DNA of 64,000 bases. Origin: Aureispira sp. CCB-QB1. Lineage in GTDB: Bacteria; Bacteroidota; Bacteroidia; Chitinophagales; Saprospiraceae. Below, piece after piece: positions 1-64,000 of the stretch. The notes beneath the pieces are model-generated. The model searched no databases, was not told the DNA's origin, and was given only the letters and a program-made list of their open reading frames with translations. The stretch spans positions 62,001 through 126,000 of the forward strand of contig NZ_JHBV01000008.1 in NCBI RefSeq assembly GCF_000724545.1, read 5' to 3'. The position numbers and the translations under genes were made by a program. Numbering within the stretch: the stretch's first letter is position 1; each line of letters opens with the position of its first letter.

Positions 1-35
1 AGTGACAGTGTAGCTAACGGGCAACTGAATTCTTT

Positions 36-692
36 CTATACTTTTTCAAAAATATAACGTTGTATGTATTCTGGAGGAATAGGATAGTAATCTACAGCCG
101 ACCAGCCAACTTCATAACTATCTAAGATCAGTACATTATTACTTAATCTAAAAATTCTGAAACGCCCATATTGAGGAGGACCGCATCGAGCGGCTAGTGG
201 ACTAGGATCAGAGCAATACAATGCTGCTACATCCAACAAATAATCAGTGCAATTTACTTGATACATACCATGATAGCATTCATGTGGAATGTTGGGGGTG
301 TAATCTAGTAAATGAAAGCCAGTCGCATCAATCCAATTTAAGCGAATGTTATGATTATAGGTAAAACTTAGCGTGTCGGGAAGGTGTGCATAAATCATGT
401 CACAACTAGTGCTGTTGCCTTCGTGGTCCAATACGTCAGTAAGTACCCAAGTGCCCTGGAGTCTTACTTGGCAGTCTCCATCAGAAGCACTTGGTTTTGC
501 AGTGGCGGTATTGAGATTGGAAAGTGCTGGTGCAATTGATTGATTGGTAATCGTATTTGAAGTATTTGAAGGGGTGTTGGAAGTGCCTATGGCAGATGTA
601 GTTGGGGTTGGATTAATAATTTCGTTGTTTTGGCAACCAATTACAAGGGTCAGTAGTAAGCCAATGGAACCCAATAAGATACTTTTTTTCAT
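36..692 (-). CDS. Predicted lipoprotein of unknown function
   Basis: A 218-residue protein starting with MKKSILLGS, a hydrophobic stretch and the lipobox-like LVIGC at about residues 16-20. It is therefore probably exported and lipid-anchored at the conserved Cys. A Ser/Thr/Asn-rich linker fills residues 25-70, a common spacer in Bacteroidota surface lipoproteins. The rest, with several Cys and Tyr residues, has no fold I recognise. The stop is TAG at 36-38. A TAnnTTTG-type element lies about 110 bp upstream of the start on the same strand. Export and anchoring are fairly secure; function is unknown. Confidence 0.75.
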   Translation of the reverse strand: MKKSILLGSIGLLLTLVIGCQNNEIINPTPTTSAIGTSNTPSNTSNTITNQSIAPALSNLNTATAKPSASDGDCQVRLQGTWVLTDVLDHEGNSTSCDMIYAHLPDTLSFTYNHNIRLNWIDATGFHLLDYTPNIPHECYHGMYQVNCTDYLLDVAALYCSDPSPLAARCGPPQYGRFRIFRLSNNVLILDSYEVGWSAVDYYPIPPEYIQRYIFEKV

Positions 693-801
693 ATAATTAT
701 ATTGTTATAGTTAATTAAAATAAGTAGATGGTTTAAGTAAATGATTAGCAAAATTTAACTGCCAATAATTGCTTATTTCGATCTATCATTTGATTACAAT
801 A

Positions 802-809
802 CAAAGGTA
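802..809 (-). promoter_or_regulatory. Possible Bacteroidota -7 promoter element
   Basis: The minus strand reads TACCTTTG, matching the Bacteroidota TAnnTTTG -7 consensus, about 110 bp upstream of the lipoprotein gene. A minus-strand TTTG lies 25 bp further upstream, slightly longer than the usual spacing. Motif match only. Confidence 0.45.
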
Positions 810-920
810 TATGAATAAGGATGGGAAGTCGATGCAAAAAATGATACAAGACTTGCAAAAAAAAGTAAAATACGATAGGTTATCATAAAATTGTATAAAA
901 TCTATCTGATTAGGTGCTTG

Positions 921-2012
921 TTAGAAATAAAATGGTTCAAACTGTTTTCCATTGTAACAATAAATACCTGAATCATGTGTCGTAAGCCAAAGTTTGCCTT
1001 GCTTATCTTGGTAAATCGAGAAAATTAAAGGAGTTTTCTTAGAACGTTTAATTGGATAATGGGTTAGTTGGTCGTGCTGTTTGCACCAAACACCATCATC
1101 ATAAGTAGCCATCCATAAAGCGCCATTATTATCTTCAACGATAGACATGTAATAAATAGTAGCTTTATCGTTGGGTAATATCTCATTTTCTCTCTGATAG
1201 TCTAGAGTTGTCCTGTTGGATGTTGTTGGAGAAATTTTATATCGATAACGATTGTTAGAAAACCAAAAATAGCCTTCTTGATCTTCGATAATTGCTCGGA
1301 TTCCAAATTCACCTCCTTCTGGGGTTAAGGATAAATGTTCTTCATAAAGCCATTGGAGAGTTGAACCGTCAAATCGGCAAAGTCCTAATGAGCTTGTGCC
1401 AAACCAAAGGTGTCCGTTGCGGTCCTTATACATCGAATAAATGCCATAAGGAGAATAAGAAGGAGTGGGGTGTTTAGCATAGAATGTTTCTGCAAGTTTA
1501 GGTGGAGGAAATTCTAAATAATATAAATGTTTGCCATCGTAACGATAGGGACCTTTTTTAGACCAACCCATCCTAAACCATAGATCAGTAGAGGTTAATT
1601 TCCATTGGTGCTTAGAAGAATCGTTTTCTATGACAGTTAAGGTAGTAAATCGGTGACCATCAAATTTAGAAACGCCTTCTGGAGTATCAAAGTATACATT
1701 TCCTAAATGATCTTCTTGTATTCCAATGATAGCATGGCTGCATAAGCCATCTTCTTTGGTAAAACGCATCAACTTTTCACCATCATATTTGTATAGCCCT
1801 TTTTCATTACCTCCAAACCAATAGTTTTCTTGTTTATCTTGGAAAATAAGCATTGCCTTGTAGTCAAAGTCGGATGTTATTTGCCCGAAGGTACTTTCTT
1901 TTGTAGAGGAAGTACTATCATTAGAAGAGGAGGCTCCTTTGCAAGAGACCAATAGAAAAGGTAAAATGATTGGCAAAAGGGAAAATTTAAAAAAAGAATT
2001 AAACAAGAACAT
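921..2012 (-). CDS. Lipoprotein with two-component-regulator propeller (Reg_prop) repeats
   Basis: A 363-residue protein with a signal peptide ending in the lipobox LLVSC at about residue 24. It carries repeated blades of the Reg_prop type, e.g. 'EDQEGYFWFSNN', 'DRNGHLWFGTSSLGLCRFDG', 'EDNNGALWMATYDDGVW' and 'DKQGKLWLTTHDSGIYCY'. These repeats usually form the periplasmic sensor of Bacteroidota hybrid histidine kinases, but here no transmembrane, kinase or receiver domain follows, so it is a free-standing anchored propeller. It lies 26 bp downstream of an AraC-family gene on the same strand and is probably co-transcribed. A ligand-binding or sensory role is inferred. Confidence 0.8.
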   Translation of the reverse strand: MFLFNSFFKFSLLPIILPFLLVSCKGASSSNDSTSSTKESTFGQITSDFDYKAMLIFQDKQENYWFGGNEKGLYKYDGEKLMRFTKEDGLCSHAIIGIQEDHLGNVYFDTPEGVSKFDGHRFTTLTVIENDSSKHQWKLTSTDLWFRMGWSKKGPYRYDGKHLYYLEFPPPKLAETFYAKHPTPSYSPYGIYSMYKDRNGHLWFGTSSLGLCRFDGSTLQWLYEEHLSLTPEGGEFGIRAIIEDQEGYFWFSNNRYRYKISPTTSNRTTLDYQRENEILPNDKATIYYMSIVEDNNGALWMATYDDGVWCKQHDQLTHYPIKRSKKTPLIFSIYQDKQGKLWLTTHDSGIYCYNGKQFEPFYF

Positions 2013-2038
2013 ATTTGGGATTACATTTGGTTGATGTA

Positions 2039-2848
2039 TTATCGAAACTTTATTCGAAAAGTACTAGGAGTCATTCCTAAGTGTTTTTTAAAAAAATTGG
2101 AGAAGTGAGCAGGTTCTAAAAAGTCGAGTTGGTAAGCAATTTCTTTAACGGTTTTTTCACTATGAATAATCAAACGTTTGGCTTCCAACAAAACTCTAGT
2201 AATGAGAAATTTTTTAGCCGTCATGCCTGTTCTTTCCTTTACAATGCCATTTAGTCTATTGAGAGAGAGGTTCATTGCTTGGGTGTAAAAGTCTGTGCTT
2301 TTTTCAATGTGATAATTTTGTTCTACCAAATCCAAGAATTGATTGAAGTATTCGTTGTTGGGACTTGTTTCTGCTTGTTTGCTTAATTTTTGATATTTTT
2401 TAAGAATGGATATGTATAAATTAAGTGCCGATAAGGCAGCAAAAATAGAGTCATTAGAATTGTTGTTATTGTACGATTTTAAAAACAAATAACTATCTTT
2501 TAATAACCTAGCTTCTTGTTTATTTATAGCGACACCAGCCTCAAAATGTTGATTGTATTGAATGAAATTAAAGAAATTATTCAAAAAGGGATTGGAGGCA
2601 ATTAGAGTTGGTTGAATTTTGATAACATAACCTTGAGAATCCCTTGAATGTTTGACTTGATGCAGCTGATGAGGACCAACTAGTTGAATACTAGGAGGTT
2701 TGATGTCGAAATCTTTAAAGTCAATAAGATGGGTGCCACTTCCTGCAAAAAAGAAGAAGAGTTCATAATAAAGATGGCGATGGGGTTCCAAGTCACGATC
2801 TTCGTTACTAGTTTTTATTTGTACGATTTGATAATGTTTAAATTCCAA
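2039..2848 (-). CDS. AraC-family transcriptional regulator
   Basis: A 269-residue regulator. The N-terminal ~100 residues look like a cupin effector-binding domain ('PHRHLYYELFFFFAGSGTH'). The C-terminal ~100 residues form the double helix-turn-helix of AraC/XylS proteins, with 'KEIAYQLDFLEPAHFSNFFK' and 'HLGMTPSTFR' typical of the second HTH. It is a cytoplasmic DNA-binding protein and probably an activator answering to a small molecule. The Reg_prop lipoprotein gene follows directly and is a plausible target. The effector is unknown. Confidence 0.88.
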   Translation of the reverse strand: MEFKHYQIVQIKTSNEDRDLEPHRHLYYELFFFFAGSGTHLIDFKDFDIKPPSIQLVGPHQLHQVKHSRDSQGYVIKIQPTLIASNPFLNNFFNFIQYNQHFEAGVAINKQEARLLKDSYLFLKSYNNNNSNDSIFAALSALNLYISILKKYQKLSKQAETSPNNEYFNQFLDLVEQNYHIEKSTDFYTQAMNLSLNRLNGIVKERTGMTAKKFLITRVLLEAKRLIIHSEKTVKEIAYQLDFLEPAHFSNFFKKHLGMTPSTFRIKFR

Positions 2849-3309
2849 TAGATATTTTTATTTGTAGGCAGTATGATTGTATAATTACTTAATTAGCAAG
2901 GAGGATAAAAGAACAAAGACTTAATTTTTTTTAGATAAAAAAAATAGATTATTAATGAATAAAGTGATTTTATATTGCTTTTTTTTGTAAGTTTAGTCTG
3001 CTTTTTAAGGCATGATCTGGTTTTTTACCTTTTCTTGAAAAAACTTTTTAATGAAATTAAGAGAAAATTTCTAAAAAAGGCATACAAGAAAATACGAAAA
3101 AGATGCAAAAATGGAGTTTTAGAAAAAAACTTTTTTTGGCTTTTTTTGACATTGCAGGTAACATTTGAATCATTCAAGTCATATACTTTTGTGGAAATAG
3201 GACTTTGTTTTAAAGTCTTAGAGCCCTAGTTCTTATATTCTACACATCTCTAGCAAAATTCTATGAATAAATAGAATGTATAATCCCATAAAATAAACAT
3301 CACCTTCTT
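2849..3309. other. Intergenic region, no convincing gene
   Basis: A 461-bp AT-rich gap between the divergent AraC and VWA genes. An 84-codon open frame at 2975-3229 is Lys/Phe-rich, resembles nothing I know and is probably chance. A promoter-like element at 3184-3191 is listed separately. Confidence 0.6.
3184..3191 (+). promoter_or_regulatory. Possible Bacteroidota -7 promoter element for the VWA lipoprotein
   Basis: TACTTTTG matches TAnnTTTG, with TTTG at 3164-3167, 16 bp upstream, as a candidate -33 element. The VWA gene starts about 118 bp downstream. Confidence 0.45.
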
Positions 3310-4560
3310 ATGAAAAAAATACAATACTTGACATGTGGTATCGCTCTTTTTTCTTTAGTGAGCTGTTCTTTTGATACAGAAAGTTCTAGTGCCGATATCG
3401 TTGTTGATCCCTATAAAATAAATGCATTGACGATTCGAGGCAATGGAGGAGATGATATTGCTGTTGATAATGGTAATCATGGCTCAATTTCAGGAGATGA
3501 TATTAATGCGGAAGCTGGCACTTTGACGGCAGGAGAATGGAATGATTTGAATAACTGGAAATTTTGGCAGTCATTAATGCAAAAGAAGAATTTTTCAGAA
3601 TATCAGCAAGAGTGGCAATTTTTTCCTTCTCAACGCTATTCGGTTCGAATAACAGATAATATGGGGCAATCTGTAATGGATTGTCGGGTACAATTGTTAG
3701 GAAAAGATAATCGAAAAATATGGGAAGCAAGAACAAATAATTCGGGAATTGCTGAGTTGTGGGCGCAACCATTTTCAGAAGGTAAAGATTTAAAGAATAC
3801 TATAGTTATTGATTACAAAGGAAAAAAGCAGACCTTAAAATCTCCCCAAACATTCATGGAAGGGATTAACGATATTAAGTTGAAAATGACATCAACCATG
3901 CCTGAAAATCGCGCTGATGTCATGTTTGTTGTAGATGCAACAGGATCAATGGAAGATGAAATTGCATACCTTAAAAAAGAATTGGAAGATGTTGTGGCGC
4001 AGGTGAAAACAGAACAACCTGATTTAGCCCTTCAAATTGGGTCCGTTTTTTATAGAGATGAAGGCGACAAGTATGTAACTCGCTCTAGTGCCTTGTCTGC
4101 CAATACTGATGCGACTATCAATTTTATCAATGGTCAGTCAGCAGATGGTGGCGGTGATTATCCAGAGGCAGTTGATGTAGCTTTGGAAGAAGCTGTTTCC
4201 ATGCAAAATTGGTCTGAATCAGCTAGAACTCGTATCGTTTTCTTGTTGTTAGATGCTCCGCCACACCATGATAGTAAGAGCCTCAAAAGCATTCAAAAAA
4301 GCATTACTAGCGCTGCCGAAAAAGGAATAAAATTAATTCCTATTGCTTCTAGTGGAATTGATAAAAAGACAGAATTTTTGATGCGCTTTTTCTCATTAAC
4401 AACAAATGGTTCTTATGTATTTATGACCGATCATAGTGGCGTTGGAAATGGGCATGTTGAGCCAACAGTAGGAGAGTATAGAGTAGAATATTTGAATGAG
4501 TTGCTAACTCGAATCATTACACAATCAACGCAACCTGCAACCGCAACGTTGTTAGAGTAA
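3310..4560 (+). CDS. VWA-domain lipoprotein
   Basis: A 416-residue protein with a signal peptide and the lipobox LVSC at about residue 19. Residues ~105-195 look like a small beta domain, possibly carboxypeptidase-regulatory-like. A von Willebrand factor A domain follows, with the MIDAS-like 'VVDATGSMEDE' (DxTxS variant) near residue 209 and 'DGGGDYPEAVD' near residue 278. Such domains bind metal and protein ligands, so a cell-surface adhesion or scaffold role is likely. It is single in its transcription unit, followed 45 bp later by a strong terminator. Confidence 0.82.
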   Translation: MKKIQYLTCGIALFSLVSCSFDTESSSADIVVDPYKINALTIRGNGGDDIAVDNGNHGSISGDDINAEAGTLTAGEWNDLNNWKFWQSLMQKKNFSEYQQEWQFFPSQRYSVRITDNMGQSVMDCRVQLLGKDNRKIWEARTNNSGIAELWAQPFSEGKDLKNTIVIDYKGKKQTLKSPQTFMEGINDIKLKMTSTMPENRADVMFVVDATGSMEDEIAYLKKELEDVVAQVKTEQPDLALQIGSVFYRDEGDKYVTRSSALSANTDATINFINGQSADGGGDYPEAVDVALEEAVSMQNWSESARTRIVFLLLDAPPHHDSKSLKSIQKSITSAAEKGIKLIPIASSGIDKKTEFLMRFFSLTTNGSYVFMTDHSGVGNGHVEPTVGEYRVEYLNELLTRIITQSTQPATATLLE

Positions 4561-4604
4561 AATAAAATCACGAATCCCCAAAATGTTCCTTTTATTAAGG
4601 CAAG

Positions 4605-4640
4605 AATAAGCTCAACACAACCTGTTGAGCTTATTTTTTT
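4605..4640 (+). terminator. Rho-independent terminator after the VWA lipoprotein gene
   Basis: A perfect 13-bp inverted repeat (4605-4617 with 4623-4635), a 5-nt loop and a run of Ts to 4640. Confidence 0.9.
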
Positions 4641-4714
4641 ATCAGAGATGTTTATTTTGACAAAAACTATAAATTTGCTCAGATTGCTAATTTTTAAAAG
4701 CATTAGAAACTTTG

Positions 4715-4722
4715 TATCTTTG
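4715..4722 (+). promoter_or_regulatory. Possible Bacteroidota -7 promoter element for dusB
   Basis: TATCTTTG matches TAnnTTTG and lies about 73 bp upstream of the dusB start. The nearest upstream TTG is 28 bp away, so the -33 element is unclear. Confidence 0.45.
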
Positions 4723-4794
4723 TGCATTTAGAAAAAGTACAAAATGAACTTTTATTAAACAAAAAATCATAGACGATATAAATAATATAGAATA

Positions 4795-5772
4795 ATGGTT
4801 AAAATTGGAGATATAGAATTAGGAGATTTTCCACTATTGTTGGCCCCAATGGAAGATGTTAGTGATCCCCCTTTTCGAGCGTTGTGCAAAAAACAAGGTT
4901 GTGATATGATGTATTCTGAATTTATCTCAGTAGAGGGATTGATTCGAGATGCAACCAAAAGTGTTGAAAAATTAGATATCTTTGATTATGAGCGACCAAT
5001 AGGAATCCAAATATTTGGATCTAATATGGATTCGATGATTCGCGCAACAGAAATTGTAGAAGAAGCAAATCCCGAAGTAATAGACATCAATTTTGGTTGT
5101 CCTGTCAAAAAAGTTGTCTGTAAAATGGCTGGAGCAGGAATTCTTCAAGATATTCCTAGGATGGTTAAATTGACAGAAGCGGTTGTGAAAGCAACGAATA
5201 AACCTGTCACAGTGAAAACACGTCTAGGGTGGGATGATAATACAATTTTTATAGAGGATGTTGCAGAGCGTTTGCAGGATGTCGGCATACAAGCTTTGTC
5301 TATTCATGGTCGGACTCGAAAACAAATGTACAAAGGAGAGGCAGATTGGACAAAAATTGGCAATATCAAAAGAAATCCAAGGGTTAAAATTCCTATTTTT
5401 GGAAATGGGGATATCAACAGTCCCGAAAAAGCAGCTTTGTATAGAGATAAATATGGGGTAGATGGAATTATGATTGGACGTGCTGCTATTGGATATCCTT
5501 GGATATTTAGAGAAATTAAACATTATTTTAAAACAGGCGAACATTTGCCACCACCAACAATTCAAGAACGTGTTGCGGCAGCTAAAGAGCATTTGGAAAA
5601 GTCTGTGATTTGGAAAGGAGAAAAATTAGGAATTTTGGAAATGCGCCGACACTATACCAACTATTTTCGAGGATTAAAAGGAGTGAAAGCCTACCGTGCT
5701 CAACTAGTACAAGCAGATGAGGCTGCTATGGTATTTGATTTATTGGATGAGGTAGAACAAGTATATTCTTAA
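4795..5772 (+). CDS. dusB: tRNA-dihydrouridine synthase (DusB-like)
   Basis: A 325-residue flavoenzyme that reduces uridines to dihydrouridine in the tRNA D-loop using FMN and NAD(P)H. Family hallmarks are visible: 'LAPMEDVSDPPFRAL' at the N-terminus, 'DINFGCPVKKV' with the catalytic-loop Cys, 'KTRLGWDD', 'SIHGRTRKQMYKG' and 'GNGDI...DGIMIGRAAIGYPW' for FMN phosphate binding. Length is normal for DusB. The start lies behind a TAnnTTTG-type element. A 70-bp gap precedes the next gene, which shares its strand. Confidence 0.93.
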   Translation: MVKIGDIELGDFPLLLAPMEDVSDPPFRALCKKQGCDMMYSEFISVEGLIRDATKSVEKLDIFDYERPIGIQIFGSNMDSMIRATEIVEEANPEVIDINFGCPVKKVVCKMAGAGILQDIPRMVKLTEAVVKATNKPVTVKTRLGWDDNTIFIEDVAERLQDVGIQALSIHGRTRKQMYKGEADWTKIGNIKRNPRVKIPIFGNGDINSPEKAALYRDKYGVDGIMIGRAAIGYPWIFREIKHYFKTGEHLPPPTIQERVAAAKEHLEKSVIWKGEKLGILEMRRHYTNYFRGLKGVKAYRAQLVQADEAAMVFDLLDEVEQVYS

Positions 5773-5842
5773 TTTTTAAATATAGAATAATTTAGTATAT
5801 TGTTTAGCAATAGACTGAGAAGCACTAGAAGATCATTTCACT

Positions 5843-8110
5843 ATGAAGCAACTATTACACCTTTTACTATTGTCTCTTCCCTTTGTGTCAATATTGGGAC
5901 AGTCTCTTAATGCAAATTTTGAGTTCAAAAATCCTCAGCTTCAAAAAGATGTTTATCGTGCTGATTATGGGACAAAAGGTCTGTTGCTGACATTCGAGTA
6001 TTTGTATACAAACACTAGTAGCCGTTTGACTTCTATTGTTCCTACTGTAACATTAGAAAAAAATGGAATGCAAGTTTATGCCAACGAAACAAAAATATTG
6101 GTTCTGTCTCATAATGTGTGGTCAACAGCGCAGGTCTTTATTCCTTATCGGGGCATCAATCTACTCAATGGCTTTCATGAAGGACTACAATTAAATATTA
6201 CTTTAGAGAATTTGCTAGACTATGGAGGAACGTTGAGCATACAGCAACCGCTTCGGTATAAAGTAGAGATAAATCTCAAAGGTGCTGCTGTCAAAGAGCA
6301 ATTGGTGCATTATGATGAAGGTTCTAATCCTAAAGAATGGCTCCCAGATGTGTATTACACCTTTACAACCAATGAAGGTTCAGAGCCTGTTTATCGTTCA
6401 GAAGTACAACATAATCAATATTCAATAGCACCTAAAAAACTGTCTTTCTATGTTTTGGAAGGAGAACAGTTGACATGGTCTTTTTATGATAGAGATGGTA
6501 GTAATGATTTGTTATTGGGAACTTATACGAAGCTAAATCCTAATGGTGAATACGTTGACAATGTTTACGGACAAATGTTTGGAAACATTAAAAACTTAGA
6601 ATTTGACTATGCGCAACGTGCACAAGCTCGGCAGTCCATTTCAATTTATAGCGATCCCAATTATTTGTATAGTAAAAAAGAAGGGGTTGCCATTACGATC
6701 GAATATGATTTGGCAAAAGCTTACCAAGGTGAAAAAGCAACCATTCATCTAAATTGTTACGATAAAAATGGGATTCGTTTAGATGTGCCAGTGTTGTATC
6801 CTATAGAAGAAACACCCGCTGTAGATGCCAAGATAGATTTAAAGGTAAAGGGTAAGTTAAAATATTTTATTCCTTTTTATGTATGGAAAGAGGCTTGTAA
6901 AAATGTCGAATTTTATTTTGAATTGGATAATAAAGAGCAAATACAAGCTGCTCGCCATACGCTTTACAAGCCTATTCAGTTCGAGGATTGGGTGATAGAT
7001 GCTGGGATGAAAGTAGAGCATGATTATAAGTATCAAGGTGCCAAGGGAATTCAGCTTCAAGTATATTATGAATTGCTCAATGTCTATGATAACGCTCCAT
7101 TGTATGTGAAGTTTTATCAAGCTAATGGCGATGCTTTGACTTTTCCAGTTTATCATATCATGGGGGATGATTTATCAGCAGTTATAAAAAAAGAGCATAT
7201 CACAGAAAATCCTAGAATAGCAGATAAGTTGTTTTACTTTATCCCTTATGCTAGCTTAACAGATGAAATAATAGCTGTTCAAGTAGATTTAGTCCCTGAC
7301 GTGGCGATGAATATTTTACAAAAGTTTACAGAGCCATTGTCTAATCGTTCTCAAGGAACAGACGTGTCTTTAGAGTTGGTGAAAGCTGGAGAGCGATTTT
7401 GGTTGGAGAATTATGGACAGGTCATAGAGCTGAAGCTAGAAGTACCTACATTTTTTGTAAATAAAACGAAGTTAAAACTTGATATTCAAAAAAATGGAAC
7501 TTCTTCTCAAGCTTTTCTTTTGGATGGGATGTTGACACACGAAAAAGATGATTTTATATTGACAAGAGACAGTGGACGTGTCTATGTCGTTTTTCCGCAT
7601 AGAAATATAGTAGGCGGAACTCGTTTGTCATTAAATGCAGTGGTGACAGATCTGGAGGGGAATATCGTCATGAGTAATGCAGTGGAGTGGAAATGGCAGG
7701 CTCCTAATGAGTTATTTAACACAACAATTGAGGTTGCTCTAACAACCTGTAAGTTTGACCGAAAAATCATTCAAGATACTCTTCTAAACACAGATTTTCC
7801 GTGGAATTATGTGGTTGAAGCAGGAGGTGCTGTTTTGGTGGAAGAGACGTTGTCAAAAAAAATGGGCGCCAAAGAATTAAAAGAGCAATTTAAGCACAGA
7901 GTATTAGTTAATCGAGAAGATAACATTACGGTAAAAATTGTTGATACAAAAAGCAAAAAAGCCGTTGTGTTGTGGCATGGTGATTTGGGCAAATGGGAAC
8001 AAGATAACTTTAAATTAGAGGTTACTAATAAATTTCCCCTAAAGTTGATCAAAGTAGGGGCAAAAGTAGACAAAAACTATAAAGCACATAAGGAAAATGG
8101 CGCATTGTAG
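5843..8110 (+). CDS. Large secreted protein of unknown function
   Basis: A 755-residue protein with a signal peptide (MKQLLHLLLLSLPFVSILGQ, cleavage near residue 20). The body is rich in beta-prone sequence and appears to consist of four or five related Ig/beta-sandwich-like modules of 110-150 residues. Each has a recurring '(I/L)xxxxxYLYxxxxG' flavour and repeats phrases such as 'FIPY' and 'FYVW'. There is no T9SS C-terminal sorting domain and no transmembrane segment, so it is probably periplasmic or attached to the outer membrane. I do not recognise a family. It may be co-transcribed with dusB but nothing links the functions. Confidence 0.7.
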   Translation: MKQLLHLLLLSLPFVSILGQSLNANFEFKNPQLQKDVYRADYGTKGLLLTFEYLYTNTSSRLTSIVPTVTLEKNGMQVYANETKILVLSHNVWSTAQVFIPYRGINLLNGFHEGLQLNITLENLLDYGGTLSIQQPLRYKVEINLKGAAVKEQLVHYDEGSNPKEWLPDVYYTFTTNEGSEPVYRSEVQHNQYSIAPKKLSFYVLEGEQLTWSFYDRDGSNDLLLGTYTKLNPNGEYVDNVYGQMFGNIKNLEFDYAQRAQARQSISIYSDPNYLYSKKEGVAITIEYDLAKAYQGEKATIHLNCYDKNGIRLDVPVLYPIEETPAVDAKIDLKVKGKLKYFIPFYVWKEACKNVEFYFELDNKEQIQAARHTLYKPIQFEDWVIDAGMKVEHDYKYQGAKGIQLQVYYELLNVYDNAPLYVKFYQANGDALTFPVYHIMGDDLSAVIKKEHITENPRIADKLFYFIPYASLTDEIIAVQVDLVPDVAMNILQKFTEPLSNRSQGTDVSLELVKAGERFWLENYGQVIELKLEVPTFFVNKTKLKLDIQKNGTSSQAFLLDGMLTHEKDDFILTRDSGRVYVVFPHRNIVGGTRLSLNAVVTDLEGNIVMSNAVEWKWQAPNELFNTTIEVALTTCKFDRKIIQDTLLNTDFPWNYVVEAGGAVLVEETLSKKMGAKELKEQFKHRVLVNREDNITVKIVDTKSKKAVVLWHGDLGKWEQDNFKLEVTNKFPLKLIKVGAKVDKNYKAHKENGAL

Positions 8111-8228
8111 TGCTTAGGTATTAATGATTTTGACATTGCTTTTTTTGCTACCTCTTACTTATTCAGTATAAAAAACAGACAATTTTTTATTCAAAACTTG
8201 CTTTTATAGTTTCGATGGCTTATAATTG

Positions 8229-8258
8229 TGACTGTGTAGTCATGTGACTATATAGTCA
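8229..8258. promoter_or_regulatory. Two tandem palindromes, probable TetR operator
   Basis: TGACTGTGTAGTCA (8229-8242) is followed by the perfect 14-bp palindrome TGACTATATAGTCA (8245-8258). Both share TGACT-N4-AGTCA arms, with centres 16 bp apart. They end 22 bp before the TetR start codon and heads the TetR-ABC operon. Paired sites at this spacing fit two TetR dimers in an autoregulatory operator. Confidence 0.75.
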
Positions 8259-8280
8259 TCTATGTTTAAATGTATAAAAA

Positions 8281-8946
8281 ATGCCAAAACCAACATTTGA
8301 AAAATTGCCTTTAGATAAACGGGAAGCTTTTATAAAAGGATTTTTAGAAGAATTTGCTGCCAAAAATTACGACAAAGCGTCAGTTTCAGTTGTGGTCAAA
8401 AAGCTAAATATAGCCAAAGGTTCGGTTTATCAATACTTTGAAAACAAACTTGATTTGTACCTCTATTTAAAATCTCGTTGTGAAGAAACAAAAATGCATT
8501 ATGTCTTGGGAATTAGACGAGCAGATTATCCTACATTTTGGGATTATTATAGAGCACAATACAAAGCAGGAATTCAATTTGATTTAGAACATCCACTAGA
8601 GAGTCGTTTCTTATATAGAATAGGAGAGAAAGAAACTTCTGAAGCTCTTCAGGATTATATGAAAGAATGGAAGCATCAAGCGATTCAGGCGTATATTAAT
8701 GTTATTCAAGCAGAAGTTGATTTGGGACATTTCAGAAAAGATATTTCAGCAGAAGCAATGACTTACTTTTTGGTGTCGGTAAGCATGGGGATTGGTGATG
8801 TATTAAGGGATCGTTACCACATCGATTTTGATGGAAATATAAAGGATGGAAAACCTGTTTTTGCTTTGGACAAAGCAGCTTTGATGGAAGCTGTAGATGA
8901 GCAAATTGCTCTGTTAAAAGGAGCTTTAAACGCTAAAAATAATTGA
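8281..8946 (+). CDS. TetR-family transcriptional regulator
   Basis: A 221-residue regulator. The N-terminal ~50 residues form the TetR helix-turn-helix, with 'KASVSVVVKKLNIAKGSVYQ' and 'YFENKLDLYLYL' typical of the family. The C-terminal helical domain would bind a ligand and dimerise. It lies first in an operon with an ABC exporter, and the next gene starts 2 bp after its stop. Two palindromes directly upstream suggest autoregulation. By analogy it represses the exporter until an inducing compound binds; the ligand is unknown. Confidence 0.9.
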   Translation: MPKPTFEKLPLDKREAFIKGFLEEFAAKNYDKASVSVVVKKLNIAKGSVYQYFENKLDLYLYLKSRCEETKMHYVLGIRRADYPTFWDYYRAQYKAGIQFDLEHPLESRFLYRIGEKETSEALQDYMKEWKHQAIQAYINVIQAEVDLGHFRKDISAEAMTYFLVSVSMGIGDVLRDRYHIDFDGNIKDGKPVFALDKAALMEAVDEQIALLKGALNAKNN

Positions 8947-8948
8947 AT

Positions 8949-9800
8949 ATGATAGCAGTAGAAAAACTTAGTTATAGTTACAAAGGAGCCAAGAGCTTTG
9001 CTTTGGATAACCTTAATTTTTCCATCGAGAGTGGAGAAATATTTGGTTTTTTAGGACCATCTGGTGCAGGAAAAAGTACGACTCAAAAGATTTTGTACAA
9101 AATCTTGACCGACTATCAGGGAGAGGTCTTAATAGATGGTGTATCTTTGGATACTTTGGGTAAAGACTATTATACTAGGATTGGTGTGGGGTTTGAACTG
9201 CCCAATCATTACATGAAATTGACCGCTAGAGAGAACTTAACCTTGTTCGGCTCTTTTTACCCAGAAGAAAAGCTACAAAAGTTGGAAACATTATTTGAAG
9301 CGGTTGGGATGGAAGAACATATCGACAAAAGAGTAGAGGATTATTCGAAAGGAATGAAAATGCGGTTAAATTTTATTCGGTCGATTATGCACAATCCTGA
9401 TATTATCTTTTTTGACGAACCAACTTCAGGTTTAGACCCCATCAATGCACACAAAGTTAAAGAGCAAATAAAAAATCTAAAAGCGCAAGGAAAGACGATT
9501 TTTATTACTACTCATGATATGACGACGGCTGATGAATTGTGCGATCGAGTTTCCTTTATTGTTGATGGAAAAATTGTTTTGACAGATACGCCTTCTAATT
9601 TAAAGCACATTCACGGTAAAGAATGTATTCAAGTAACGATGAATAATTGGGAAAAGACAGAGTTTCCTGTGAAAAATATTGGGCACAATCAAATGTTTTT
9701 GGAGTTGATAAAAAGAGAAGATCTAATGAAAATAGAAACGTTAGAAGCTACTCTAGAGGAAGTATTTATTAAAGTAACGGGTACCAGTTTAAAAATCTAG
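8949..9800 (+). CDS. ABC exporter ATP-binding protein
   Basis: An ATPase subunit that powers the two membrane proteins encoded next. Visible motifs are Walker A 'GPSGAGKST', the degenerate signature 'DYSKGMKMRL', Walker B 'IIFFDEPTSGLDP' and the H-loop 'ITTHD'. The frame also opens at TTG 8943, which overlaps the TetR stop, but ATG 8949 gives 283 residues starting MIAVEKLSYSYKG and fits the family better. It resembles drug- and antibiotic-type exporters of the CcmA/fluoroquinolone-export class. The substrate is not readable from sequence. Confidence 0.9.
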   Translation: MIAVEKLSYSYKGAKSFALDNLNFSIESGEIFGFLGPSGAGKSTTQKILYKILTDYQGEVLIDGVSLDTLGKDYYTRIGVGFELPNHYMKLTARENLTLFGSFYPEEKLQKLETLFEAVGMEEHIDKRVEDYSKGMKMRLNFIRSIMHNPDIIFFDEPTSGLDPINAHKVKEQIKNLKAQGKTIFITTHDMTTADELCDRVSFIVDGKIVLTDTPSNLKHIHGKECIQVTMNNWEKTEFPVKNIGHNQMFLELIKREDLMKIETLEATLEEVFIKVTGTSLKI

Positions 9801-9804
9801 AGAC

Positions 9805-10509
9805 ATGGACAACTTAAAACATTTGGCGGAGCAGTTAAAGTGGCAGTTTGTTATCTTACAGCGCAACAATTTGATCAATATAAGTGTCGGTGTAACAGTT
9901 CTATATGCCATCATTTTCTATATTTTCAAGGATTTTGCTTATATGGAAAAAGCATTAACATTGCTAGTTTATAACGACCCTAGTTTAATTGGGTTACTAT
10001 TTTTTGGTTTGGCTGTTATTTTGGAAAAAAACCAGCAAGTATTGCCTGCTTTTTTAGTTACACCAATGAGTATTCACCATTATTTATTGTCAAGAACAAT
10101 TGCTCTAACAATAATCGGTTGGTTTTGTGCTTTGGGAATGGTCGTTGCCGCTTTGGGCTTTTCATTTAACTGGTTGCACTGCTCAATGGGAGTAATTGGT
10201 ATTTGTTTTATTTTTAGCTTGGCGGGTGTATTTTTAATTAGTTATACAAGTGAGTTTTTAAACTATATGCTGTTGTCTATTCCTGTTATGATGCTGTTAA
10301 GTTTACCTTTGTTAAATTATTACCATCTAACCGATATAGCTTGGTTCAAGCTGATTCCAACACAAGGAGCAACAGATTTGCTAATAAGTTCGTATGAAAG
10401 CCCCTTGGCGACTGGTGAATTGCTGTTCGCTTATGGTTCTACGATTTTTTGGATAGTTGTTCTTTACTGGGGAGCATTTAAGGTATTTTATAAATCTGTT
10501 CGGACTTAA
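9805..10509 (+). CDS. ABC exporter permease, first subunit
   Basis: A 234-residue integral membrane protein with about six hydrophobic segments, e.g. 'ISVGVTVLYAIIFYIF', 'LIGLLFFGLAVIL' and 'IFWIVVLYWGAFKVFY'. It starts 4 bp after the ATPase gene and is followed by a second permease gene, giving an ATPase plus two-permease exporter. The arrangement recalls three-gene fluoroquinolone-type exporters, but sequence similarity to those cannot be verified here. Confidence 0.82.
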   Translation: MDNLKHLAEQLKWQFVILQRNNLINISVGVTVLYAIIFYIFKDFAYMEKALTLLVYNDPSLIGLLFFGLAVILEKNQQVLPAFLVTPMSIHHYLLSRTIALTIIGWFCALGMVVAALGFSFNWLHCSMGVIGICFIFSLAGVFLISYTSEFLNYMLLSIPVMMLLSLPLLNYYHLTDIAWFKLIPTQGATDLLISSYESPLATGELLFAYGSTIFWIVVLYWGAFKVFYKSVRT

Positions 10510-10542
10510 TTAAAGGGCAATCGCCTATTAAACAAAACGATT

Positions 10543-11250
10543 ATGAGACAATTTTTAACTACCGCAGTCAACGATTTTAGGCTTATATTTAGAGATGCCT
10601 CTTTAAGAGTTTTCTTAGTAATGCCTCTTTTAATTTTATTAGTTGTCTGCTTTTTGTGCCCTTATTTGAAAGAAACGTATCCCGAAATAAGTGATTATGT
10701 TGTATATATCGTCATCATGTCTTGCACCCAAGCATCAACAATGTATGGATTTATATATAGCGTTGTGTTTTTGGATGAAAGGGATACTGAAGTAGCGAAA
10801 ATGTATGGCATCTTACCCATCTCTAAAAATGGCTTTTTACTTACCCGATTATTAGCACCGTATTTATTATCTACGATTACAACATTCATTATTTTAATTC
10901 TACAGCCTTTATACAGCCTAAATCCTTTGGGAACTTTTTTATTTGCTGCTTTATTTGGCTTGTTGGCTCCTGTGCTGGCCTTGTCTGTAGCGGGATTGGC
11001 AAACAACAAAATAGAAGGTATGACTTGGTTCAAAGGACTTAATTTAGTGGTTAGTTTGCCCTTAGCTGCCTTTTTTGTGCCAGATTATAAATATGCTTTT
11101 TCTTTTATTCCTACATTTTGGGCTTATACAGGAATGTATGAGCTGATCATCGAAGGAAGCTATATGTTGTTTTTAATCGTAGGATTTGTATTTACATCAA
11201 TTACTTTAGGAGCTTTGATGCGTTTTTTTATAAAACGACATTTTACTTAG
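10543..11250 (+). CDS. ABC exporter permease, second subunit
   Basis: A 235-residue membrane protein with about six transmembrane segments ('VFLVMPLLILLVVCFLCPYL', 'VYIVIMSCTQASTMYGFIYS', 'LFAALFGLLAPVLALSVAGL' and others). The 'FLDERDTEVAKMYGILPIS' loop is typical of ABC-2-type permeases. It starts 33 bp after the first permease and is the last gene of the TetR-regulated operon. It would pair with the first permease as a heterodimer. No clear terminator follows. Confidence 0.82.
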   Translation: MRQFLTTAVNDFRLIFRDASLRVFLVMPLLILLVVCFLCPYLKETYPEISDYVVYIVIMSCTQASTMYGFIYSVVFLDERDTEVAKMYGILPISKNGFLLTRLLAPYLLSTITTFIILILQPLYSLNPLGTFLFAALFGLLAPVLALSVAGLANNKIEGMTWFKGLNLVVSLPLAAFFVPDYKYAFSFIPTFWAYTGMYELIIEGSYMLFLIVGFVFTSITLGALMRFFIKRHFT

Positions 11251-11307
11251 AAGTAGTTTATTTTTTCATATATTGCAACCGTTAAAATACAAAAATATAG
11301 ATGATAT

Positions 11308-11766
11308 ATGAAATTATTAAAGGCTATTGAGGAATTGGAATCCTATGTAGATAAAGCATCTTTGGTTAATGAAAAAATTTCCAAGTCTACGATTGGATGG
11401 CAAATAGGACATACGTTAAAAGTGATCTATGGAGTCGCAAAGACAGTTGAAAAATCCGATCCCAAGAAGTATAAGCGAAAGTTCAATCTTACACGCACAA
11501 TTATCTTTTTGACCAATAAAATACCTAGAGGAAAGGGAAAATCTCCCAAGACCGTTCGTCCAAAAGAAGAGGAAATGACTAAAGAAGCTTTGCTAAATTT
11601 GATGCAAGAATGCAAAGAAGCTTTAAGATCGATGCAAAATGTAGCTCCTAATGCGTATTTTGATCATCCTTATTTTGGTTTATTGAATAAAAATCAAGCG
11701 TTTCGTTTCTTGGAAATTCATACAGAACATCATTTGAAAATTATTCGAGATATTACACGTTCGTAA
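11308..11766 (+). CDS. DinB-like / DUF1569-type protein
   Basis: A 152-residue helical protein. The His pattern (GH near residue 34, and 'EIHTEHHLKII' near the C-terminus) matches the metal-binding triad of DinB/YfiT four-helix-bundle proteins, and 'FGLLNKNQAFRFLEIHTEHH' is typical of the DUF1569 branch. Members bind a divalent metal and may be thiol-dependent transferases or stress proteins. It lies 57 bp after the ABC exporter on the same strand, possibly in the same transcript. The biochemical role is unknown. Confidence 0.75.
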   Translation: MKLLKAIEELESYVDKASLVNEKISKSTIGWQIGHTLKVIYGVAKTVEKSDPKKYKRKFNLTRTIIFLTNKIPRGKGKSPKTVRPKEEEMTKEALLNLMQECKEALRSMQNVAPNAYFDHPYFGLLNKNQAFRFLEIHTEHHLKIIRDITRS

Positions 11767-11851
11767 GAGTTAAAGGATTAGGTCTTTTTCTATTAATAGT
11801 TTGTCTTAGTAAGCGGTCAAAGGATTTAATTCCTTGATATTGATTAGTTGT

Positions 11852-12493
11852 TTAAGATGTAGTGTTTTTGTTTTTTTTGTGAATTGCTTGGTTGAAAAAA
11901 ACTTTCATCATATATCCAAACGAAAGTCCAGCAACCATCCAGATAATAAATTCCACCAACAAGGTACCAAAGCTAATGGTTTGAATATTGAAAACAGACA
12001 TTAAAACAAACATACAAAGCCCCCAACTTAATCCTGATTTTATCCAATTCTTTTTACCAAATAAGTTGGGAACCTGTTCAATGTTTATATTTTCATAGCG
12101 TTTAGGCTGTTTTTCTAACCATTTGGCTTTTAAGTAGCTTCTGAACCAACCCCAAATAGGAAATGTGATAAGGAGGGTTAAAAAACTTAGCCCATTTATC
12201 AAACAAGGGATTATATTGCCGCAGTTTTTGCAGTAAAGCCCAAACCAATTTTTAAAGGCAGTGCCATTTTCTATAGACCAAGTCCTACCATCATGAAGTG
12301 TTTCACAGTGAGGACAGGGGACAAAACTTCTTTCAAATCTAGGTTTATCAATTGTCTTATCTTCTAGGGTAACTTTAGGCATTCGTTGCCCTAAAATTAA
12401 TTCATTAAAAGCAAGACCTGGGTTTAGAATCCAATGCAAAACCATCCAATTTTTCCAATCGTAAACTTTGTATTTTACCTTATCGTATTTCAT
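11852..12493 (-). CDS. Membrane protein with zinc-ribbon motif
   Basis: A 214-residue protein when started at the ATG at 12493 (MKYDKVKYKVYDWKNW). A longer frame to 12592 would overlap the upstream gene and adds a basic, unlikely N-terminus. A Cys4 knuckle is visible, CPHC then CKNC about 40 residues later, suggesting a zinc ribbon. It is followed by membrane segments around 'IIPCLINGLSFLTLLITFPI' and two near the C-terminus. The family is not recognised. It lies downstream of the outer-membrane barrel gene on the same strand. Confidence 0.7.
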   Translation of the reverse strand: MKYDKVKYKVYDWKNWMVLHWILNPGLAFNELILGQRMPKVTLEDKTIDKPRFERSFVPCPHCETLHDGRTWSIENGTAFKNWFGLYCKNCGNIIPCLINGLSFLTLLITFPIWGWFRSYLKAKWLEKQPKRYENINIEQVPNLFGKKNWIKSGLSWGLCMFVLMSVFNIQTISFGTLLVEFIIWMVAGLSFGYMMKVFFNQAIHKKNKNTTS

Positions 12494-12576
12494 CTCATGT
12501 TGTTTTAGTAGGGTTAGTGTATAGTACAATATTAGACGATTTTTTTTACAAATTAAAATTTTTAGTATTGAGTTTA

Positions 12577-13395
12577 TTATTGTGCTCTCCAATAGCGGCT
12601 ACGATAGCGACTTCTAGGTTGGTAAAACATACTATCAGATTGTAATCTATAGGTTAGACCAATGTTTAAGCCAACCATTAAACCGTGTGTATGATGGCGA
12701 ACCAAAATGTAATTGTTGGGCGTAACTGCACGAAAATCAGCAGGGAAATATTGAGGTGCACTTTCTCCTTCTAAATTGGTTAAAGAGCTTTCAAAATGCG
12801 CTAAAATAAGTAAATCAAACAATTCGCTCAGTTGGATTTTGACACCCAAATCAATAGATACGCCAAAGACAAAGCTGTTAAAAATGTTTAAGGGCTGTTC
12901 GGTACTGCCGTACTGATTTCTATAATCTATTTTTTTATCCGAACGTCCTGAATTGAAAGGATATTTAGTTCGTCCTCTTGCCGTTATTAAAGCATCTAAA
13001 TGTGGTCCCAAGCGCATGAAAAATTGAACAGGAGCATTAGGTGAGCTGCTAATTCTAAACAAAAGTGGAAGTCTAATATAGGTTAAGGCTCTAAAGCTTG
13101 TTTCTTGCAATATTTTTAACTGCTTAGCAGTAGTCGTTTGGACGTAGTTTTGTTGTAAATAAGTAAACCCCAATCCTGTTGCAATGCCTAGAGTTTTACT
13201 AAAATTATGACCAACTGTTACCAAACTAGTGTTTCCAATACTAGTTCTAGAAAGTATAGAGGCTTCTTGTTGATCATTTTGATTGAGTATAAATGAAAAA
13301 TTGATGCTATTGTTAATAGTTAGCTCTAAACCTTTTTGAGAAAATGAAAAAAAAGGGTAGCTAAAAGCACAAATGACTAAAAATAAAATACGCAT
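12577..13395 (-). CDS. Outer-membrane beta-barrel protein (PorT-like)
   Basis: A 272-residue protein with a signal peptide (MRILFLVICAFSYPFFSFSQ) followed by alternating amphipathic strands. Gly/Tyr turns such as 'TVGHNFSKTLGIATGLGFTY' and 'FGVSIDLGVKIQLSELFDL' are typical of the small outer-membrane barrels (PorT/OMP_b-brl) abundant in Bacteroidota. It probably spans the outer membrane with 8-10 strands. The function is unknown and the assignment rests on pattern rather than a search. Confidence 0.72.
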   Translation of the reverse strand: MRILFLVICAFSYPFFSFSQKGLELTINNSINFSFILNQNDQQEASILSRTSIGNTSLVTVGHNFSKTLGIATGLGFTYLQQNYVQTTTAKQLKILQETSFRALTYIRLPLLFRISSSPNAPVQFFMRLGPHLDALITARGRTKYPFNSGRSDKKIDYRNQYGSTEQPLNIFNSFVFGVSIDLGVKIQLSELFDLLILAHFESSLTNLEGESAPQYFPADFRAVTPNNYILVRHHTHGLMVGLNIGLTYRLQSDSMFYQPRSRYRSRYWRAQ

Positions 13396-13743
13396 AAGCA
13401 GGACGTTTGGTGTGAAATTACTTTGTAGTTTTTTTTTATTCTTATGAGAAAAATCAAAAATCCACGAAGCATCAGTGTAAAATAGTAGTTGTTTTATGCT
13501 TCAATTATTAGAAGATAAAACTCGGTACCTGCTCTCTCAGTTTGTATTATTCTGAAGAGAATAGTATACCTACCTTACTATAATAAACGAATCCTACTCT
13601 AGAGGCAAGTTCAAAAAAATCAATTTATCAAAATAAAAAGGGTTGTTTTTTTTGTGAAAGGCTTGATAACAAGGTGTTAAAGCCTGTGAATTCCCCAAAA
13701 AAAACAACCCTTTTGCTTAAAAGATATTATAATTGGACTAGTA
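13396..13743. other. Intergenic region between the barrel gene and pfaD
   Basis: A 348-bp gap holding the promoter region of the leftward barrel gene and, at 13635-13714, a large nested inverted repeat acting as the likely 3' end of the PUFA operon (listed separately). No ORF in it looks real. Confidence 0.7.
13635..13714 (-). terminator. Nested long inverted repeat at the end of the PUFA synthase operon
   Basis: A perfect 19-bp inverted repeat (13636-13654 with 13696-13714) encloses a smaller stem (13659-13664 with 13680-13685). Read leftward, the outer stem ends in a pyrimidine run after CCC. It starts 30 bp beyond the pfaD stop at 13744, so it probably terminates the operon or protects its 3' end. 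The 41-nt loop is longer than in a simple intrinsic terminator. Confidence 0.7.
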
Positions 13744-15369
13744 TTAGCTAAGCAGAGCAGCAACGTGTTTTTCGTTTGGAACATAAGTTGCCCACTCGAT
13801 TGGTAAGTGTATTCCTTGCGTTTGTAAGGCTTGAACACGATAAAGATAAGCAGCGCCTTCCATGATATGCCCAGCAATATCGGCTGCTGTACGATTTTCG
13901 TAGGCCTCCAAATAAGTACCTTTTGCCCAATCATTAAAAGCACCCATTGCAGGACCACACCAGATTTGCATATCACTTACTCGCTCTTTGATACCTGCGT
14001 TTGCCCAGTTTGAAGACAAGCCTAAGTACCAACGGAAAATTAAAGCCATTTTTCGTTTAGGATTGTTTTGAGCTCGTTCAATTTGATGAGGGTCACGCTC
14101 TTGAAAGAACTCAATACAACCTTGCCAAACCTCTTCCAAAGGCTTTCTAAATGTCTGTTTTTCTAGTTTTTCTCGTTCTGCTGCTGGAATATCATCAATA
14201 GATTCATACTTCATATAATATTCATACAATTTTTTGGCTCTAGGACCGAACAAAGTACCACGTTTCAGAACTTGTAGTTCAACCCCCATTTCAAACATAT
14301 CAGAAGCAGGAGCCATCATGACATCCGTTTGAGAGACATTAGCCAATAATTTGCGCACATGCTCAGACGTTCCAGCTTCTACACAAGCTTGATTTACAGA
14401 ACCAGTTACAATATAAGCAGCTCCCATCATAAATGCAGATAAGGCAGATTCAGGAGTAGAAATTCCACCAGCTGCTCCAACACGAATGGCTGTCTTGAAT
14501 TGATGGATTAATTGCAATTCATCACGCAAACGAATGATAGAAGGCAACAAAGCAACCAGTGGACGATTGTCGGTATGTCCGCCAGAATCTGCTTCAACGG
14601 TAATGTCATCAGCCATAGGAACTTTAGCTGCCAATTCTGCTTGTAGAGTTGTGATTTTTCCAGCTGCCAACAATTTATCTAGATATTTTTTAGGAGCGGG
14701 TTGCATAAAGTGCTTTGCCACTTCTTTGCGTGAAATTTTGGCGATGACGCGATTGTTGATAACCACATTTCCCTCTGCATCTTGTGTCAAACCAGCTACA
14801 CGATAGTGTACAATATTGATCGTTAAGTTTAAGAAAGCAGAAGCCTCTACAACTTGTACACCTCTAGCTAAAAAATGCTTAACAGCACCTTCTTCCAAAG
14901 CAGGCTCATTAGGACTGTGGATTAAGTTAAACGCATAATGTTCTTTTTTTAAGGCATCTTGTATTGTATTAATAGCTTGTTCTACTCGATTAGGAACCAA
15001 GCCTGCTGCCCCAAAAGATCCCAATAATCCAGCCTTGCCCATTGCAATAACCAAAGCCTCAGAGGCAATCCCATTTGCCATAGCTCCTGTTTTATAAGCG
15101 TACTTTAGTTGGTAATCTCTTCTAAAGGTAGGATCTCCCAATTGTTGAGCAGTCATAGGAGCTACCATACCTAAAACTTGTAGACCATTACCATTGGTGG
15201 TCAATTCCCCTGCATTGGCTACTCCAATTCTATCTGCATGATCTAAAACAACAAAACAGTTGTCGCTTGTGTTTTTTAGCTTTTGCTCCATGCCAGCAGC
15301 ATCAAAGGAAATTGCTCTAGGAGAGCCTTTCCAATACAATTTTTGCTTTATTCCTGTGAAGTTAATCAT
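13744..15369 (-). CDS. pfaD: PUFA synthase enoyl reductase, PfaD
   Basis: A stand-alone FMN-dependent enoyl reductase (2-nitropropane-dioxygenase-like TIM barrel) that saturates selected double bonds on ACP-bound intermediates. Long stretches match my memory of Shewanella PfaD: 'LIHSPNEPALEEGAVKHFL', 'VEASAFLNLT', 'KISRKEVAKHFMQPAP', 'VPMADDITVEADSGGHTDN', 'AYIVTGSVNQACVEAGTSEH', 'NPKRKMALIFRWYLGLSS'. The frame opens at TTG 15420, overlapping the upstream stop, but ATG 15369 gives 541 residues beginning MINFTGIKQKLYWKG and is preferred. It is the last gene of the operon. Confidence 0.95.
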   Translation of the reverse strand: MINFTGIKQKLYWKGSPRAISFDAAGMEQKLKNTSDNCFVVLDHADRIGVANAGELTTNGNGLQVLGMVAPMTAQQLGDPTFRRDYQLKYAYKTGAMANGIASEALVIAMGKAGLLGSFGAAGLVPNRVEQAINTIQDALKKEHYAFNLIHSPNEPALEEGAVKHFLARGVQVVEASAFLNLTINIVHYRVAGLTQDAEGNVVINNRVIAKISRKEVAKHFMQPAPKKYLDKLLAAGKITTLQAELAAKVPMADDITVEADSGGHTDNRPLVALLPSIIRLRDELQLIHQFKTAIRVGAAGGISTPESALSAFMMGAAYIVTGSVNQACVEAGTSEHVRKLLANVSQTDVMMAPASDMFEMGVELQVLKRGTLFGPRAKKLYEYYMKYESIDDIPAAEREKLEKQTFRKPLEEVWQGCIEFFQERDPHQIERAQNNPKRKMALIFRWYLGLSSNWANAGIKERVSDMQIWCGPAMGAFNDWAKGTYLEAYENRTAADIAGHIMEGAAYLYRVQALQTQGIHLPIEWATYVPNEKHVAALLS

Positions 15370-15416
15370 CTTGTTGTATTTAATTTTAAGTATGTATTTG
15401 CATTCGTCAACTAGTG

Positions 15417-16718
15417 TCAAAGAATGTGTTTTTTTAATAATTTTTTGAATGTTTTAACATAAGCATCTACTTCCTTCTTAGAAGATACATGGCCATCATA
15501 GCACAGTCCAATTCGCATCTTATTGTTGTAAGTATAAACACTAATATAGTGCTCAATTGTCATTGCAGAAGATACCACAACAGGAAGATAGTGCTTGACA
15601 TGATATTTTTTTGTCTGATCAAAATTTAAGCGACCATAATTGGTTAGAATAAAAGCGGTGTTAATCCGAGTTAAATCTAGTTTTTTGATCAATTTTTGAA
15701 TGAACCAATCGTTACGAATATTGTATTTGTTCAAATTAGCAATATCAATAAAACTTGGGCTAATGCCTTCCATACTGATAACCCCAAACAAATCAGGAGA
15801 GTCAAACCATTGACTTATCTTTTGTTGCAGTCCTCCTGCAAAAGCTTTGAAGGGGATTTGAGTGTTTTTAGGCAAGTCAAATTTCATAGAACTCACGTAA
15901 AGTCCCATATTGTGCCCAGGGTCTACTTTTAGCTTTTTTCGAAGATTGACAGTAACAATATAATTGTAAACCGAAGGGTATTTTTTAGGGAGATCAGCCC
16001 TTGTATACAAGAACAATGTTGCCAAAAAAGTATTGACAGAATAAGCATTTTGCTTGCAATGCTGAACAAGCTTTGTTGTTTCTTCTTCTGTTAACTCTTC
16101 TATCCACAAGCTCGTTTTTCGATTTTCCCAATAATTGGCATACATCGTATCAATCATATCTTGAGTGAGCAAAAAATCTTTTTTGCCTAACAAGCGATTG
16201 ACGAGAGACATCGCCCAATCTAGCGACTTTGGGGCTGCGGTTTCTGGGATCAACTCTTTTAAAATGCCTACAGGTCGGAGAGGCGCAAGTGCATCTCCAT
16301 TTAAGACAGCAATTAAGTCATGCAAGATATGATTCAAAGAAATCCCATCACAAATAGCATGATTAGCAACCACAATCAAATCACTATAACCACGGTGTTG
16401 ATTTAAGACAAAATGTATTAGAACGTTTTCGTTAAGTCGATGAACTGTTTGTAAATTTTCCTGCGCCAAAGTGGTATAAGAAACATCTTCATAGACTTTA
16501 ATGATGGGGGTTGCTGTTGGCTTAAAAACAAGATAAACATCATTTTTTTGATCAACAGTAGGAACCATCTGAAGAACAGGTTGCTGTTCAAGAATGGGAA
16601 TCAAGGCTTGGCTTAGTTGTTCTTTGGTAACCAGAGTATTTAATTCAATTCCTGTAACAATATTAGCATTGGGAGAAGAAATAAAAAAACGGGTGATACC
16701 AGATAGTTTTATCTTCAT
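15417..16718 (-). CDS. Condensation/acyltransferase-fold protein in the PUFA operon
   Basis: A 433-residue protein of the CoA/carrier-dependent acyltransferase superfamily (NRPS condensation, PapA5, alcohol acetyltransferase). The signature HxxxDG is clear as 'HAICDG' (His120, Asp124, Gly125). A later 'TNYGRLNFD' may replace the structural DFGWG motif. Such enzymes join acyl groups to alcohols or amines, often from carrier proteins. It lies between the KS-CLF-AT-DH-DH gene and pfaD in one operon, where canonical pfaABCD sets have no such gene. It is therefore a candidate for unloading the PUFA from ACP onto an acceptor. The role is inferred. Confidence 0.82.
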   Translation of the reverse strand: MKIKLSGITRFFISSPNANIVTGIELNTLVTKEQLSQALIPILEQQPVLQMVPTVDQKNDVYLVFKPTATPIIKVYEDVSYTTLAQENLQTVHRLNENVLIHFVLNQHRGYSDLIVVANHAICDGISLNHILHDLIAVLNGDALAPLRPVGILKELIPETAAPKSLDWAMSLVNRLLGKKDFLLTQDMIDTMYANYWENRKTSLWIEELTEEETTKLVQHCKQNAYSVNTFLATLFLYTRADLPKKYPSVYNYIVTVNLRKKLKVDPGHNMGLYVSSMKFDLPKNTQIPFKAFAGGLQQKISQWFDSPDLFGVISMEGISPSFIDIANLNKYNIRNDWFIQKLIKKLDLTRINTAFILTNYGRLNFDQTKKYHVKHYLPVVVSSAMTIEHYISVYTYNNKMRIGLCYDGHVSSKKEVDAYVKTFKKLLKKHIL

Positions 16719-16755
16719 AGGTGAATACCTGTAATAATCAGTAATATATTTTTTA

Positions 16756-16815
16756 AAACCACCTTACAATAAGCAAACAAGGAACACAAAGGAATGCATT
16801 ATTGTAAGATGGTTT
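16756..16815 (-). repeat. Intercistronic hairpin within the PUFA operon
   Basis: A 17-bp inverted repeat (16756-16772 with 16799-16815) with a single mismatch and a 26-nt loop, in the gap between the KS-CLF-AT-DH-DH gene (stop at 16827) and the acyltransferase-fold gene (start at 16718). No T-run follows on the transcribed strand. It may be an mRNA stability, processing or partial termination site. Confidence 0.7.
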
Positions 16816-16826
16816 AATATATACCA

Positions 16827-19800
16827 TTAAGCCTCTTTAATACCTAGTGCTAAATCAGTCACTTGATAAATACGAGTACCCTCATTCCAAAGATAAGCAT
16901 CGCCAATAATGGCAAGGGTGTCGCCACGTTTTTCAATGGTTTTGAAATGTACCTCACAATGCATATTTTCTACGCCTAACAAAATTTGCCCACGATATTT
17001 CCAGACAGTTTTGTGATGATCTAATTGCACAAATTTAGGAGATTTAAATGCTTTACCCAAGTTTTGTTGCAAAGCAAATGTTTGCATAGCTTGCAGAATC
17101 GCTTCAACTCCCAGAGAACCAGGCATAACAGGATCTTGATAGAAGTGACAGGTAAAGAACCAATCGTATGTATTAACAATTTTGCTAGCGTGGATATAGC
17201 CTTTGCCATATTCTCCGCCATCTTTGACAATTTTTAGCTTATCTAATAATAACAATTGATCACCTGCCAAGCGATAATGAGGTTTGTCTGCTGGCGCTTT
17301 GAATAGTTTCATCTTGCCATATAACGAATCTAAATTGATAGAGACATAATCTTTAGGTTGCAAATTTTGACTTACATACCAAGCAGGAACTTCTACGCCA
17401 TTATCTAAGCCAACTTGTTGTGCTAAAGCTTCGCCAGGGAAGAATCCAAAAGATGATTTTCCCTTATAAAAGACTTGACCATCAATACTTAATTCGAAGG
17501 TGTAGTTTTGTAGGACAGTGCCACCCAATGCAACGGAAGAAACCAATATCGATTTGTTATGAATTGTTTTTCCTCTCCAATCTGTTCCAAAAGGCAAATC
17601 GAACATTTCTCCTGTACCATCTAAATTACGGAAGAATAGATTTTTGTCAGAAAAAGGTAACGTAGAACCCAAATAAGCTCCCAATAGACCACAAGGTTGC
17701 AAGGCTATTTCCATCAAAACAGAGTAGGGCATCGTTGCCGTAGAGTTCTGCTCATAATACCATGCATCTACAGGAACATCGTATTCTGCGTAAATAGTAG
17801 ATGGTTTTTTGAAATTCAAGCGTTCGCCATCGATTTTTAAAACTCTAGAAATAAGCTGTAAATCTGTGTTGGGCTGACGAGAAACCGTTCTACCATCGTA
17901 ACAAGCAAAATCAGGACCAAAGGCTTTGGATAAATTATCTAGTGCGAAGGTCGTAATGTCCAATTCATTCAATAGGGCATCTTTGGAACGTGGAGAAATT
18001 TGGACACCGGCTTCTTTTTCCAAATATTTGGGGTTGTCTTTTTCTCTCAGTTGCAAACCTAAATTCTCAAAATGTACCGTAATAACACCATTAGAAATAA
18101 TCTCTAAGTCAGCAATGACATAAGGATTAGGAACTAAGCCAATTTCTTTTACTTCTAATTTGTAAATCAATTTGGTATCTTTTCCTGGAACAACTTGCTT
18201 GCGGCAACGAACCTTTTGTGGCAAATCAAAGATAGGTTGATAACGAGCATCTTTGGTTAATCGTTGCAATCCAAGCATCAACATAAAGAAACGCAATAAA
18301 TTTCCACCTCCTTCGGCTTGCAAAGAACCTGCTAATACTTCATCATCACGGAAATGACAAGGGAAGTACCAATCGGTAGGACTCAAATCTTTTTCTGCCA
18401 CAATACTTCCAAGCCCATAGGCACCACCTTCTAAATCTACAGAAGTAATTCGGTCTAGCATCAAAATTTCCTCAGGAGGCAAGCACAGAGATTTATTTCT
18501 CCCATTAGCATAATAAGAGACATTGCCAAAACATTTTTCAATATCGCCGTTGATTAGATGACGCAAATCTTCTTTCGAAAAACTTGTTTTTGTTGTGTTG
18601 AGTAATGGCGTAAATTTAGGTTTTCTAGCATTTACTTTTGCTTCTAACTCTTCTTTGCTATAAACAACACCCAAACCTTCTTCTAGCTGCTCATCTGTGA
18701 AGAAACCAGCACAACCATTGCGCATTTTTAAAACCAAACGATCTTCAACGTAACAATTGTAACTAAAGAAGAAGAGTAGATTGTCGCCATTTCTAACAAA
18801 AGAATTGATAGAAATGTCATAACGTAGAGTTTGTCCTTCAAAAGGCAAATCATCGACGAAGGTTAAGGTGCAATCCAACAAACGATAGACCAAATTGCCT
18901 TTGTTCTCAAAATCAATTCCTAAATAAGAAATCAATAATAAATCGCATTGCCCCGATTCAACAGAAACAGCCCAAGGAATTTGACCGTCTGTTGTAAACC
19001 AAGCATTGTAAGGAATATCGTACTCGGTTTGCATTGTAGAAGGCTTAAATTCGCCTTTCTTTGCGTTCAAACCCGTTACTCTACTGACCAATAGATAAGG
19101 ATCCATTGGTAGCATCACGCGTCGGCTATAGGTGTCAATAATATCATACTCAGGACCAAATACTTTTCCAATTTTTCCTGTAGCAAATTCTTGTAAATCT
19201 TCTTGCGAAAAGACAATAGTCTTTCCTTTTAAATGTTCTCCAGAGCTAAAATCTTGAAGTGACAAACCATTTTCACCAACTTTTGGATTTGAGGTTTTGT
19301 TGTTTGTTGTTTCAACTGTTTTTGTTTCCAAGGCGACGACTGATTTTTTTGTCTCAGCGGTGTACTGAGCACTAGGTATTGAAATATTTTTTTGTTCTAT
19401 TGGACTCGTAACGGTAGCGCTAGAGGTGACAAAAGTAGCTTCTGTAGCTGCTGTTGCGAGGGCTAAGGCAGGTTCTTTTCGCTTATTTTGAGATGGTAAA
19501 TTTGCAAAAGTAGCTTTGTTAGAGTCACTGAGCAAGACATCAAAAATACGCTTTCCACCTGTAATAATTTTTTTCTTAAAGGAACGAGGCTCTGCTTTTA
19601 GAGACACGTGTTTGTACAAAATGTCCAAATCCAGCTCTACGCCATGGCTCAGTAGTTGCGCAATCGCTTCCATAATATTCTGAGCTTCAGATTTGCCTTT
19701 TTTGTTCATGCTAAGTGCCAAATGTTCTTGACCTTTTAAATTCTCTTTGATCCAATTGGTACAAGTGGCATTGGCGCCTAATTCTATAAAAATCCGAGCT

Positions 19801-22800
19801 CCTCTATCGTAGATTGTTGCGACCGATTTGGGAAAATCGACGGCTTGGCAACAAACCTGTGTGGAGTTTTCGGCAATTTTTTGACTGTCAAAAGGAAGAG
19901 GCTTTGCATTAATACTAGAGTAGAAATCAATAGTAGGTTGTTGATCCAAAGGAAAACGGTGCATTTCTATCAATTCATCGTATACCAAGTTGCAAAAATC
20001 GTGGTGAATGACATTTTGAAAAGGAACTTCAACAGAAGGACAAGACAATTGTTCTACAATAGACAAACAAACACTTTTTTCTCCAGAAATAACTAATTCG
20101 TTATTGGTATTAATAAAACTAACATAAGCATTGTCATAACGAGCTACCAAGCCTTCTACTTTTTCTCTAGGAGCCAAAACGATTAAGCTAATCCATCGTT
20201 GACGAGCCTCTTCAGGACTAATGTTCCAGACTTTTGCAATGAGATTGAGATCACCAGCTAACTCTGTTAAAAATAAATTAGAATTTCTAAACGTAGCCGT
20301 ACGATCAGGACTCCAGACATCCAAAGAATACCACATACTTGCTGATTCTCCCATGCTGTACCCTAAAGCCATTTTGGGTTCTAACTTGAAATAAGAGCGC
20401 AGTATATAGGTATAAATAGCAGAAGAGAAAACACCAGCCGACATCATGCCTACAGCATCTTTGTGAATGTTGGGTGCTTCGTCTGTGATGCTTTGCGTTT
20501 GTGGGTGCAGGTACTTCGTCCCCACAAAATCAGCCATATTAGGCACCTTTGCTTCAAAATGAGTATGCAACTGAGGGAAAAGTTGAAAAATATCTTGCCC
20601 CAACCCTTGGTAAGCAGTAGCCGATCCTGGATAGACAAAGGCAACACTTCCTTTTTGAGCCAAAGGATTTCCTGTAAAGTAAGATCCCTTTGGTGTTTTA
20701 ATTTCTTTGCCCTGAGCAATCGCATTTTTTAAGCCTTTTTGAAGGAACTTTATTTCTTGTAACAATTGCTTTTTATTATTGGCAACAACCGCCATACAAT
20801 AGGTTGTTTTTTGCTGCTTTGCAGCTTGATAAAATTGCGCCGCAATTTGTACCAATGTTTTTTTACTGTCTTCAACCGTTGTTTTGAGATGGGTGATTTG
20901 ATGCTCTAACTCTGTTTCGTTATTTCCCTTCAAAATAACCACGCTTGCAATGCGCCCGTGCGTCAAAGGTGTTTCTTTTACTTCATAATTGTTGGCTTCC
21001 ACCATTTGAATTTGTAAGCCATCTAAGCCATTAATAGCAGCTCTGCGTTTGTCAATGCTATCATTCAAGAGCCAAGGTCGAGATTGACTTGGAAAATAAT
21101 AATTAGTAGTAGCAAACTCTTCTGAAAATTTGGGTGCTTTCCAATTAGGAATGCCAGGTATAAAGCGGTGGTGGAGGCACAAAGCTGTTTTTATCAAACT
21201 TGCAATGCCAGAAGCAGCACAAGTATTCCCAATATTAGCTTTAACAGACCCCAAGGCAACAGGTTGCGCTTGCTCTGTTTGCAAGAGTTGTAGTATTTCT
21301 TGATTATCTTGTGTCGAAATGCCGCTGGCGACAACTTCTTGGTAGCCTACATTTAGATTGTTTGTTGCTTGTCCAATAGAATCAATGGTAGCGTAAACTT
21401 TATCTTCTTGAGCATCTTCACTGCGTTTTAAGACGATGGCGCCTGCCCCTTCTCCGACTAGCCAGCCGTGATCATCTTGGTTAAAACTAAGGCTCGGTTT
21501 GTCTATTGTATTAACAGGCGATTTTTGGTTGCGAAGTAAGACATTCTCTAAGCCACCACAAAAATCTACACCACCAACTACTACGGCATCTACTTCACCT
21601 AAAGACAGCATATTTTGAGCAACTTCTAAGGCTTTAAAGACAGAGTTTTCGCCACAAGAAACGGTAAAGGCTGGACCAGAAAAGTCCCATAATGCCGCAA
21701 TTCTACTAGCCATGATATTACCTACAAAACTGGTGTGTTGGCTAGGTGTTTGTCCTCCCTCACGGAAATAAATAGCATTTTTGCAGCTTTCCTTTAATTG
21801 TTTTTTATTTTCCTCATCCAAAGAAATATTGCTATTTTTTAATGCTTGTTCTAATTGCCAAGTACTATCCCAACGAGCAAGGTAATGGTGAATAGCCAAC
21901 TCTGATTCCATGGCAATCAATACAGCGATATTTTGGCTTTCTTGAATTCCTGCATCTTGCAAAGCCTTATCGGCTACACTTAGAATTAAAGCCTGTTGAG
22001 GCTCTAATGTTTCTGCTTCTTTGGGCTGAATTTTATAACGCAATAGGTCTATTTCAAATGCATTGATATAAGCCCCTTTAGGAGCTTTGCCGTTTTCAAA
22101 ACCGTAATCTTTAAGCAATGCCTCGTTGGCATCAAATCCTTTCCAACGTTCGGAGGGTAGTTCTCTAAAATGCTGTTTACCATTGTAAATTGTAGCATAG
22201 AAGTCTTCTAGGTTGGTACAATCCCCAAAGTAGGCTTCCATTCCGACAATAGACATAGGAACGGGGGGTATAGGACTAGAGTTAGTTTCTTTTTGTCCTT
22301 CATAGGTTTGAATAACCATATGGGCATTGGTGCCACCAAAACCAAAGGAATTGATCCCTGCTTGATTGCCTTTCCAAGGCGTTGTTTCGGTAATAATGTG
22401 CTTATCCTGAATCCATTGGTTGTCGGCTTGAACAGCTTGTGTCAAGTTGACATTAGGAGGGATAAAACCTTTTTTCATCGAAAGCAAAACTTTAAACAAG
22501 CCCGTCATTCCTGCTGCCGTTAGCAAGTGCCCCATATTGGATTTGACAGAACCCAATAAAGGATGCGTATCATGCTGCTTAAAGAAGTTGGAAATAGAGT
22601 TCATTTCTGTGACATCTCCAAGTGGCGTTCCTGTTGCATGACATTCCAAATAACTAGTATTTTGAGGCAAAACATCATCCAATAGATAGGCGCGTTCAAA
22701 GGCTAAATTTTGTCCTTTTGGATTAGGACTTAACAAAAATTTTCCTCGTCCATCATTGGACAAGCCAATACCACCAATAACGCCCAAAATTTGGTCGCCG

Positions 22801-23630
22801 TCTCTTTGAGCATCTTCCAATCGTTTTAAAACAACAATACCAGCTCCCTCTGATGACACTAAACCGCCAGAGTTTTTGTCCAATGGTGCAAATTTTTGAT
22901 CGTGTGGGGCATAGGCATGAAAGATAGAAAAACCCATATGGATGAACAATTGGTCAGAACCACAAACAGCCCCAGCCAACATTAAATCCGTTTTACCTGT
23001 TACCAAATCATCACAAGCTAGTTTGATTGCATACAAAGAAGTGGCACAAGCCGCATCTAAGGCATAATGCCCACCACCCAAACCCAAACCTTTGACCACC
23101 ATTTCGGATGGGGTATAGGTGAGAACTTCGTTGTTAGGAGGCGGGAAGTTGTTGGCAGGAATTTTGAAATTTTTATCGTGCAGCAGCTCTTGAAGTGCTT
23201 TTTCAGTTGTTTTGGTATAAACGTCTGATAATAATCTATGTGAAGAGCCAGTAGGAAACGATAAATTTCCTAGAATCAAACCACATTTTTCTAAAACAGT
23301 TTTGTTATTATAATAACCACTGTCTTTCAAAGCTTCTTTGGCAACATAGAGCGACCATTGATACAACTTATCTTGTTGGGCTACAAAATTGGCTGAGAGT
23401 TCATATCCATTCGGATCAAAATCAAAATTTCGGATATAGCCACCTCGCAAAGAATAACATTTGTCAACAATCCCTTTGCCCGATTGGTAAAAATGATCGG
23501 GGACAACTCCAAAGTCTTCTTCGTTGGCAAACTCAATTAAATTTTTTTCACCGACCAAGTTATCCCAAAACTCTTCGTTAGTAGAAGAACCTGGAAATAA
23601 ACCTGACATTCCTATAATTGCTATTTTCAT
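16827..23630 (-). CDS. pfaC: PUFA synthase subunit KS-CLF-AT-DH-DH (PfaB-AT/PfaC type)
   Basis: A 2267-residue megasynthase subunit. Domains in order: ketosynthase, residues ~1-440 (Cys195 in DAACATS, 'HATGTPLGD', 'NMGH'); chain-length factor ~455-880, where Glu661 replaces the Cys nucleophile and NIGN (Asn802) replaces NxGH; acyltransferase ~995-1310 with GYSMGE (Ser1092); an Ala/Thr-rich linker; then two FabA-type double-hotdog dehydratases with 'CHFRDDEVLAG' (His1759) and 'CHFYQDPVMPG' (His2162). It condenses, dehydrates and isomerises acyl chains. Canonical PfaC lacks the AT, which normally sits in PfaB. The start ATG 23630 gives MKIAIIGMSGLFPG; the longer frame to 23681 runs into a hairpin. 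Confidence 0.93.
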   Translation of the reverse strand: MKIAIIGMSGLFPGSSTNEEFWDNLVGEKNLIEFANEEDFGVVPDHFYQSGKGIVDKCYSLRGGYIRNFDFDPNGYELSANFVAQQDKLYQWSLYVAKEALKDSGYYNNKTVLEKCGLILGNLSFPTGSSHRLLSDVYTKTTEKALQELLHDKNFKIPANNFPPPNNEVLTYTPSEMVVKGLGLGGGHYALDAACATSLYAIKLACDDLVTGKTDLMLAGAVCGSDQLFIHMGFSIFHAYAPHDQKFAPLDKNSGGLVSSEGAGIVVLKRLEDAQRDGDQILGVIGGIGLSNDGRGKFLLSPNPKGQNLAFERAYLLDDVLPQNTSYLECHATGTPLGDVTEMNSISNFFKQHDTHPLLGSVKSNMGHLLTAAGMTGLFKVLLSMKKGFIPPNVNLTQAVQADNQWIQDKHIITETTPWKGNQAGINSFGFGGTNAHMVIQTYEGQKETNSSPIPPVPMSIVGMEAYFGDCTNLEDFYATIYNGKQHFRELPSERWKGFDANEALLKDYGFENGKAPKGAYINAFEIDLLRYKIQPKEAETLEPQQALILSVADKALQDAGIQESQNIAVLIAMESELAIHHYLARWDSTWQLEQALKNSNISLDEENKKQLKESCKNAIYFREGGQTPSQHTSFVGNIMASRIAALWDFSGPAFTVSCGENSVFKALEVAQNMLSLGEVDAVVVGGVDFCGGLENVLLRNQKSPVNTIDKPSLSFNQDDHGWLVGEGAGAIVLKRSEDAQEDKVYATIDSIGQATNNLNVGYQEVVASGISTQDNQEILQLLQTEQAQPVALGSVKANIGNTCAASGIASLIKTALCLHHRFIPGIPNWKAPKFSEEFATTNYYFPSQSRPWLLNDSIDKRRAAINGLDGLQIQMVEANNYEVKETPLTHGRIASVVILKGNNETELEHQITHLKTTVEDSKKTLVQIAAQFYQAAKQQKTTYCMAVVANNKKQLLQEIKFLQKGLKNAIAQGKEIKTPKGSYFTGNPLAQKGSVAFVYPGSATAYQGLGQDIFQLFPQLHTHFEAKVPNMADFVGTKYLHPQTQSITDEAPNIHKDAVGMMSAGVFSSAIYTYILRSYFKLEPKMALGYSMGESASMWYSLDVWSPDRTATFRNSNLFLTELAGDLNLIAKVWNISPEEARQRWISLIVLAPREKVEGLVARYDNAYVSFINTNNELVISGEKSVCLSIVEQLSCPSVEVPFQNVIHHDFCNLVYDELIEMHRFPLDQQPTIDFYSSINAKPLPFDSQKIAENSTQVCCQAVDFPKSVATIYDRGARIFIELGANATCTNWIKENLKGQEHLALSMNKKGKSEAQNIMEAIAQLLSHGVELDLDILYKHVSLKAEPRSFKKKIITGGKRIFDVLLSDSNKATFANLPSQNKRKEPALALATAATEATFVTSSATVTSPIEQKNISIPSAQYTAETKKSVVALETKTVETTNNKTSNPKVGENGLSLQDFSSGEHLKGKTIVFSQEDLQEFATGKIGKVFGPEYDIIDTYSRRVMLPMDPYLLVSRVTGLNAKKGEFKPSTMQTEYDIPYNAWFTTDGQIPWAVSVESGQCDLLLISYLGIDFENKGNLVYRLLDCTLTFVDDLPFEGQTLRYDISINSFVRNGDNLLFFFSYNCYVEDRLVLKMRNGCAGFFTDEQLEEGLGVVYSKEELEAKVNARKPKFTPLLNTTKTSFSKEDLRHLINGDIEKCFGNVSYYANGRNKSLCLPPEEILMLDRITSVDLEGGAYGLGSIVAEKDLSPTDWYFPCHFRDDEVLAGSLQAEGGGNLLRFFMLMLGLQRLTKDARYQPIFDLPQKVRCRKQVVPGKDTKLIYKLEVKEIGLVPNPYVIADLEIISNGVITVHFENLGLQLREKDNPKYLEKEAGVQISPRSKDALLNELDITTFALDNLSKAFGPDFACYDGRTVSRQPNTDLQLISRVLKIDGERLNFKKPSTIYAEYDVPVDAWYYEQNSTATMPYSVLMEIALQPCGLLGAYLGSTLPFSDKNLFFRNLDGTGEMFDLPFGTDWRGKTIHNKSILVSSVALGGTVLQNYTFELSIDGQVFYKGKSSFGFFPGEALAQQVGLDNGVEVPAWYVSQNLQPKDYVSINLDSLYGKMKLFKAPADKPHYRLAGDQLLLLDKLKIVKDGGEYGKGYIHASKIVNTYDWFFTCHFYQDPVMPGSLGVEAILQAMQTFALQQNLGKAFKSPKFVQLDHHKTVWKYRGQILLGVENMHCEVHFKTIEKRGDTLAIIGDAYLWNEGTRIYQVTDLALGIKEA

Positions 23631-23649
23631 ATATTTTTTGATGTTGGGC

Positions 23650-23684
23650 GTTTTGGTGTGGAACACTTTATTCCACACCAAAAC
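23650..23684 (-). repeat. Strong intercistronic hairpin within the PUFA operon
   Basis: A perfect 14-bp inverted repeat (23650-23663 with 23671-23684) around a 7-nt loop, filling the 63-bp gap between the KR-DH gene and the KS-CLF-AT-DH-DH gene. No T-run follows it in the transcribed direction, and the next ATG lies 20 bp downstream. This suggests an RNA stability or processing element rather than a full terminator. Confidence 0.8.
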
Positions 23685-23693
23685 AGTTCAATT

Positions 23694-26195
23694 TTACCAT
23701 TCCAATTCCTTAGAAACAGTTACAGCTGCATTTTTTGTAAACAAGTAAACGTTTCCTTCATCGTCATAAGTAGTACAATTGGCTACCATTTTGAATTCGT
23801 TGCTTTCAACAATCTCTATGTGCACAAAAAGTTCTTTCCCAAATGGAACTGTTTTATAAACAGTTGCTGATTCGGTGGATAGAGGCAACGATTTAGCATT
23901 GTTATTATAACGTTGTACCCAAATAACCATCCCTTGATATTGGATGTCTGCAAAGAAGGTATTGACTCCAATTACTGGAAATTGTCCTTGATCCTTTGCG
24001 GGAACTTGAGGTGCTTTACATTTTAGAATAATTTGTTGTTCTGTCCAATCTACAATTTGCTCAATTCCTTGGAAATATTGATCGTGAAACAACGCTCCAT
24101 TTTCGTATAAAACAGCTCCATCAGTAGGAGTATAGGTGTTACTTAACGAAGGCTGAAATTTAGGAGCTTCTAGTTTGTTTTTCTTGGCAACTAGAGTAAC
24201 CTGTGCTTTATAATGGTAGGTTGGTAATTTTGCATTTGCAGCTTGACTCAAGATGGTCGTTTCTAATACAATTGTATCGGCATCTTTTTGAACCTCTTTT
24301 AGTTCAATAATGTAGTCAGTAGGTTCTGTACCATCAAAAACAATCCCTTTGAATAGCTTTGCATCTTTTACAAGGTGGACTCTAAAATCAGGGAATACTT
24401 GTTCACAAGTATTGGTCATCCAACCAACAGCATTAACAACAGGCAAAACGGCATTTCCTTGAATAACATGGTGCATCAAAAAAGGATTCTCCGCTAAAGT
24501 CATGTTTCTACGGATGCGGTGTGTCTCCAAAGGACCATCCGTATAAGAAATGCCAGCAGGCAAAGTACCACCAATAATAACTTGAGGTTGATTAGCATAT
24601 TGAACATTCATCTCATTTACCATCATAGCGGGACCGCCTTGGCTATTGACTAGAACAACACCCATTTCTTCAAATTTTTTCTTCAAGGCATCGCTAACCA
24701 TACCAGCATCCCAAGCGCCCCAGTTAATCGCTGAAACTTGTGTGTTGGGATGATTGGTTCTAAATAAATGTGCGGCTTTGCTCAAAATTTCATTGGCAAT
24801 AGCGTAGTCAGTTTGCCCCACATTACCATAAAAACCAGCTACAGAAGAGAATAAAATAAGGTGGTCTAGCTTGTGAATATTAACGCATTGTAATAAGGTC
24901 AACAAACCATCCAATTTTACAGTCAAAACATTTAAGAAATCTTGTTCCGTTTTATCTTGAATGTACTTATCAGCTAAACGTCCTGCACCGTGAATAACAC
25001 CTGTAATGGCTCCCCAACGTTTGGTGATGGCTAATAATTGAGGTTTTACAGTCGTAACATCTGTTACATCACCTTTTATGTAAACTGCTTTGCCACCATT
25101 TTCTTGGATGGCTTGGATCGTAGCATCAATTTCTTTTTTAGCAATAATATTGTTAAAGATTTTTTTAACCTCTGCCAAGTTAGGTTTCAAACCTTTATTT
25201 TTCATATCGGTCATAATCAAGCGCTTCAATGTGCCATCATCCGATTCATTTTGAGCATATTCTGGTATTTCAAAATCAAAGTTAGAACGCCCTAATAAAA
25301 TGAATTTGGCTTGAAATGCTTTAGCCATTTCAATGACACAATTCGCCGTAACACCACGAGCACCGCCACTCACTAGAAAGACAGAATCTTCATTAACAGT
25401 CGTTTCGATTTTTTGATGTTCTTGTACCGTTACTTTTTCAGCGTTAAGCATTGCTCTACCATTTTCATTCACTGCTGCTTCTACAACAGAAGTATTAGGA
25501 TCGTGCAATTCGCTAATAATATGTTCTGTAATTGTTTTTGTATTTAATTCTGGTTGAATATCAACAGCTCTACAATACACTTGAGACCATTCGAGATTTA
25601 GACATTTGACCAAGCCATTTAACCCACCTCCAATAATAGAAGTATTGCCACGTTTGCCTAGACCAGACTGCCCATCCAGACGAGTAATGCTCAAGAAACT
25701 AGCGCGATTTGTTTTCCCTAATTCATTAAGAGAAGGTTGAATGTGCTTTGCAATAAGGAAAATGGCTTTTACGAGGTCTCTTTCAACTGCGAAATGCTGT
25801 GTAAAGTTGCCATTTTGAAATTCAAAATGAGGGTGTAGATGAATGAAGGTACCTATAGCACCATATTGCTGTTGTATAGTTTCAATCGCAGCTTTAATGG
25901 CTTCATCAGTGTTTGAAGAAAGGGTAACACTATTGTGTTGAGAAGGATTTTTCACTTGATGAAGGTTCAGAACAACTACTTTATTACCTTCTTTTTCTAA
26001 AGCGAGGATAACTTGTTGTGTTAGTTCTGAACCATCATTAGTGATTAGTGCAACGTGCGTATCGGGCAAAGTAAATTCCAAATAATCAGGTTTGGGTAAG
26101 TACTTCAAACCAATTTCGTTGCGTTCTACACCATGAAAGGAAGATGTTCTTGTACTATTCTTTGGGTAAGTTTTTACAGTCACATCTTCTTTCAC
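23694..26195 (-). CDS. PUFA synthase subunit KR-DH (C-terminal half of PfaA as a separate gene)
   Basis: An 833-residue protein holding the ketoreductase and a PKS-type dehydratase that normally end PfaA. After an N-terminal structural Rossmann-like part, the NADPH motif GGARGVT lies near residue 273, with catalytic Ser451 (LFSSVAG) and Tyr464 (QTDYAIANE) typical of an SDR ketoreductase. The dehydratase begins near residue 560 with HVIQGNAVLP, an exact HxxxGxxxxP motif starting at His576. The start follows the upstream stop by 17 bp, so translation is probably coupled. It reduces beta-keto groups on ACP and dehydrates some of the products. Confidence 0.92.
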   Translation of the reverse strand: MKEDVTVKTYPKNSTRTSSFHGVERNEIGLKYLPKPDYLEFTLPDTHVALITNDGSELTQQVILALEKEGNKVVVLNLHQVKNPSQHNSVTLSSNTDEAIKAAIETIQQQYGAIGTFIHLHPHFEFQNGNFTQHFAVERDLVKAIFLIAKHIQPSLNELGKTNRASFLSITRLDGQSGLGKRGNTSIIGGGLNGLVKCLNLEWSQVYCRAVDIQPELNTKTITEHIISELHDPNTSVVEAAVNENGRAMLNAEKVTVQEHQKIETTVNEDSVFLVSGGARGVTANCVIEMAKAFQAKFILLGRSNFDFEIPEYAQNESDDGTLKRLIMTDMKNKGLKPNLAEVKKIFNNIIAKKEIDATIQAIQENGGKAVYIKGDVTDVTTVKPQLLAITKRWGAITGVIHGAGRLADKYIQDKTEQDFLNVLTVKLDGLLTLLQCVNIHKLDHLILFSSVAGFYGNVGQTDYAIANEILSKAAHLFRTNHPNTQVSAINWGAWDAGMVSDALKKKFEEMGVVLVNSQGGPAMMVNEMNVQYANQPQVIIGGTLPAGISYTDGPLETHRIRRNMTLAENPFLMHHVIQGNAVLPVVNAVGWMTNTCEQVFPDFRVHLVKDAKLFKGIVFDGTEPTDYIIELKEVQKDADTIVLETTILSQAANAKLPTYHYKAQVTLVAKKNKLEAPKFQPSLSNTYTPTDGAVLYENGALFHDQYFQGIEQIVDWTEQQIILKCKAPQVPAKDQGQFPVIGVNTFFADIQYQGMVIWVQRYNNNAKSLPLSTESATVYKTVPFGKELFVHIEIVESNEFKMVANCTTYDDEGNVYLFTKNAAVTVSKELEW

Positions 26196-26212
26196 AGTTG
26201 TTTTTGTAGCCT

Positions 26213-29200
26213 CTAGGCTAGGATTTTTTTTTTACCTGCTTTCTCTGCCAAGTAATCGACAATTTGCCCAAGCGTACGCAATTCCGTTAGTTCTTGCGGG
26301 TTAACGCCGGATACTTCTGGATAATCTTCAGTCATCGCCCCGAAAATCTCAACACGCTTGATAGAATCAATACCCAAGTCAGCTTCCATGTCCATGTCTA
26401 GTTCCAACATTTCGGTAGGATAGCCTGTCTTTTCACTGATAACAGTCAATAAAATTTCTTCCAATTTGCTAGTGCTTAGTCCAGCATCGTTATTAGTATT
26501 AGTAGTAACTGTATTGTTAACAGGAGTGGTAGTTGTTGTAGACGTTGTCGTTGTTTGTGTTGGCGTAGTAGTAGCGCCAGCTTTACCAGCTAGGTAATCA
26601 ACAATTTGCCCAAGCGTACGCAATTCTGTTAGTTCTTGCGGATTAACGCCGGATACTTCTGGATAATCTTCAGTCATTGCCCCGAAAATTTCAACACGCT
26701 TGATAGAATCAATACCCAAGTCAGCTTCCATATCCATGTCTAGTTCCAACATTTCGGTAGGATAGCCCGTCTTTTCACTGATAACAGTCAATAAAATTTC
26801 TTCCAATTTGCTAGTGCTTAGTCCAGCATCGTTATTAGTATTAGTAGTAACCGTATTGTTAACAGGAGTGGTAGTTGTTGTAGACGTTGTCGTTGTTTGT
26901 GTTGGCGTAGTAGTAGCGCCAGCTTTACCAGCTAGGTAATCAACAATTTGCCCAAGCGTACGCAATTCCGTTAGTTCTTGCGGATTAACGCCTGATACTT
27001 CTGGATAATCTTCAGTCATTGCTCCGAAAATTTCAACACGCTTGATAGAATCAATACCCAAGTCAGCTTCCATATCCATGTCTAGTTCCAACATTTCGGT
27101 AGGATAGCCTGTCTTTTCGCTGATAACAGTCAACAAAATTTCTTCCAATTTGCTAGTGCTTAAGCTACTGACATCTGTTGTTGTTGGCATAGTAGCAGCA
27201 GGTGCTGTTGCCTTTGGCGCAGGTGTAATGATGGGCTGGTTGGTCTCTACAGTATTCGATTGAAACGTAGGAGCTGCAATTTTTTCAACCTTAGGAGCTG
27301 CAATAGATGTTTGCGTATTGCCATCCAAACTAGGCTGGTTTGCGAAATTAATTTGTTGCGTCATCATTTGTAATAACATCTGAGACTGCTTGTTCTGTTC
27401 ACTTAAAAAGTTTTGGAACAATTCTAAAGACTTATTTTGTTGAGATGTTACCATTTCAACAGTTGCTTTTAGCGTTTCAATCAATTCTTTGTTCATTTCT
27501 TCGTCTTCTTCTTGATTAATTGGATTGGAATAAACTACTTTGTCTACAGGAACCTCGACGATTTTTTCTACAATTTTTTCGACGGGAACTTCTTTTATAA
27601 CTTCAACTATTTTTTCGACCACTTTTCCATTGCCACCTTGAATTTGATACCCATCATTTAAGGCATCATAGTAAGCTTTTTGAGTTGGTTTACTAACATA
27701 GTTGTGCCCCCCCATATTGATAGTCATTTTTGTTTTGGGGGCTGGTTTTGTGCTAGGAGCCTTGAACGGGTCAATATCTTTTAGTTCTAAACCTAAAACT
27801 CTTAGTTGTAGAACCGCTTGACGGAATTGTAGGTCACTATCTTTTTTTGCATTGGCATTCATAGCCAAAGAAATATGCTCTTTGTCTTTAAGAATATCTT
27901 TGACTAAGTTTGATAGTACTCCTTTGGGACCAAATTCAATAAAAATGCGTCCACCCGCTTGGTGAATATTTTCAATTTGATTTTTGAACAAGACAGGTTT
28001 TAAAATTTGTCCTTTCAAAATTTCTTTTACCTCTGAAGGATTGTTAGGATAAGGCGTTGCTGTAGTATTGGAGTAAACAGGCACTTTGGGTGCTTGGAAA
28101 GTTTGCAAGTTAACAAACGCTGCAAAAGGCTTTTGTGCGTGTTCTACAAATTCTGTGTGAAAAGCAGCGGAAACGGGTAATGGAATCACCGTAAATCCTT
28201 GTTTTTTTAGAACTTCTTGAACATTGGCAATCACTGCTTTGCTCCCTCCTAAAATAATTTGATTGTTGGAATTTACATTGGCAATAGTGACTCCTTGTAA
28301 GGGCTTAATAGCTGCATGAACTTTGTTGTAATCTGCTTTTACAGCCAGCATGGTTCCCGCATCTGCATTAGGGCTTTGAGCTGCCATTGCTTCTCCTCTT
28401 GCTTTTGCTAAAGCTAAAAAGGTTTGATCATTATATACCCCTGCTGCCCACAGGGCGGTCAATTCACCAAAGCTATGACCAGCTACAAAATCCGCTTTAA
28501 AGCCTGCATCTTGAACCGTTTTGTACATGCCCATGCTCAGTGTTCCAATCGCAGGTTGAGCGATTTGTGTTTGAGTTAAAGCTGATAATTGAGTTTTAGC
28601 ATCCTCTTTGTTGAAAACAGGAATAGGATACATCGTTTGTGAAAGAGGGGCTTTATTGTCGTTTGCAAATAGCTTATCTTGTTGTTCTATTACCGTACGC
28701 AATTGTGGAAACGCATTTGCTAATTGGCGTCCCATTCCAACATATTGAGAACCTTGTCCCGAAAAGAGTGCCACTACTTTTCCTGTTGTGTTCATTCCAT
28801 TTGGACGGAAGAAAACACCTTTGGGATGTTCCCAAGCTTGATCGCTAGTAGCTAATTTATCAATAGCAAGTTTTAAATATTCTTTTGCTTGTTCTAAGTC
28901 TGTTACAATAAAACCTAAACGAGCAGCATTACTAGGCACTACATCTGTCTTTTCATTAGCCAATTCCCAAAAGGCAATTTCTGCATCTACCGTAGATAGT
29001 TTTTCTAGGTGACTTTGGCACAATGTTTTTAATTCGGTAACGGAGTTAGCTTGTAATAAAACAGTTTTATACGGTTCGTGAATTCTATAATTTTTCTGAA
29101 CTGGTTGTGGTTTATATTCCTCTAAGGCAATATGCACATTAATACCACCAAAACCAAAGGCACTAACACTCGCACGTCGAGGGTGCTTGTTGCTCAACCA

Positions 29201-30520
29201 AGGACGAGTTTCTGTATTAATATATAAAGGAGAGTTATTAAAATCTACTTTGGAAGTAGGTTGCTCTACATTGATGGTTGGAGGTAATACTTTGTGGTGT
29301 AGGGCTAAAATAACTTTTAGCAATCCCGCAGCACCAGCAGCAGCCTTGGTATGACCAACTTGAGATTTAACAGTTCCAAGCGCAATGTGAGATTTTTCAG
29401 GATTGTTGGCTGTAAAAACCATTCCCATAGAAGTCATTTCACAAGCATCTCCAGCATTGGTTCCTGTTCCATGTGCTTCGATTAAGCCAACTGTTTTAGG
29501 TTCAAAACCTGCCTCTTCATAAGCACGGTTCATCGCCATAGCTTGTCCTGATGGGCGAGGAGCATAAACCGATTTAAAACGTCCATCACTAGAAGTTCCA
29601 ACTCCCTTAATAACGGCATAAATAGTATCCCCATCACGTTCGGCATCTTCCAAACGTTTTAATACGACCATTCCCAAGCCTTCACCAATTAACATACCAT
29701 CGGCTTTGTCGCTAAATGGACTGATAACATTTGATTTGGAAAAAGCAGGTGTCTTAGAAAAGGACATATACATGAAAGGAGAGTTATCCGTGTCAACACC
29801 ACCCGTCAACATCATGTCTGCACGTCCTTCGACTAATTCGCTTAAAGCCATTTTTACGGCACTTAAAGAGGCGGCACAAGCTGCATCTACAACAGAGTTG
29901 ATACCTCCTAAGTCAAATCGATTAGTGATTCGCCCTGAAATGACGTTTCCTAACATACCAGGGAAGGAGTTTTCATTCCAACCAATATAGGCTTTTTTCA
30001 TTTTGTCTACAATGTGTGGAATATCGGTTTCGGCAACACCACAAGAACGCAATGCTTTTTCCCAAATAGGATATTGTAAACGTCCAGTTAGAGGCGTAAT
30101 CAATTTTTGACCGCCACCAACACCTAGCAAAACACCAGTTTTGCTTTTTACTTCAGCGGTGAATTTTGCAGATTTCTTGCCATATCCAGCATGTTCAAAG
30201 GCATCACGAGCAGCAATTAAAGCCAATAGTTGCGAAGCATCAGTTACCTCTAAAATGTTAGGGGGCAAACCAAATTCCATTGGGTTAAAATCAATGTCTG
30301 GCAAAAAGCCACCACGTTTACAGTATGTTTTGTCTGGAGCTGTTGGGTCTGGATCGTAGTAATCTTCTATTCGCCAACGGTCTTCAGGTACATCAGTGAT
30401 GCTATCTTTAGCTTGAATAATATTATTCCAGAAGTCTTCTATGTTTTTTGCATCTGCAAATAACGAAGACATACCGATAACGGCGACTGGAGTTTTTCTA
30501 AGAGAATTATTTAAGTTCAT
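26213..30520 (-). CDS. pfaA: PUFA synthase subunit KS-MAT-3xACP (N-terminal half of PfaA)
   Basis: A 1435-residue subunit. Ketosynthase ~10-465 with Cys215 (DAACAAS), 'EAHGTGTNAGD' and 'QVGHTKAAAG'. Malonyl-CoA transacylase ~600-890 with 'FSGQGSQYVGMGR' and GHSFGE (Ser683). A charged, Val/Glu/Lys-rich and probably helical linker spans ~1000-1080. Three near-identical acyl carrier proteins follow, with LGIDSIKR serines 1158, 1272 and 1386, joined by Thr-rich linkers. It loads malonate and carries the growing chain. Unlike Shewanella PfaA the protein stops after the ACPs, and KR-DH is the next gene. It lies 50 bp after a TetR gene. Confidence 0.95.
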   Translation of the reverse strand: MNLNNSLRKTPVAVIGMSSLFADAKNIEDFWNNIIQAKDSITDVPEDRWRIEDYYDPDPTAPDKTYCKRGGFLPDIDFNPMEFGLPPNILEVTDASQLLALIAARDAFEHAGYGKKSAKFTAEVKSKTGVLLGVGGGQKLITPLTGRLQYPIWEKALRSCGVAETDIPHIVDKMKKAYIGWNENSFPGMLGNVISGRITNRFDLGGINSVVDAACAASLSAVKMALSELVEGRADMMLTGGVDTDNSPFMYMSFSKTPAFSKSNVISPFSDKADGMLIGEGLGMVVLKRLEDAERDGDTIYAVIKGVGTSSDGRFKSVYAPRPSGQAMAMNRAYEEAGFEPKTVGLIEAHGTGTNAGDACEMTSMGMVFTANNPEKSHIALGTVKSQVGHTKAAAGAAGLLKVILALHHKVLPPTINVEQPTSKVDFNNSPLYINTETRPWLSNKHPRRASVSAFGFGGINVHIALEEYKPQPVQKNYRIHEPYKTVLLQANSVTELKTLCQSHLEKLSTVDAEIAFWELANEKTDVVPSNAARLGFIVTDLEQAKEYLKLAIDKLATSDQAWEHPKGVFFRPNGMNTTGKVVALFSGQGSQYVGMGRQLANAFPQLRTVIEQQDKLFANDNKAPLSQTMYPIPVFNKEDAKTQLSALTQTQIAQPAIGTLSMGMYKTVQDAGFKADFVAGHSFGELTALWAAGVYNDQTFLALAKARGEAMAAQSPNADAGTMLAVKADYNKVHAAIKPLQGVTIANVNSNNQIILGGSKAVIANVQEVLKKQGFTVIPLPVSAAFHTEFVEHAQKPFAAFVNLQTFQAPKVPVYSNTTATPYPNNPSEVKEILKGQILKPVLFKNQIENIHQAGGRIFIEFGPKGVLSNLVKDILKDKEHISLAMNANAKKDSDLQFRQAVLQLRVLGLELKDIDPFKAPSTKPAPKTKMTINMGGHNYVSKPTQKAYYDALNDGYQIQGGNGKVVEKIVEVIKEVPVEKIVEKIVEVPVDKVVYSNPINQEEDEEMNKELIETLKATVEMVTSQQNKSLELFQNFLSEQNKQSQMLLQMMTQQINFANQPSLDGNTQTSIAAPKVEKIAAPTFQSNTVETNQPIITPAPKATAPAATMPTTTDVSSLSTSKLEEILLTVISEKTGYPTEMLELDMDMEADLGIDSIKRVEIFGAMTEDYPEVSGVNPQELTELRTLGQIVDYLAGKAGATTTPTQTTTTSTTTTTPVNNTVTTNTNNDAGLSTSKLEEILLTVISEKTGYPTEMLELDMDMEADLGIDSIKRVEIFGAMTEDYPEVSGVNPQELTELRTLGQIVDYLAGKAGATTTPTQTTTTSTTTTTPVNNTVTTNTNNDAGLSTSKLEEILLTVISEKTGYPTEMLELDMDMEADLGIDSIKRVEIFGAMTEDYPEVSGVNPQELTELRTLGQIVDYLAEKAGKKKILA
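26225..27165 (-). repeat. Three tandem near-identical ACP repeats, 342-bp period
   Basis: The same ACP-plus-linker DNA recurs at 342-bp steps (114 codons), e.g. the shared AGCGTACGCA at 26271, 26613 and 26955. The copies differ by only scattered, mostly silent changes, and even the Thr-rich linkers match. The 3'-most copy lacks the linker and ends in a Lys-rich tail. Confidence 0.93.
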
Positions 30521-30570
30521 TGATTTTTATATTGATTTGGTATGATATCTATAAGATGAATGGATTGGAC

Positions 30571-31188
30571 TTAGAGCAAGACTTTAAAAAGTTCTTCTTG
30601 CATTTTTAGTTGTTGTATTCCTTTTTCGGTGCAAACACCTCTTAAGTAGGGAAGCATAATCCCAAATGTTAAGCGTTCTTTGCTGTATTCGCTTACAGGG
30701 AAGCGATTGGTATCTTTTAGCATTTCTAATAATGCTAATACAGTTTTGCTAGTGACTTGAATGTCCATGTCTTCCCTAAATAGACCATCCTTAATACCCC
30801 ATTTAGCCAAGTATTCTAGTTCGGAATGTGCAAAGTTGCCCATATTTCGATAGGACTTTTGTAATAGACCTGGGTAGTAATGAAGGATGTCGTTAAAGAA
30901 ATTAGGATTTGTTTGGCTGGCTCTAAAGACAATGCGTTGATGCAAGTACCCCATCGCTTGAATTGCATTTTCAGAGGCTTGGATAATGTCATCATTTTCT
31001 TTGCGTATCTCTTTGTGATAACTGGCTAAGCAAGCTTCAAGGAGAGCCGTTTTATCTTCAAAATGTTTGTAAATGGTTCGTTTTGATGTATGAAGTTGTT
31101 TGACAATACGATCTATCGTGATGCTTTTAACACCATGTTCTACAAATAGTAGTGAAGCAACTTCGATTATTTTTTCTCTAGCAACCAT
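30571..31188 (-). CDS. TetR-family regulator at the head of the PUFA operon
   Basis: A 205-residue regulator with an N-terminal helix-turn-helix ('GVKSITIDRIVKQLHTSKRT', 'IYKHFEDKTALLEACL') and a helical ligand-binding C-terminal domain. It lies immediately upstream of the KS-MAT-ACP gene on the same strand with a 50-bp gap and no terminator, so it may be the first gene of the operon. TetR/FadR-type regulators of lipid genes often sense acyl-CoAs; that this one senses a fatty acyl product is inference. Confidence 0.88.
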   Translation of the reverse strand: MVAREKIIEVASLLFVEHGVKSITIDRIVKQLHTSKRTIYKHFEDKTALLEACLASYHKEIRKENDDIIQASENAIQAMGYLHQRIVFRASQTNPNFFNDILHYYPGLLQKSYRNMGNFAHSELEYLAKWGIKDGLFREDMDIQVTSKTVLALLEMLKDTNRFPVSEYSKERLTFGIMLPYLRGVCTEKGIQQLKMQEELFKVLL

Positions 31189-31521
31189 GTTTTATTTTTT
31201 CTTTTATAACACTAGTGGTAATTTTTTAGTTCCGCCAGTACCACAAAGAAATAAAAGAATTTTTACATCTCCAATTTTTGAAGATTTTAAATGGTGTTTT
31301 TTACATAAAATTAACGCTTGGCATGATTTCTATTCATAGTAAGATAAGCACATCTAGGATCATCTGGGCGTGAGGTTTTGATCGAACTCTTTTTAGTGTG
31401 TCTTTATTGATTATTAAAAAAAACTAGAAAATGAGCAGTGTACTAAGGAATTAAAATTTTAAATTAGAGAGATAAAAAATGTATTCTATATTTTGGGGTG
31501 AATTACTAAACATTTAAAACC
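31189..31521. other. Divergent intergenic region between PUFA-operon TetR and LRR gene
   Basis: A 333-bp region that should hold promoters for both directions. It contains the near-palindrome TAACACTAGTGGTA (31207-31220) 19 bp upstream of the TetR start, and a TACCAC half-site at 31239-31244 inverted relative to the GTGGTA at 31215-31220. No clear TAnnTTTG element was seen on either strand. No gene. Confidence 0.5.
31207..31244. promoter_or_regulatory. Candidate operator for the PUFA-operon TetR
   Basis: A near-palindrome centred on CACTAGTG (31210-31217), with flanking GTGGTA (31215-31220) repeated inverted as TACCAC (31239-31244). Position just upstream of the TetR gene fits an operator, but the symmetry is modest. 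Confidence 0.4.
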
Positions 31522-34434
31522 ATGATAAAAATGATGTTTCAGCTTTGGGTTGCTACTTTTTTGCTAATGATGAGTCATAATCTTTGTGGGCAACAATTGA
31601 GTAATGAAGAATTGTGGGGAAGTTCGAGAGTGGGGTATTTGGAAGGTGTTTGTGAAAAGCTGCACTATTGCGATTCGTATATACTAGGAGATTATGTGCC
31701 TCTTTTTTTAGAAAAACTGGATGGCTTGAAGTCAATTAGTATTAAGAGTGATGCGATTGATTGGCGAAGTGCCATCGAAAAAATTGCAACAATAGAGACG
31801 ATTGAAGAATTGACGTTGTACAATGAAGAAATTGTAGAACTACCGAATACAATCAAGAAGTTTAAAAATCTAACAGCCCTTCACTTAAGCTTAGGGAAGG
31901 AACCCAACTACAAGCAGATCTATGAAGTATTGTCAGAACTAAAAATGTTGACAAAACTGAGTATCCAAAACGTGCAATCTCCAGAAAATTTAAAAGAAAT
32001 TTACCAATTAAAACAACTGAAAGAGCTTTCAATAGTTCGTATTACGAATCGAAGGTTTGATTGGGAGAAAGCGATGGGGTATTTGTCTCAATTGGCAGAA
32101 TTAGAAACACTGGATTTGGAAGGAGGCTCGTTTGAAGTACTACCCTCTAATATTAAAGAACTCAAAAAGCTCAAAAAACTTAATATAAGTACGTCGTATG
32201 TAGATTTGTCGTTGACGATAGAGCACCTGCAAGGATTATCTAATTTAGAAACATTGATACTTGGTAATAACAGATTGGGGGTGCTCCCTGATAATATAGG
32301 AAGCCTTAAAGGACTTAGGAGTTTACAGGTTGATGCGGGGGCATTGACTGCATTGCCAGAGTCCATAGGAGAGTTGAGTGCCTTAGAATTACTGTCTTTG
32401 CGTAATAACCGTCTGAAAACATTGCCTCCAAGCATCAAAAAACTCAAAAAATTAAAAGTGTTGGAGCTTCGAGAAAACCCTTTGGAGAACTTACCAAAGG
32501 AATTTGCTAAATTGGAGGAGCTGCAAACGTTGAGGCTTAGCGAATTGGCTAATGAGCAGGCAGTTTTGGAGCGAGCCTTAGAAGTAGCTACCTTAGAGAC
32601 TTTAGAGTTGGTGGATCTAAAAACGAGTTTAACGGCCGTTGTTGCTCATAAAAACCTAAAAACATTGGAACTGGATTTTGTTGGTACATTAGATTGGGAG
32701 AAGAATTGGTCGTGGATATTTCAATTTAATAAATTGGAAAAATTGGTTATCGTATCAGAGGATTTAGAGGTGGTGCCCAAGGAAATTAGTCAGCTAAAAA
32801 ATCTCAAAAAATTGGATTTAGCATACAATGAAATTCATACCTTACCTGAGTCTATTGGAGAGTTGCAACAGCTTTTATTTTTAGATGTTCAAGGAAATAG
32901 CTTAAAGGAAATCCCCGTTTCTATTAGTAATTTAAGAGCACTAGAGCTATTGAATATAGAATTTAATGCCATTAAAACTATACCAAGCGATTGGACTAAG
33001 TTGGATCAGCTTAAGGTTGCCTATTTTAATGATAATAAAATTAAATTAGGAAAATTGATGTTGCCTAGAAGTTTAGAATATCTTAGTATAGGAGGGAATG
33101 GTTCAGTTGAGTTACCGAATAATTTGGCAGAATTGAAGAATCTGAGGGTTTTGTTGGCAGGGGAAAATAAATTAAAGAATCTAGATGGTTTTTTAATAGA
33201 AAATCACCCCCAATTAACGTATTTATATTTGAGTGCCAATGAACTAAAAGAATTGCCTGAAACATTGTTTGGAGGAATGCTGTGGGGACTTAACTTATCA
33301 GAGAACAAATTACTTAGTCTTCCTAAGTTATCAAAAACAAACAATACGTTGAGATATTTGAATGTCGCCAATAATGCAGCATTTGCCTTTCCAACGCATA
33401 TTAATCAGTTGAAACAATTGGAAGTTTTAGAGGCAAGTGAAAGTCTCCAAGGTGAACTGCCTCAAGAAATAGGGGAACTTGTTCATTTGCAAGAATTGGA
33501 ACTTTCGGCTTTTAATAAAGTGTTGCTTCCTGAAGCTTTTAAAAAGTTAAGGAACTTAGAAAGTATCGTTGCTAATTATCATTCCATTATGGGAGAGTCA
33601 TCTAATTTTTCTCATTTAGGAGCTTTGCCTTCTTTGCGTTTTTTAGAAGTTTCGGAGTTGAAAGTACCGATACAAAAAGGCACTTTTTCGAATCTAAAGC
33701 AATTGGAGTATTTGACGTTGGTTGATCAAGAAGAACAGCCTGATTTAGAATTGCTTTTCAATGAACTTGCTTCATGCAAGCTTTTAAAAAGTGTGAATTT
33801 AAATTCAAATAACTTGCTAGAAGTGCCTAAAAATATAGGTTTGTTGGCTTCTATAGAGTATTTAGATATTTCATTTAATGAGATAAAAGCATTGCCTGAA
33901 AATATAAGCCAGCTTCTAAAATTAAGGGAACTAGATATTAGTGATAATCAAATTAGCACCTTGCCAGCGGGTATTGGGTATTTGCCAAGCCTCAGAAAGC
34001 TGTATATGAGCAGCAATGCGCTGTCGGAATTACCATTGAGTATAGAAAATTGGAAAGTAATTGAAGAAATAAGTTGCTTTGATAATGATTTGACAGAATT
34101 ACCAAAAGAAATTTGTCAGTTGAACTCTTTAAAAAATGTAGATTTTGCGGATAATATGCTAGATATTTTGCCAGAGCATTTTGATGATTTGGAAAATTTA
34201 ACGGATGTGGATTTGAGTGATAATTTGTTTGTTGAGTTTCCCAAAACATTACCAAAGCTTTTAAGTTTAGAAAGCTTGATTTTGGATAATAACGAATTAA
34301 AAGATTTTCCAGAGGAGTTTAAAACATTGAGATTTCTGAATTTTTTAAGTTTGGGAGGAAACCGATATACGGCAGAACAGCAAAAAAATATCTTGAGAGA
34401 GTTTAAAAATATTGGTTTTGTTACATTTGAGTGA
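31522..34434 (+). CDS. Secreted leucine-rich-repeat protein, 970 residues
   Basis: A signal peptide (cleavage near residue 24, after LCG) precedes an almost uninterrupted leucine-rich-repeat solenoid of the 23-residue 'LxxLxxLxLxxNxLxxLPxxI' type. Examples are 'LETLILGNNRLGVLPDNIGS' and 'LRELDISDNQISTLPAGIGY'. It has no transmembrane anchor and no T9SS sorting domain. Probably a periplasmic or surface protein-binding scaffold. The next gene starts 8 bp after its stop, so the two are co-transcribed. Ligand unknown. Confidence 0.85.
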   Translation: MIKMMFQLWVATFLLMMSHNLCGQQLSNEELWGSSRVGYLEGVCEKLHYCDSYILGDYVPLFLEKLDGLKSISIKSDAIDWRSAIEKIATIETIEELTLYNEEIVELPNTIKKFKNLTALHLSLGKEPNYKQIYEVLSELKMLTKLSIQNVQSPENLKEIYQLKQLKELSIVRITNRRFDWEKAMGYLSQLAELETLDLEGGSFEVLPSNIKELKKLKKLNISTSYVDLSLTIEHLQGLSNLETLILGNNRLGVLPDNIGSLKGLRSLQVDAGALTALPESIGELSALELLSLRNNRLKTLPPSIKKLKKLKVLELRENPLENLPKEFAKLEELQTLRLSELANEQAVLERALEVATLETLELVDLKTSLTAVVAHKNLKTLELDFVGTLDWEKNWSWIFQFNKLEKLVIVSEDLEVVPKEISQLKNLKKLDLAYNEIHTLPESIGELQQLLFLDVQGNSLKEIPVSISNLRALELLNIEFNAIKTIPSDWTKLDQLKVAYFNDNKIKLGKLMLPRSLEYLSIGGNGSVELPNNLAELKNLRVLLAGENKLKNLDGFLIENHPQLTYLYLSANELKELPETLFGGMLWGLNLSENKLLSLPKLSKTNNTLRYLNVANNAAFAFPTHINQLKQLEVLEASESLQGELPQEIGELVHLQELELSAFNKVLLPEAFKKLRNLESIVANYHSIMGESSNFSHLGALPSLRFLEVSELKVPIQKGTFSNLKQLEYLTLVDQEEQPDLELLFNELASCKLLKSVNLNSNNLLEVPKNIGLLASIEYLDISFNEIKALPENISQLLKLRELDISDNQISTLPAGIGYLPSLRKLYMSSNALSELPLSIENWKVIEEISCFDNDLTELPKEICQLNSLKNVDFADNMLDILPEHFDDLENLTDVDLSDNLFVEFPKTLPKLLSLESLILDNNELKDFPEEFKTLRFLNFLSLGGNRYTAEQQKNILREFKNIGFVTFE

Positions 34435-34442
34435 GATAATAA

Positions 34443-35750
34443 ATGAGTGTTCATAAAAAGTTTAGAAAAGCTATAGGGTGCGGAATCGGAAAGGCATATC
34501 TAATTATTTTAGAGCACCCTAATATTGATTTTAGCAAAAGAATAAAAAGAAATGTGCTTCAGCGAATGTGTTACGATGGTCAATGCGAGGGACCTTGGGG
34601 GGATTATTATTATCAACTAATTTGTGGTACTCCCCAAAAAGATGCTTTGATTGAATTTGTATTGGAAGAACTGGCAAAGGAACAAGATGATTGGTATGTG
34701 CTTACTCAGTTGTATGAAATTGCAGCATTAGCAGCAACAGAGGACGGCAATGAAAGAGCAAGAGAGGTTATTTGGGAGCGATTTAAGCAAGAATATGCTG
34801 AAGGAGATGATTGGAATGGGGAGAATGCTTTGCTTAGAATTGCTGGCAAAAAAGCACTTTTAGGCTTGGCGAGACTAAAAGGGAAGTACCTAAAAAAGCG
34901 ACCTAGTGAAATAGAGTTTGGTGGGCTAATTAGTGAGTTTGATGAACTTTATCCAAAACTAAATGGACGTAAATTATTGAGGAGAGCAAGTTTACAAGAT
35001 CCTTTTATCAAAACGTATTGGGAGTGTGTGCAGCGGAACAATAAACCTTCTAAGAAGAGGAAAAGAACGAAGAAAAAGTTGGGCTATAAAGCCATTCAAA
35101 AACGAATACAAACGGCTACTTTCTTTTGGGCAGGACCATGGGTAGATGAAATAAAAGACAAGACGTGGCAGAAGTTAGCAGAGGAATTGATGAAAGAAAC
35201 AAAATTTAAAATTCAAGAACGTTATTTGAAACTCTTTGCTAAACGAAAATTTCCTCTGGATTCTCAGATTTTATTTGATTTTGTGGAACAAAAAAAACAA
35301 TCTCCTAAGCGACTAATTGCTCCTGCGGTAGAAGCACTTGCTATGTTCCAATCGGATCAGATTCGTTCTTACGCCTTGGAGAGGTTAAAGAAAAAGAAAG
35401 ATATTTTAGTTTATTTACCTTTGTTAAAGTACAACTATAAATCAGGCGATCATCTGTTGTTAGATGAGATATTACAAAAGAAATGGAGCTCGGAGGAATT
35501 GCATGATTTGAATTATCACTACAGAGCAATTTATAAAATTAATTCAACCAAAGAATGCATGTTACCTCTGAAGAGGTTGTATGGTCGCCTAAACTGTGGG
35601 GTTTGCCGAGAAGAGATTTTAACTACTCTGTATAAGAATAACGGATTAAAAAAGGGACTTTTAGAGGAGATGAAGTTTGATAGCCAGCAACGAATTCGAG
35701 CATTGTATCTAAAATGGAGTCATCGCTTATCTGATGATATTAAGAACTAA
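34443..35750 (+). CDS. Helical-repeat (HEAT-like) protein of unknown function
   Basis: A 435-residue protein without signal peptide or membrane segment. It is rich in helix-forming sequence with repeated 'ALxxLxxLxxKxxL'-like units, e.g. 'LIEFVLEELAKEQDDWYVL' and 'IAPAVEALAMFQSDQIRSYA', suggesting an ARM/HEAT-like solenoid. A basic cluster (SKKRKRTKKK) lies near residue 200. It sits between two LRR genes, 8 bp after the first. No catalytic motif seen; a cytoplasmic protein-interaction role is only a guess. Confidence 0.7.
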   Translation: MSVHKKFRKAIGCGIGKAYLIILEHPNIDFSKRIKRNVLQRMCYDGQCEGPWGDYYYQLICGTPQKDALIEFVLEELAKEQDDWYVLTQLYEIAALAATEDGNERAREVIWERFKQEYAEGDDWNGENALLRIAGKKALLGLARLKGKYLKKRPSEIEFGGLISEFDELYPKLNGRKLLRRASLQDPFIKTYWECVQRNNKPSKKRKRTKKKLGYKAIQKRIQTATFFWAGPWVDEIKDKTWQKLAEELMKETKFKIQERYLKLFAKRKFPLDSQILFDFVEQKKQSPKRLIAPAVEALAMFQSDQIRSYALERLKKKKDILVYLPLLKYNYKSGDHLLLDEILQKKWSSEELHDLNYHYRAIYKINSTKECMLPLKRLYGRLNCGVCREEILTTLYKNNGLKKGLLEEMKFDSQQRIRALYLKWSHRLSDDIKN

Positions 35751-35882
35751 AAAGTGTTTCGGAATGGATGCAAATACTTTTAATTGGGATAAAATTTAAT
35801 ATTTAACTGTAAGATTGTTTTTTAGTTAAAAAAATAGATAACTTGTGGCGAGTGCTAACGGAAGGAATAACCAAAGAGAAAA

Positions 35883-37607
35883 ATGTTAAGTAAAGAAGAA
35901 CTTCAAAACCTATCACAGTTATTGTTAAGCGTTGACGAACGCAATCTGGAAATTGCTTTTGAACTTATTCAGCAGGGAAATTATATTGAATATTTTGTTT
36001 CTGAACTATTTGCAATATATAAAATGGATGTTCGGACATATAGTCGTATAGCCAAGAGATTACTGGATGCGGTAGCCGAACGCATTGTTGGTTTGAAGGA
36101 AGCTTTGAGAAGTAGAGCTTACTTAGATAGCCGAACTTCTTCTAAAAATATTAAGAATTTTGCAAAAATTTGCCCTTCGATAGAAGCGAAAAAAATGGCT
36201 TTGGCTATTTATAATAAATACGATAGTGGATTTCAGTTTTTATTTTCAGAATTACCAGAAAATGAACTTACTCCTATTTTAAAAACAAAAATAGAAGCAG
36301 CGGGACTGACATTATCACGAAAAACAATTACGAAGATTCCAAAGGCATTATTAAAAGAAACATATCTAAAAGAATTAAACTTATCTTACAATCAGATAAA
36401 GTCTCTTCCAACAGGAATCCATCATTTAAAGTCTTTGCGAAAATTAAATCTTAGATCAAACGAGGTCAAAAAAATACATAAAAATATTGGAAAGCTGGAA
36501 CATTTGGAAGTGTTGGAGTTAGCCTGGAATAAATTAGAAGTATTGCCTGACGAGTTGGCAAATTTGACGAGGCTAAAAGAGTTGAGTTTGGGGTATAATT
36601 CTTTTAAAAAATTCCCAACAGTTATTACGCAAATTCCAAACTTAGAGAAACTATCTATTGGTAGAATGATGGATTATCGTGCAAATGTGGATGAAATTCC
36701 TAGCAGCTTTTTTAATCTCAAAACAAATTGCCTGTTGGAATTGACACTTAGAGATCCGACAGATAGCAACAGCCAACGTCCATGGGGTAATTTGCCAGTT
36801 ATTACTAGAATAACAGGAACTTATGATGATCCTATTAGGACGACTCCTTTAGAAATTGCAAGACGTGCGTTTGCTCAAAACAAAGAAGGCATTCGTTTTA
36901 TACTAGAGCATGGAACAGAAGAAGATAAAGCAAATGTGTACAATTATGTGTTAAAGGATAGGATTAATTCAGAGCGATACGCTGTTTATTTGGGGCTAAT
37001 TCTTAAGAATGCTCCGCCAGCAGTGAAAAGAAGGGCTTTATCCTTTTACATTCGAAACGAAGTGTTGTTTTTTGATAAAAAAATTACGTTGGATGTTTTG
37101 CCAGCAGAATTGGGTGATTTTTCGATTCGAGCAATGGAATGGGTGGGGAAATTTAGTGAAATAACTAATTCGACAACATTTTGGAATTTTTTAGAATACA
37201 CCCCTTCTATTGAACGTATTGTAATTGGGAAAGAGATTAGGGCTAAAGGCAGTGACCAAAAACATCAAGTAAGAATTCCTGTATTATTGCCAAATTTGAA
37301 AGTATTTAGGCTAGGAAATTTACAACTGGACTGGGGCTTTTTCTTTAACAATATAGACCAATTGCCTCAATTGGAGGAGCTTGAAGTACATCGTGTTTAT
37401 TATTTGAATGAAACGGAAGATATAGATGGAGTTTTTACGCTTTGTGCTCCATTGCAACAATTAAAACATCTTAAAAGATTAGAATTAGGTCGATTCTCTA
37501 TAAATAATCAGGTTGGAATAAGCGAAGAAGTACTAAAAGAAAAAATAGAATTGGGATTTGAAAAAATGCTGCCCAACTGCAACACTATAATCCATGTTGG
37601 TTTTTAA
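35883..37607 (+). CDS. Cytoplasmic leucine-rich-repeat protein, 574 residues
   Basis: It has no signal peptide. An N-terminal helical region (~1-130) is followed by LRRs of the 'LKELNLSYNQIKSLPTGIHH' and 'LEVLELAWNKLEVLPDELAN' kind (~150-270). A helical stretch around residues 310-410 contains 'EIARRAFAQNKEGIRFILEH', resembling HEAT-like repeats of the preceding gene, and a final LRR-like part follows. It lies 132 bp after the helical-repeat gene on the same strand. The mixture of LRR and helical repeats suggests shared ancestry or partnership with its two neighbours. Function unknown. Confidence 0.78.
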   Translation: MLSKEELQNLSQLLLSVDERNLEIAFELIQQGNYIEYFVSELFAIYKMDVRTYSRIAKRLLDAVAERIVGLKEALRSRAYLDSRTSSKNIKNFAKICPSIEAKKMALAIYNKYDSGFQFLFSELPENELTPILKTKIEAAGLTLSRKTITKIPKALLKETYLKELNLSYNQIKSLPTGIHHLKSLRKLNLRSNEVKKIHKNIGKLEHLEVLELAWNKLEVLPDELANLTRLKELSLGYNSFKKFPTVITQIPNLEKLSIGRMMDYRANVDEIPSSFFNLKTNCLLELTLRDPTDSNSQRPWGNLPVITRITGTYDDPIRTTPLEIARRAFAQNKEGIRFILEHGTEEDKANVYNYVLKDRINSERYAVYLGLILKNAPPAVKRRALSFYIRNEVLFFDKKITLDVLPAELGDFSIRAMEWVGKFSEITNSTTFWNFLEYTPSIERIVIGKEIRAKGSDQKHQVRIPVLLPNLKVFRLGNLQLDWGFFFNNIDQLPQLEELEVHRVYYLNETEDIDGVFTLCAPLQQLKHLKRLELGRFSINNQVGISEEVLKEKIELGFEKMLPNCNTIIHVGF

Positions 37608-37710
37608 AATATAGCATCTTGTTTGGGCAACTTGCTTGAAGTTCTTAATTTGGGGAAGCATCCATGTTTTCTACTGAAAGTTCCAATTGAGATATTTTAA
37701 AATTCATGAA

Positions 37711-38382
37711 ATGATTACAGTTTACCACGCCATATCTTCTACAATCGAGACTCAAATTTCCTTGAAAGATTTATTGATAAATTTGCCAGCGCATTTTAGG
37801 GAACGAGCGTTACGATATCAATTTTCGCAGGATGCTTATAATTTTGTGTTGGGGCGATTAATGATAAAAAAAGCCTTAGGGGCATTGGGGTTGCCTGAAA
37901 AGCTCTTGAATGAAATCGTTTATAATAAAGAAGGCAAACCATTGTTGAAGGAAATGTCTTTTAGTATTTCCCATTCAAAAGATTTGGTGGCTTGCGCGTT
38001 TGCGCCAACAGGACAAATTGGTCTGGATGTAGAATATCCAAGAAAGATAGCGAGAGCACATTTTCGTCATTGTTTTAACGATAGAGAATGGTCTTCGATT
38101 CAAGGGGATACAAGTATGCACACGTTTTATCAATTTTGGACTCAAAAAGAAGCGATCTTGAAAGCAAATGGTGCGGGGTTAGGACAACTATTAAATATAG
38201 ACATCAAAGATGCCACTACTGCGTACTTTTACAACTCTGATGTTTCTACTGAATCTGTTTGGAATCTAAATACTTTTGAAATAGGCGGAAGTTCAGCTTA
38301 TGCTTGTTTGTGTACTGACTTAGCAACGGATTTTGTTTTGGAAAACTTAAATGATGTAGATGCCTTGTTGGATACTAAGTAA
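37711..38382 (+). CDS. pfaE: 4'-phosphopantetheinyl transferase, Sfp type (PfaE candidate)
   Basis: A 223-residue enzyme that transfers phosphopantetheine from CoA to the Ser of carrier proteins. Sfp-family motifs are present: 'FSISHSKDLVACAF', 'IGLDVEYPRK' (the Mg-binding G(I/V/L)D) and 'FWTQKEAILKANGAGL' (WxxKEA). PUFA synthases need such an enzyme, and this one lies about 7 kb from the operon, so it is the natural candidate to activate the three ACPs. The frame opens at TTG 37687, but ATG 37711 (MITVYHAISS) is more likely. It converges with the next gene, 3 bp apart. Confidence 0.88.
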   Translation: MITVYHAISSTIETQISLKDLLINLPAHFRERALRYQFSQDAYNFVLGRLMIKKALGALGLPEKLLNEIVYNKEGKPLLKEMSFSISHSKDLVACAFAPTGQIGLDVEYPRKIARAHFRHCFNDREWSSIQGDTSMHTFYQFWTQKEAILKANGAGLGQLLNIDIKDATTAYFYNSDVSTESVWNLNTFEIGGSSAYACLCTDLATDFVLENLNDVDALLDTK

Positions 38383-38385
38383 GCA

Positions 38386-38751
38386 TTAGATTTGTTCTGC
38401 ATCTAGTAATTTTTTTATTTGCTGAATGATTACCAACCTGTTTTGATAAAACAATTTAGGGAAATCTAAGTCAGGGTTTGAGGTCCTTCTTTTATCTTGC
38501 TCGAAATAGGTCATGATAGATTGAAGCCCTTCACGATTTCGGGCGTAGAGAAATCTATTTTTGACTTGGATTTTATAATAATAGCAATTGTTGGAGAAGT
38601 GGAAACTAGGATTGATATAAGCACAATGGGAGCAGATAGCTTTTCCTTGAGGGACTATTTGCTGACGATATGTGTTGGCTTTTGAATAAAAGTAAGAGGC
38701 TTTTGAGTTGCATTTTGGACAAATAATAGCAACGGTTAGTAACGTATTCAT
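38386..38751 (-). CDS. Small zinc-ribbon-like protein, unknown function
   Basis: A 121-residue protein with a CPKC pair near residue 12 and a CSHC pair near residue 41, a typical four-Cys zinc site. The C-terminal half is basic and hydrophilic. Its stop is 3 bp from the stop of the convergent phosphopantetheinyl transferase gene. No family recognised; a structural or nucleic-acid-binding role is possible but unproven. Confidence 0.65.
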   Translation of the reverse strand: MNTLLTVAIICPKCNSKASYFYSKANTYRQQIVPQGKAICSHCAYINPSFHFSNNCYYYKIQVKNRFLYARNREGLQSIMTYFEQDKRRTSNPDLDFPKLFYQNRLVIIQQIKKLLDAEQI

Positions 38752-38799
38752 ATTAGTAGTTTTTATTGTAGAGTTTTAGGAGTTGTATTAATTGTTGAA

Positions 38800-39897
38800 C
38801 TATTCATACATATTACTATAGTCGAAGTGAATTGGTAGCTCATATTCTACTTGGACAGGTTGATTGTCTTTTGTGCCACCAATCCAAGGATTGGGGAGAT
38901 CGTTCATCAAGTTAATAACTCTTAAGACCTCTTCTCCACATCCACCCCCAATATCTTTTGTAATAGATGTATTAATAATTTTTCCTGTTGCTGTAACGGT
39001 GAACTTAATAAAAACTATGCCGCTCATCTTTTGTTTATAAGCTTTTTCGGGATATTGAATATTAGAATAAATAAACTTCAAAAATTTTTGATCAGCACAA
39101 CGTTTTTTTTCTTGGATAGACATTTCTTTTACCTCGCATCCTGGAAATCTAGGCAATCGATCAGTATTAATGTCGATTTTAGAAATTGTGTCCGCTGCTA
39201 TTGCTTCCACAACTGGCAGAATGCTATCTAATTCTGTTACGAATTGATTTTTTTTATAAAAAATGGCTAAGTTGATAATAATATCTTTTTGTTTATTGGA
39301 ATATTCATGGTGGTTAGATGGGATGGCTTGTTCTATATGCTTGAGAAATCTGAGTTCTTTGGGAACCTCAACTTGAGAGGCACAAGCAATATTCCATTTT
39401 TTTTGAAAAAATGGGGATTGGAATTCGAGATTAAAATTTAAAAACAACTCGCTTAGAATAGTTTCAACAAGTTTTAGGTCAGTTGAACGCAAAGCCTCAT
39501 CTATCCAAGCAGCATCATGCAAAAGGTGTTTAGCTAAGGTGTTGTAATTTATATTGTTGTAGATTTTGGTTTGTGTGATTAATGTTTTTATTCCTAAGGT
39601 ATAGATGGTGGAAGGATTTGAGAGTCGAGCATTATATTGGTACTTTAGTTGAGTGATTTTTTTGCTTATTAATTTATCCGCTATACTAATTTGCTTTAGG
39701 GCATTTTGGTAATCTTTTGAATGATTGTAGAATTGAGAAAGTTCGATTAGTTTACGAATATATGTTAAACTACTACCTCCATCGTTTTTTTTTATGCTTT
39801 TTAGAGCATTCTTCAACGTTTTTTCTGAGGTGTGATGCTGCGAAAAAAGACTTTTTGATAAGCCTAGCAAGAACAAAATGATTAGTAATTTTTTCAT
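38800..39897 (-). CDS. TonB C-terminal-domain protein
   Basis: A 365-residue protein with a signal peptide (MKKLLIILFLLGLSKSLFSQ). Its C-terminal ~110 residues look like the TonB domain: 'YPEKAYKQKMSGIVFIKFTV', 'GKIINTSITKDIGGGCGEEV', 'QPVQVEYELPIHF'. The middle is helical, possibly TPR-like ('YQNALKQISIADKLISKK'). The N-terminal hydrophobic stretch looks cleavable, so it may be periplasmic rather than a classical energy-transducing TonB. It is 20 bp from the MFS gene upstream and probably co-transcribed. Confidence 0.78.
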   Translation of the reverse strand: MKKLLIILFLLGLSKSLFSQHHTSEKTLKNALKSIKKNDGGSSLTYIRKLIELSQFYNHSKDYQNALKQISIADKLISKKITQLKYQYNARLSNPSTIYTLGIKTLITQTKIYNNINYNTLAKHLLHDAAWIDEALRSTDLKLVETILSELFLNFNLEFQSPFFQKKWNIACASQVEVPKELRFLKHIEQAIPSNHHEYSNKQKDIIINLAIFYKKNQFVTELDSILPVVEAIAADTISKIDINTDRLPRFPGCEVKEMSIQEKKRCADQKFLKFIYSNIQYPEKAYKQKMSGIVFIKFTVTATGKIINTSITKDIGGGCGEEVLRVINLMNDLPNPWIGGTKDNQPVQVEYELPIHFDYSNMYE

Positions 39898-39917
39898 AGG
39901 TGATTTAGTATGAGTTT

Positions 39918-41207
39918 TTAAGCAATTAAATGATCACTATTATCTGTAATTTCTGATTCGGTTTCCTTTTTTAAGTCTTGTTCGAAATCCAGGGTACGCA
40001 TTTGTTTTGAAAACAATCCTGTCAAAACAACAGTTATTAAGGTCATGCTACCTCCAAAAACAACAGCCGTTACAGTTCCCATTAGCTTAGCTGTGAAACC
40101 ACTTTCAAAAGCTCCTAGTTCATTGGAAGAACCAACAAACATTGAGTTGACAGCAGAAACTCTTCCGCGCATACTGTCGGGAGTATACAGCTGTAAAATA
40201 GTTTGTCGAATGACCATAGAAATCCCATCAGTAACACCACTCATAAATAAGGCAAAAACGGACAACCAAAAACTAGTCGAGAGACCAAATACGATGATGC
40301 AGAGACCAAAACCAAAGATAGAGAAAAGCAATTTTAGACCTGCATTTTTGTTAATAGGAAAATAAGCTACAGCAAACATAATAAAAAAAGAACCGACCGC
40401 AGGCGCTGCTCTCAAAATACCAAAACCTTCAGAACCTACTCCCAAAATATCCGTTGCAAAAATAGGTAGTAAGGCAATTGCTCCACCAAACAAAACCGCA
40501 ACCATATCTAGCGTAATGGCACCTAGTATAATTTTTGTTTGATAAACGAATTTAACGCCTTCTCGTAAACTCTGAAAAACAGGTTCCCCAATTTTAGGAT
40601 TTAAAATAGCTTTTGGTTTGATTTGTAGTAATAGGATTAAAGCAAAAATAATAAATCCAATAATGAGAAACATAGAATAATGTGTACCCATCCAAAAAAT
40701 TGTAAAACCTGCCAAAGCTGGTCCTAGCACGGCACTCATTTGCCATATAGAGCTACTCCATGTGGCAGCATTGGGGTATAATTCTTTAGGAACAATAAGT
40801 GCCATCAATGCAAATAATGTTGGATTGATAAATGTTCTTACAATACCACCTAAAAAAACTAAGCTATAAATAAGATACAAGGTATTGGGTTGTCCTATCA
40901 AAGCAGGCGAAGTCGTATAAAAAAGCCCAATGCTAAGCCCTAAAAAAGCGATAACGCAAATCGCAAGCAAGTTTCTTTTTTCTTTTTGATCCACAAGGTG
41001 CCCTGCAAAGAGAGCTAGCCCGACAGCGGGGACTACTTCCATCAAACCAATAATCCCTAAAGACAAAGGGTCTTGGGTTATTCGATAGACCTCCCATTCT
41101 ATAATAACAAATTGCATTGACCATGCAAATACCAGAGCAAATCGAACGAACAAAAATAATCTAAATTCTGAATACCGAAGTGCTGCGTATGGATCGTTTT
41201 TTTGCAT
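39918..41207 (-). CDS. MFS transporter (MFS_3 / EntS-like)
   Basis: A 429-residue major facilitator protein with 12 apparent membrane segments. It has the loop 2-3 motif 'GHLVDQKEKRNLLAI' and 'YTPDSMRGRVSAVNSMFVGS', typical of the MFS_3/EntS exporter group. The C-terminus is an acidic cytoplasmic tail. Proton-driven export of a small molecule is the family role; the substrate is unknown. It is in a leftward run with the OmpA-domain gene upstream (16 bp gap) and the TonB-domain gene downstream. Confidence 0.88.
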   Translation of the reverse strand: MQKNDPYAALRYSEFRLFLFVRFALVFAWSMQFVIIEWEVYRITQDPLSLGIIGLMEVVPAVGLALFAGHLVDQKEKRNLLAICVIAFLGLSIGLFYTTSPALIGQPNTLYLIYSLVFLGGIVRTFINPTLFALMALIVPKELYPNAATWSSSIWQMSAVLGPALAGFTIFWMGTHYSMFLIIGFIIFALILLLQIKPKAILNPKIGEPVFQSLREGVKFVYQTKIILGAITLDMVAVLFGGAIALLPIFATDILGVGSEGFGILRAAPAVGSFFIMFAVAYFPINKNAGLKLLFSIFGFGLCIIVFGLSTSFWLSVFALFMSGVTDGISMVIRQTILQLYTPDSMRGRVSAVNSMFVGSSNELGAFESGFTAKLMGTVTAVVFGGSMTLITVVLTGLFSKQMRTLDFEQDLKKETESEITDNSDHLIA

Positions 41208-41223
41208 TGATTGTTGTGTGTTT

Positions 41224-43416
41224 CTAATTAGAGCGAAATTCGAGAAAATGTTTCAAATCGGGATATTCTGTGAATAGAACTTGGGCTTGATCTTCAGTTA
41301 TACGGACGCCATTCACATAAGGAATAATTTTAGCATCAGAAAAGCCTTGTTGTATGACTTGATCTAAAATACGTTTAATTTTGTCAAAGGATTTTTCCAA
41401 TCCAAGCATGTACTTAACATTAATATCTTTAGGATGCTTTTCAGTAGTAGCGTCTGCAAATTGTGTGAATATAGGATGGTTAAAAAGAGTTGCAGTTTCA
41501 GTAACTTGCACTTTGTAACTCAATCCTTTTAGGGTGTTTTGATGGCGCTCATAAGCTCTATTTTGCATAACAGAACTTACTTTAGGTTCTACAATGTTAA
41601 TAGCTACTTGATTTTTTAAATGATTAATATTGTAGACATCAACATTAATGCGGCGATTCATTTTATTGGCAATAGGATTGGGGCTACCATCAAAATTCTG
41701 ATCATTGGCGATGGGGTAATTTTGACCACAGCCTCGAATCCAAATTTGCTTATTGTTGGCTCCTTTTTCGATGAACTGCTTTGCCAAGTTTTCGGACTGC
41801 TTGATGGTCAAGTAAAGGTCATTAATCTTATTGCCACTATTGTCTGAATGAGCAGAAAGGAGAATCGTAGCTTCTGGATGCTTTGTTAACAACTTTTGAA
41901 GGGCTAGAATTGTATTTCTAGAACCTTCTATTTTGCCAGTTTCTGCATTATAATAAATAGGAGCAATACTATAAGTTACTTTTTCTCCATCTTCTACCGG
42001 CGTATTGGTGTTTTTTACGGGAGTTAGTTCTTCTAGTGCATTTGTACTTGCATTATTTTCTGCCAAACTGGTAATATTGGTCAAGGCATCTACAAAAGTA
42101 TTAGAAACATTCTTTTGCAGTTGTTCCTGTTTAGGGCTTCGAAAATAAGCAGAGTAAAGATCAAAGCCACCCAAGCCTTCTATTCTATTGGAACAAAAGT
42201 AAGCTTTTAAACCACTTTCGTCTAAGAAAAAATCCTTGTCATCCAACGAAGAGTTAAGGGGTACGCCCATGTTCTCTGCTCGCTGCCACATTCGAGTAGA
42301 GTCATTAAAAACAACTTTATAAATATCGTAGCCCCCCATCGAAAGAGGATTATTAGAACTAAAATAGAGTGTTCGACCATCTTTGGCCAAGAACGGAGCA
42401 ATTTCATCATATTCGGTATTGACATTGGGACCTAAGTTTACAGCAGTTTGCCACAAACCATCCTTTTGAGCAGCATAATAAATATCTTTCCCTCCATATC
42501 CTCCAGGACGATTACTTGCGAAAATAATAACAGAGTCATTGATGAAAAAATGATCTCCGTCCCAATAGTTAGAACTGGCTTCTATTGCAAAAGGAAGAAT
42601 AACTTCAATGGTATCCTCATCATAATTTTCTTTTACTACTTCTTTGTGTCCGTCTGCAAACCCTTTGGAAAATAACATTTGATATCCCCCGTCAAAAAAA
42701 CTAATAATATCTTCACTCATGGGGGTATTGTATCGTTTTGGAAGTGCCTCTACTTGTTTCCAAGTACCTTGTACAAGAGTAGATTTGTAAATGTCAGAAC
42801 GATAGGTGCCATTAATAGGATCGGGTTGGTTGTTGTTGTTTAGTTTGCCTCCTGTTGCTGTTCTTCTATTTGATGAAAAAAATAAAGTATTGGGCTCCAT
42901 AGGATTAAAACAAATTCTATAGTCGTCATAAGAGCTGTTAATTTCTACTCCTAATGTCGAAACAATAGCAGCTGAATTAATTTGCTCTATTTTAGGACCG
43001 CTGGTGCATTGAACGATTAAGCGTTTGAATTGTGCTCTTTGAGGATCATCAGCATCCAAGGTTCTAAGGTGATTTTTGTAATACAAAGCTGCTTGTCTAA
43101 ACTTGTTTAGAGCATGATGTGCTTTGGCTAAGTAGTAGTACGTTTTGGGGGCAGGTTTGTTGGTGTTTTTGCTATAAAACTCTAAATATACGATGGCTTC
43201 ATCCATATTGTTAAGGTGAAAATAGCAAATCCCAATATTGTATTTTAACTCAATCTCCTTTATGTACTTTTCTTTTATTTTATTATACTCAGTTAAAGAT
43301 TTCTCGTATTCTTTTTCTAAGAAAAGCTTTTCAGCTTCTTTTTTGATTTTATTGGGTGATTGAGCCCATAAAATGGATTGACTCAAGAAAAGAATAAATA
43401 AAACAAAGTATTTCAT
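41224..43416 (-). CDS. OmpA-family envelope protein with TPR and PD40 repeats
   Basis: A 731-residue protein when started at ATG 43416 (MKYFVLFILFLSQSILWAQ, a clear signal peptide); the longer frame to 43467 adds an unlikely N-terminus. N-terminal TPRs (~25-140) are followed by PD40/WD40-like propeller blades ('LFFSSNRRTATGG', 'IIFASNRPGGYGGKDIYYA', 'LYFSSNNPLSMGGYDIYKV'). An OmpA peptidoglycan-binding domain ('ILLSAHSDNSGNKINDLYLT', 'NRRINVDVYN') and a SPOR-like tail come next. This order recalls PorE of the type IX secretion system, though Bacteroidota carry several such paralogues. Confidence 0.83.
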   Translation of the reverse strand: MKYFVLFILFLSQSILWAQSPNKIKKEAEKLFLEKEYEKSLTEYNKIKEKYIKEIELKYNIGICYFHLNNMDEAIVYLEFYSKNTNKPAPKTYYYLAKAHHALNKFRQAALYYKNHLRTLDADDPQRAQFKRLIVQCTSGPKIEQINSAAIVSTLGVEINSSYDDYRICFNPMEPNTLFFSSNRRTATGGKLNNNNQPDPINGTYRSDIYKSTLVQGTWKQVEALPKRYNTPMSEDIISFFDGGYQMLFSKGFADGHKEVVKENYDEDTIEVILPFAIEASSNYWDGDHFFINDSVIIFASNRPGGYGGKDIYYAAQKDGLWQTAVNLGPNVNTEYDEIAPFLAKDGRTLYFSSNNPLSMGGYDIYKVVFNDSTRMWQRAENMGVPLNSSLDDKDFFLDESGLKAYFCSNRIEGLGGFDLYSAYFRSPKQEQLQKNVSNTFVDALTNITSLAENNASTNALEELTPVKNTNTPVEDGEKVTYSIAPIYYNAETGKIEGSRNTILALQKLLTKHPEATILLSAHSDNSGNKINDLYLTIKQSENLAKQFIEKGANNKQIWIRGCGQNYPIANDQNFDGSPNPIANKMNRRINVDVYNINHLKNQVAINIVEPKVSSVMQNRAYERHQNTLKGLSYKVQVTETATLFNHPIFTQFADATTEKHPKDINVKYMLGLEKSFDKIKRILDQVIQQGFSDAKIIPYVNGVRITEDQAQVLFTEYPDLKHFLEFRSN

Positions 43417-43472
43417 ATTAGCAGTTCGTTGATTTTTTACTTTTTTACCAAAAAGACAAAAAAGCACATTTA

Positions 43473-43543
43473 TATTAGTTTGATAGCCAAAATTTTAACA
43501 TAAAATGCAATGAGACTATAATTTGTTGATTATCAAACTAATA
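43473..43543. repeat. Perfect 13-bp inverted repeat upstream of the OmpA-family gene
   Basis: Arms at 43473-43485 and 43531-43543 are exact reverse complements, separated by 45 bp. The pair lies in the gap between the membrane-protein gene and the OmpA-family gene. Spaced operator half-sites or a transcript hairpin are both possible. Confidence 0.6.
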
Positions 43544-43609
43544 AAGTTCCCAACGAACTATTGTCATATGCATTATTAAGTTAATTAGCTTTTAGTATTC
43601 TTAATGGCG

Positions 43610-44434
43610 TTATATGGTTTCATAATGTTTCCAAATGCCTCTCCAAGGGTAGAATGTGAGGGCAAAGATACTAAATTCGGCAAAGCAAAGGTGCATTAAT
43701 AAATAATCCATTACAAAAAATAGGATAAATAACCCACCTAATAGCTTATCGAAGCGGCGAGTAAAGAAACCAATAAGAAAGATAAGTTCTATAGTCCAAC
43801 CACCATACCAAAAAAGATTTGCCAAAAGAGGATGGTTGATTAAGTAACTGATAAAGGAGCTAAAGTAGCTGTCAGGATAACTAATTAAGTAATCAATATG
43901 TTGGTGTTTTAATAATTCACTCATTTGATTTGGGACAAAGCAACTGCCTCGGTAGAGTTTCCAAAGCCCTGCGCTAGCAAGTGTAAAAATGGCATAGTAT
44001 CGAATCGCAGCAAAGCTTAAAACAAATGTTGTTTGATTTCGGATCAGCAAGAGTGGCATACAAAATAGTAATCCCACCAAAATATGCTCATGGTGGGTAC
44101 TTGCTGAATTGTAGGTGACCATATAATTGATACACAAAAGGTAAGCTAAAGTACTTAACCAGCGATTTTGTATACCCAAAAGTCCTGCAATACCAAGCAT
44201 AATCCACATAAAATCTAAGAATAGTGCTAAGAAATAATGTTCCAATACTGTTTGAGGTATTAGTAAAGCGTGATAGAGCCAGAAAAAATTATCTGCTTTG
44301 GGGCTAATAAAGGGAGATTGATGCAGTTGAAATAGCAGCAAACCTTGATAGCATCTTAGCAACCAAGTCAAGCAAAAAAACAGCCAAATGAATTGGGTTA
44401 TTTGTATCTGATCTTTTTGTACAGAAATATTCAT
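43610..44434 (-). CDS. Polytopic membrane protein (HTTM-like)
   Basis: A 274-residue protein with about seven hydrophobic segments and polar His-containing loops ('SASTHHEHILVGLLFC', 'FAAIRYYAIFTLASAGLWKL'). The layout resembles HTTM/DoxX-like membrane proteins. It starts at the base next to the upstream gene's stop, so the two are surely co-transcribed and probably form a pair. Substrate and activity unknown. Confidence 0.72.
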   Translation of the reverse strand: MNISVQKDQIQITQFIWLFFCLTWLLRCYQGLLLFQLHQSPFISPKADNFFWLYHALLIPQTVLEHYFLALFLDFMWIMLGIAGLLGIQNRWLSTLAYLLCINYMVTYNSASTHHEHILVGLLFCMPLLLIRNQTTFVLSFAAIRYYAIFTLASAGLWKLYRGSCFVPNQMSELLKHQHIDYLISYPDSYFSSFISYLINHPLLANLFWYGGWTIELIFLIGFFTRRFDKLLGGLFILFFVMDYLLMHLCFAEFSIFALTFYPWRGIWKHYETI

Positions 44435-44941
44435 TTAATTCAATTGTATGGAATTTACTTTTTTGAAGTTTGATTTTACCCATTCGAAATTTTCTCGGCA
44501 AATTTTTGATTCTTTAATTTTTATTTTTTGTATCAAAAATTTGGAGAGATGCAATGCCGAACTTTTGTCATTGCAGAGATGTTTGGTTAAGTGAGCACTC
44601 AAGGTGCTTTTTCCAAATCTTTGATAAATAGTGACTAGGGTAGGATCTTGATAATTGTTCTTCACAAAAGAGGAATAATAAGCGAGTTGATATTGCCAGA
44701 AGCGAGGTGCTTTGGTCGTATATAAATTGACATAGGTGTCGGTTTCATTATATAATGAAATGGCTGTGTATGTTTTTTGTTGTTGAATAGGCGCAGAGTA
44801 CATACCATAGTTAAAAAAGGGGAGTGTTTCTACACCTTTGTATGTAAAAAAGAATTGTCCTATGATAAATAAAGACAACGCCCCAAAAAGTAATTTATTC
44901 GTTTGCCAAACTTTAGAAAAATAACTATTTTTCATTTCCAT
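44435..44941 (-). CDS. Small membrane-anchored protein paired with the HTTM-like protein
   Basis: A 168-residue protein with one N-terminal transmembrane segment ('LLFGALSLFIIGQFFFTY') and a soluble C-terminal part, probably outside the cytoplasm. Its stop abuts the start of the polytopic membrane protein gene without spacing, indicating coupled translation. No family recognised; a partner subunit of the neighbour is the simplest reading. Confidence 0.7.
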   Translation of the reverse strand: MEMKNSYFSKVWQTNKLLFGALSLFIIGQFFFTYKGVETLPFFNYGMYSAPIQQQKTYTAISLYNETDTYVNLYTTKAPRFWQYQLAYYSSFVKNNYQDPTLVTIYQRFGKSTLSAHLTKHLCNDKSSALHLSKFLIQKIKIKESKICRENFEWVKSNFKKVNSIQLN

Positions 44942-45051
44942 TTTGATTTTTATATAAAAAAACTAAACACTCAATTGCAGCAGTGATAAAACTAACGGTT
45001 AACTAAAAAAACAACAGAGTATTCAACTAAAACTACATAGAAAATATAAGA

Positions 45052-45717
45052 ATGCAGCAAGAAGTACTTTTTAGAAAATTATTGAATCACATTATTGCGT
45101 TGCAAAATCAAAGAAAAAAACCTTTAAGAATTGCAGTTAGTGGGATAGAAGGGACTGGTAAAACGAGTTTTGTTATTGCTTTGTGTGCTTATCTCAATTG
45201 CAACGGAAAGCAGGCAATTCATGTGTCGATAGATGGTTTTCATTACAATAAAGCTCACCGATATCGGCAAGGTAGAAATTCAGCAAAGGGTTATTATGAA
45301 GATTCTTACAACGACCAAGCTTTTGTAACTAAGGTTTTAGTTGCTTCGCAACAAAATAATCCTACGTATATTGCTGCAACCCACGATTTGGAAAGTGATG
45401 CTTATTTAGATTTGCCCCCAATTCAAATTCCAAACCAAGCAATTATAATAACCGATGGTGCTTATTTGTTTAAACCCATCTTCAAAGATTATTGGGATTT
45501 TAAAATATACTTATATGCTGATTTTGAAGTAGCACTACAGCGAGGTATCGCTCGAGATCAGACGATTTTTGGAAGTAGAGAAGCTGCTAAACTAAAATTT
45601 ATAGAGCGTTATCACGCTGCATCTAAGTTGTACTTAGAGGAATGTACCCCTCAAAAACAAGCCGATTGGATTATTGATAGTAATGATTTTGAGAATTATA
45701 AAATTAAAGAACAATGA
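45052..45717 (+). CDS. P-loop kinase of the uridine kinase/phosphoribulokinase type
   Basis: A 221-residue nucleotide-binding protein with Walker A 'GIEGTGKT' at residues 31-38. 'VSIDGFHYNKAHRY' resembles the substrate loop of uridine/pantothenate-type kinases, and 'FKIYLYADFEVALQRGIARD' the LID region. It would phosphorylate a nucleoside or similar small molecule in the cytoplasm; the exact substrate cannot be told. The next gene overlaps by 4 bp (ATGA). Confidence 0.82.
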   Translation: MQQEVLFRKLLNHIIALQNQRKKPLRIAVSGIEGTGKTSFVIALCAYLNCNGKQAIHVSIDGFHYNKAHRYRQGRNSAKGYYEDSYNDQAFVTKVLVASQQNNPTYIAATHDLESDAYLDLPPIQIPNQAIIITDGAYLFKPIFKDYWDFKIYLYADFEVALQRGIARDQTIFGSREAAKLKFIERYHAASKLYLEECTPQKQADWIIDSNDFENYKIKEQ

Positions 45718-46073
45718 ACATAGAAGATTTTAGGATATATTGTTTATCGAAACCAGGTACCGAAGAAGGATTTCCCTTTGATCAAGATACCTTGGTGTTT
45801 AAGGTAATGGGAAAAATGTTTGCCTTAACCTCTTTAAGTAGAGAAGGCTTTACTGTCAACCTAAAATGTGACCCAGATCGAGCCTTGGAGTTAAGGGAAG
45901 AATATATGGCGATTCAACCAGGCTACCATATGAGTAAAAAGCATTGGAATACCGTTGACTTTGAGGCGGGATTAAGAAACTCTTTTTTGAAAGAATTGAT
46001 TGATCATTCTTATGAGATGGTTGTAAAAGGCTTGACCAAAAAATTGAAAGAAGAATTAAAAGAAATGGGATAA
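45714..46073 (+). CDS. MmcQ/YjbR-family protein
   Basis: A 119-residue protein of the MmcQ/YjbR fold, with hallmark features 'GTEEGFPFDQDTLVFKVMGK', 'CDPDRALELREEY' and 'YHMSKKHWNTVDF'. Members have a CyaY-like fold and bind double-stranded DNA in some cases. The start codon overlaps the kinase stop, so translation is coupled. The functional link to the kinase is unknown. Confidence 0.88.
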   Translation: MNIEDFRIYCLSKPGTEEGFPFDQDTLVFKVMGKMFALTSLSREGFTVNLKCDPDRALELREEYMAIQPGYHMSKKHWNTVDFEAGLRNSFLKELIDHSYEMVVKGLTKKLKEELKEMG

Positions 46074-46077
46074 GTAG

Positions 46078-46117
46078 TTTTTCGTTTATTTCGGATAGGA
46101 CATACGTTGTTTGATAT
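46078..46117. repeat. Direct repeat, copy 1 (copy of the oligopeptide ABC gene 3' end)
   Basis: Forty bases match 47447-47486 with one mismatch, including 33 identical in a row (46085-46117). The minus strand encodes the last ten codons and stop of the ABC ATPase gene, here stranded without the rest of the gene. Confidence 0.92.
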
Positions 46118-46202
46118 GTACTTTTCAGCGGTTGAAATGTACCTTTCGTTAGATAAATTGCTCGATTTAAAAAGCGTACTTTTTTAATTATAAAATAGAG
46201 AT

Positions 46203-46210
46203 TACCTTTG
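46203..46210 (+). promoter_or_regulatory. Possible Bacteroidota -7 promoter element for the T9SS LRR gene
   Basis: TACCTTTG matches TAnnTTTG and lies 37 bp upstream of the ATG at 46247. No clear TTG at the -33 position. Confidence 0.55.
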
Positions 46211-46246
46211 TGGGAATAATTTTATAACCTCATAAAGAATTTTTAA

Positions 46247-47383
46247 ATGAAAATATTAACTACAATCGTTGCTATTGGCTGTGTTTTCTATGCAGGAACA
46301 ACAATGGCTCAAAATGTAAACATTCCTGATGCTAATTTTAAGGCCTATTTGGTCGGAAACTCGTCTATTAATACCAATGGAGATAGTGAAATTCAAGTTT
46401 CGGAGGCTGCGGCTTTTACAGGAACTATAAATTGTTCTAACCAAAGTATCAGTGATATGACAGGTATTGAGAGTTTTATTAATTTGTCTCAATTAAATTG
46501 TTATAATAACTCGCTAAGCAATTTAGATGTGAGTAACAATACTAATTTGACCCATTTACAATGTTATAATAACTCGTTAAGCAGTTTAGATGTGAGTAAC
46601 AATGCTAATTTGATGCAATTATATTTTCACAATAACCAAATAAGCAGTTTAGACGTGAGTAACAATACTAATTTAACGCAATTATATTGTCAGAGCAACC
46701 AAATAAGTAGTTTAGATGTGAGTAATAATGCTAATTTAACTCGTTTATATTGTCATTACAATCAAATAAGTAATTTAGATCTAAGTAATAATACTAACTT
46801 GACACAATTGCGCTGCAACCACAATCAACTAGGTAGTTTAGTTTTGAGCAGTAATACTGCTTTGACGGCCTTACACTGTCAGAATAACCAAATAAGTAGC
46901 ATGGATTTGAGCAATAATGTCAATTTGGGATTTTTTAAGGGGGATAATAACCAACTAAGCAGCTTGAATATAAAAAATGGAAATAATTCAAATATGGCGG
47001 ATTTTAATGCGGCGAACAACCCAAACTTACAATGCATCGAAGTAGACGATTCCACCTATTCCGCAAATAATTGGTTAAATATAGATGCTATAGCTACCTT
47101 CAGCACAGACTGTAGCCTATACAACAGTACAACAACAATTAACAATGGTGTTAACATCAGAGCTTATCCCAATCCAACCTCCCAAAATATCAGATTAGAA
47201 TTTGGTCAGTTATATGAGCATGTTCAAATCCAAGTAACAGATTTAAGAGGGCAAGTTGTTTTAGACAAAACAATAGAAAATGCTGTAACTACTACGACAG
47301 AGTTGCCTGAGCCAACAGGGATTTATTTTGTTGCTGTGAAAACAGCCAATGAAACTAGAGTGCTAAAAGTAGTCAAAGAATAA
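46247..47383 (+). CDS. T9SS-exported leucine-rich-repeat surface protein
   Basis: A 378-residue protein. Signal peptide to about residue 22, a short region beginning 'NIPDANFKAYLVGNSSINTN' typical of such proteins, then eight 21-residue LRRs of the pattern 'LTQLYCxxNQISSLDVSNNTN' (~80-247). At the C-terminus is a type A T9SS sorting domain ('AYPNPTSQNIRLEF', 'VTDLRGQVVLDKTI', 'TGIYFVAVKT'). It would be exported across the outer membrane and attached to the surface, probably for adhesion. The gene is flanked by a 40-bp direct repeat. Confidence 0.9.
   Translation: MKILTTIVAIGCVFYAGTTMAQNVNIPDANFKAYLVGNSSINTNGDSEIQVSEAAAFTGTINCSNQSISDMTGIESFINLSQLNCYNNSLSNLDVSNNTNLTHLQCYNNSLSSLDVSNNANLMQLYFHNNQISSLDVSNNTNLTQLYCQSNQISSLDVSNNANLTRLYCHYNQISNLDLSNNTNLTQLRCNHNQLGSLVLSSNTALTALHCQNNQISSMDLSNNVNLGFFKGDNNQLSSLNIKNGNNSNMADFNAANNPNLQCIEVDDSTYSANNWLNIDAIATFSTDCSLYNSTTTINNGVNIRAYPNPTSQNIRLEFGQLYEHVQIQVTDLRGQVVLDKTIENAVTTTTELPEPTGIYFVAVKTANETRVLKVVKE
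46484..46987 (+). repeat. Eight 63-bp tandem repeats coding LRRs
   Basis: A 21-codon unit recurs eight times, the central ones very similar in DNA as well as protein (e.g. TTAGATGTGAGTAACAAT in several units). The outer units diverge, as expected of a tandem array growing in the middle. Confidence 0.9.
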
Positions 47384-47400
47384 TAAAGTATAAAAGATAG

Positions 47401-47450
47401 AGAAAGCGAGCGACTAATTTTTAAATCATAAAATTAGCCGCTTTCTTTTT
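47401..47450. terminator. Bidirectional terminator between LRR and ABC genes
   Basis: Arms 47401-47421 and 47430-47446 pair (two 8-bp helices around a small bulge), followed by a T-run on the plus strand. It lies between convergent genes. Confidence 0.75.
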
Positions 47451-47486
47451 TCATTTATTTCGGATAGGACATACGTTGTTTGATAT
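47447..47486. repeat. Direct repeat, copy 2 (inside the ABC ATPase gene end)
   Basis: The partner of 46078-46117, 1369 bp away. This copy is in its natural place at the 3' end of the ABC ATPase gene and includes its stop codon. Confidence 0.92.
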
Positions 47487-49266
47487 CTTCTAGTTCTCCT
47501 TTTGGAATAGCAGCAATTAATTTTTGTGTATACTCTTTTTCTGGATTTGAATAGATGTTATCCGCTGTATTCATTTCTTCTATCTTTCCTTTATTCATAA
47601 CAATCATACGGTCGCTCATGAATTTTACAACGGAGAGGTCGTGGGAAATAAAGATATACGTAAAATTAAATTTATGTCTCAACTCCAATAGCAAATTAAG
47701 GACTTGGGCTTGAACGGAAACATCTAAGGCGGATACCGACTCATCACAGATGATAAAACGAGGTTCTAAGGCTAAGGCACGTGCTACACAAATTCGTTGT
47801 CGTTGCCCTCCCGAAAACTCATGAGGATAACGATTAAAATGTTTGCCCTCCAAACTAACCGTTTCAAGTAATTCGATAACTTTTGCCTTTCTTGCTTCAT
47901 CATTTTCTAATATTCCATGGACTTGCATGGGTTCCATAATAGCATTGCCAATGGTCATTCTAGGATTGAGAGAAGAGTAGGGGTCTTGGAAAATTATTTG
48001 GACATCTTTTCGAATCTTTTTTAGCTCTTTGGGTGTCATTGTCAGAATGTCTTTCCCCTCAAACAATACTTGTCCTTCCGTTGCCTCGGTTAAACGAAGA
48101 ATCGTTCGCCCTAAAGTTGTTTTGCCACAACCAGATTCCCCAACTAAGCCTAATGTTTCGCCAGGATAAACTTTGAAACTAACGTCGTTAACAGCCTTGA
48201 CCCAGTGAGTTGTTTTGCCCCAGAAGTTTTTTGCTGTGGGGAAGTAGGTTTTTAGACCTTTCACTTCTAATATCGGTGTGTTTTTTTTCAAGGCATCTAG
48301 TCGCTGTTCTGTAACAGAAGAGGTAATTTTAAATTGATCTACGACTTCTTTTACCGAAACATCTTTTGCTTCGATAATTCGTTCTTCGTTTTCATTATAA
48401 CTCACGGTCATAAAATCACTGACAACAGGCAACTGTTTCATTCTAAATTTTAGAGGGGGGCGGCAAGCAAGCAAACTTTTGGTATATGGATGTTTGGGGG
48501 CTTGGAAAATATCAAGAACGTTTCCTTCTTCAACGATATGCCCTTTGTACATAACAATGACTCGATCAGCGATTTCAGCAATAACCCCTAAGTCGTGCGT
48601 GATAAAAATAATGGATGCTTCAATTTCTTTCCTCAAGTCATCCATCAATTCCAAAATTGCCTTTTGTACGGTAACATCTAAAGCGGTAGTAGGCTCGTCA
48701 GCAACCAAAATATTAGGATTGCAAGACAAAGCCATTGCGATCATAACGCGTTGTTTTTGCCCTCCTGATAATTGGTGTGGATAGGCATCAAAAATACGGG
48801 TAGGGTTCGGTAATTTTACTTTCTTAAAAAGCTCTAGCGTTAACTCTTTTGCCTTAGTTTTTGTTGTGTCTTGGTGTAGTAAAATCGTTTCGGTTACTTG
48901 GTTTCCACAAGTGTAGACAGGGTTTAATGAAGTCATTGGCTCTTGGAAAATCATAGAGATTTCATTTCCCCTAAAATAGCGCATTTTTCTTTTGCTAGCT
49001 TGCACCAAATCTACCACCGTGCCATCGGTTCGATGGTACAAAATTTCACCTCCTGCAATGTACCCAGGGGGGCTAGCAATCAAGCGCATGATCGATAAGC
49101 AAGTAACTGATTTTCCAGAACCAGATTCCCCTACAATTCCCACAGTTTCTCCTCTATAAATGGTAAAACTTACATCGTCAACTGCTTTTGCAACCCCATC
49201 ATCTGTCTTGAAATAAGTTTTTAAGTTCCGTACCTCTAACAATACCTTTCGGTCTTTATTTCCCAT
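47455..49266 (-). CDS. Oligo/dipeptide ABC transporter, fused double ATPase
   Basis: A 603-residue protein with two nucleotide-binding domains joined head to tail, as in YejF/GsiA-type OppD-OppF fusions. Domain 1 has Walker A 'GESGSGKS', signature 'LSGGQKQR' and Walker B 'ILVADEPTTALD'. Domain 2 has 'GESGCGKTT', 'FSGGQRQR' and 'FIICDESVSALD'. 'HPYTKSLLACRPPL' marks the OppD-type C-terminal extension. ATG 49266 (MGNKDRK) is preferred over TTG 49275. No permease or binding-protein genes lie next to it. Confidence 0.93.
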   Translation of the reverse strand: MGNKDRKVLLEVRNLKTYFKTDDGVAKAVDDVSFTIYRGETVGIVGESGSGKSVTCLSIMRLIASPPGYIAGGEILYHRTDGTVVDLVQASKRKMRYFRGNEISMIFQEPMTSLNPVYTCGNQVTETILLHQDTTKTKAKELTLELFKKVKLPNPTRIFDAYPHQLSGGQKQRVMIAMALSCNPNILVADEPTTALDVTVQKAILELMDDLRKEIEASIIFITHDLGVIAEIADRVIVMYKGHIVEEGNVLDIFQAPKHPYTKSLLACRPPLKFRMKQLPVVSDFMTVSYNENEERIIEAKDVSVKEVVDQFKITSSVTEQRLDALKKNTPILEVKGLKTYFPTAKNFWGKTTHWVKAVNDVSFKVYPGETLGLVGESGCGKTTLGRTILRLTEATEGQVLFEGKDILTMTPKELKKIRKDVQIIFQDPYSSLNPRMTIGNAIMEPMQVHGILENDEARKAKVIELLETVSLEGKHFNRYPHEFSGGQRQRICVARALALEPRFIICDESVSALDVSVQAQVLNLLLELRHKFNFTYIFISHDLSVVKFMSDRMIVMNKGKIEEMNTADNIYSNPEKEYTQKLIAAIPKGELEDIKQRMSYPK

Positions 49267-49623
49267 GCTTTTCAAAATCTTGCTAAAAAATGCTTTTTAA
49301 TACCCGTTCTTCTGAAACAATTATTCAATAAGTTTCGTTTGTCTATAATTAGTGTCATGTAGATGTAGTGGATTTAATCCACGAATTTGCTAGCCTTAAA
49401 TATAGTGTAATTTCTATCAAAACAAAACCTTAACAAAGTCAAAAATACCAAAAGGTAGCTAAAAAGCTCTAACTGAATTGACTGCTTGTGGACGAGCTTA
49501 TTTTTTTGTTAAAAATGAACCTAGGAGGAAACTATTTTGGTAGATTTTTTATTATATTAGCGTATTAATATAAAAATAATAAAAACGTTACAAACCCTTT
49601 ATTCAAATAAAAAACAAAAAAAC
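49267..49623. other. Divergent intergenic region, no gene seen
   Basis: A 357-bp AT-rich gap between the ABC ATPase and the Bax-inhibitor-like gene. The only structure noticed is the short palindrome GTGGATTTAATCCAC at 49368-49382, a possible regulator site about 100 bp upstream of the ABC gene. No clear -7 element. Confidence 0.5.
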
Positions 49624-50397
49624 ATGTCAAAGAATCGTTTTATGTCCTCTTCTAACCCCTTTGTTGGCGAACAAGCCTTTGCTAAAAGCGCACAACAAGA
49701 TTTGGGAATTACTAAGAGTTCTTCTAATGGGCTGATGACGGTACAAGGCGCTGTAAATAAATCTTTGATACTAACAGGTATCTTAATTATTACAGCAATG
49801 GTTTCAGCCATCTATGTGCCCTTTTCCATGCCTTTGTTCTACGGAACTATGTTTGTTGGCTTGGGATTATCTTTAGCTTCTTTTATGAAGCCAACATTAG
49901 CTCCAATTACGGCACCATTATATGCTGTTGTCGAGGGAGTTTTTGTAGGAACAATTTCATACCTTTTTGCAGAAATGATTGATCCCTCAATCGTGCTAAA
50001 TGCTGTTTTGTTAACAGCGCTGTGTTTGGGATCTATGTTGGTTGCCTACAAAACAGGTTTGATTAAAGCAACTCAAAAATTCCGTGCCATTATTACCACA
50101 GCAACAGGTGCTATCATGATGATTTATCTGTTGAGTATGGTATTGAGAATGTTTGGCATTACTATTCCTTATCTACACGAAGGTGGAGCTATTGGAATTG
50201 GAATTAGTTTGTTCATCATTGGAATTGCTTCACTGAACTTGATTCTTGATTTTGACAACATTGAAAGAGGTGCTCAAATGGGTGCTCCAAAGTACATGGA
50301 GTGGGTTTCTGCATTAGGACTTTTAATTACTTTAGTATGGATTTATATCGAAATTCTACGTCTATTAGCAGTTATTGCTGCCAATAGTAGCGACTAA
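49624..50397 (+). CDS. Bax inhibitor-1/YccA-like membrane protein
   Basis: A 257-residue protein with a polar N-terminus ('SSNPFVGEQAFAKSAQ') and seven transmembrane segments. The C-terminal 'NLILDFDNIERGAQMGAPKY' followed by 'MEWVSALGLLITLVWIYIEI' is characteristic of the bacterial Bax1-I (YccA/YbhL-related) family. The paired acidic residues in that loop are thought to form a pH sensor in calcium-leak homologues. It is a single gene with its own terminator. Confidence 0.9.
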   Translation: MSKNRFMSSSNPFVGEQAFAKSAQQDLGITKSSSNGLMTVQGAVNKSLILTGILIITAMVSAIYVPFSMPLFYGTMFVGLGLSLASFMKPTLAPITAPLYAVVEGVFVGTISYLFAEMIDPSIVLNAVLLTALCLGSMLVAYKTGLIKATQKFRAIITTATGAIMMIYLLSMVLRMFGITIPYLHEGGAIGIGISLFIIGIASLNLILDFDNIERGAQMGAPKYMEWVSALGLLITLVWIYIEILRLLAVIAANSSD

Positions 50398-50417
50398 TTA
50401 AAATCTTAATCTCTTTT

Positions 50418-50462
50418 ATAAACCTGCTAGTATACAACTATTCTAGCAGGTTTATTTTTTTA
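50418..50462 (+). terminator. Rho-independent terminator after the Bax-inhibitor-like gene
   Basis: A perfect 13-bp stem (50418-50430 with 50443-50455), a 12-nt loop and a T-rich tail, starting 20 bp after the stop. Confidence 0.9.
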
Positions 50463-50605
50463 TTATCAGAAGGCTATCTGTGTAAAAAGTTTATGTTTTT
50501 TAATAATTATTTAGAAAAATATAGTTAATAAGTACTCGTAATAGGCAATCTATAAGATTGTTCTTTAAATATTAGAGAGCACTTATACAAATTGAATAAT
50601 AAAAA

Positions 50606-51001
50606 ATGGCATCTAAATTAGAAAAGGTACGAGTAGATAAGTGGCTATGGGCAGTGCGAATTTTTAAAAGTCGTACTTTAGCTACTAATGCTTGTAAGAG
50701 TAACAAGGTAATGATTGACGGAGTGGCATTGAAGCCTTCTAGTTCAATAGAAAGAGGCATGACGCTACAAGTAAAAAAAGAAGGCTATAATATGACCTAT
50801 AAAGTAGTTGATTTATTGGAGAAGAGAGTATCTGCAACTTTAGCAGAGCCTTGTTACGAAAACCTAACTCCAGAGGAAGAGCTTAACAAATTTAAAGATT
50901 GGTATTTGTTTCACAAAGGAAGCGCAGAGGTAAGGCAAAAAGGAGCTGGTCGCCCAACTAAGCGAGAGCGAAGAGAAATGGATAAGTTTAAGAATAAATA
51001 A
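50606..51001 (+). CDS. hslR: S4-domain RNA-binding protein (Hsp15-like)
   Basis: A 131-residue basic protein with the S4 fold at the N-terminus: 'VRVDKWLWAVRIFKSRTLAT' and 'NKVMIDGVALKPSSSIERG'. Family members such as Hsp15 bind 50S subunits with stalled nascent-chain tRNA and help recycle them. The C-terminal tail 'GAGRPTKRERREMDKF' is typical of Bacteroidota homologues. Cytoplasmic, monocistronic by position. Confidence 0.9.
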   Translation: MASKLEKVRVDKWLWAVRIFKSRTLATNACKSNKVMIDGVALKPSSSIERGMTLQVKKEGYNMTYKVVDLLEKRVSATLAEPCYENLTPEEELNKFKDWYLFHKGSAEVRQKGAGRPTKRERREMDKFKNK

Positions 51002-51079
51002 CCTATTTTTAGTTCTTCTTCTGAAATTTAAGGGGTTTTACCCAACTAACTTATGCTAAAATTAGTTTACTATACTATA

Positions 51080-51130
51080 GCAAAAGCCCCAATCAATCTT
51101 TAAAAATCGTTAGTTTGGGGCGATTTTTGC
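51080..51130 (+). terminator. Hairpin with T-rich arm between hslR and the FN3-like gene
   Basis: GCAAAAGCCCCAA (51080-51092) pairs with 51115-51121 and, after a small bulge, 51125-51130; the loop is 22 nt. It lies 79 bp after the hslR-like stop and 70 bp before the next ATG, so it could be a terminator or a leader element. Confidence 0.55.
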
Positions 51131-51199
51131 AGCAACTTTTAGTCAGAGTCTACATTTCAGAGCTATCTTGAATAGACAATCACCAACGGGATATTTACC

Positions 51200-54034
51200 A
51201 TGAAGAAACAGTTTAGCTTATTACTTTTAATCATTGCCCTACCGCTTTCATTATGGGCAACGCACAATCGATCAGGAGAAATGACCTACCGACAAATAGG
51301 TCAAAACACCATAGAATTAACAATTACAACATATACTAAAACAAGTGGTCAAAGTATTCAAGCAGACCGAGATCGATTAACTGTTAATTGGGGGGATGGA
51401 AGTCCAGAAGAAGAAATTTTGCGAACGAGCTTTGTTTCCATTTTTAATGACATACAGGAGAATGTTTATATCGGAAGACATTCTTACCCTGGTGCAAACC
51501 CTATTCCTGGGCAACCATATGTTATTTCTATGCAAGACCCCAATCGAAATGACAATATCCTTAATATAAATGGAGGGGCATCTGTTAACGTGCAGTTTTA
51601 CCTACAAACGGAGGTGTTTTTGTTTAACCCCTCTTTTTTTGGTTACAATAGCTCTCCCATTCTTTTAGAGAAACCTGTAGATTTTGGTGTTGTTGGGCAA
51701 GTATTTCAGCATACACCTAACGGATTTGATCCAGATGGGGATAGCATTGCTTACGAATTAATTACCCCAATGCAAGATAGGGGTGTTGCTGTGCCTGGAT
51801 ATCAATTGGTGACGGATATTTCTCCTGGTGCAAATAATCAATTTTCTTTTGATGTAACCACGGGGTTGTTTACTTGGAATGCTCCACAACAAGCAGGAGA
51901 ATATAATATTGCGATACTAGTCAAGTCGTATAGGAATGGGCAATATCTAGGAGGAATCGTTCGAGATATTCAAATAAAAATAGAATCAGCGGTCAATCGA
52001 CCGCCAGAATTGGAAGTGATTGCTGATATCTGTGTAGAAGCGGGAAAACTGATAGAGTTTGATGTCAAAGCTTGGGATATAGACCTGCCTCCTCAAACTG
52101 TAACGTTAACCGCAACAGGTGGAGCTTTGTCTCCTTCTATTGTGTCGCCAGCAACGTTTACCAATGTTTCAGGAACTGCTCCAGCCGCTTTCCCTTTAAC
52201 AAGTACTTTTCGTTGGCAAACAGCTTGCGAGCATATTCAACAACAACCTTGGCAAATTGTTTTTAAAGCAAAGGATGATTATATGCAAGGAAGTACCAAC
52301 GCTTCTTTGGCTACGTTTAAAGTGGTTCAAATTAGAATAATAGCTCCCCCTCCCCAAAACTTGCAAGCTACCGTAACTACTAATCAAGCTGCTCTGACTT
52401 GGGACGCTCCTTATATTTGTGAAAATTCAGTTAATTTCTTTGGCTTTACGGTATGGCGTAAAACGGGATGTGATAACTTTGTACCCGATTCTTGCCAAAT
52501 AGGCTTAGGAGGGCAAGGATATACACAAATTAATAGTGGCTTTGTTACAGGAGCTGCAGGGGGAAGTTATACCTATATTGATAATACAATACAAAGTGGA
52601 ACATCTTATAGTTATCGAATCTTAGGGGAATTTGCAACTCCAATTTATTATAATGGTGTGGTCACGAATTACCATAGTCCAGTTTCAGGCAAAACATCAG
52701 ATGAAATTTGTATCGAAACAAGGGAAGACTTGCCCACAATTATTAATGTCGATGTAGAAAGTACTAGTCCGACAGCAGGAGAAATTTTTGTGCGTTGGAC
52801 AAAACCAATAGCCGAGGAGTTAGATACGTTATTCAATGTACCACCATACCGTTATGAATTGTATCAATCGGATGATATGGCAGGAAATAATTTTGGAACA
52901 ACTCCAATTTATTCGTCCCCTTCTTATAGTGCATTTTACTTAGCAAATGACACTTTCTTTACCGCAACAGGCTTAAATACATTAGACAAGCCTTACAGTT
53001 ATCATGTGATGTTCTTTGCAGGAACAGACACCATTGGGACAACGAAAAATGCATCTTCTATTTATCTAGAGGTTGCATCTACTAATCAACAAAATAACCT
53101 TTCATGGACAGAGATGGTTCCTTGGCAAAACACAGCTTATGTGGTTTATCAAGAGTCTCCTCTTGGTTCAAATACTTATATAGCATTAGATACTGTAACA
53201 GTCCCAGCATATCGGCACACGGGGTTAACGAATGGAGAAGAATATTGTTATCGAGTGATGAGCATTGGTTCTTATAATACCAATACAACACCAGATTCTT
53301 TATTTAATAAATCACAAAAAGCTTGTGGTGTACCTTTAGATACCATTGCACCATGTCCGCCTGATCCTTCAGCAATTGTTGCTATTTCTAGTTGTAACAA
53401 ACTACAAGACGATTCAAATAACCCAGATAGACAACCCTGCCAAGGAAATATAACAAACCCAGATTTCTTGTATAATGAAATTACTTGGTCGAATAACCCA
53501 GATCCTTGTGCTAGTGATGTCGCAAAATTTAAAGTTTATTTTGCTCCTTACTGTGATGGGAATTATACACTGGTTTATGAGTCTCAAGGGTTGACAGACA
53601 CCTCTTTTCAACATGTTCCTTCTCCCACGAATCTAGCTGGTTGCTATTATATTACATCTGTTGATTCTGTAGAAGTAAATGGAGGCGGAAATGAAAGTGA
53701 TCCAAGTAATGTTATCCGAACAGACAACTGCCCATTTTACGATTTACCAAATACGTTTACCCCCAATGGAGATGGTTCTAATGACTTTTTTAAACCTTGT
53801 TTGATTTATCGTTATGTCCGAAGCGTAGAATTTCAAGTGACGAATCGTTGGGGACAAGTGGTGTTTGAAACCAACGACCCTGCCATCAATTGGGATGGAA
53901 AAGATCAGAATACGGGACAGGATTTGCCAGAAGGTGTTTATTTTTATACTTGTAATGTGGAACAAAATTGTATGTCCTGTGAGGCTATAAAGCCATTTAA
54001 AGGATATATTCATATTATTCGGTCTGCAAATTAG
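51200..54034 (+). CDS. Large T9SS-exported protein with gliding-motility-type C-terminal domain
   Basis: A 944-residue protein. Signal peptide to about residue 20 (LPLSLWA). An N-terminal domain beginning 'THNRSGEMTYRQIG' is common in Bacteroidota giant surface proteins. Cadherin/Ig-like ('NGFDPDGDSIAYEL') and fibronectin III-like modules follow ('PPPQNLQATVTTNQAALTWD'). The type B T9SS domain ends it ('LPNTFTPNGDGSNDFFKP', 'VTNRWGQVVFE', 'WDGKDQNTGQDLPEGVYFY'). It would be secreted to the surface as an adhesin or matrix protein. Confidence 0.92.
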   Translation: MKKQFSLLLLIIALPLSLWATHNRSGEMTYRQIGQNTIELTITTYTKTSGQSIQADRDRLTVNWGDGSPEEEILRTSFVSIFNDIQENVYIGRHSYPGANPIPGQPYVISMQDPNRNDNILNINGGASVNVQFYLQTEVFLFNPSFFGYNSSPILLEKPVDFGVVGQVFQHTPNGFDPDGDSIAYELITPMQDRGVAVPGYQLVTDISPGANNQFSFDVTTGLFTWNAPQQAGEYNIAILVKSYRNGQYLGGIVRDIQIKIESAVNRPPELEVIADICVEAGKLIEFDVKAWDIDLPPQTVTLTATGGALSPSIVSPATFTNVSGTAPAAFPLTSTFRWQTACEHIQQQPWQIVFKAKDDYMQGSTNASLATFKVVQIRIIAPPPQNLQATVTTNQAALTWDAPYICENSVNFFGFTVWRKTGCDNFVPDSCQIGLGGQGYTQINSGFVTGAAGGSYTYIDNTIQSGTSYSYRILGEFATPIYYNGVVTNYHSPVSGKTSDEICIETREDLPTIINVDVESTSPTAGEIFVRWTKPIAEELDTLFNVPPYRYELYQSDDMAGNNFGTTPIYSSPSYSAFYLANDTFFTATGLNTLDKPYSYHVMFFAGTDTIGTTKNASSIYLEVASTNQQNNLSWTEMVPWQNTAYVVYQESPLGSNTYIALDTVTVPAYRHTGLTNGEEYCYRVMSIGSYNTNTTPDSLFNKSQKACGVPLDTIAPCPPDPSAIVAISSCNKLQDDSNNPDRQPCQGNITNPDFLYNEITWSNNPDPCASDVAKFKVYFAPYCDGNYTLVYESQGLTDTSFQHVPSPTNLAGCYYITSVDSVEVNGGGNESDPSNVIRTDNCPFYDLPNTFTPNGDGSNDFFKPCLIYRYVRSVEFQVTNRWGQVVFETNDPAINWDGKDQNTGQDLPEGVYFYTCNVEQNCMSCEAIKPFKGYIHIIRSAN

Positions 54035-54195
54035 ATTCGATAAGCACGGAAAGGATTTCTAATTATTTTTTTGATAAAATGATGATAAGGAGTGAAGTAA
54101 AAAAAAAATCTTATTTCCTTTTCTTCAAAAAAATGTTAAATTTGTTTTACTTTGATAGTCCCAACAAATGATTCAAAAGCAAATTCCCTTATATA

Positions 54196-55158
54196 ATGAA
54201 AGTACTTACAACATTTTTTTGCAGTTTATTTTTTTTCCAATTGCTAGCTCAAGATGTAAAAAAAGAACTCTATGACGATGGACGAACTAAGGCAGAAGGA
54301 GCATACACTTCGGCAAAGTTTAAAACAGGGGTTTGGAAATATTATTACAAAAACGGCAATCTAGAAGCGGAAGGCAATTATAACGGAAAAGAAGCCGGAA
54401 AATCAATTGATGTTATTCGAAAAGGTCGAAATTCGGCTATAGATGACAAATCTTCTGTTCGTAATGGCAAGTGGACCTTTTATTATAGTAATGGAAAGAA
54501 AAAGGGCACTGCTTCTTACGAAGATGGTTGCCCCAAAGGATTGTTAGTAAAGTGGTACAAGACAGGAGAAAAAATGGAGGAAGCAGAGTACGTCGATTGC
54601 AAACCAATGGGGAATAAAAAAGTTTGGGCAAAAGATGGTTGGTTAAAATATGAGACAATTCATGAGGGAAACGGTCGTTCAATGGAGATTGAATGGTACG
54701 AAAGTGGAGAGAAAAAATCTGCAATTCCATATAAAAATGGTCAACAATATGGGCGAGTAAAACGTTGGTATGAAAATGGGCAAAAAGAAGAGGATGTCAT
54801 GATGAAAAATACCAGAGTGCATGGCTCTTATCGTTCTTGGTACTCCAACGGAAATAAGCAACGAGAATTTTTTTCTATAAATAATGTCATGAGTGGGGAG
54901 TATAGAGAATGGGACAAAGAAGGAAAGTTGTTATGGGAAATTATAGAATTGACGGACGAAAAGAAGATTTTAATCAAAAGCTACTGGTCCAATGGTCAAC
55001 TTAAAATGCAAGGAAAATCAGATATGCCACAATCCTTAAGTATCCACCAATGGTCCCAAACCCGTCAAGGGTATTGGACATACTGGTACAAAGACGGTAC
55101 TGTTACTAAGTCTGAGAAATACTCTAGTGGTCAATTACTGACGGTAGAAATGCCTTAG
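54196..55158 (+). CDS. Secreted YwqK-type (MORN variant) repeat protein
   Basis: A 320-residue protein with a signal peptide (to about residue 19, FFQLLAQ). It has many copies of the MORN-variant repeat 'GxWxxYYxNGxxxxExxYxxG', e.g. 'GVWKYYYKNGNLEAEGNY' and 'GKWTFYYSNGKKKGTASYED'. These repeats are common in Bacteroidota envelope proteins and in YwqK-type proteins annotated as antitoxins, but no toxin partner is visible here. A terminator follows. Confidence 0.87.
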   Translation: MKVLTTFFCSLFFFQLLAQDVKKELYDDGRTKAEGAYTSAKFKTGVWKYYYKNGNLEAEGNYNGKEAGKSIDVIRKGRNSAIDDKSSVRNGKWTFYYSNGKKKGTASYEDGCPKGLLVKWYKTGEKMEEAEYVDCKPMGNKKVWAKDGWLKYETIHEGNGRSMEIEWYESGEKKSAIPYKNGQQYGRVKRWYENGQKEEDVMMKNTRVHGSYRSWYSNGNKQREFFSINNVMSGEYREWDKEGKLLWEIIELTDEKKILIKSYWSNGQLKMQGKSDMPQSLSIHQWSQTRQGYWTYWYKDGTVTKSEKYSSGQLLTVEMP

Positions 55159-55196
55159 AAGGTTGAAAGCAAATATAATTTTGATAAATAAGATGC

Positions 55197-55221
55197 AAGG
55201 AGTGCGATGCGCTCCTTTTTT
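55197..55221 (+). terminator. Rho-independent terminator after the YwqK-type gene
   Basis: A 9-bp stem with one wobble (55197-55205 with 55209-55217), a GAT loop and a T-run. Confidence 0.85.
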
Positions 55222-55290
55222 AGTTTGGAGTTTTATCGCGATGAAAATTGTATCAATAATTACTCATTAGCTTAATTAAGAATATACCTA

Positions 55291-56433
55291 ATGGAAGATG
55301 TTCGTTTTAATCGTTCGCAACGCTGGAGGCTAGTGTTGGGCAAAAAAGCAGAGGAGGAAGATCAAATTGCTTTGAGTGCAGAAGGGATGGAAATAGACGC
55401 AGCTTTAGATGCGTTGTACGAATCTGGACAAAAAGGCGGTCTAGGAAATTCTGCACCAAAAGTTAATCGTTGGCTGGGGGATATACGAAAATATTTCCCG
55501 TCTCAAGTTGTTCAAGTAATGCAAAAAGATGCCCTTGAAAATTTAGGGCTAAAACAAATGTTGCTAGAACCAGAAATGCTAGAAAGTGTTGATGCCGATG
55601 TGCATCTAGTAGGGACACTCTTATCTCTGAATAGCGTTATTCCTAGCAAAACTAAAGAAACTGCTCGTTTGGTTGTTCGAAAAGTTGTAGAGGATTTAAA
55701 AAAACGCTTAGAATATCCATTATTAGAAGCTATTAAAGGAGCCTTAAACCAAGCTGTTCGTAATAGAAGACCTAAATTTAAAGAAATAAACTGGGGCAAA
55801 ACCATTCGTGCCAATTTAAAACATTATCAAACAGAATATAAAACTATTATCCCACATCAATTGATTGGTTATGGGAAAAAAGGGCAGGCATTAAAAGAAA
55901 TTATTTTGTGTATTGATCAAAGTGGTTCTATGGCTAGTTCTGTTGTTTATTCTAGTATTTTTGCTGCTGTTTTGGCTTCTTTGCCAGCTATAAAAACTCA
56001 TATGGTTGTTTTTGATACTGCTGTAGCTGATTTAACCAAAGATATGGATGATCCTGTAGATTTATTGTTTGGTACGCAACTGGGTGGGGGAACAGATATT
56101 CACAAAGCGTTGAATTATGTGGAGACTTTGGTTCGGAATCCAGAAGATACTATTCTAATTTTAATTTCAGATTTGTACGAAGGTGGAAATGAGGAAAAAA
56201 TGCTCCAACAAGCTAAAAAGATACAAAAAAAAGGCGTGAACTTTATCTCGCTATTGGCTTTGAGTGATGAAGGGGCACCTATCTACGATAAGCAAGTAGC
56301 CGCTCGTTATGCCAACTTAAATATTCCTGTTTTTGCTTGTACGCCTGATTTGTTTCCAAGTATGATGGCTGCTGCACTCAAAAAGGAAGACATGTATCTT
56401 TGGATGGCAAAAAATGATATTGTAAAACGCTAA
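55291..56433 (+). CDS. VWA-domain protein (CoxE-like)
   Basis: A 380-residue cytoplasmic protein. The N-terminal half is helical ('IDAALDALYESGQKGGLGNS', 'VNRWLGDIRKYFPSQVVQVM'). The C-terminal half is a VWA domain with a complete MIDAS: DQSGSMASS (DxSxS), a Thr in 'LGGGTDIHKAL' and Asp in 'LILISDLYEGG'. Such proteins often act with MoxR-type AAA ATPases in cofactor or metal-site maturation, but no MoxR gene lies nearby. It is bounded by terminators and therefore monocistronic. Confidence 0.85.
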   Translation: MEDVRFNRSQRWRLVLGKKAEEEDQIALSAEGMEIDAALDALYESGQKGGLGNSAPKVNRWLGDIRKYFPSQVVQVMQKDALENLGLKQMLLEPEMLESVDADVHLVGTLLSLNSVIPSKTKETARLVVRKVVEDLKKRLEYPLLEAIKGALNQAVRNRRPKFKEINWGKTIRANLKHYQTEYKTIIPHQLIGYGKKGQALKEIILCIDQSGSMASSVVYSSIFAAVLASLPAIKTHMVVFDTAVADLTKDMDDPVDLLFGTQLGGGTDIHKALNYVETLVRNPEDTILILISDLYEGGNEEKMLQQAKKIQKKGVNFISLLALSDEGAPIYDKQVAARYANLNIPVFACTPDLFPSMMAAALKKEDMYLWMAKNDIVKR

Positions 56434-56437
56434 TAAA

Positions 56438-56474
56438 ATTTGAAGCTCTAGAAATACATCCTAGAGCTTCAAAT
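56438..56474. terminator. Bidirectional terminator between convergent genes
   Basis: A perfect 14-bp inverted repeat (56438-56451 with 56461-56474) with a 9-nt loop, placed exactly between the VWA and ChaN-like gene stops. The minus strand continues into a T-rich stretch. Confidence 0.88.
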
Positions 56475-56480
56475 GATTGC

Positions 56481-57350
56481 CTAATACGTTTTTGTCATGC
56501 GTTCTGGAACTGCTAAAATATAATCGGCTTTGTTGATATGGTCTTGATTTAATTTATCTATTCGTTCTTGCTCTACCGTACTAATAACAACAATTTTTAA
56601 ATCTGGTTTTAATTGGCGTAAGTACCAGACGATACCTTCTTTGTTATCAGAATGAAAGTTACCATTAAAATGTAAAAACAACTCCCCCTCACTCCAATTG
56701 CCATAAATGAAATGCGCCATAGTTGCGTCCTTAATCATCTGCGCTTGTGGGTAATATTTAGGGTTCTCAGTCATTCCATGCATGTTCATTTCTAACATGC
56801 TTTTGTAACAAGACAAGTCATAGTCTTCTTTTATGGGTAAGGGAGCAATAAAAACTTTGGAGTATTCAGGCAATTTTTCTAGATGTTCCAAGCCATTTCT
56901 GAACACAGCAGATGCATAACGTCTAGGAACGTTTGTAGCAATAAAGCTTAAACTGTTCTCTTTGGCAAAGGAAACGAGCCCCTTGTAATCTGTTTGGTAA
57001 TTGGACCATAGTCGCGCTTCTTTTTCAAAGCTTTTTTCAGAAATGAAATTTTCTATGTACTCGTTTAGGAGTAGTTGGTTATCTGTTTCAAACATCTCAG
57101 CCCCCAAGACAAGGTTTTGAATTTCTTTTGCATATAAATCTCTGGTAACTTCTAATTGTAACCAGTGACAAATAGGATTGTTGTGCAGCTCTCCGAAAAA
57201 AACAATATCAGCTTGTTCTAAGTCTTTTATCATTTTAGAATAAGCAACTTCTTTTCCTTTATTATTAAATAGATTGTACGCCTTAGGTTGTGCAAAAGTA
57301 GTTGTTGACAAAGCTAAGAGTAAACATAAAATTCGAGTAATTGTGATCAT
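56481..57350 (-). CDS. ChaN-like haem-binding/uptake family protein
   Basis: A 289-residue protein with a signal peptide (to about residue 20, TTFAQ) and the ChaN-family core. Motifs are 'DIVFFGELHNNPICHWLQLE', 'LGAEMFETDNQ', 'FIATNVPRRYASAVFRNG' and 'FLHFNGNFHSDNKEGIVWYL'. ChaN homologues bind haem on the cell envelope and may aid iron uptake. Its start overlaps the stop of the upstream outer-membrane protein gene by 4 bp, so both are one operon. Confidence 0.87.
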   Translation of the reverse strand: MITITRILCLLLALSTTTFAQPKAYNLFNNKGKEVAYSKMIKDLEQADIVFFGELHNNPICHWLQLEVTRDLYAKEIQNLVLGAEMFETDNQLLLNEYIENFISEKSFEKEARLWSNYQTDYKGLVSFAKENSLSFIATNVPRRYASAVFRNGLEHLEKLPEYSKVFIAPLPIKEDYDLSCYKSMLEMNMHGMTENPKYYPQAQMIKDATMAHFIYGNWSEGELFLHFNGNFHSDNKEGIVWYLRQLKPDLKIVVISTVEQERIDKLNQDHINKADYILAVPERMTKTY

Positions 57351-58150
57351 TGATTTTCTTCTAGATTAAATTTGTAATTAAATTCTTCGGGGGCTTCATA
57401 AAATTTGTACCGACAACCAATTCCAATATTCAATGTAAAAATGGTAGTTTGGTTTTGGGCAACGGAACTCTTTTGTTCCAAAACAGGTTGCTGCACCATG
57501 TTTTGACCGTTTAAGGCAAATCGTTCTTCCAGTAAGTCCCCTTTTCTTAAACCTGCGGCATATAAAATAGCAGCATTAGCAAACATACTAAATTTAGGTG
57601 TAAAATGATAACCGACAGAGAAACTCGCTTGCACAGCCCCCACGGGATCTATTCCGTAAGACCAAGTCAATACCTCTAATGTATCTAGTATTATATCTGC
57701 ACTAGTAATATTTCCTCCAGAATATCCTAGTATCCCTACACTTGCTCCTATACTATAATAGAGCTTTTTTTTACTGGAAAAATGAATGCCAATCAAGCTG
57801 TACAGAGAGTTCCAAGGACTTCCTTCCAACTTGAAAAGAGAAAAATGCAATCGGGATGCTTCAGACTGAAAGCTGTGGTGCATGTACCCGAATGTCAAGC
57901 CGATTCTCCATGGAGAAGATGGCATTGGTGTAAAACTACCTAACAATTCTACGTGTCCTCCGATGTCTGCTGCGGAGCGATCATCACTAATATTGGTTAG
58001 TAGACGATATTTGCCTAGAGGAATTGATATCCCTCCTCGTACTCGCAGATCAAATTTAGCTTGAAATGTTTTGCCGTTGTCAATTCCATCTAACTGGGCT
58101 GTTGCTATTGTAGAATTGAGCGATAGGATAAGTATAATAAGATACATCAT
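57347..58150 (-). CDS. Outer-membrane protein upstream of the ChaN-like gene
   Basis: A 267-residue protein with a signal peptide (MMYLIILILSLNSTIATA). Amphipathic strands ending in aromatic residues ('RIGLTFGYMHHSFQSEA', 'YYSIGASVGILGYSGGN', 'QASFSVGYHFTPKFSMFANA') fit a small beta-barrel. It overlaps the ChaN-like gene by 4 bp. A joint role in uptake of an iron compound is conceivable but not shown. Confidence 0.72.
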   Translation of the reverse strand: MMYLIILILSLNSTIATAQLDGIDNGKTFQAKFDLRVRGGISIPLGKYRLLTNISDDRSAADIGGHVELLGSFTPMPSSPWRIGLTFGYMHHSFQSEASRLHFSLFKLEGSPWNSLYSLIGIHFSSKKKLYYSIGASVGILGYSGGNITSADIILDTLEVLTWSYGIDPVGAVQASFSVGYHFTPKFSMFANAAILYAAGLRKGDLLEERFALNGQNMVQQPVLEQKSSVAQNQTTIFTLNIGIGCRYKFYEAPEEFNYKFNLEENQ

Positions 58151-58639
58151 AGTGCCAAATTAAGATGAGTAGCCTTGGTAAGGCTTGCCAAAGGGGCTTA
58201 TAGAAAGATAGGGATTTTTGTTAAATTCTAGGTTCCTTTTTTGTGGTATTAATATTTAATTAAAAATAATATTGCATAGAACGGTCTAGTTTATAAAGTT
58301 GCAGGATTCGAATTCTTCTATTTTTGTAAACTCAAGGGAGCTCCTAATTCTTGTTTTTGAGGTGATATATAAATGGTTTAAACGTTTATTTTGCTTCATC
58401 TGCGAATTGCTCACTGTTGGGGCTTTTGACGAGCTAAAAAAGCATAAAAATGAAGCGAAAGAACAAGTTTTACATGTTTGTTATTAAAAAATATATAAAT
58501 AGATGTTTTCCAAGTTTTTAGGTGTTATTTATTTCTTTTTTTTATTAGGAAAATACTACTCGTTTTTGTACCTTTGCAAGGTTGATTTCAATTAGACCCA
58601 TCGTGAATGGGGTACCAAAAAAAATAAACAAAAAAAAGT
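58151..58639. other. Intergenic region upstream of gyrA
   Basis: A 489-bp gap. An open frame at 58299-58487 needs a TTG start and resembles nothing known, so it was not called. The gyrA promoter element at 58569 is listed separately. Confidence 0.6.
58569..58576 (+). promoter_or_regulatory. Possible Bacteroidota -7 promoter element for gyrA
   Basis: TACCTTTG matches TAnnTTTG and lies 63 bp upstream of the gyrA ATG. No good TTG is seen at the -33 position. Confidence 0.55.
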
Positions 58640-61252
58640 ATGGATTCAACCCAAAAAATAATACCAATTAATATTGAAGAGGAAATGAAATCCGCATACA
58701 TTGATTATTCAATGTCGGTGATTGTTTCTAGAGCATTGCCTGATGTTAGAGATGGTTTAAAGCCTGTTCATCGCAGGGTGCTGTATGGAATGTCTCAACT
58801 AGGCTTAACCTATTCTAAAGGACATAAAAAATCAGCTCGTATCGTCGGGGAGGTCTTGGGTAAATACCACCCACATGGGGACTCGTCAGTTTATGATACA
58901 ATGGTAAGAATGGCGCAACCATGGTCTTTGCGTTATCCTTTAGTTAATGGGCAGGGGAACTTTGGTTCTATTGATGGTGATAGCCCTGCTGCTATGCGTT
59001 ATACGGAAGCAAAACTAGAGCGAATTAGTAATGATTTACTCGCTGACTTAGGTAAAAATACCGTAGATTTTCAAGATAACTTTGATGATACGATCAAGGA
59101 GCCTACTGTATTACCAACTAAGATTCCTAACCTATTGGTCAATGGTGCCTCTGGGATTGCCGTGGGGATGGCTACTAATATGTTGCCCCATAATCTGACA
59201 GAAGTTGTTAATGGTATCCTTGCTTATGTTGATAATCAAGATATTACTATTGAAGAATTGATTGAACATGTAAAGGGACCTGATTTCCCTACAGGAGGGA
59301 CAATTTATGGTACTGATGGGGTACATCAAGCCTTGGCAACTGGTCGTGGTCGTGTAGTCGTTCGTGCAAAAACAGAAATAGAGATAACCAAAACTGGAAA
59401 GGAACGGATTATTGTTACCGAAATTCCATTTCAAGTTAACAAAGCTAATTTGATCATCAAAATTGCTGAATTGGTCAACTCGAAAAAGATAGAAGGAATT
59501 TCTGATCTGAGGGACGAATCGGATCGAAAAGGAATGCGCATCGTTATTGAGCTTAAACGTGATGTTAGTCCAAATGTAGTCTTAAGTAAGTTGTTTAAAT
59601 ATAGTCCTTTGCAAACTTCTTATGGTGTTAATAATATTTGTTTGGTAGATGGTCGCCCAGAATTGCTAAACTTGAAGGACATCATTAGAGAATTTGTCAA
59701 GTTTCGCTTAGAAGTAATTCTTAGACGTGCTAAATTTGATAAAGAGAAAGCAGAAAAAAGAGCGCATATTTTACAAGGGCTTTTGGCAGCATTGGATCGT
59801 TTAGATGAAATTATTAGCCTGATTCGAGCATCTAAGAATGCAGACGAAGCTAAAGAGGGATTGATGGCTTTCGATTTCACGCCTAAAGGTGATGCTTTGG
59901 ATAGTTTCTTGGGACAACATCCTTTAAAAGGGAATAAACTCTCGGAAGAACAAGCTAAGGCGATTTTGGATATGCGTTTACAACGTTTAACAGGTCTAGA
60001 GAGAGATAAATTGGTTGGTGAATTTGACGAATTAATTGTTCAAATTGCCGACTTAACAGATATTATAGAGAGAGAGCCTCGCCGATATGATATTATCAGA
60101 GAAGAACTGACGGAAATCAATGATAAATATGGAGATGCTCGCCGCACGGATATTACTTATGCCGAAGGCGAAATTTCCATAGAGGATATGATCGAGAATG
60201 AGCAAGTTGTGGTAACAATTTCTCATTTAGGATATATTAAGCGCACTCCTGTAACTGAATATAGAACTCAAAGCCGAGGTGGAGTTGGCGCTAACGCTGC
60301 CAAAACAAGGGATAAAGATTTTATAGAGCATATTTTTGTAACAGATACGCATAATTATTTATTGTTATTTACCTCACAAGGACGATGTCACTGGTTAAGA
60401 GTCTTTGAAATTCCTAAAGGGGCAAAAGCATCTAAAGGTAGAGCAATTCAGAATTTGCTTCAGCTGCAGCCAAATGATAAAATTAAAGCGTACATCCCTA
60501 TCAAAGATTTGAAAGATGAAGAGTTCTTAAAATCTCATAATCTTATCTTTGCAACGAAGAAAGGTATTGTTAAAAAAACGGACGTTACGGCTTATTCTAG
60601 ACCTAGAACCAATGGTGTAAATGCTTTGACGATCCGTGAAGATGATGAATTGATTGAGGTTAAATTGACTGATGGTACCAATCACATTATTCTAGCAACT
60701 CGAGAAGGTAAAGCGATTCGATTCCACGAGCAAGACGTTCGAGAAATGGGGCGTACAGCTACGGGGGTGAAAGGTATTAAATTAGGTACATTCAAGGATA
60801 ATGTTGTAGTTGGGATGGTTTGCGTAGCTGAAGATGGTGAAAAAACAATCTTAGTAGTTTCTGAGAATGGTATTGGTAAACGTACGGTTTTAGACGAGTA
60901 TCGCCCACAGACTCGAGGAGGAAAAGGTGTTAAAACAATTAATGTTACTGCTAAAACAGGTAACTTGATTGCCATAAAAGCAACCACCGATAACGACGAT
61001 ATGGTAATTATCAATAAATCGGGAATTACTATTCGCTTGGCTGTGAAGAATGTTCCAACTACTGGTAGAGCAACTCAAGGGGTCAAATTAATTGACTTAA
61101 GAAAGGATGCAATCGCTGATGTAGGATTGATTATAGATGGGCAATTGGAGCAAGAAGATGAGGAAAATGAAGAAGGAACAGAGTTAAACGAAAATTCTAC
61201 AGATGAGAATGCAAGTGACTCTTCAAAAAATGACAACTCGGAAGAAGTTTAA
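58640..61252 (+). CDS. gyrA: DNA gyrase subunit A
   Basis: An 870-residue subunit that cuts and rejoins DNA during negative supercoiling, working with GyrB. The catalytic Tyr121 sits in '[10 protein letters not shown]'. The quinolone-resistance region reads '[17 protein letters not shown]' with Ser82 and Asp86 at the positions equivalent to E. coli Ser83 and Asp87, the usual sensitive state. The GyrA box is QTRGGKG (757-763), with Thr in place of the second-position basic residue. The C-terminus is an acidic Asn/Glu/Ser tail. No gyrB lies in the window. Confidence 0.97.
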
Positions 61253-61285
61253 TTTTGCAATACCGATGTAAAATAAATTCTATGG

Positions 61286-61314
61286 GCAGCTTGATTTTTT
61301 CAAGCTGCTTTTTA
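61286..61314 (+). terminator. Rho-independent terminator after gyrA
   Basis: A perfect 9-bp stem (61286-61294 with 61300-61308), a 5-nt T loop and a T-run, 34 bp after the stop. Confidence 0.92.
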
Positions 61315-61678
61315 TTTTCAATATCTATCATTTGTTGATAGATGACATACGCCAAAGTGCGATTTTACCGCATCTATAGAATTTGATTACTTGTAGGTGA
61401 ATGCATTTGCGACGGGTGTACTTGGTTTTGTAATTTCACCTAAAAAAGCTTTAATCGCAGTTTTTTACAGTTGTTTTGGTACTCTTCTCTTTTATTTGTT
61501 AATGTGGTTTGTGTTTTAAGATAATATTAACAAAATTTCAGTCTATATAATTGATAATTAAATACTTATGAGTTGCTGTCAGCTTAAACGAGTTGATTTA
61601 TTTTTTTAGTAAAAGAACAAAATAGGGGGGAAGTGTTAAAAAAAATGAATTGAAAAAAAAAATGGCAAGGTATTTTCC

Positions 61679-61686
61679 TATTTTTG
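61679..61686 (+). promoter_or_regulatory. Possible Bacteroidota -7 promoter element for the TPR gene
   Basis: TATTTTTG fits TAnnTTTG, 63 bp upstream of the ATG at 61750, with a TTG 26 bp further upstream. T-rich context makes a chance match possible. Confidence 0.4.
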
Positions 61687-61749
61687 CATTAGAATATAAT
61701 GGCAAAAGTAAAAGAGCCATAAAAATTATTTTCTAGATAAAAATAAAAT

Positions 61750-63063
61750 ATGATAATGAAGAAATTTTTCTTAGGCTTTCTAGCAATAGCAAGTGCCACA
61801 ACTATTAATGCTCAGAATCCCAGAACGTCAATGGTAAATGCTTCGATGAGTTTGGAAATGTATGATACAGACCCAACAAAAATAGAGGAGTTGAAAAAGG
61901 CGAAAGAAGATATTGATTATGCAGCAGCACACGAAACAACGGCTGGTGATCCTAAAGTGTGGAGATACAGAGGAAAAATCTATAATCGTATTGCTTTTAA
62001 CGCCAAATTAAAGGCGGACAACAAAAATGCTGGTGTTCTAGCATTAGAATCTTTTTCAAAAGCTTGGGATCTTGAAGCAGAAAAGCTAAAAACTAAAGGT
62101 AAAGATATTTCTAAAATTCCTGGAAAATCAGATTTTCAATCAGGTTTTGAAGGGGCGTGCCGTGCTTTGTACAACGGTGGAGCAGATGCTTATAACGCAG
62201 AAGATTATCAATTGGCTTACGAATCTTTTACAGGAATTCTAACAATTCGCCCTAAAACTGCTAAGGGATTAGCTAAAAAGCCTGTAAGCTTAGTTACTGC
62301 TAGCAAAATTGATATGGAAAAAGAAGCTGCTAGGTTAGGAGGAATGTCTGCTATTCAACTAGGCAAACCTAAAGAAGCAGAATTTTTGTTATTGCCACTT
62401 CTTGAAGGTAAAAAAATTGACGAAAAATTAATTCCTACTACTTACAGCATGTTGGCAGGAGCTTGGCAAAAAGCAGGAGATAACAAGAAAGCTAAAGAAG
62501 TTTTGTCTAAAGCTAGAAAAGAGTATCCTACCAATCAAAGCTTACTGATTGCTGAAATCAATATCGCTTTGTCTGAAGGAAAACTACAAGAATTGGAAGG
62601 GAAGTTGAAGCAAGCAGTTGAAGGTGACAAAGAGAATGTTGAGCTGCATTTCGTGCTTGGGAACGTTTATGATGGCATTTTTAGAGAAAAATTGGAGGCT
62701 GGAGACGCTGAAATGGCGAAAGATTTCTTTGACAAAGCTGTCTCTTGGTATAAAAAAGCAGCAGAAATAGACCCTAAGCATTTTAACTCTTCTTATAGCT
62801 TAGGAGCACTTCATGTAAATTACTCAAATTCATTCGCAAAAGCAATGAACGAAATTACAAATATGAAGGACCCTAAATTTAAAGAATATCAAGCTCGTTA
62901 TAATGAGTTGTTGGATTTAGGCTTAGCACATTTGCAAACTGCTGAAGAGATTAACCCAGATGATTTGGGTGTTGCTATAGCTCTAAAGGAAGTTTATAGC
63001 CGCAAAGATGATGAAGCTAATTACCTTAAATACAAAGCAAAAGTTGAAAAATTGAAAAAATAA
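61750..63063 (+). CDS. Secreted TPR protein
   Basis: A 437-residue protein with a signal peptide (cleavage near residue 22, INAQ) and several tetratricopeptide repeats. Examples are 'AYNAEDYQLAYESFTGILTI', 'AWQKAGDNKKAKEVLSKARK' and 'AVSWYKKAAEIDPKHFNSSY'. Probably a periplasmic scaffold. ATG 61756 is an equally good start. Monocistronic: own promoter-like element and a terminator after it. Confidence 0.85.
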   Translation: MIMKKFFLGFLAIASATTINAQNPRTSMVNASMSLEMYDTDPTKIEELKKAKEDIDYAAAHETTAGDPKVWRYRGKIYNRIAFNAKLKADNKNAGVLALESFSKAWDLEAEKLKTKGKDISKIPGKSDFQSGFEGACRALYNGGADAYNAEDYQLAYESFTGILTIRPKTAKGLAKKPVSLVTASKIDMEKEAARLGGMSAIQLGKPKEAEFLLLPLLEGKKIDEKLIPTTYSMLAGAWQKAGDNKKAKEVLSKARKEYPTNQSLLIAEINIALSEGKLQELEGKLKQAVEGDKENVELHFVLGNVYDGIFREKLEAGDAEMAKDFFDKAVSWYKKAAEIDPKHFNSSYSLGALHVNYSNSFAKAMNEITNMKDPKFKEYQARYNELLDLGLAHLQTAEEINPDDLGVAIALKEVYSRKDDEANYLKYKAKVEKLKK

Positions 63064-63087
63064 AATTGAAAATCTTTTCAATTTCTG

Positions 63088-63122
63088 AAAGCAAACTTGG
63101 ACTCTCCAAGTTTGCTTTTTTT
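63088..63122 (+). terminator. Rho-independent terminator after the TPR gene
   Basis: A 14-bp stem (63088-63101 with 63105-63118), a 3-nt loop and a T-run, 24 bp after the stop. Confidence 0.92.
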
Positions 63123-63236
63123 ATTGTACTCTTCTCGTCTTGCGGGCAGTCTTTTTATTAGAAAACAAGGAAAAAGGGGATATTGGGTGCAAAAAACGAA
63201 ACTTCTATTTAACATAATATAAATTATAGGCAAAAA

Positions 63237-63341
63237 ATGAACGACAGAAAAAGAACACGTATACCAACAGTTTTTGGCACAGCCACAGGAGCCGAAGCTC
63301 TAAAACTTGTCAAACATTTAATCTATGAATTAAAGGGATGA
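63237..63341 (+). CDS. Possible 34-residue peptide, first of three overlapping small ORFs
   Basis: The ATG at 63237 opens a 34-codon frame (MNDRKRTRIPTVFG...) ending TGA at 63339-63341, which overlaps the next start ATG by 4 bp (ATGA). An A-rich stretch with 'ATAGGC' precedes it. The peptide is basic at the N-terminus and helical at the C-terminus. The overlap argues that it is translated, but no family is recognised. Confidence 0.45.
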   Translation: MNDRKRTRIPTVFGTATGAEALKLVKHLIYELKG

Positions 63342-63652
63342 TAAAGTATTATGATTTTTTAGTTGGGATTCCTGGAGAGAATCCTAAAGAATGGAAACTC
63401 CAAAAGTTAAAACTTGCGGCTATGAGTCCCGAAATGGCTGTTTATACAAGACAATTTTTAAGGGTTGGCAGAAGCCCTAAACGAGACAGAAAATACCATT
63501 TAGGTAAAGACGATGATAATAAATTGAGCCTCGCTTATATGTCTGTCAGAAAGATCATTGAATACGATTTGACAGCGACCAACGGCAATACTAGATACAC
63601 CTTTAAGAAAGTAAATGAATACCGAATTGACAAGAATCTAAAGATAGTTTGA
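63338..63652 (+). CDS. Small unknown protein, second of three overlapping ORFs
   Basis: A 104-residue basic protein (MIKYYDFLVGIPGENPKEWK...) rich in Lys/Arg/Tyr, with no signal peptide or membrane segment. It overlaps the upstream 34-residue ORF by 4 bp and is followed 2 bp later by another start codon. Such close packing resembles phage, plasmid or other mobile-element modules. No family recognised. Confidence 0.6.
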   Translation: MIKYYDFLVGIPGENPKEWKLQKLKLAAMSPEMAVYTRQFLRVGRSPKRDRKYHLGKDDDNKLSLAYMSVRKIIEYDLTATNGNTRYTFKKVNEYRIDKNLKIV

Positions 63653-63654
63653 TA

Positions 63655-64000
63655 ATGGAAAAAGCAAGAATACCAAAAGGACTAGCACCATTGGAATTTA
63701 TATTATTCTATTTACATCCATTTCCAAGGAACCAAAAACTAATTAAAAAATCAAATAACAACAAAATGAAAGCAATAGAAGTTAAACCAGACTTTCTTCC
63801 TGCAAACTTGAAAGTAAAATCCGCAAAGTTGGTAAACCAAGACGGTATAGAGAAAATCATTGTAGCAGTAAAAGAAGGCGCAAATGATCTAATACTATCA
63901 TTCACAAATGAAGGCGGTCTATTTGAGCAAATTATTGAGAGCATACACGAAGCAGGCACTCCCCTATACATTCAAGTTGAGGCATTTTTTAATGATTTAT
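63655..64000 (+). CDS. Unknown protein, cut by the window end
   Basis: An open frame from ATG 63655 (MEKARIPKGLAPLEFIL) to the window edge without a stop, 115 codons visible. An internal ATG at 63766 (MKAIEVKPDFLPANL) could be the true start. The visible part after it is a mixed alpha/beta sequence with acidic patches. Packed 2 bp behind the previous ORF. No family recognised; incomplete. Confidence 0.55.
   Translation, partial: MEKARIPKGLAPLEFILFYLHPFPRNQKLIKKSNNNKMKAIEVKPDFLPANLKVKSAKLVNQDGIEKIIVAVKEGANDLILSFTNEGGLFEQIIESIHEAGTPLYIQVEAFFNDL

Follow-up and report, generated by a model that had tools for sequence, protein, structure and literature searches.

The gene between the pfaC-like gene and pfaD in the Aureispira PUFA synthase locus looks like a clade-specific accessory acyltransferase, an add-on to the synthase rather than its missing release step. 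The window (the whole stretch of DNA analysed, 64,000 nucleotides) comes from a 7.37 Mb Aureispira-type genome, and on its minus strand the genes run in the order TetR gene, pfaA1, pfaA2, pfaBC, acyltransferase gene, pfaD (Table 1). The ORF and the gene order were found exactly as the initial annotation had described them. The acyltransferase gene lies 108 bp downstream of the pfaC-like gene and 47 bp upstream of the likely pfaD ATG at 15369 (as listed, the pfaD ORF begins with a TTG further upstream, but its relatives start at the position of this ATG; relatives of pfaBC likewise start at residue 18 of the window's ORF). Orthologues occupy the same site in three other genomes of the genus, G451 (same species, 99.3% identity to the window's protein), G003 (53%) and G006 (48%), and dN/dS between species, estimated by NG86 only and with dS saturated (1.3–1.97), is 0.17–0.29. 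The ORF is therefore not a chance one, and its status as a genuine gene is confirmed.

Table 1. Features of the pfa locus, in coordinates of the window.
Feature	Position	Strand	Basis or remark
Hairpin after pfaD	13636..13714 (approximate limits)	-	z -3.8
pfaD (enoyl reductase)	13744..15369	-	TIGR02814 662.7 bits, cut-off 449.25
HxxxDG acyltransferase gene	15417..16718	-	433 aa, ATG start; ORF and family matches
HAICDG motif	16344..16361	-	residues 120-125 of the acyltransferase
Stable hairpin between pfaBC and the acyltransferase gene	16756..16815	-	z -4.9; putatively terminator-like
pfaBC (KS-CLF-AT-DH)	16827..23681	-	domain matches
GYSMG of the PfaB-type acyltransferase domain in pfaBC	20349..20363	-	residues 1107-1111
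pfaA2 (KR, PKS-DH)	23694..26195	-	domain matches
pfaA1 (KS, MAT, three ACP repeats)	26213..30520	-	domain matches
TetR-type regulator, upstream of pfaA1, same direction	30571..31188	-	

The surrounding genes form a type D pfa set, the arrangement reported for Psychroflexus torquis and A. marina in the accounts cited (PMC3098273; PMC4882568): pfaA is split into a KS-AT-ACP and a KR gene, pfaB is fused to pfaC (the PfaB-type domain scores 152.6 bits with TIGR02816, cut-off 144.3) and pfaD is present. The three ACP repeats of pfaA1 compare with four given for A. marina (PMC5067506) and five given for type D (PMC3098273); as this is a 184-contig draft, near-identical repeats may have been collapsed. 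The TetR-type regulator has counterparts upstream of pfaA in two other genomes (G027, 64% identical; G016, 56%), and a divergent gene for a 970-aa leucine-rich-repeat protein (31522–34434) adjoins the set.

On sequence grounds the protein belongs to the CAT/condensation/PapA superfamily, as had been claimed from its HxxxDG motif, without assignment to a named family inside that superfamily. A homologue profile built from five sequences (three from Aureispira, with G688 and G529) matched bacitracin synthetase 3 with an E value of 2.9e-14 and PDB entry 8s6l, a PapA5-named structure (phthiocerol/phthiodiolone dimycocerosyl transferase), with 6.8e-14 over positions 3–318 of 433; the match to PapA5 proper (1q9j) was weak (E 0.026). 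H120 and D124 of the motif, together with R260, are invariant in 17/17 aligned relatives and G125 is kept in 16/17, and in the profile alignment the stretch LR..L..DPG..MG.YV falls opposite GR...G.FVNT of bacitracin synthetase 3. Searches with the single sequence were less telling about the family. AATase (PF07247) was the sole Pfam family above its cut-off (26.2 bits, cut-off 22), a weak and partial match whose best stretch is the C-terminal part only (206–427). Condensation (26.7 bits) and PapA_C (25.6 bits) fell below their cut-offs of 30.6 and 30, and the NCBIfam PapA5 equivalogs fell far below theirs (13.6 against 716 bits and 13.5 against 539). A PF07247 search of the nine genus genomes gave zero matches, the window's own protein included, and its controls were silent, so it says nothing about absence. 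No superfamily member was matched by phmmer against PDB with the single sequence. Two hits to residues 188–270, outside the active-site motif, were treated as chance: 5urp, ‘Toxin 2A’ (PDB, E 0.0038), and a sub-cut-off ADP-ribosyltransferase match (E 0.23). An AlphaFold model (job on two sequences) had a pLDDT of 41, too poor for a reading of pocket or fold.

The distribution of the gene was compared with that of pfaD, which is above its curated cut-off in all nine genomes of the genus. Four of the nine carry the acyltransferase gene (the window's own genome, G000, with G451, G003 and G006), always between pfaC and pfaD, 23–47 bp upstream of pfaD. The other five (G001, G002, G004, G005 and G007; completeness 92–99) have no match at E 0.001 genome-wide, and direct reading of their loci shows pfaC followed directly by pfaD with a junction of 35–312 bp. 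The strongest case is G001, which groups as sister to the carrier G006 with a bootstrap of 100 in the PfaC+PfaD tree, is 92% (PfaC) and 94% (PfaD) identical to it, and has a pfaC–pfaD gap of 75 bp. In Saprospiraceae as a whole, 47 genomes have pfaD above the cut-off (44/298 in the family search, plus G001, G004 and G006). Of these, 34 pfaD loci were inspected over roughly 1.28 kb upstream of pfaD. The acyltransferase gene adjoins pfaD in four of the 34, all in Aureispira; the end of PfaC lies within that stretch in 19; and 11 show neither (one of these starts inside pfaD and one belongs to another PKS). In 395 genomes of the phylum TIGR02814 was above its cut-off in the window's genome only, and the pfa survey thus concerns Saprospiraceae. 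At 4/9 genus genomes and 4/34 family loci this is not a core pfa gene, in keeping with the earlier statement that canonical pfa sets do not include one. In G010 the intact pfaD is followed, about 1 kb further on, by a short C-terminal pfaD-like fragment (L031, G010:C79:75393-75539).

The initial annotation had described the gene as embedded in the PUFA operon. This holds for its position between pfaC and pfaD, but may hold for position only, because a stable hairpin lies directly upstream of the gene in all three carrier species folded (z -4.9 in the window, -3.7 in G003 and -5.8 in G006). The pfaC–pfaD spacers of four non-carriers have no stable hairpin (z -0.6 to 1.2), a weak control as those of G004, G005 and G007 are only 35–53 nt long. 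In the fifth non-carrier, G002, the spacer is longer and its last 150 bases are structured (z -4.2), which counts against a strict link between hairpin and gene. A stable hairpin also follows pfaD in the three carriers (z -3.8, -5.7 and -6.8). The upstream hairpin may be the terminator of the upstream unit, leaving the acyltransferase gene and pfaD on a transcript of their own. It was not among the 21 sites of a terminator scan (13.8 expected), which does not accept loops of that length. As a promoter scan returned 45 sites against 50.9 expected and no promoter was called, we put forward the separate transcript as an inference.

That the enzyme transfers an acyl group to an alcohol, an amine or a lipid is still a fair guess. 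We give about an even chance to an optional PapA/AATase-like enzyme that would transfer such a group from a thioester to a special acceptor. The chain, plausibly the PUFA of the neighbouring synthase, would be taken from ACP or CoA with His120 as general base and passed to a hydroxyl or amine of that acceptor, and the product would be a clade-specific minor lipid. Bulk PUFA would be released by the synthase itself, via the PfaB-type AT fused to PfaC, and ordinary PlsC-type acyltransferases would then act on it; PF01553 (PlsC-type) proteins are found in 9/9 genus genomes, with 10 matches in the window's genome. The gene with its position, motif and superfamily, its patchy presence, the selection on it and the hairpin upstream are observed, whereas acyl transfer, the PUFA as donor and the nature of the acceptor are all proposed on the same footing as the separate transcript. 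A narrower version, in which a PapA-type enzyme moves the finished PUFA from the tandem ACPs to an alcohol, sugar or sphingoid acceptor as a second, optional exit, is rather doubtful.

An enzyme of this optional kind, acting on what the synthase makes, is the best single reading because relatives of the protein are linked to PKS genes and because PapA5, according to PMC5064953, transfers a PKS-bound chain onto an alcohol. The PKS-linked relatives are tandem H...DG acyltransferases that adjoin PUFA-type PKS genes in G266, G301 and G820 (G321 has the first tandem copy only, as its contig ends there). Alongside them are a KS-AT-PPTase protein, an alpha/beta hydrolase and MGT-type glycosyltransferases, and in G266 the large partner has the domain order NMO-KS-AT-ACP-KR; these contents come from domain searches for G266 and G820 and from sequence similarity for G301 and G321. 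With hhalign, the Aureispira profile was matched by one copy from G820 (E 2.8e-13), and those tandem copies that were aligned are only 17–20% identical to the Aureispira protein. Perhaps these clusters are the type N secondary lipid synthase of Shulse and Allen, described in PMC3098273 from Chitinophaga and Chryseobacterium. The recurring loci are L057:7021-17808 with L065:828-7853, L056:1147-11906 and L117:3-16093, and the cluster also codes for a small membrane protein. Other matches in the phylum and order were mostly NRPS-sized frames or unlinked genes.

The main rival holds that the donor is not a PUFA but a short or branched acyl or an aminoacyl group, and that the gene merely sits in the spacer and lends pfaD a promoter. 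We regard this as somewhat unlikely, although several observations speak for it. The best family relatives outside the genus are in G688 (31% identical, with HAICDG) and G529 (21–25%), and the G688 homologue lies on a different contig from the pfa genes, next to genes for TPR/LuxR-like and two-component-propeller proteins, with a gap of 44 bp between that genome's own pfaC and pfaD; the acyltransferase family is therefore not tied to PUFA synthesis. The spacers of pfa sets also accept other genes, as the 585-aa ORF between pfaA2 and pfaC in G002 (L035:5398-7155) indicates; G003 has an ABA4-like gene (L038:6897-7337) between pfaC and the hairpin upstream of the acyltransferase gene, and G022 has a 147-aa ORF between pfaC and pfaD. 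Further support comes from the rate and history of the gene. Between carrier species the acyltransferase is 48–66% identical, compared with 83–85% for PfaC and 88–90% for PfaD, and its dN/dS compares with 0.04–0.07 for PfaC and PfaD, so that it is under constraint but much weaker than its neighbours and diverges much faster. Its tree groups G003 with G006 (support 99), the PfaC+PfaD tree G003 with G000 (support 95). When the acyltransferase tree was constrained to the pfa grouping, the AU test rejected it marginally (p 0.031, dependent on distant outgroups), and the reverse constraint was rejected at 4.5e-5; the G003–G000 grouping is recovered by PfaC and by the concatenation but not by PfaD alone. 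The conflict would be accounted for by transfer of the gene between members of the genus or by uneven loss. Against a donor unrelated to the synthase stand the purifying selection on the gene and the fact that the same junction, directly upstream of pfaD, has been kept in three species.

The initial annotation had gone further and offered the gene as the answer to chain release, the step that would carry the finished PUFA from ACP to a lipid acceptor. The position of the gene in the four carriers and the ability of the superfamily to move a PKS chain to an alcohol, as PapA5 is described to do (PMC5064953), are what such a role would lead one to expect, and in E. coli the A. marina pfaA–E genes are reported to make only little arachidonic acid (PMC5067506). 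We nevertheless find the role unsupported and consider it improbable. A conservation survey of related pfa operons, the check that the initial annotation itself had set, found the gene absent from five of nine pfaD-positive congeners, the sister of a carrier included, and adjoining pfaD in few of the family loci; PUFA release in type D sets cannot in general depend on it. A published off-loading candidate is, moreover, already fused into the adjacent PfaC. According to PMC12895367, PfaB is a terminal acyltransferase for long chains and determines which product is made; off-loading is named there as something it may also do, which has yet to be confirmed. Thraustochytrid AT domains are credited in PMC9702510 with thioesterase activity on long acyl-ACP; the window's PfaB-type domain has, in GYSMG, the tyrosine before the serine that is described for PfaB (PMC12895367). 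The five A. marina genes are reported to yield arachidonic acid in E. coli (PMC5067506), and since output rose 48-fold when only pfaA was replaced, according to the same source, lack of a release enzyme does not account for the low yield. The comparative result directs attention back to the PfaB-type domain fused to PfaC. That the protein has no catalytic role, being a scaffold or regulator of the synthase or in decay, is very improbable: it evolves faster than its neighbours and is gone from G001, but the motif (save one change of G125) and R260 are kept in the aligned relatives, the frame is intact in 4/4 carriers and dN/dS is well below 1.

If the optional transferase does use PUFA, the PUFA synthase of some Aureispira would have an exit that is optional and can be separated genetically, and were the chain taken from the tandem ACPs these organisms would contain a PUFA lipid outside the glycerophospholipids. 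Such an enzyme would be useful for PUFA ester production and for probing roles of PUFA outside phospholipids. The clusters of other Bacteroidota in which this superfamily occurs with PUFA-type PKS genes also offer material for exploration. A limited literature search, which took in few subscription papers, found no published description of the acyltransferase gene.

Among known systems, the PapA-type enzymes (8s6l, 1q9j) resemble the Aureispira protein in size, in HxxxDG, in the profile match and in being coded beside a PKS-type synthase, but the protein lies under the PapA_C and PapA5 equivalog cut-offs and 1q9j is matched only at the weak E value given above. The AATase family (yeast Atf1p type) is the one whose Pfam cut-off is passed, though through the C-terminal part only. 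NRPS condensation domains have HxxxDG and the bacitracin synthetase 3 match in common with it, whereas the Aureispira protein is a stand-alone one of 433 aa without carrier or adenylation domains. The Bacteroidota tandem acyltransferases belong to the same superfamily, also have PUFA-type PKS neighbours and have HC.CDG in most copies; they differ in occurring as pairs and in having glycosyltransferase and hydrolase genes nearby, neither of which was seen in the Aureispira set. The AGPAT domain of myxobacterial Pfa3, compared from its description in a review (PMC4882568), is likewise a lipid-loading acyltransferase within a PUFA synthase set, but of PlsC type and not HxxxDG. The AT (PfaB) fused to type D PfaC is, like the accessory enzyme, a candidate for late acyl handling and off-loading; unlike it, it is of another family with another motif (GYSMG) and belongs to the pfa set itself.
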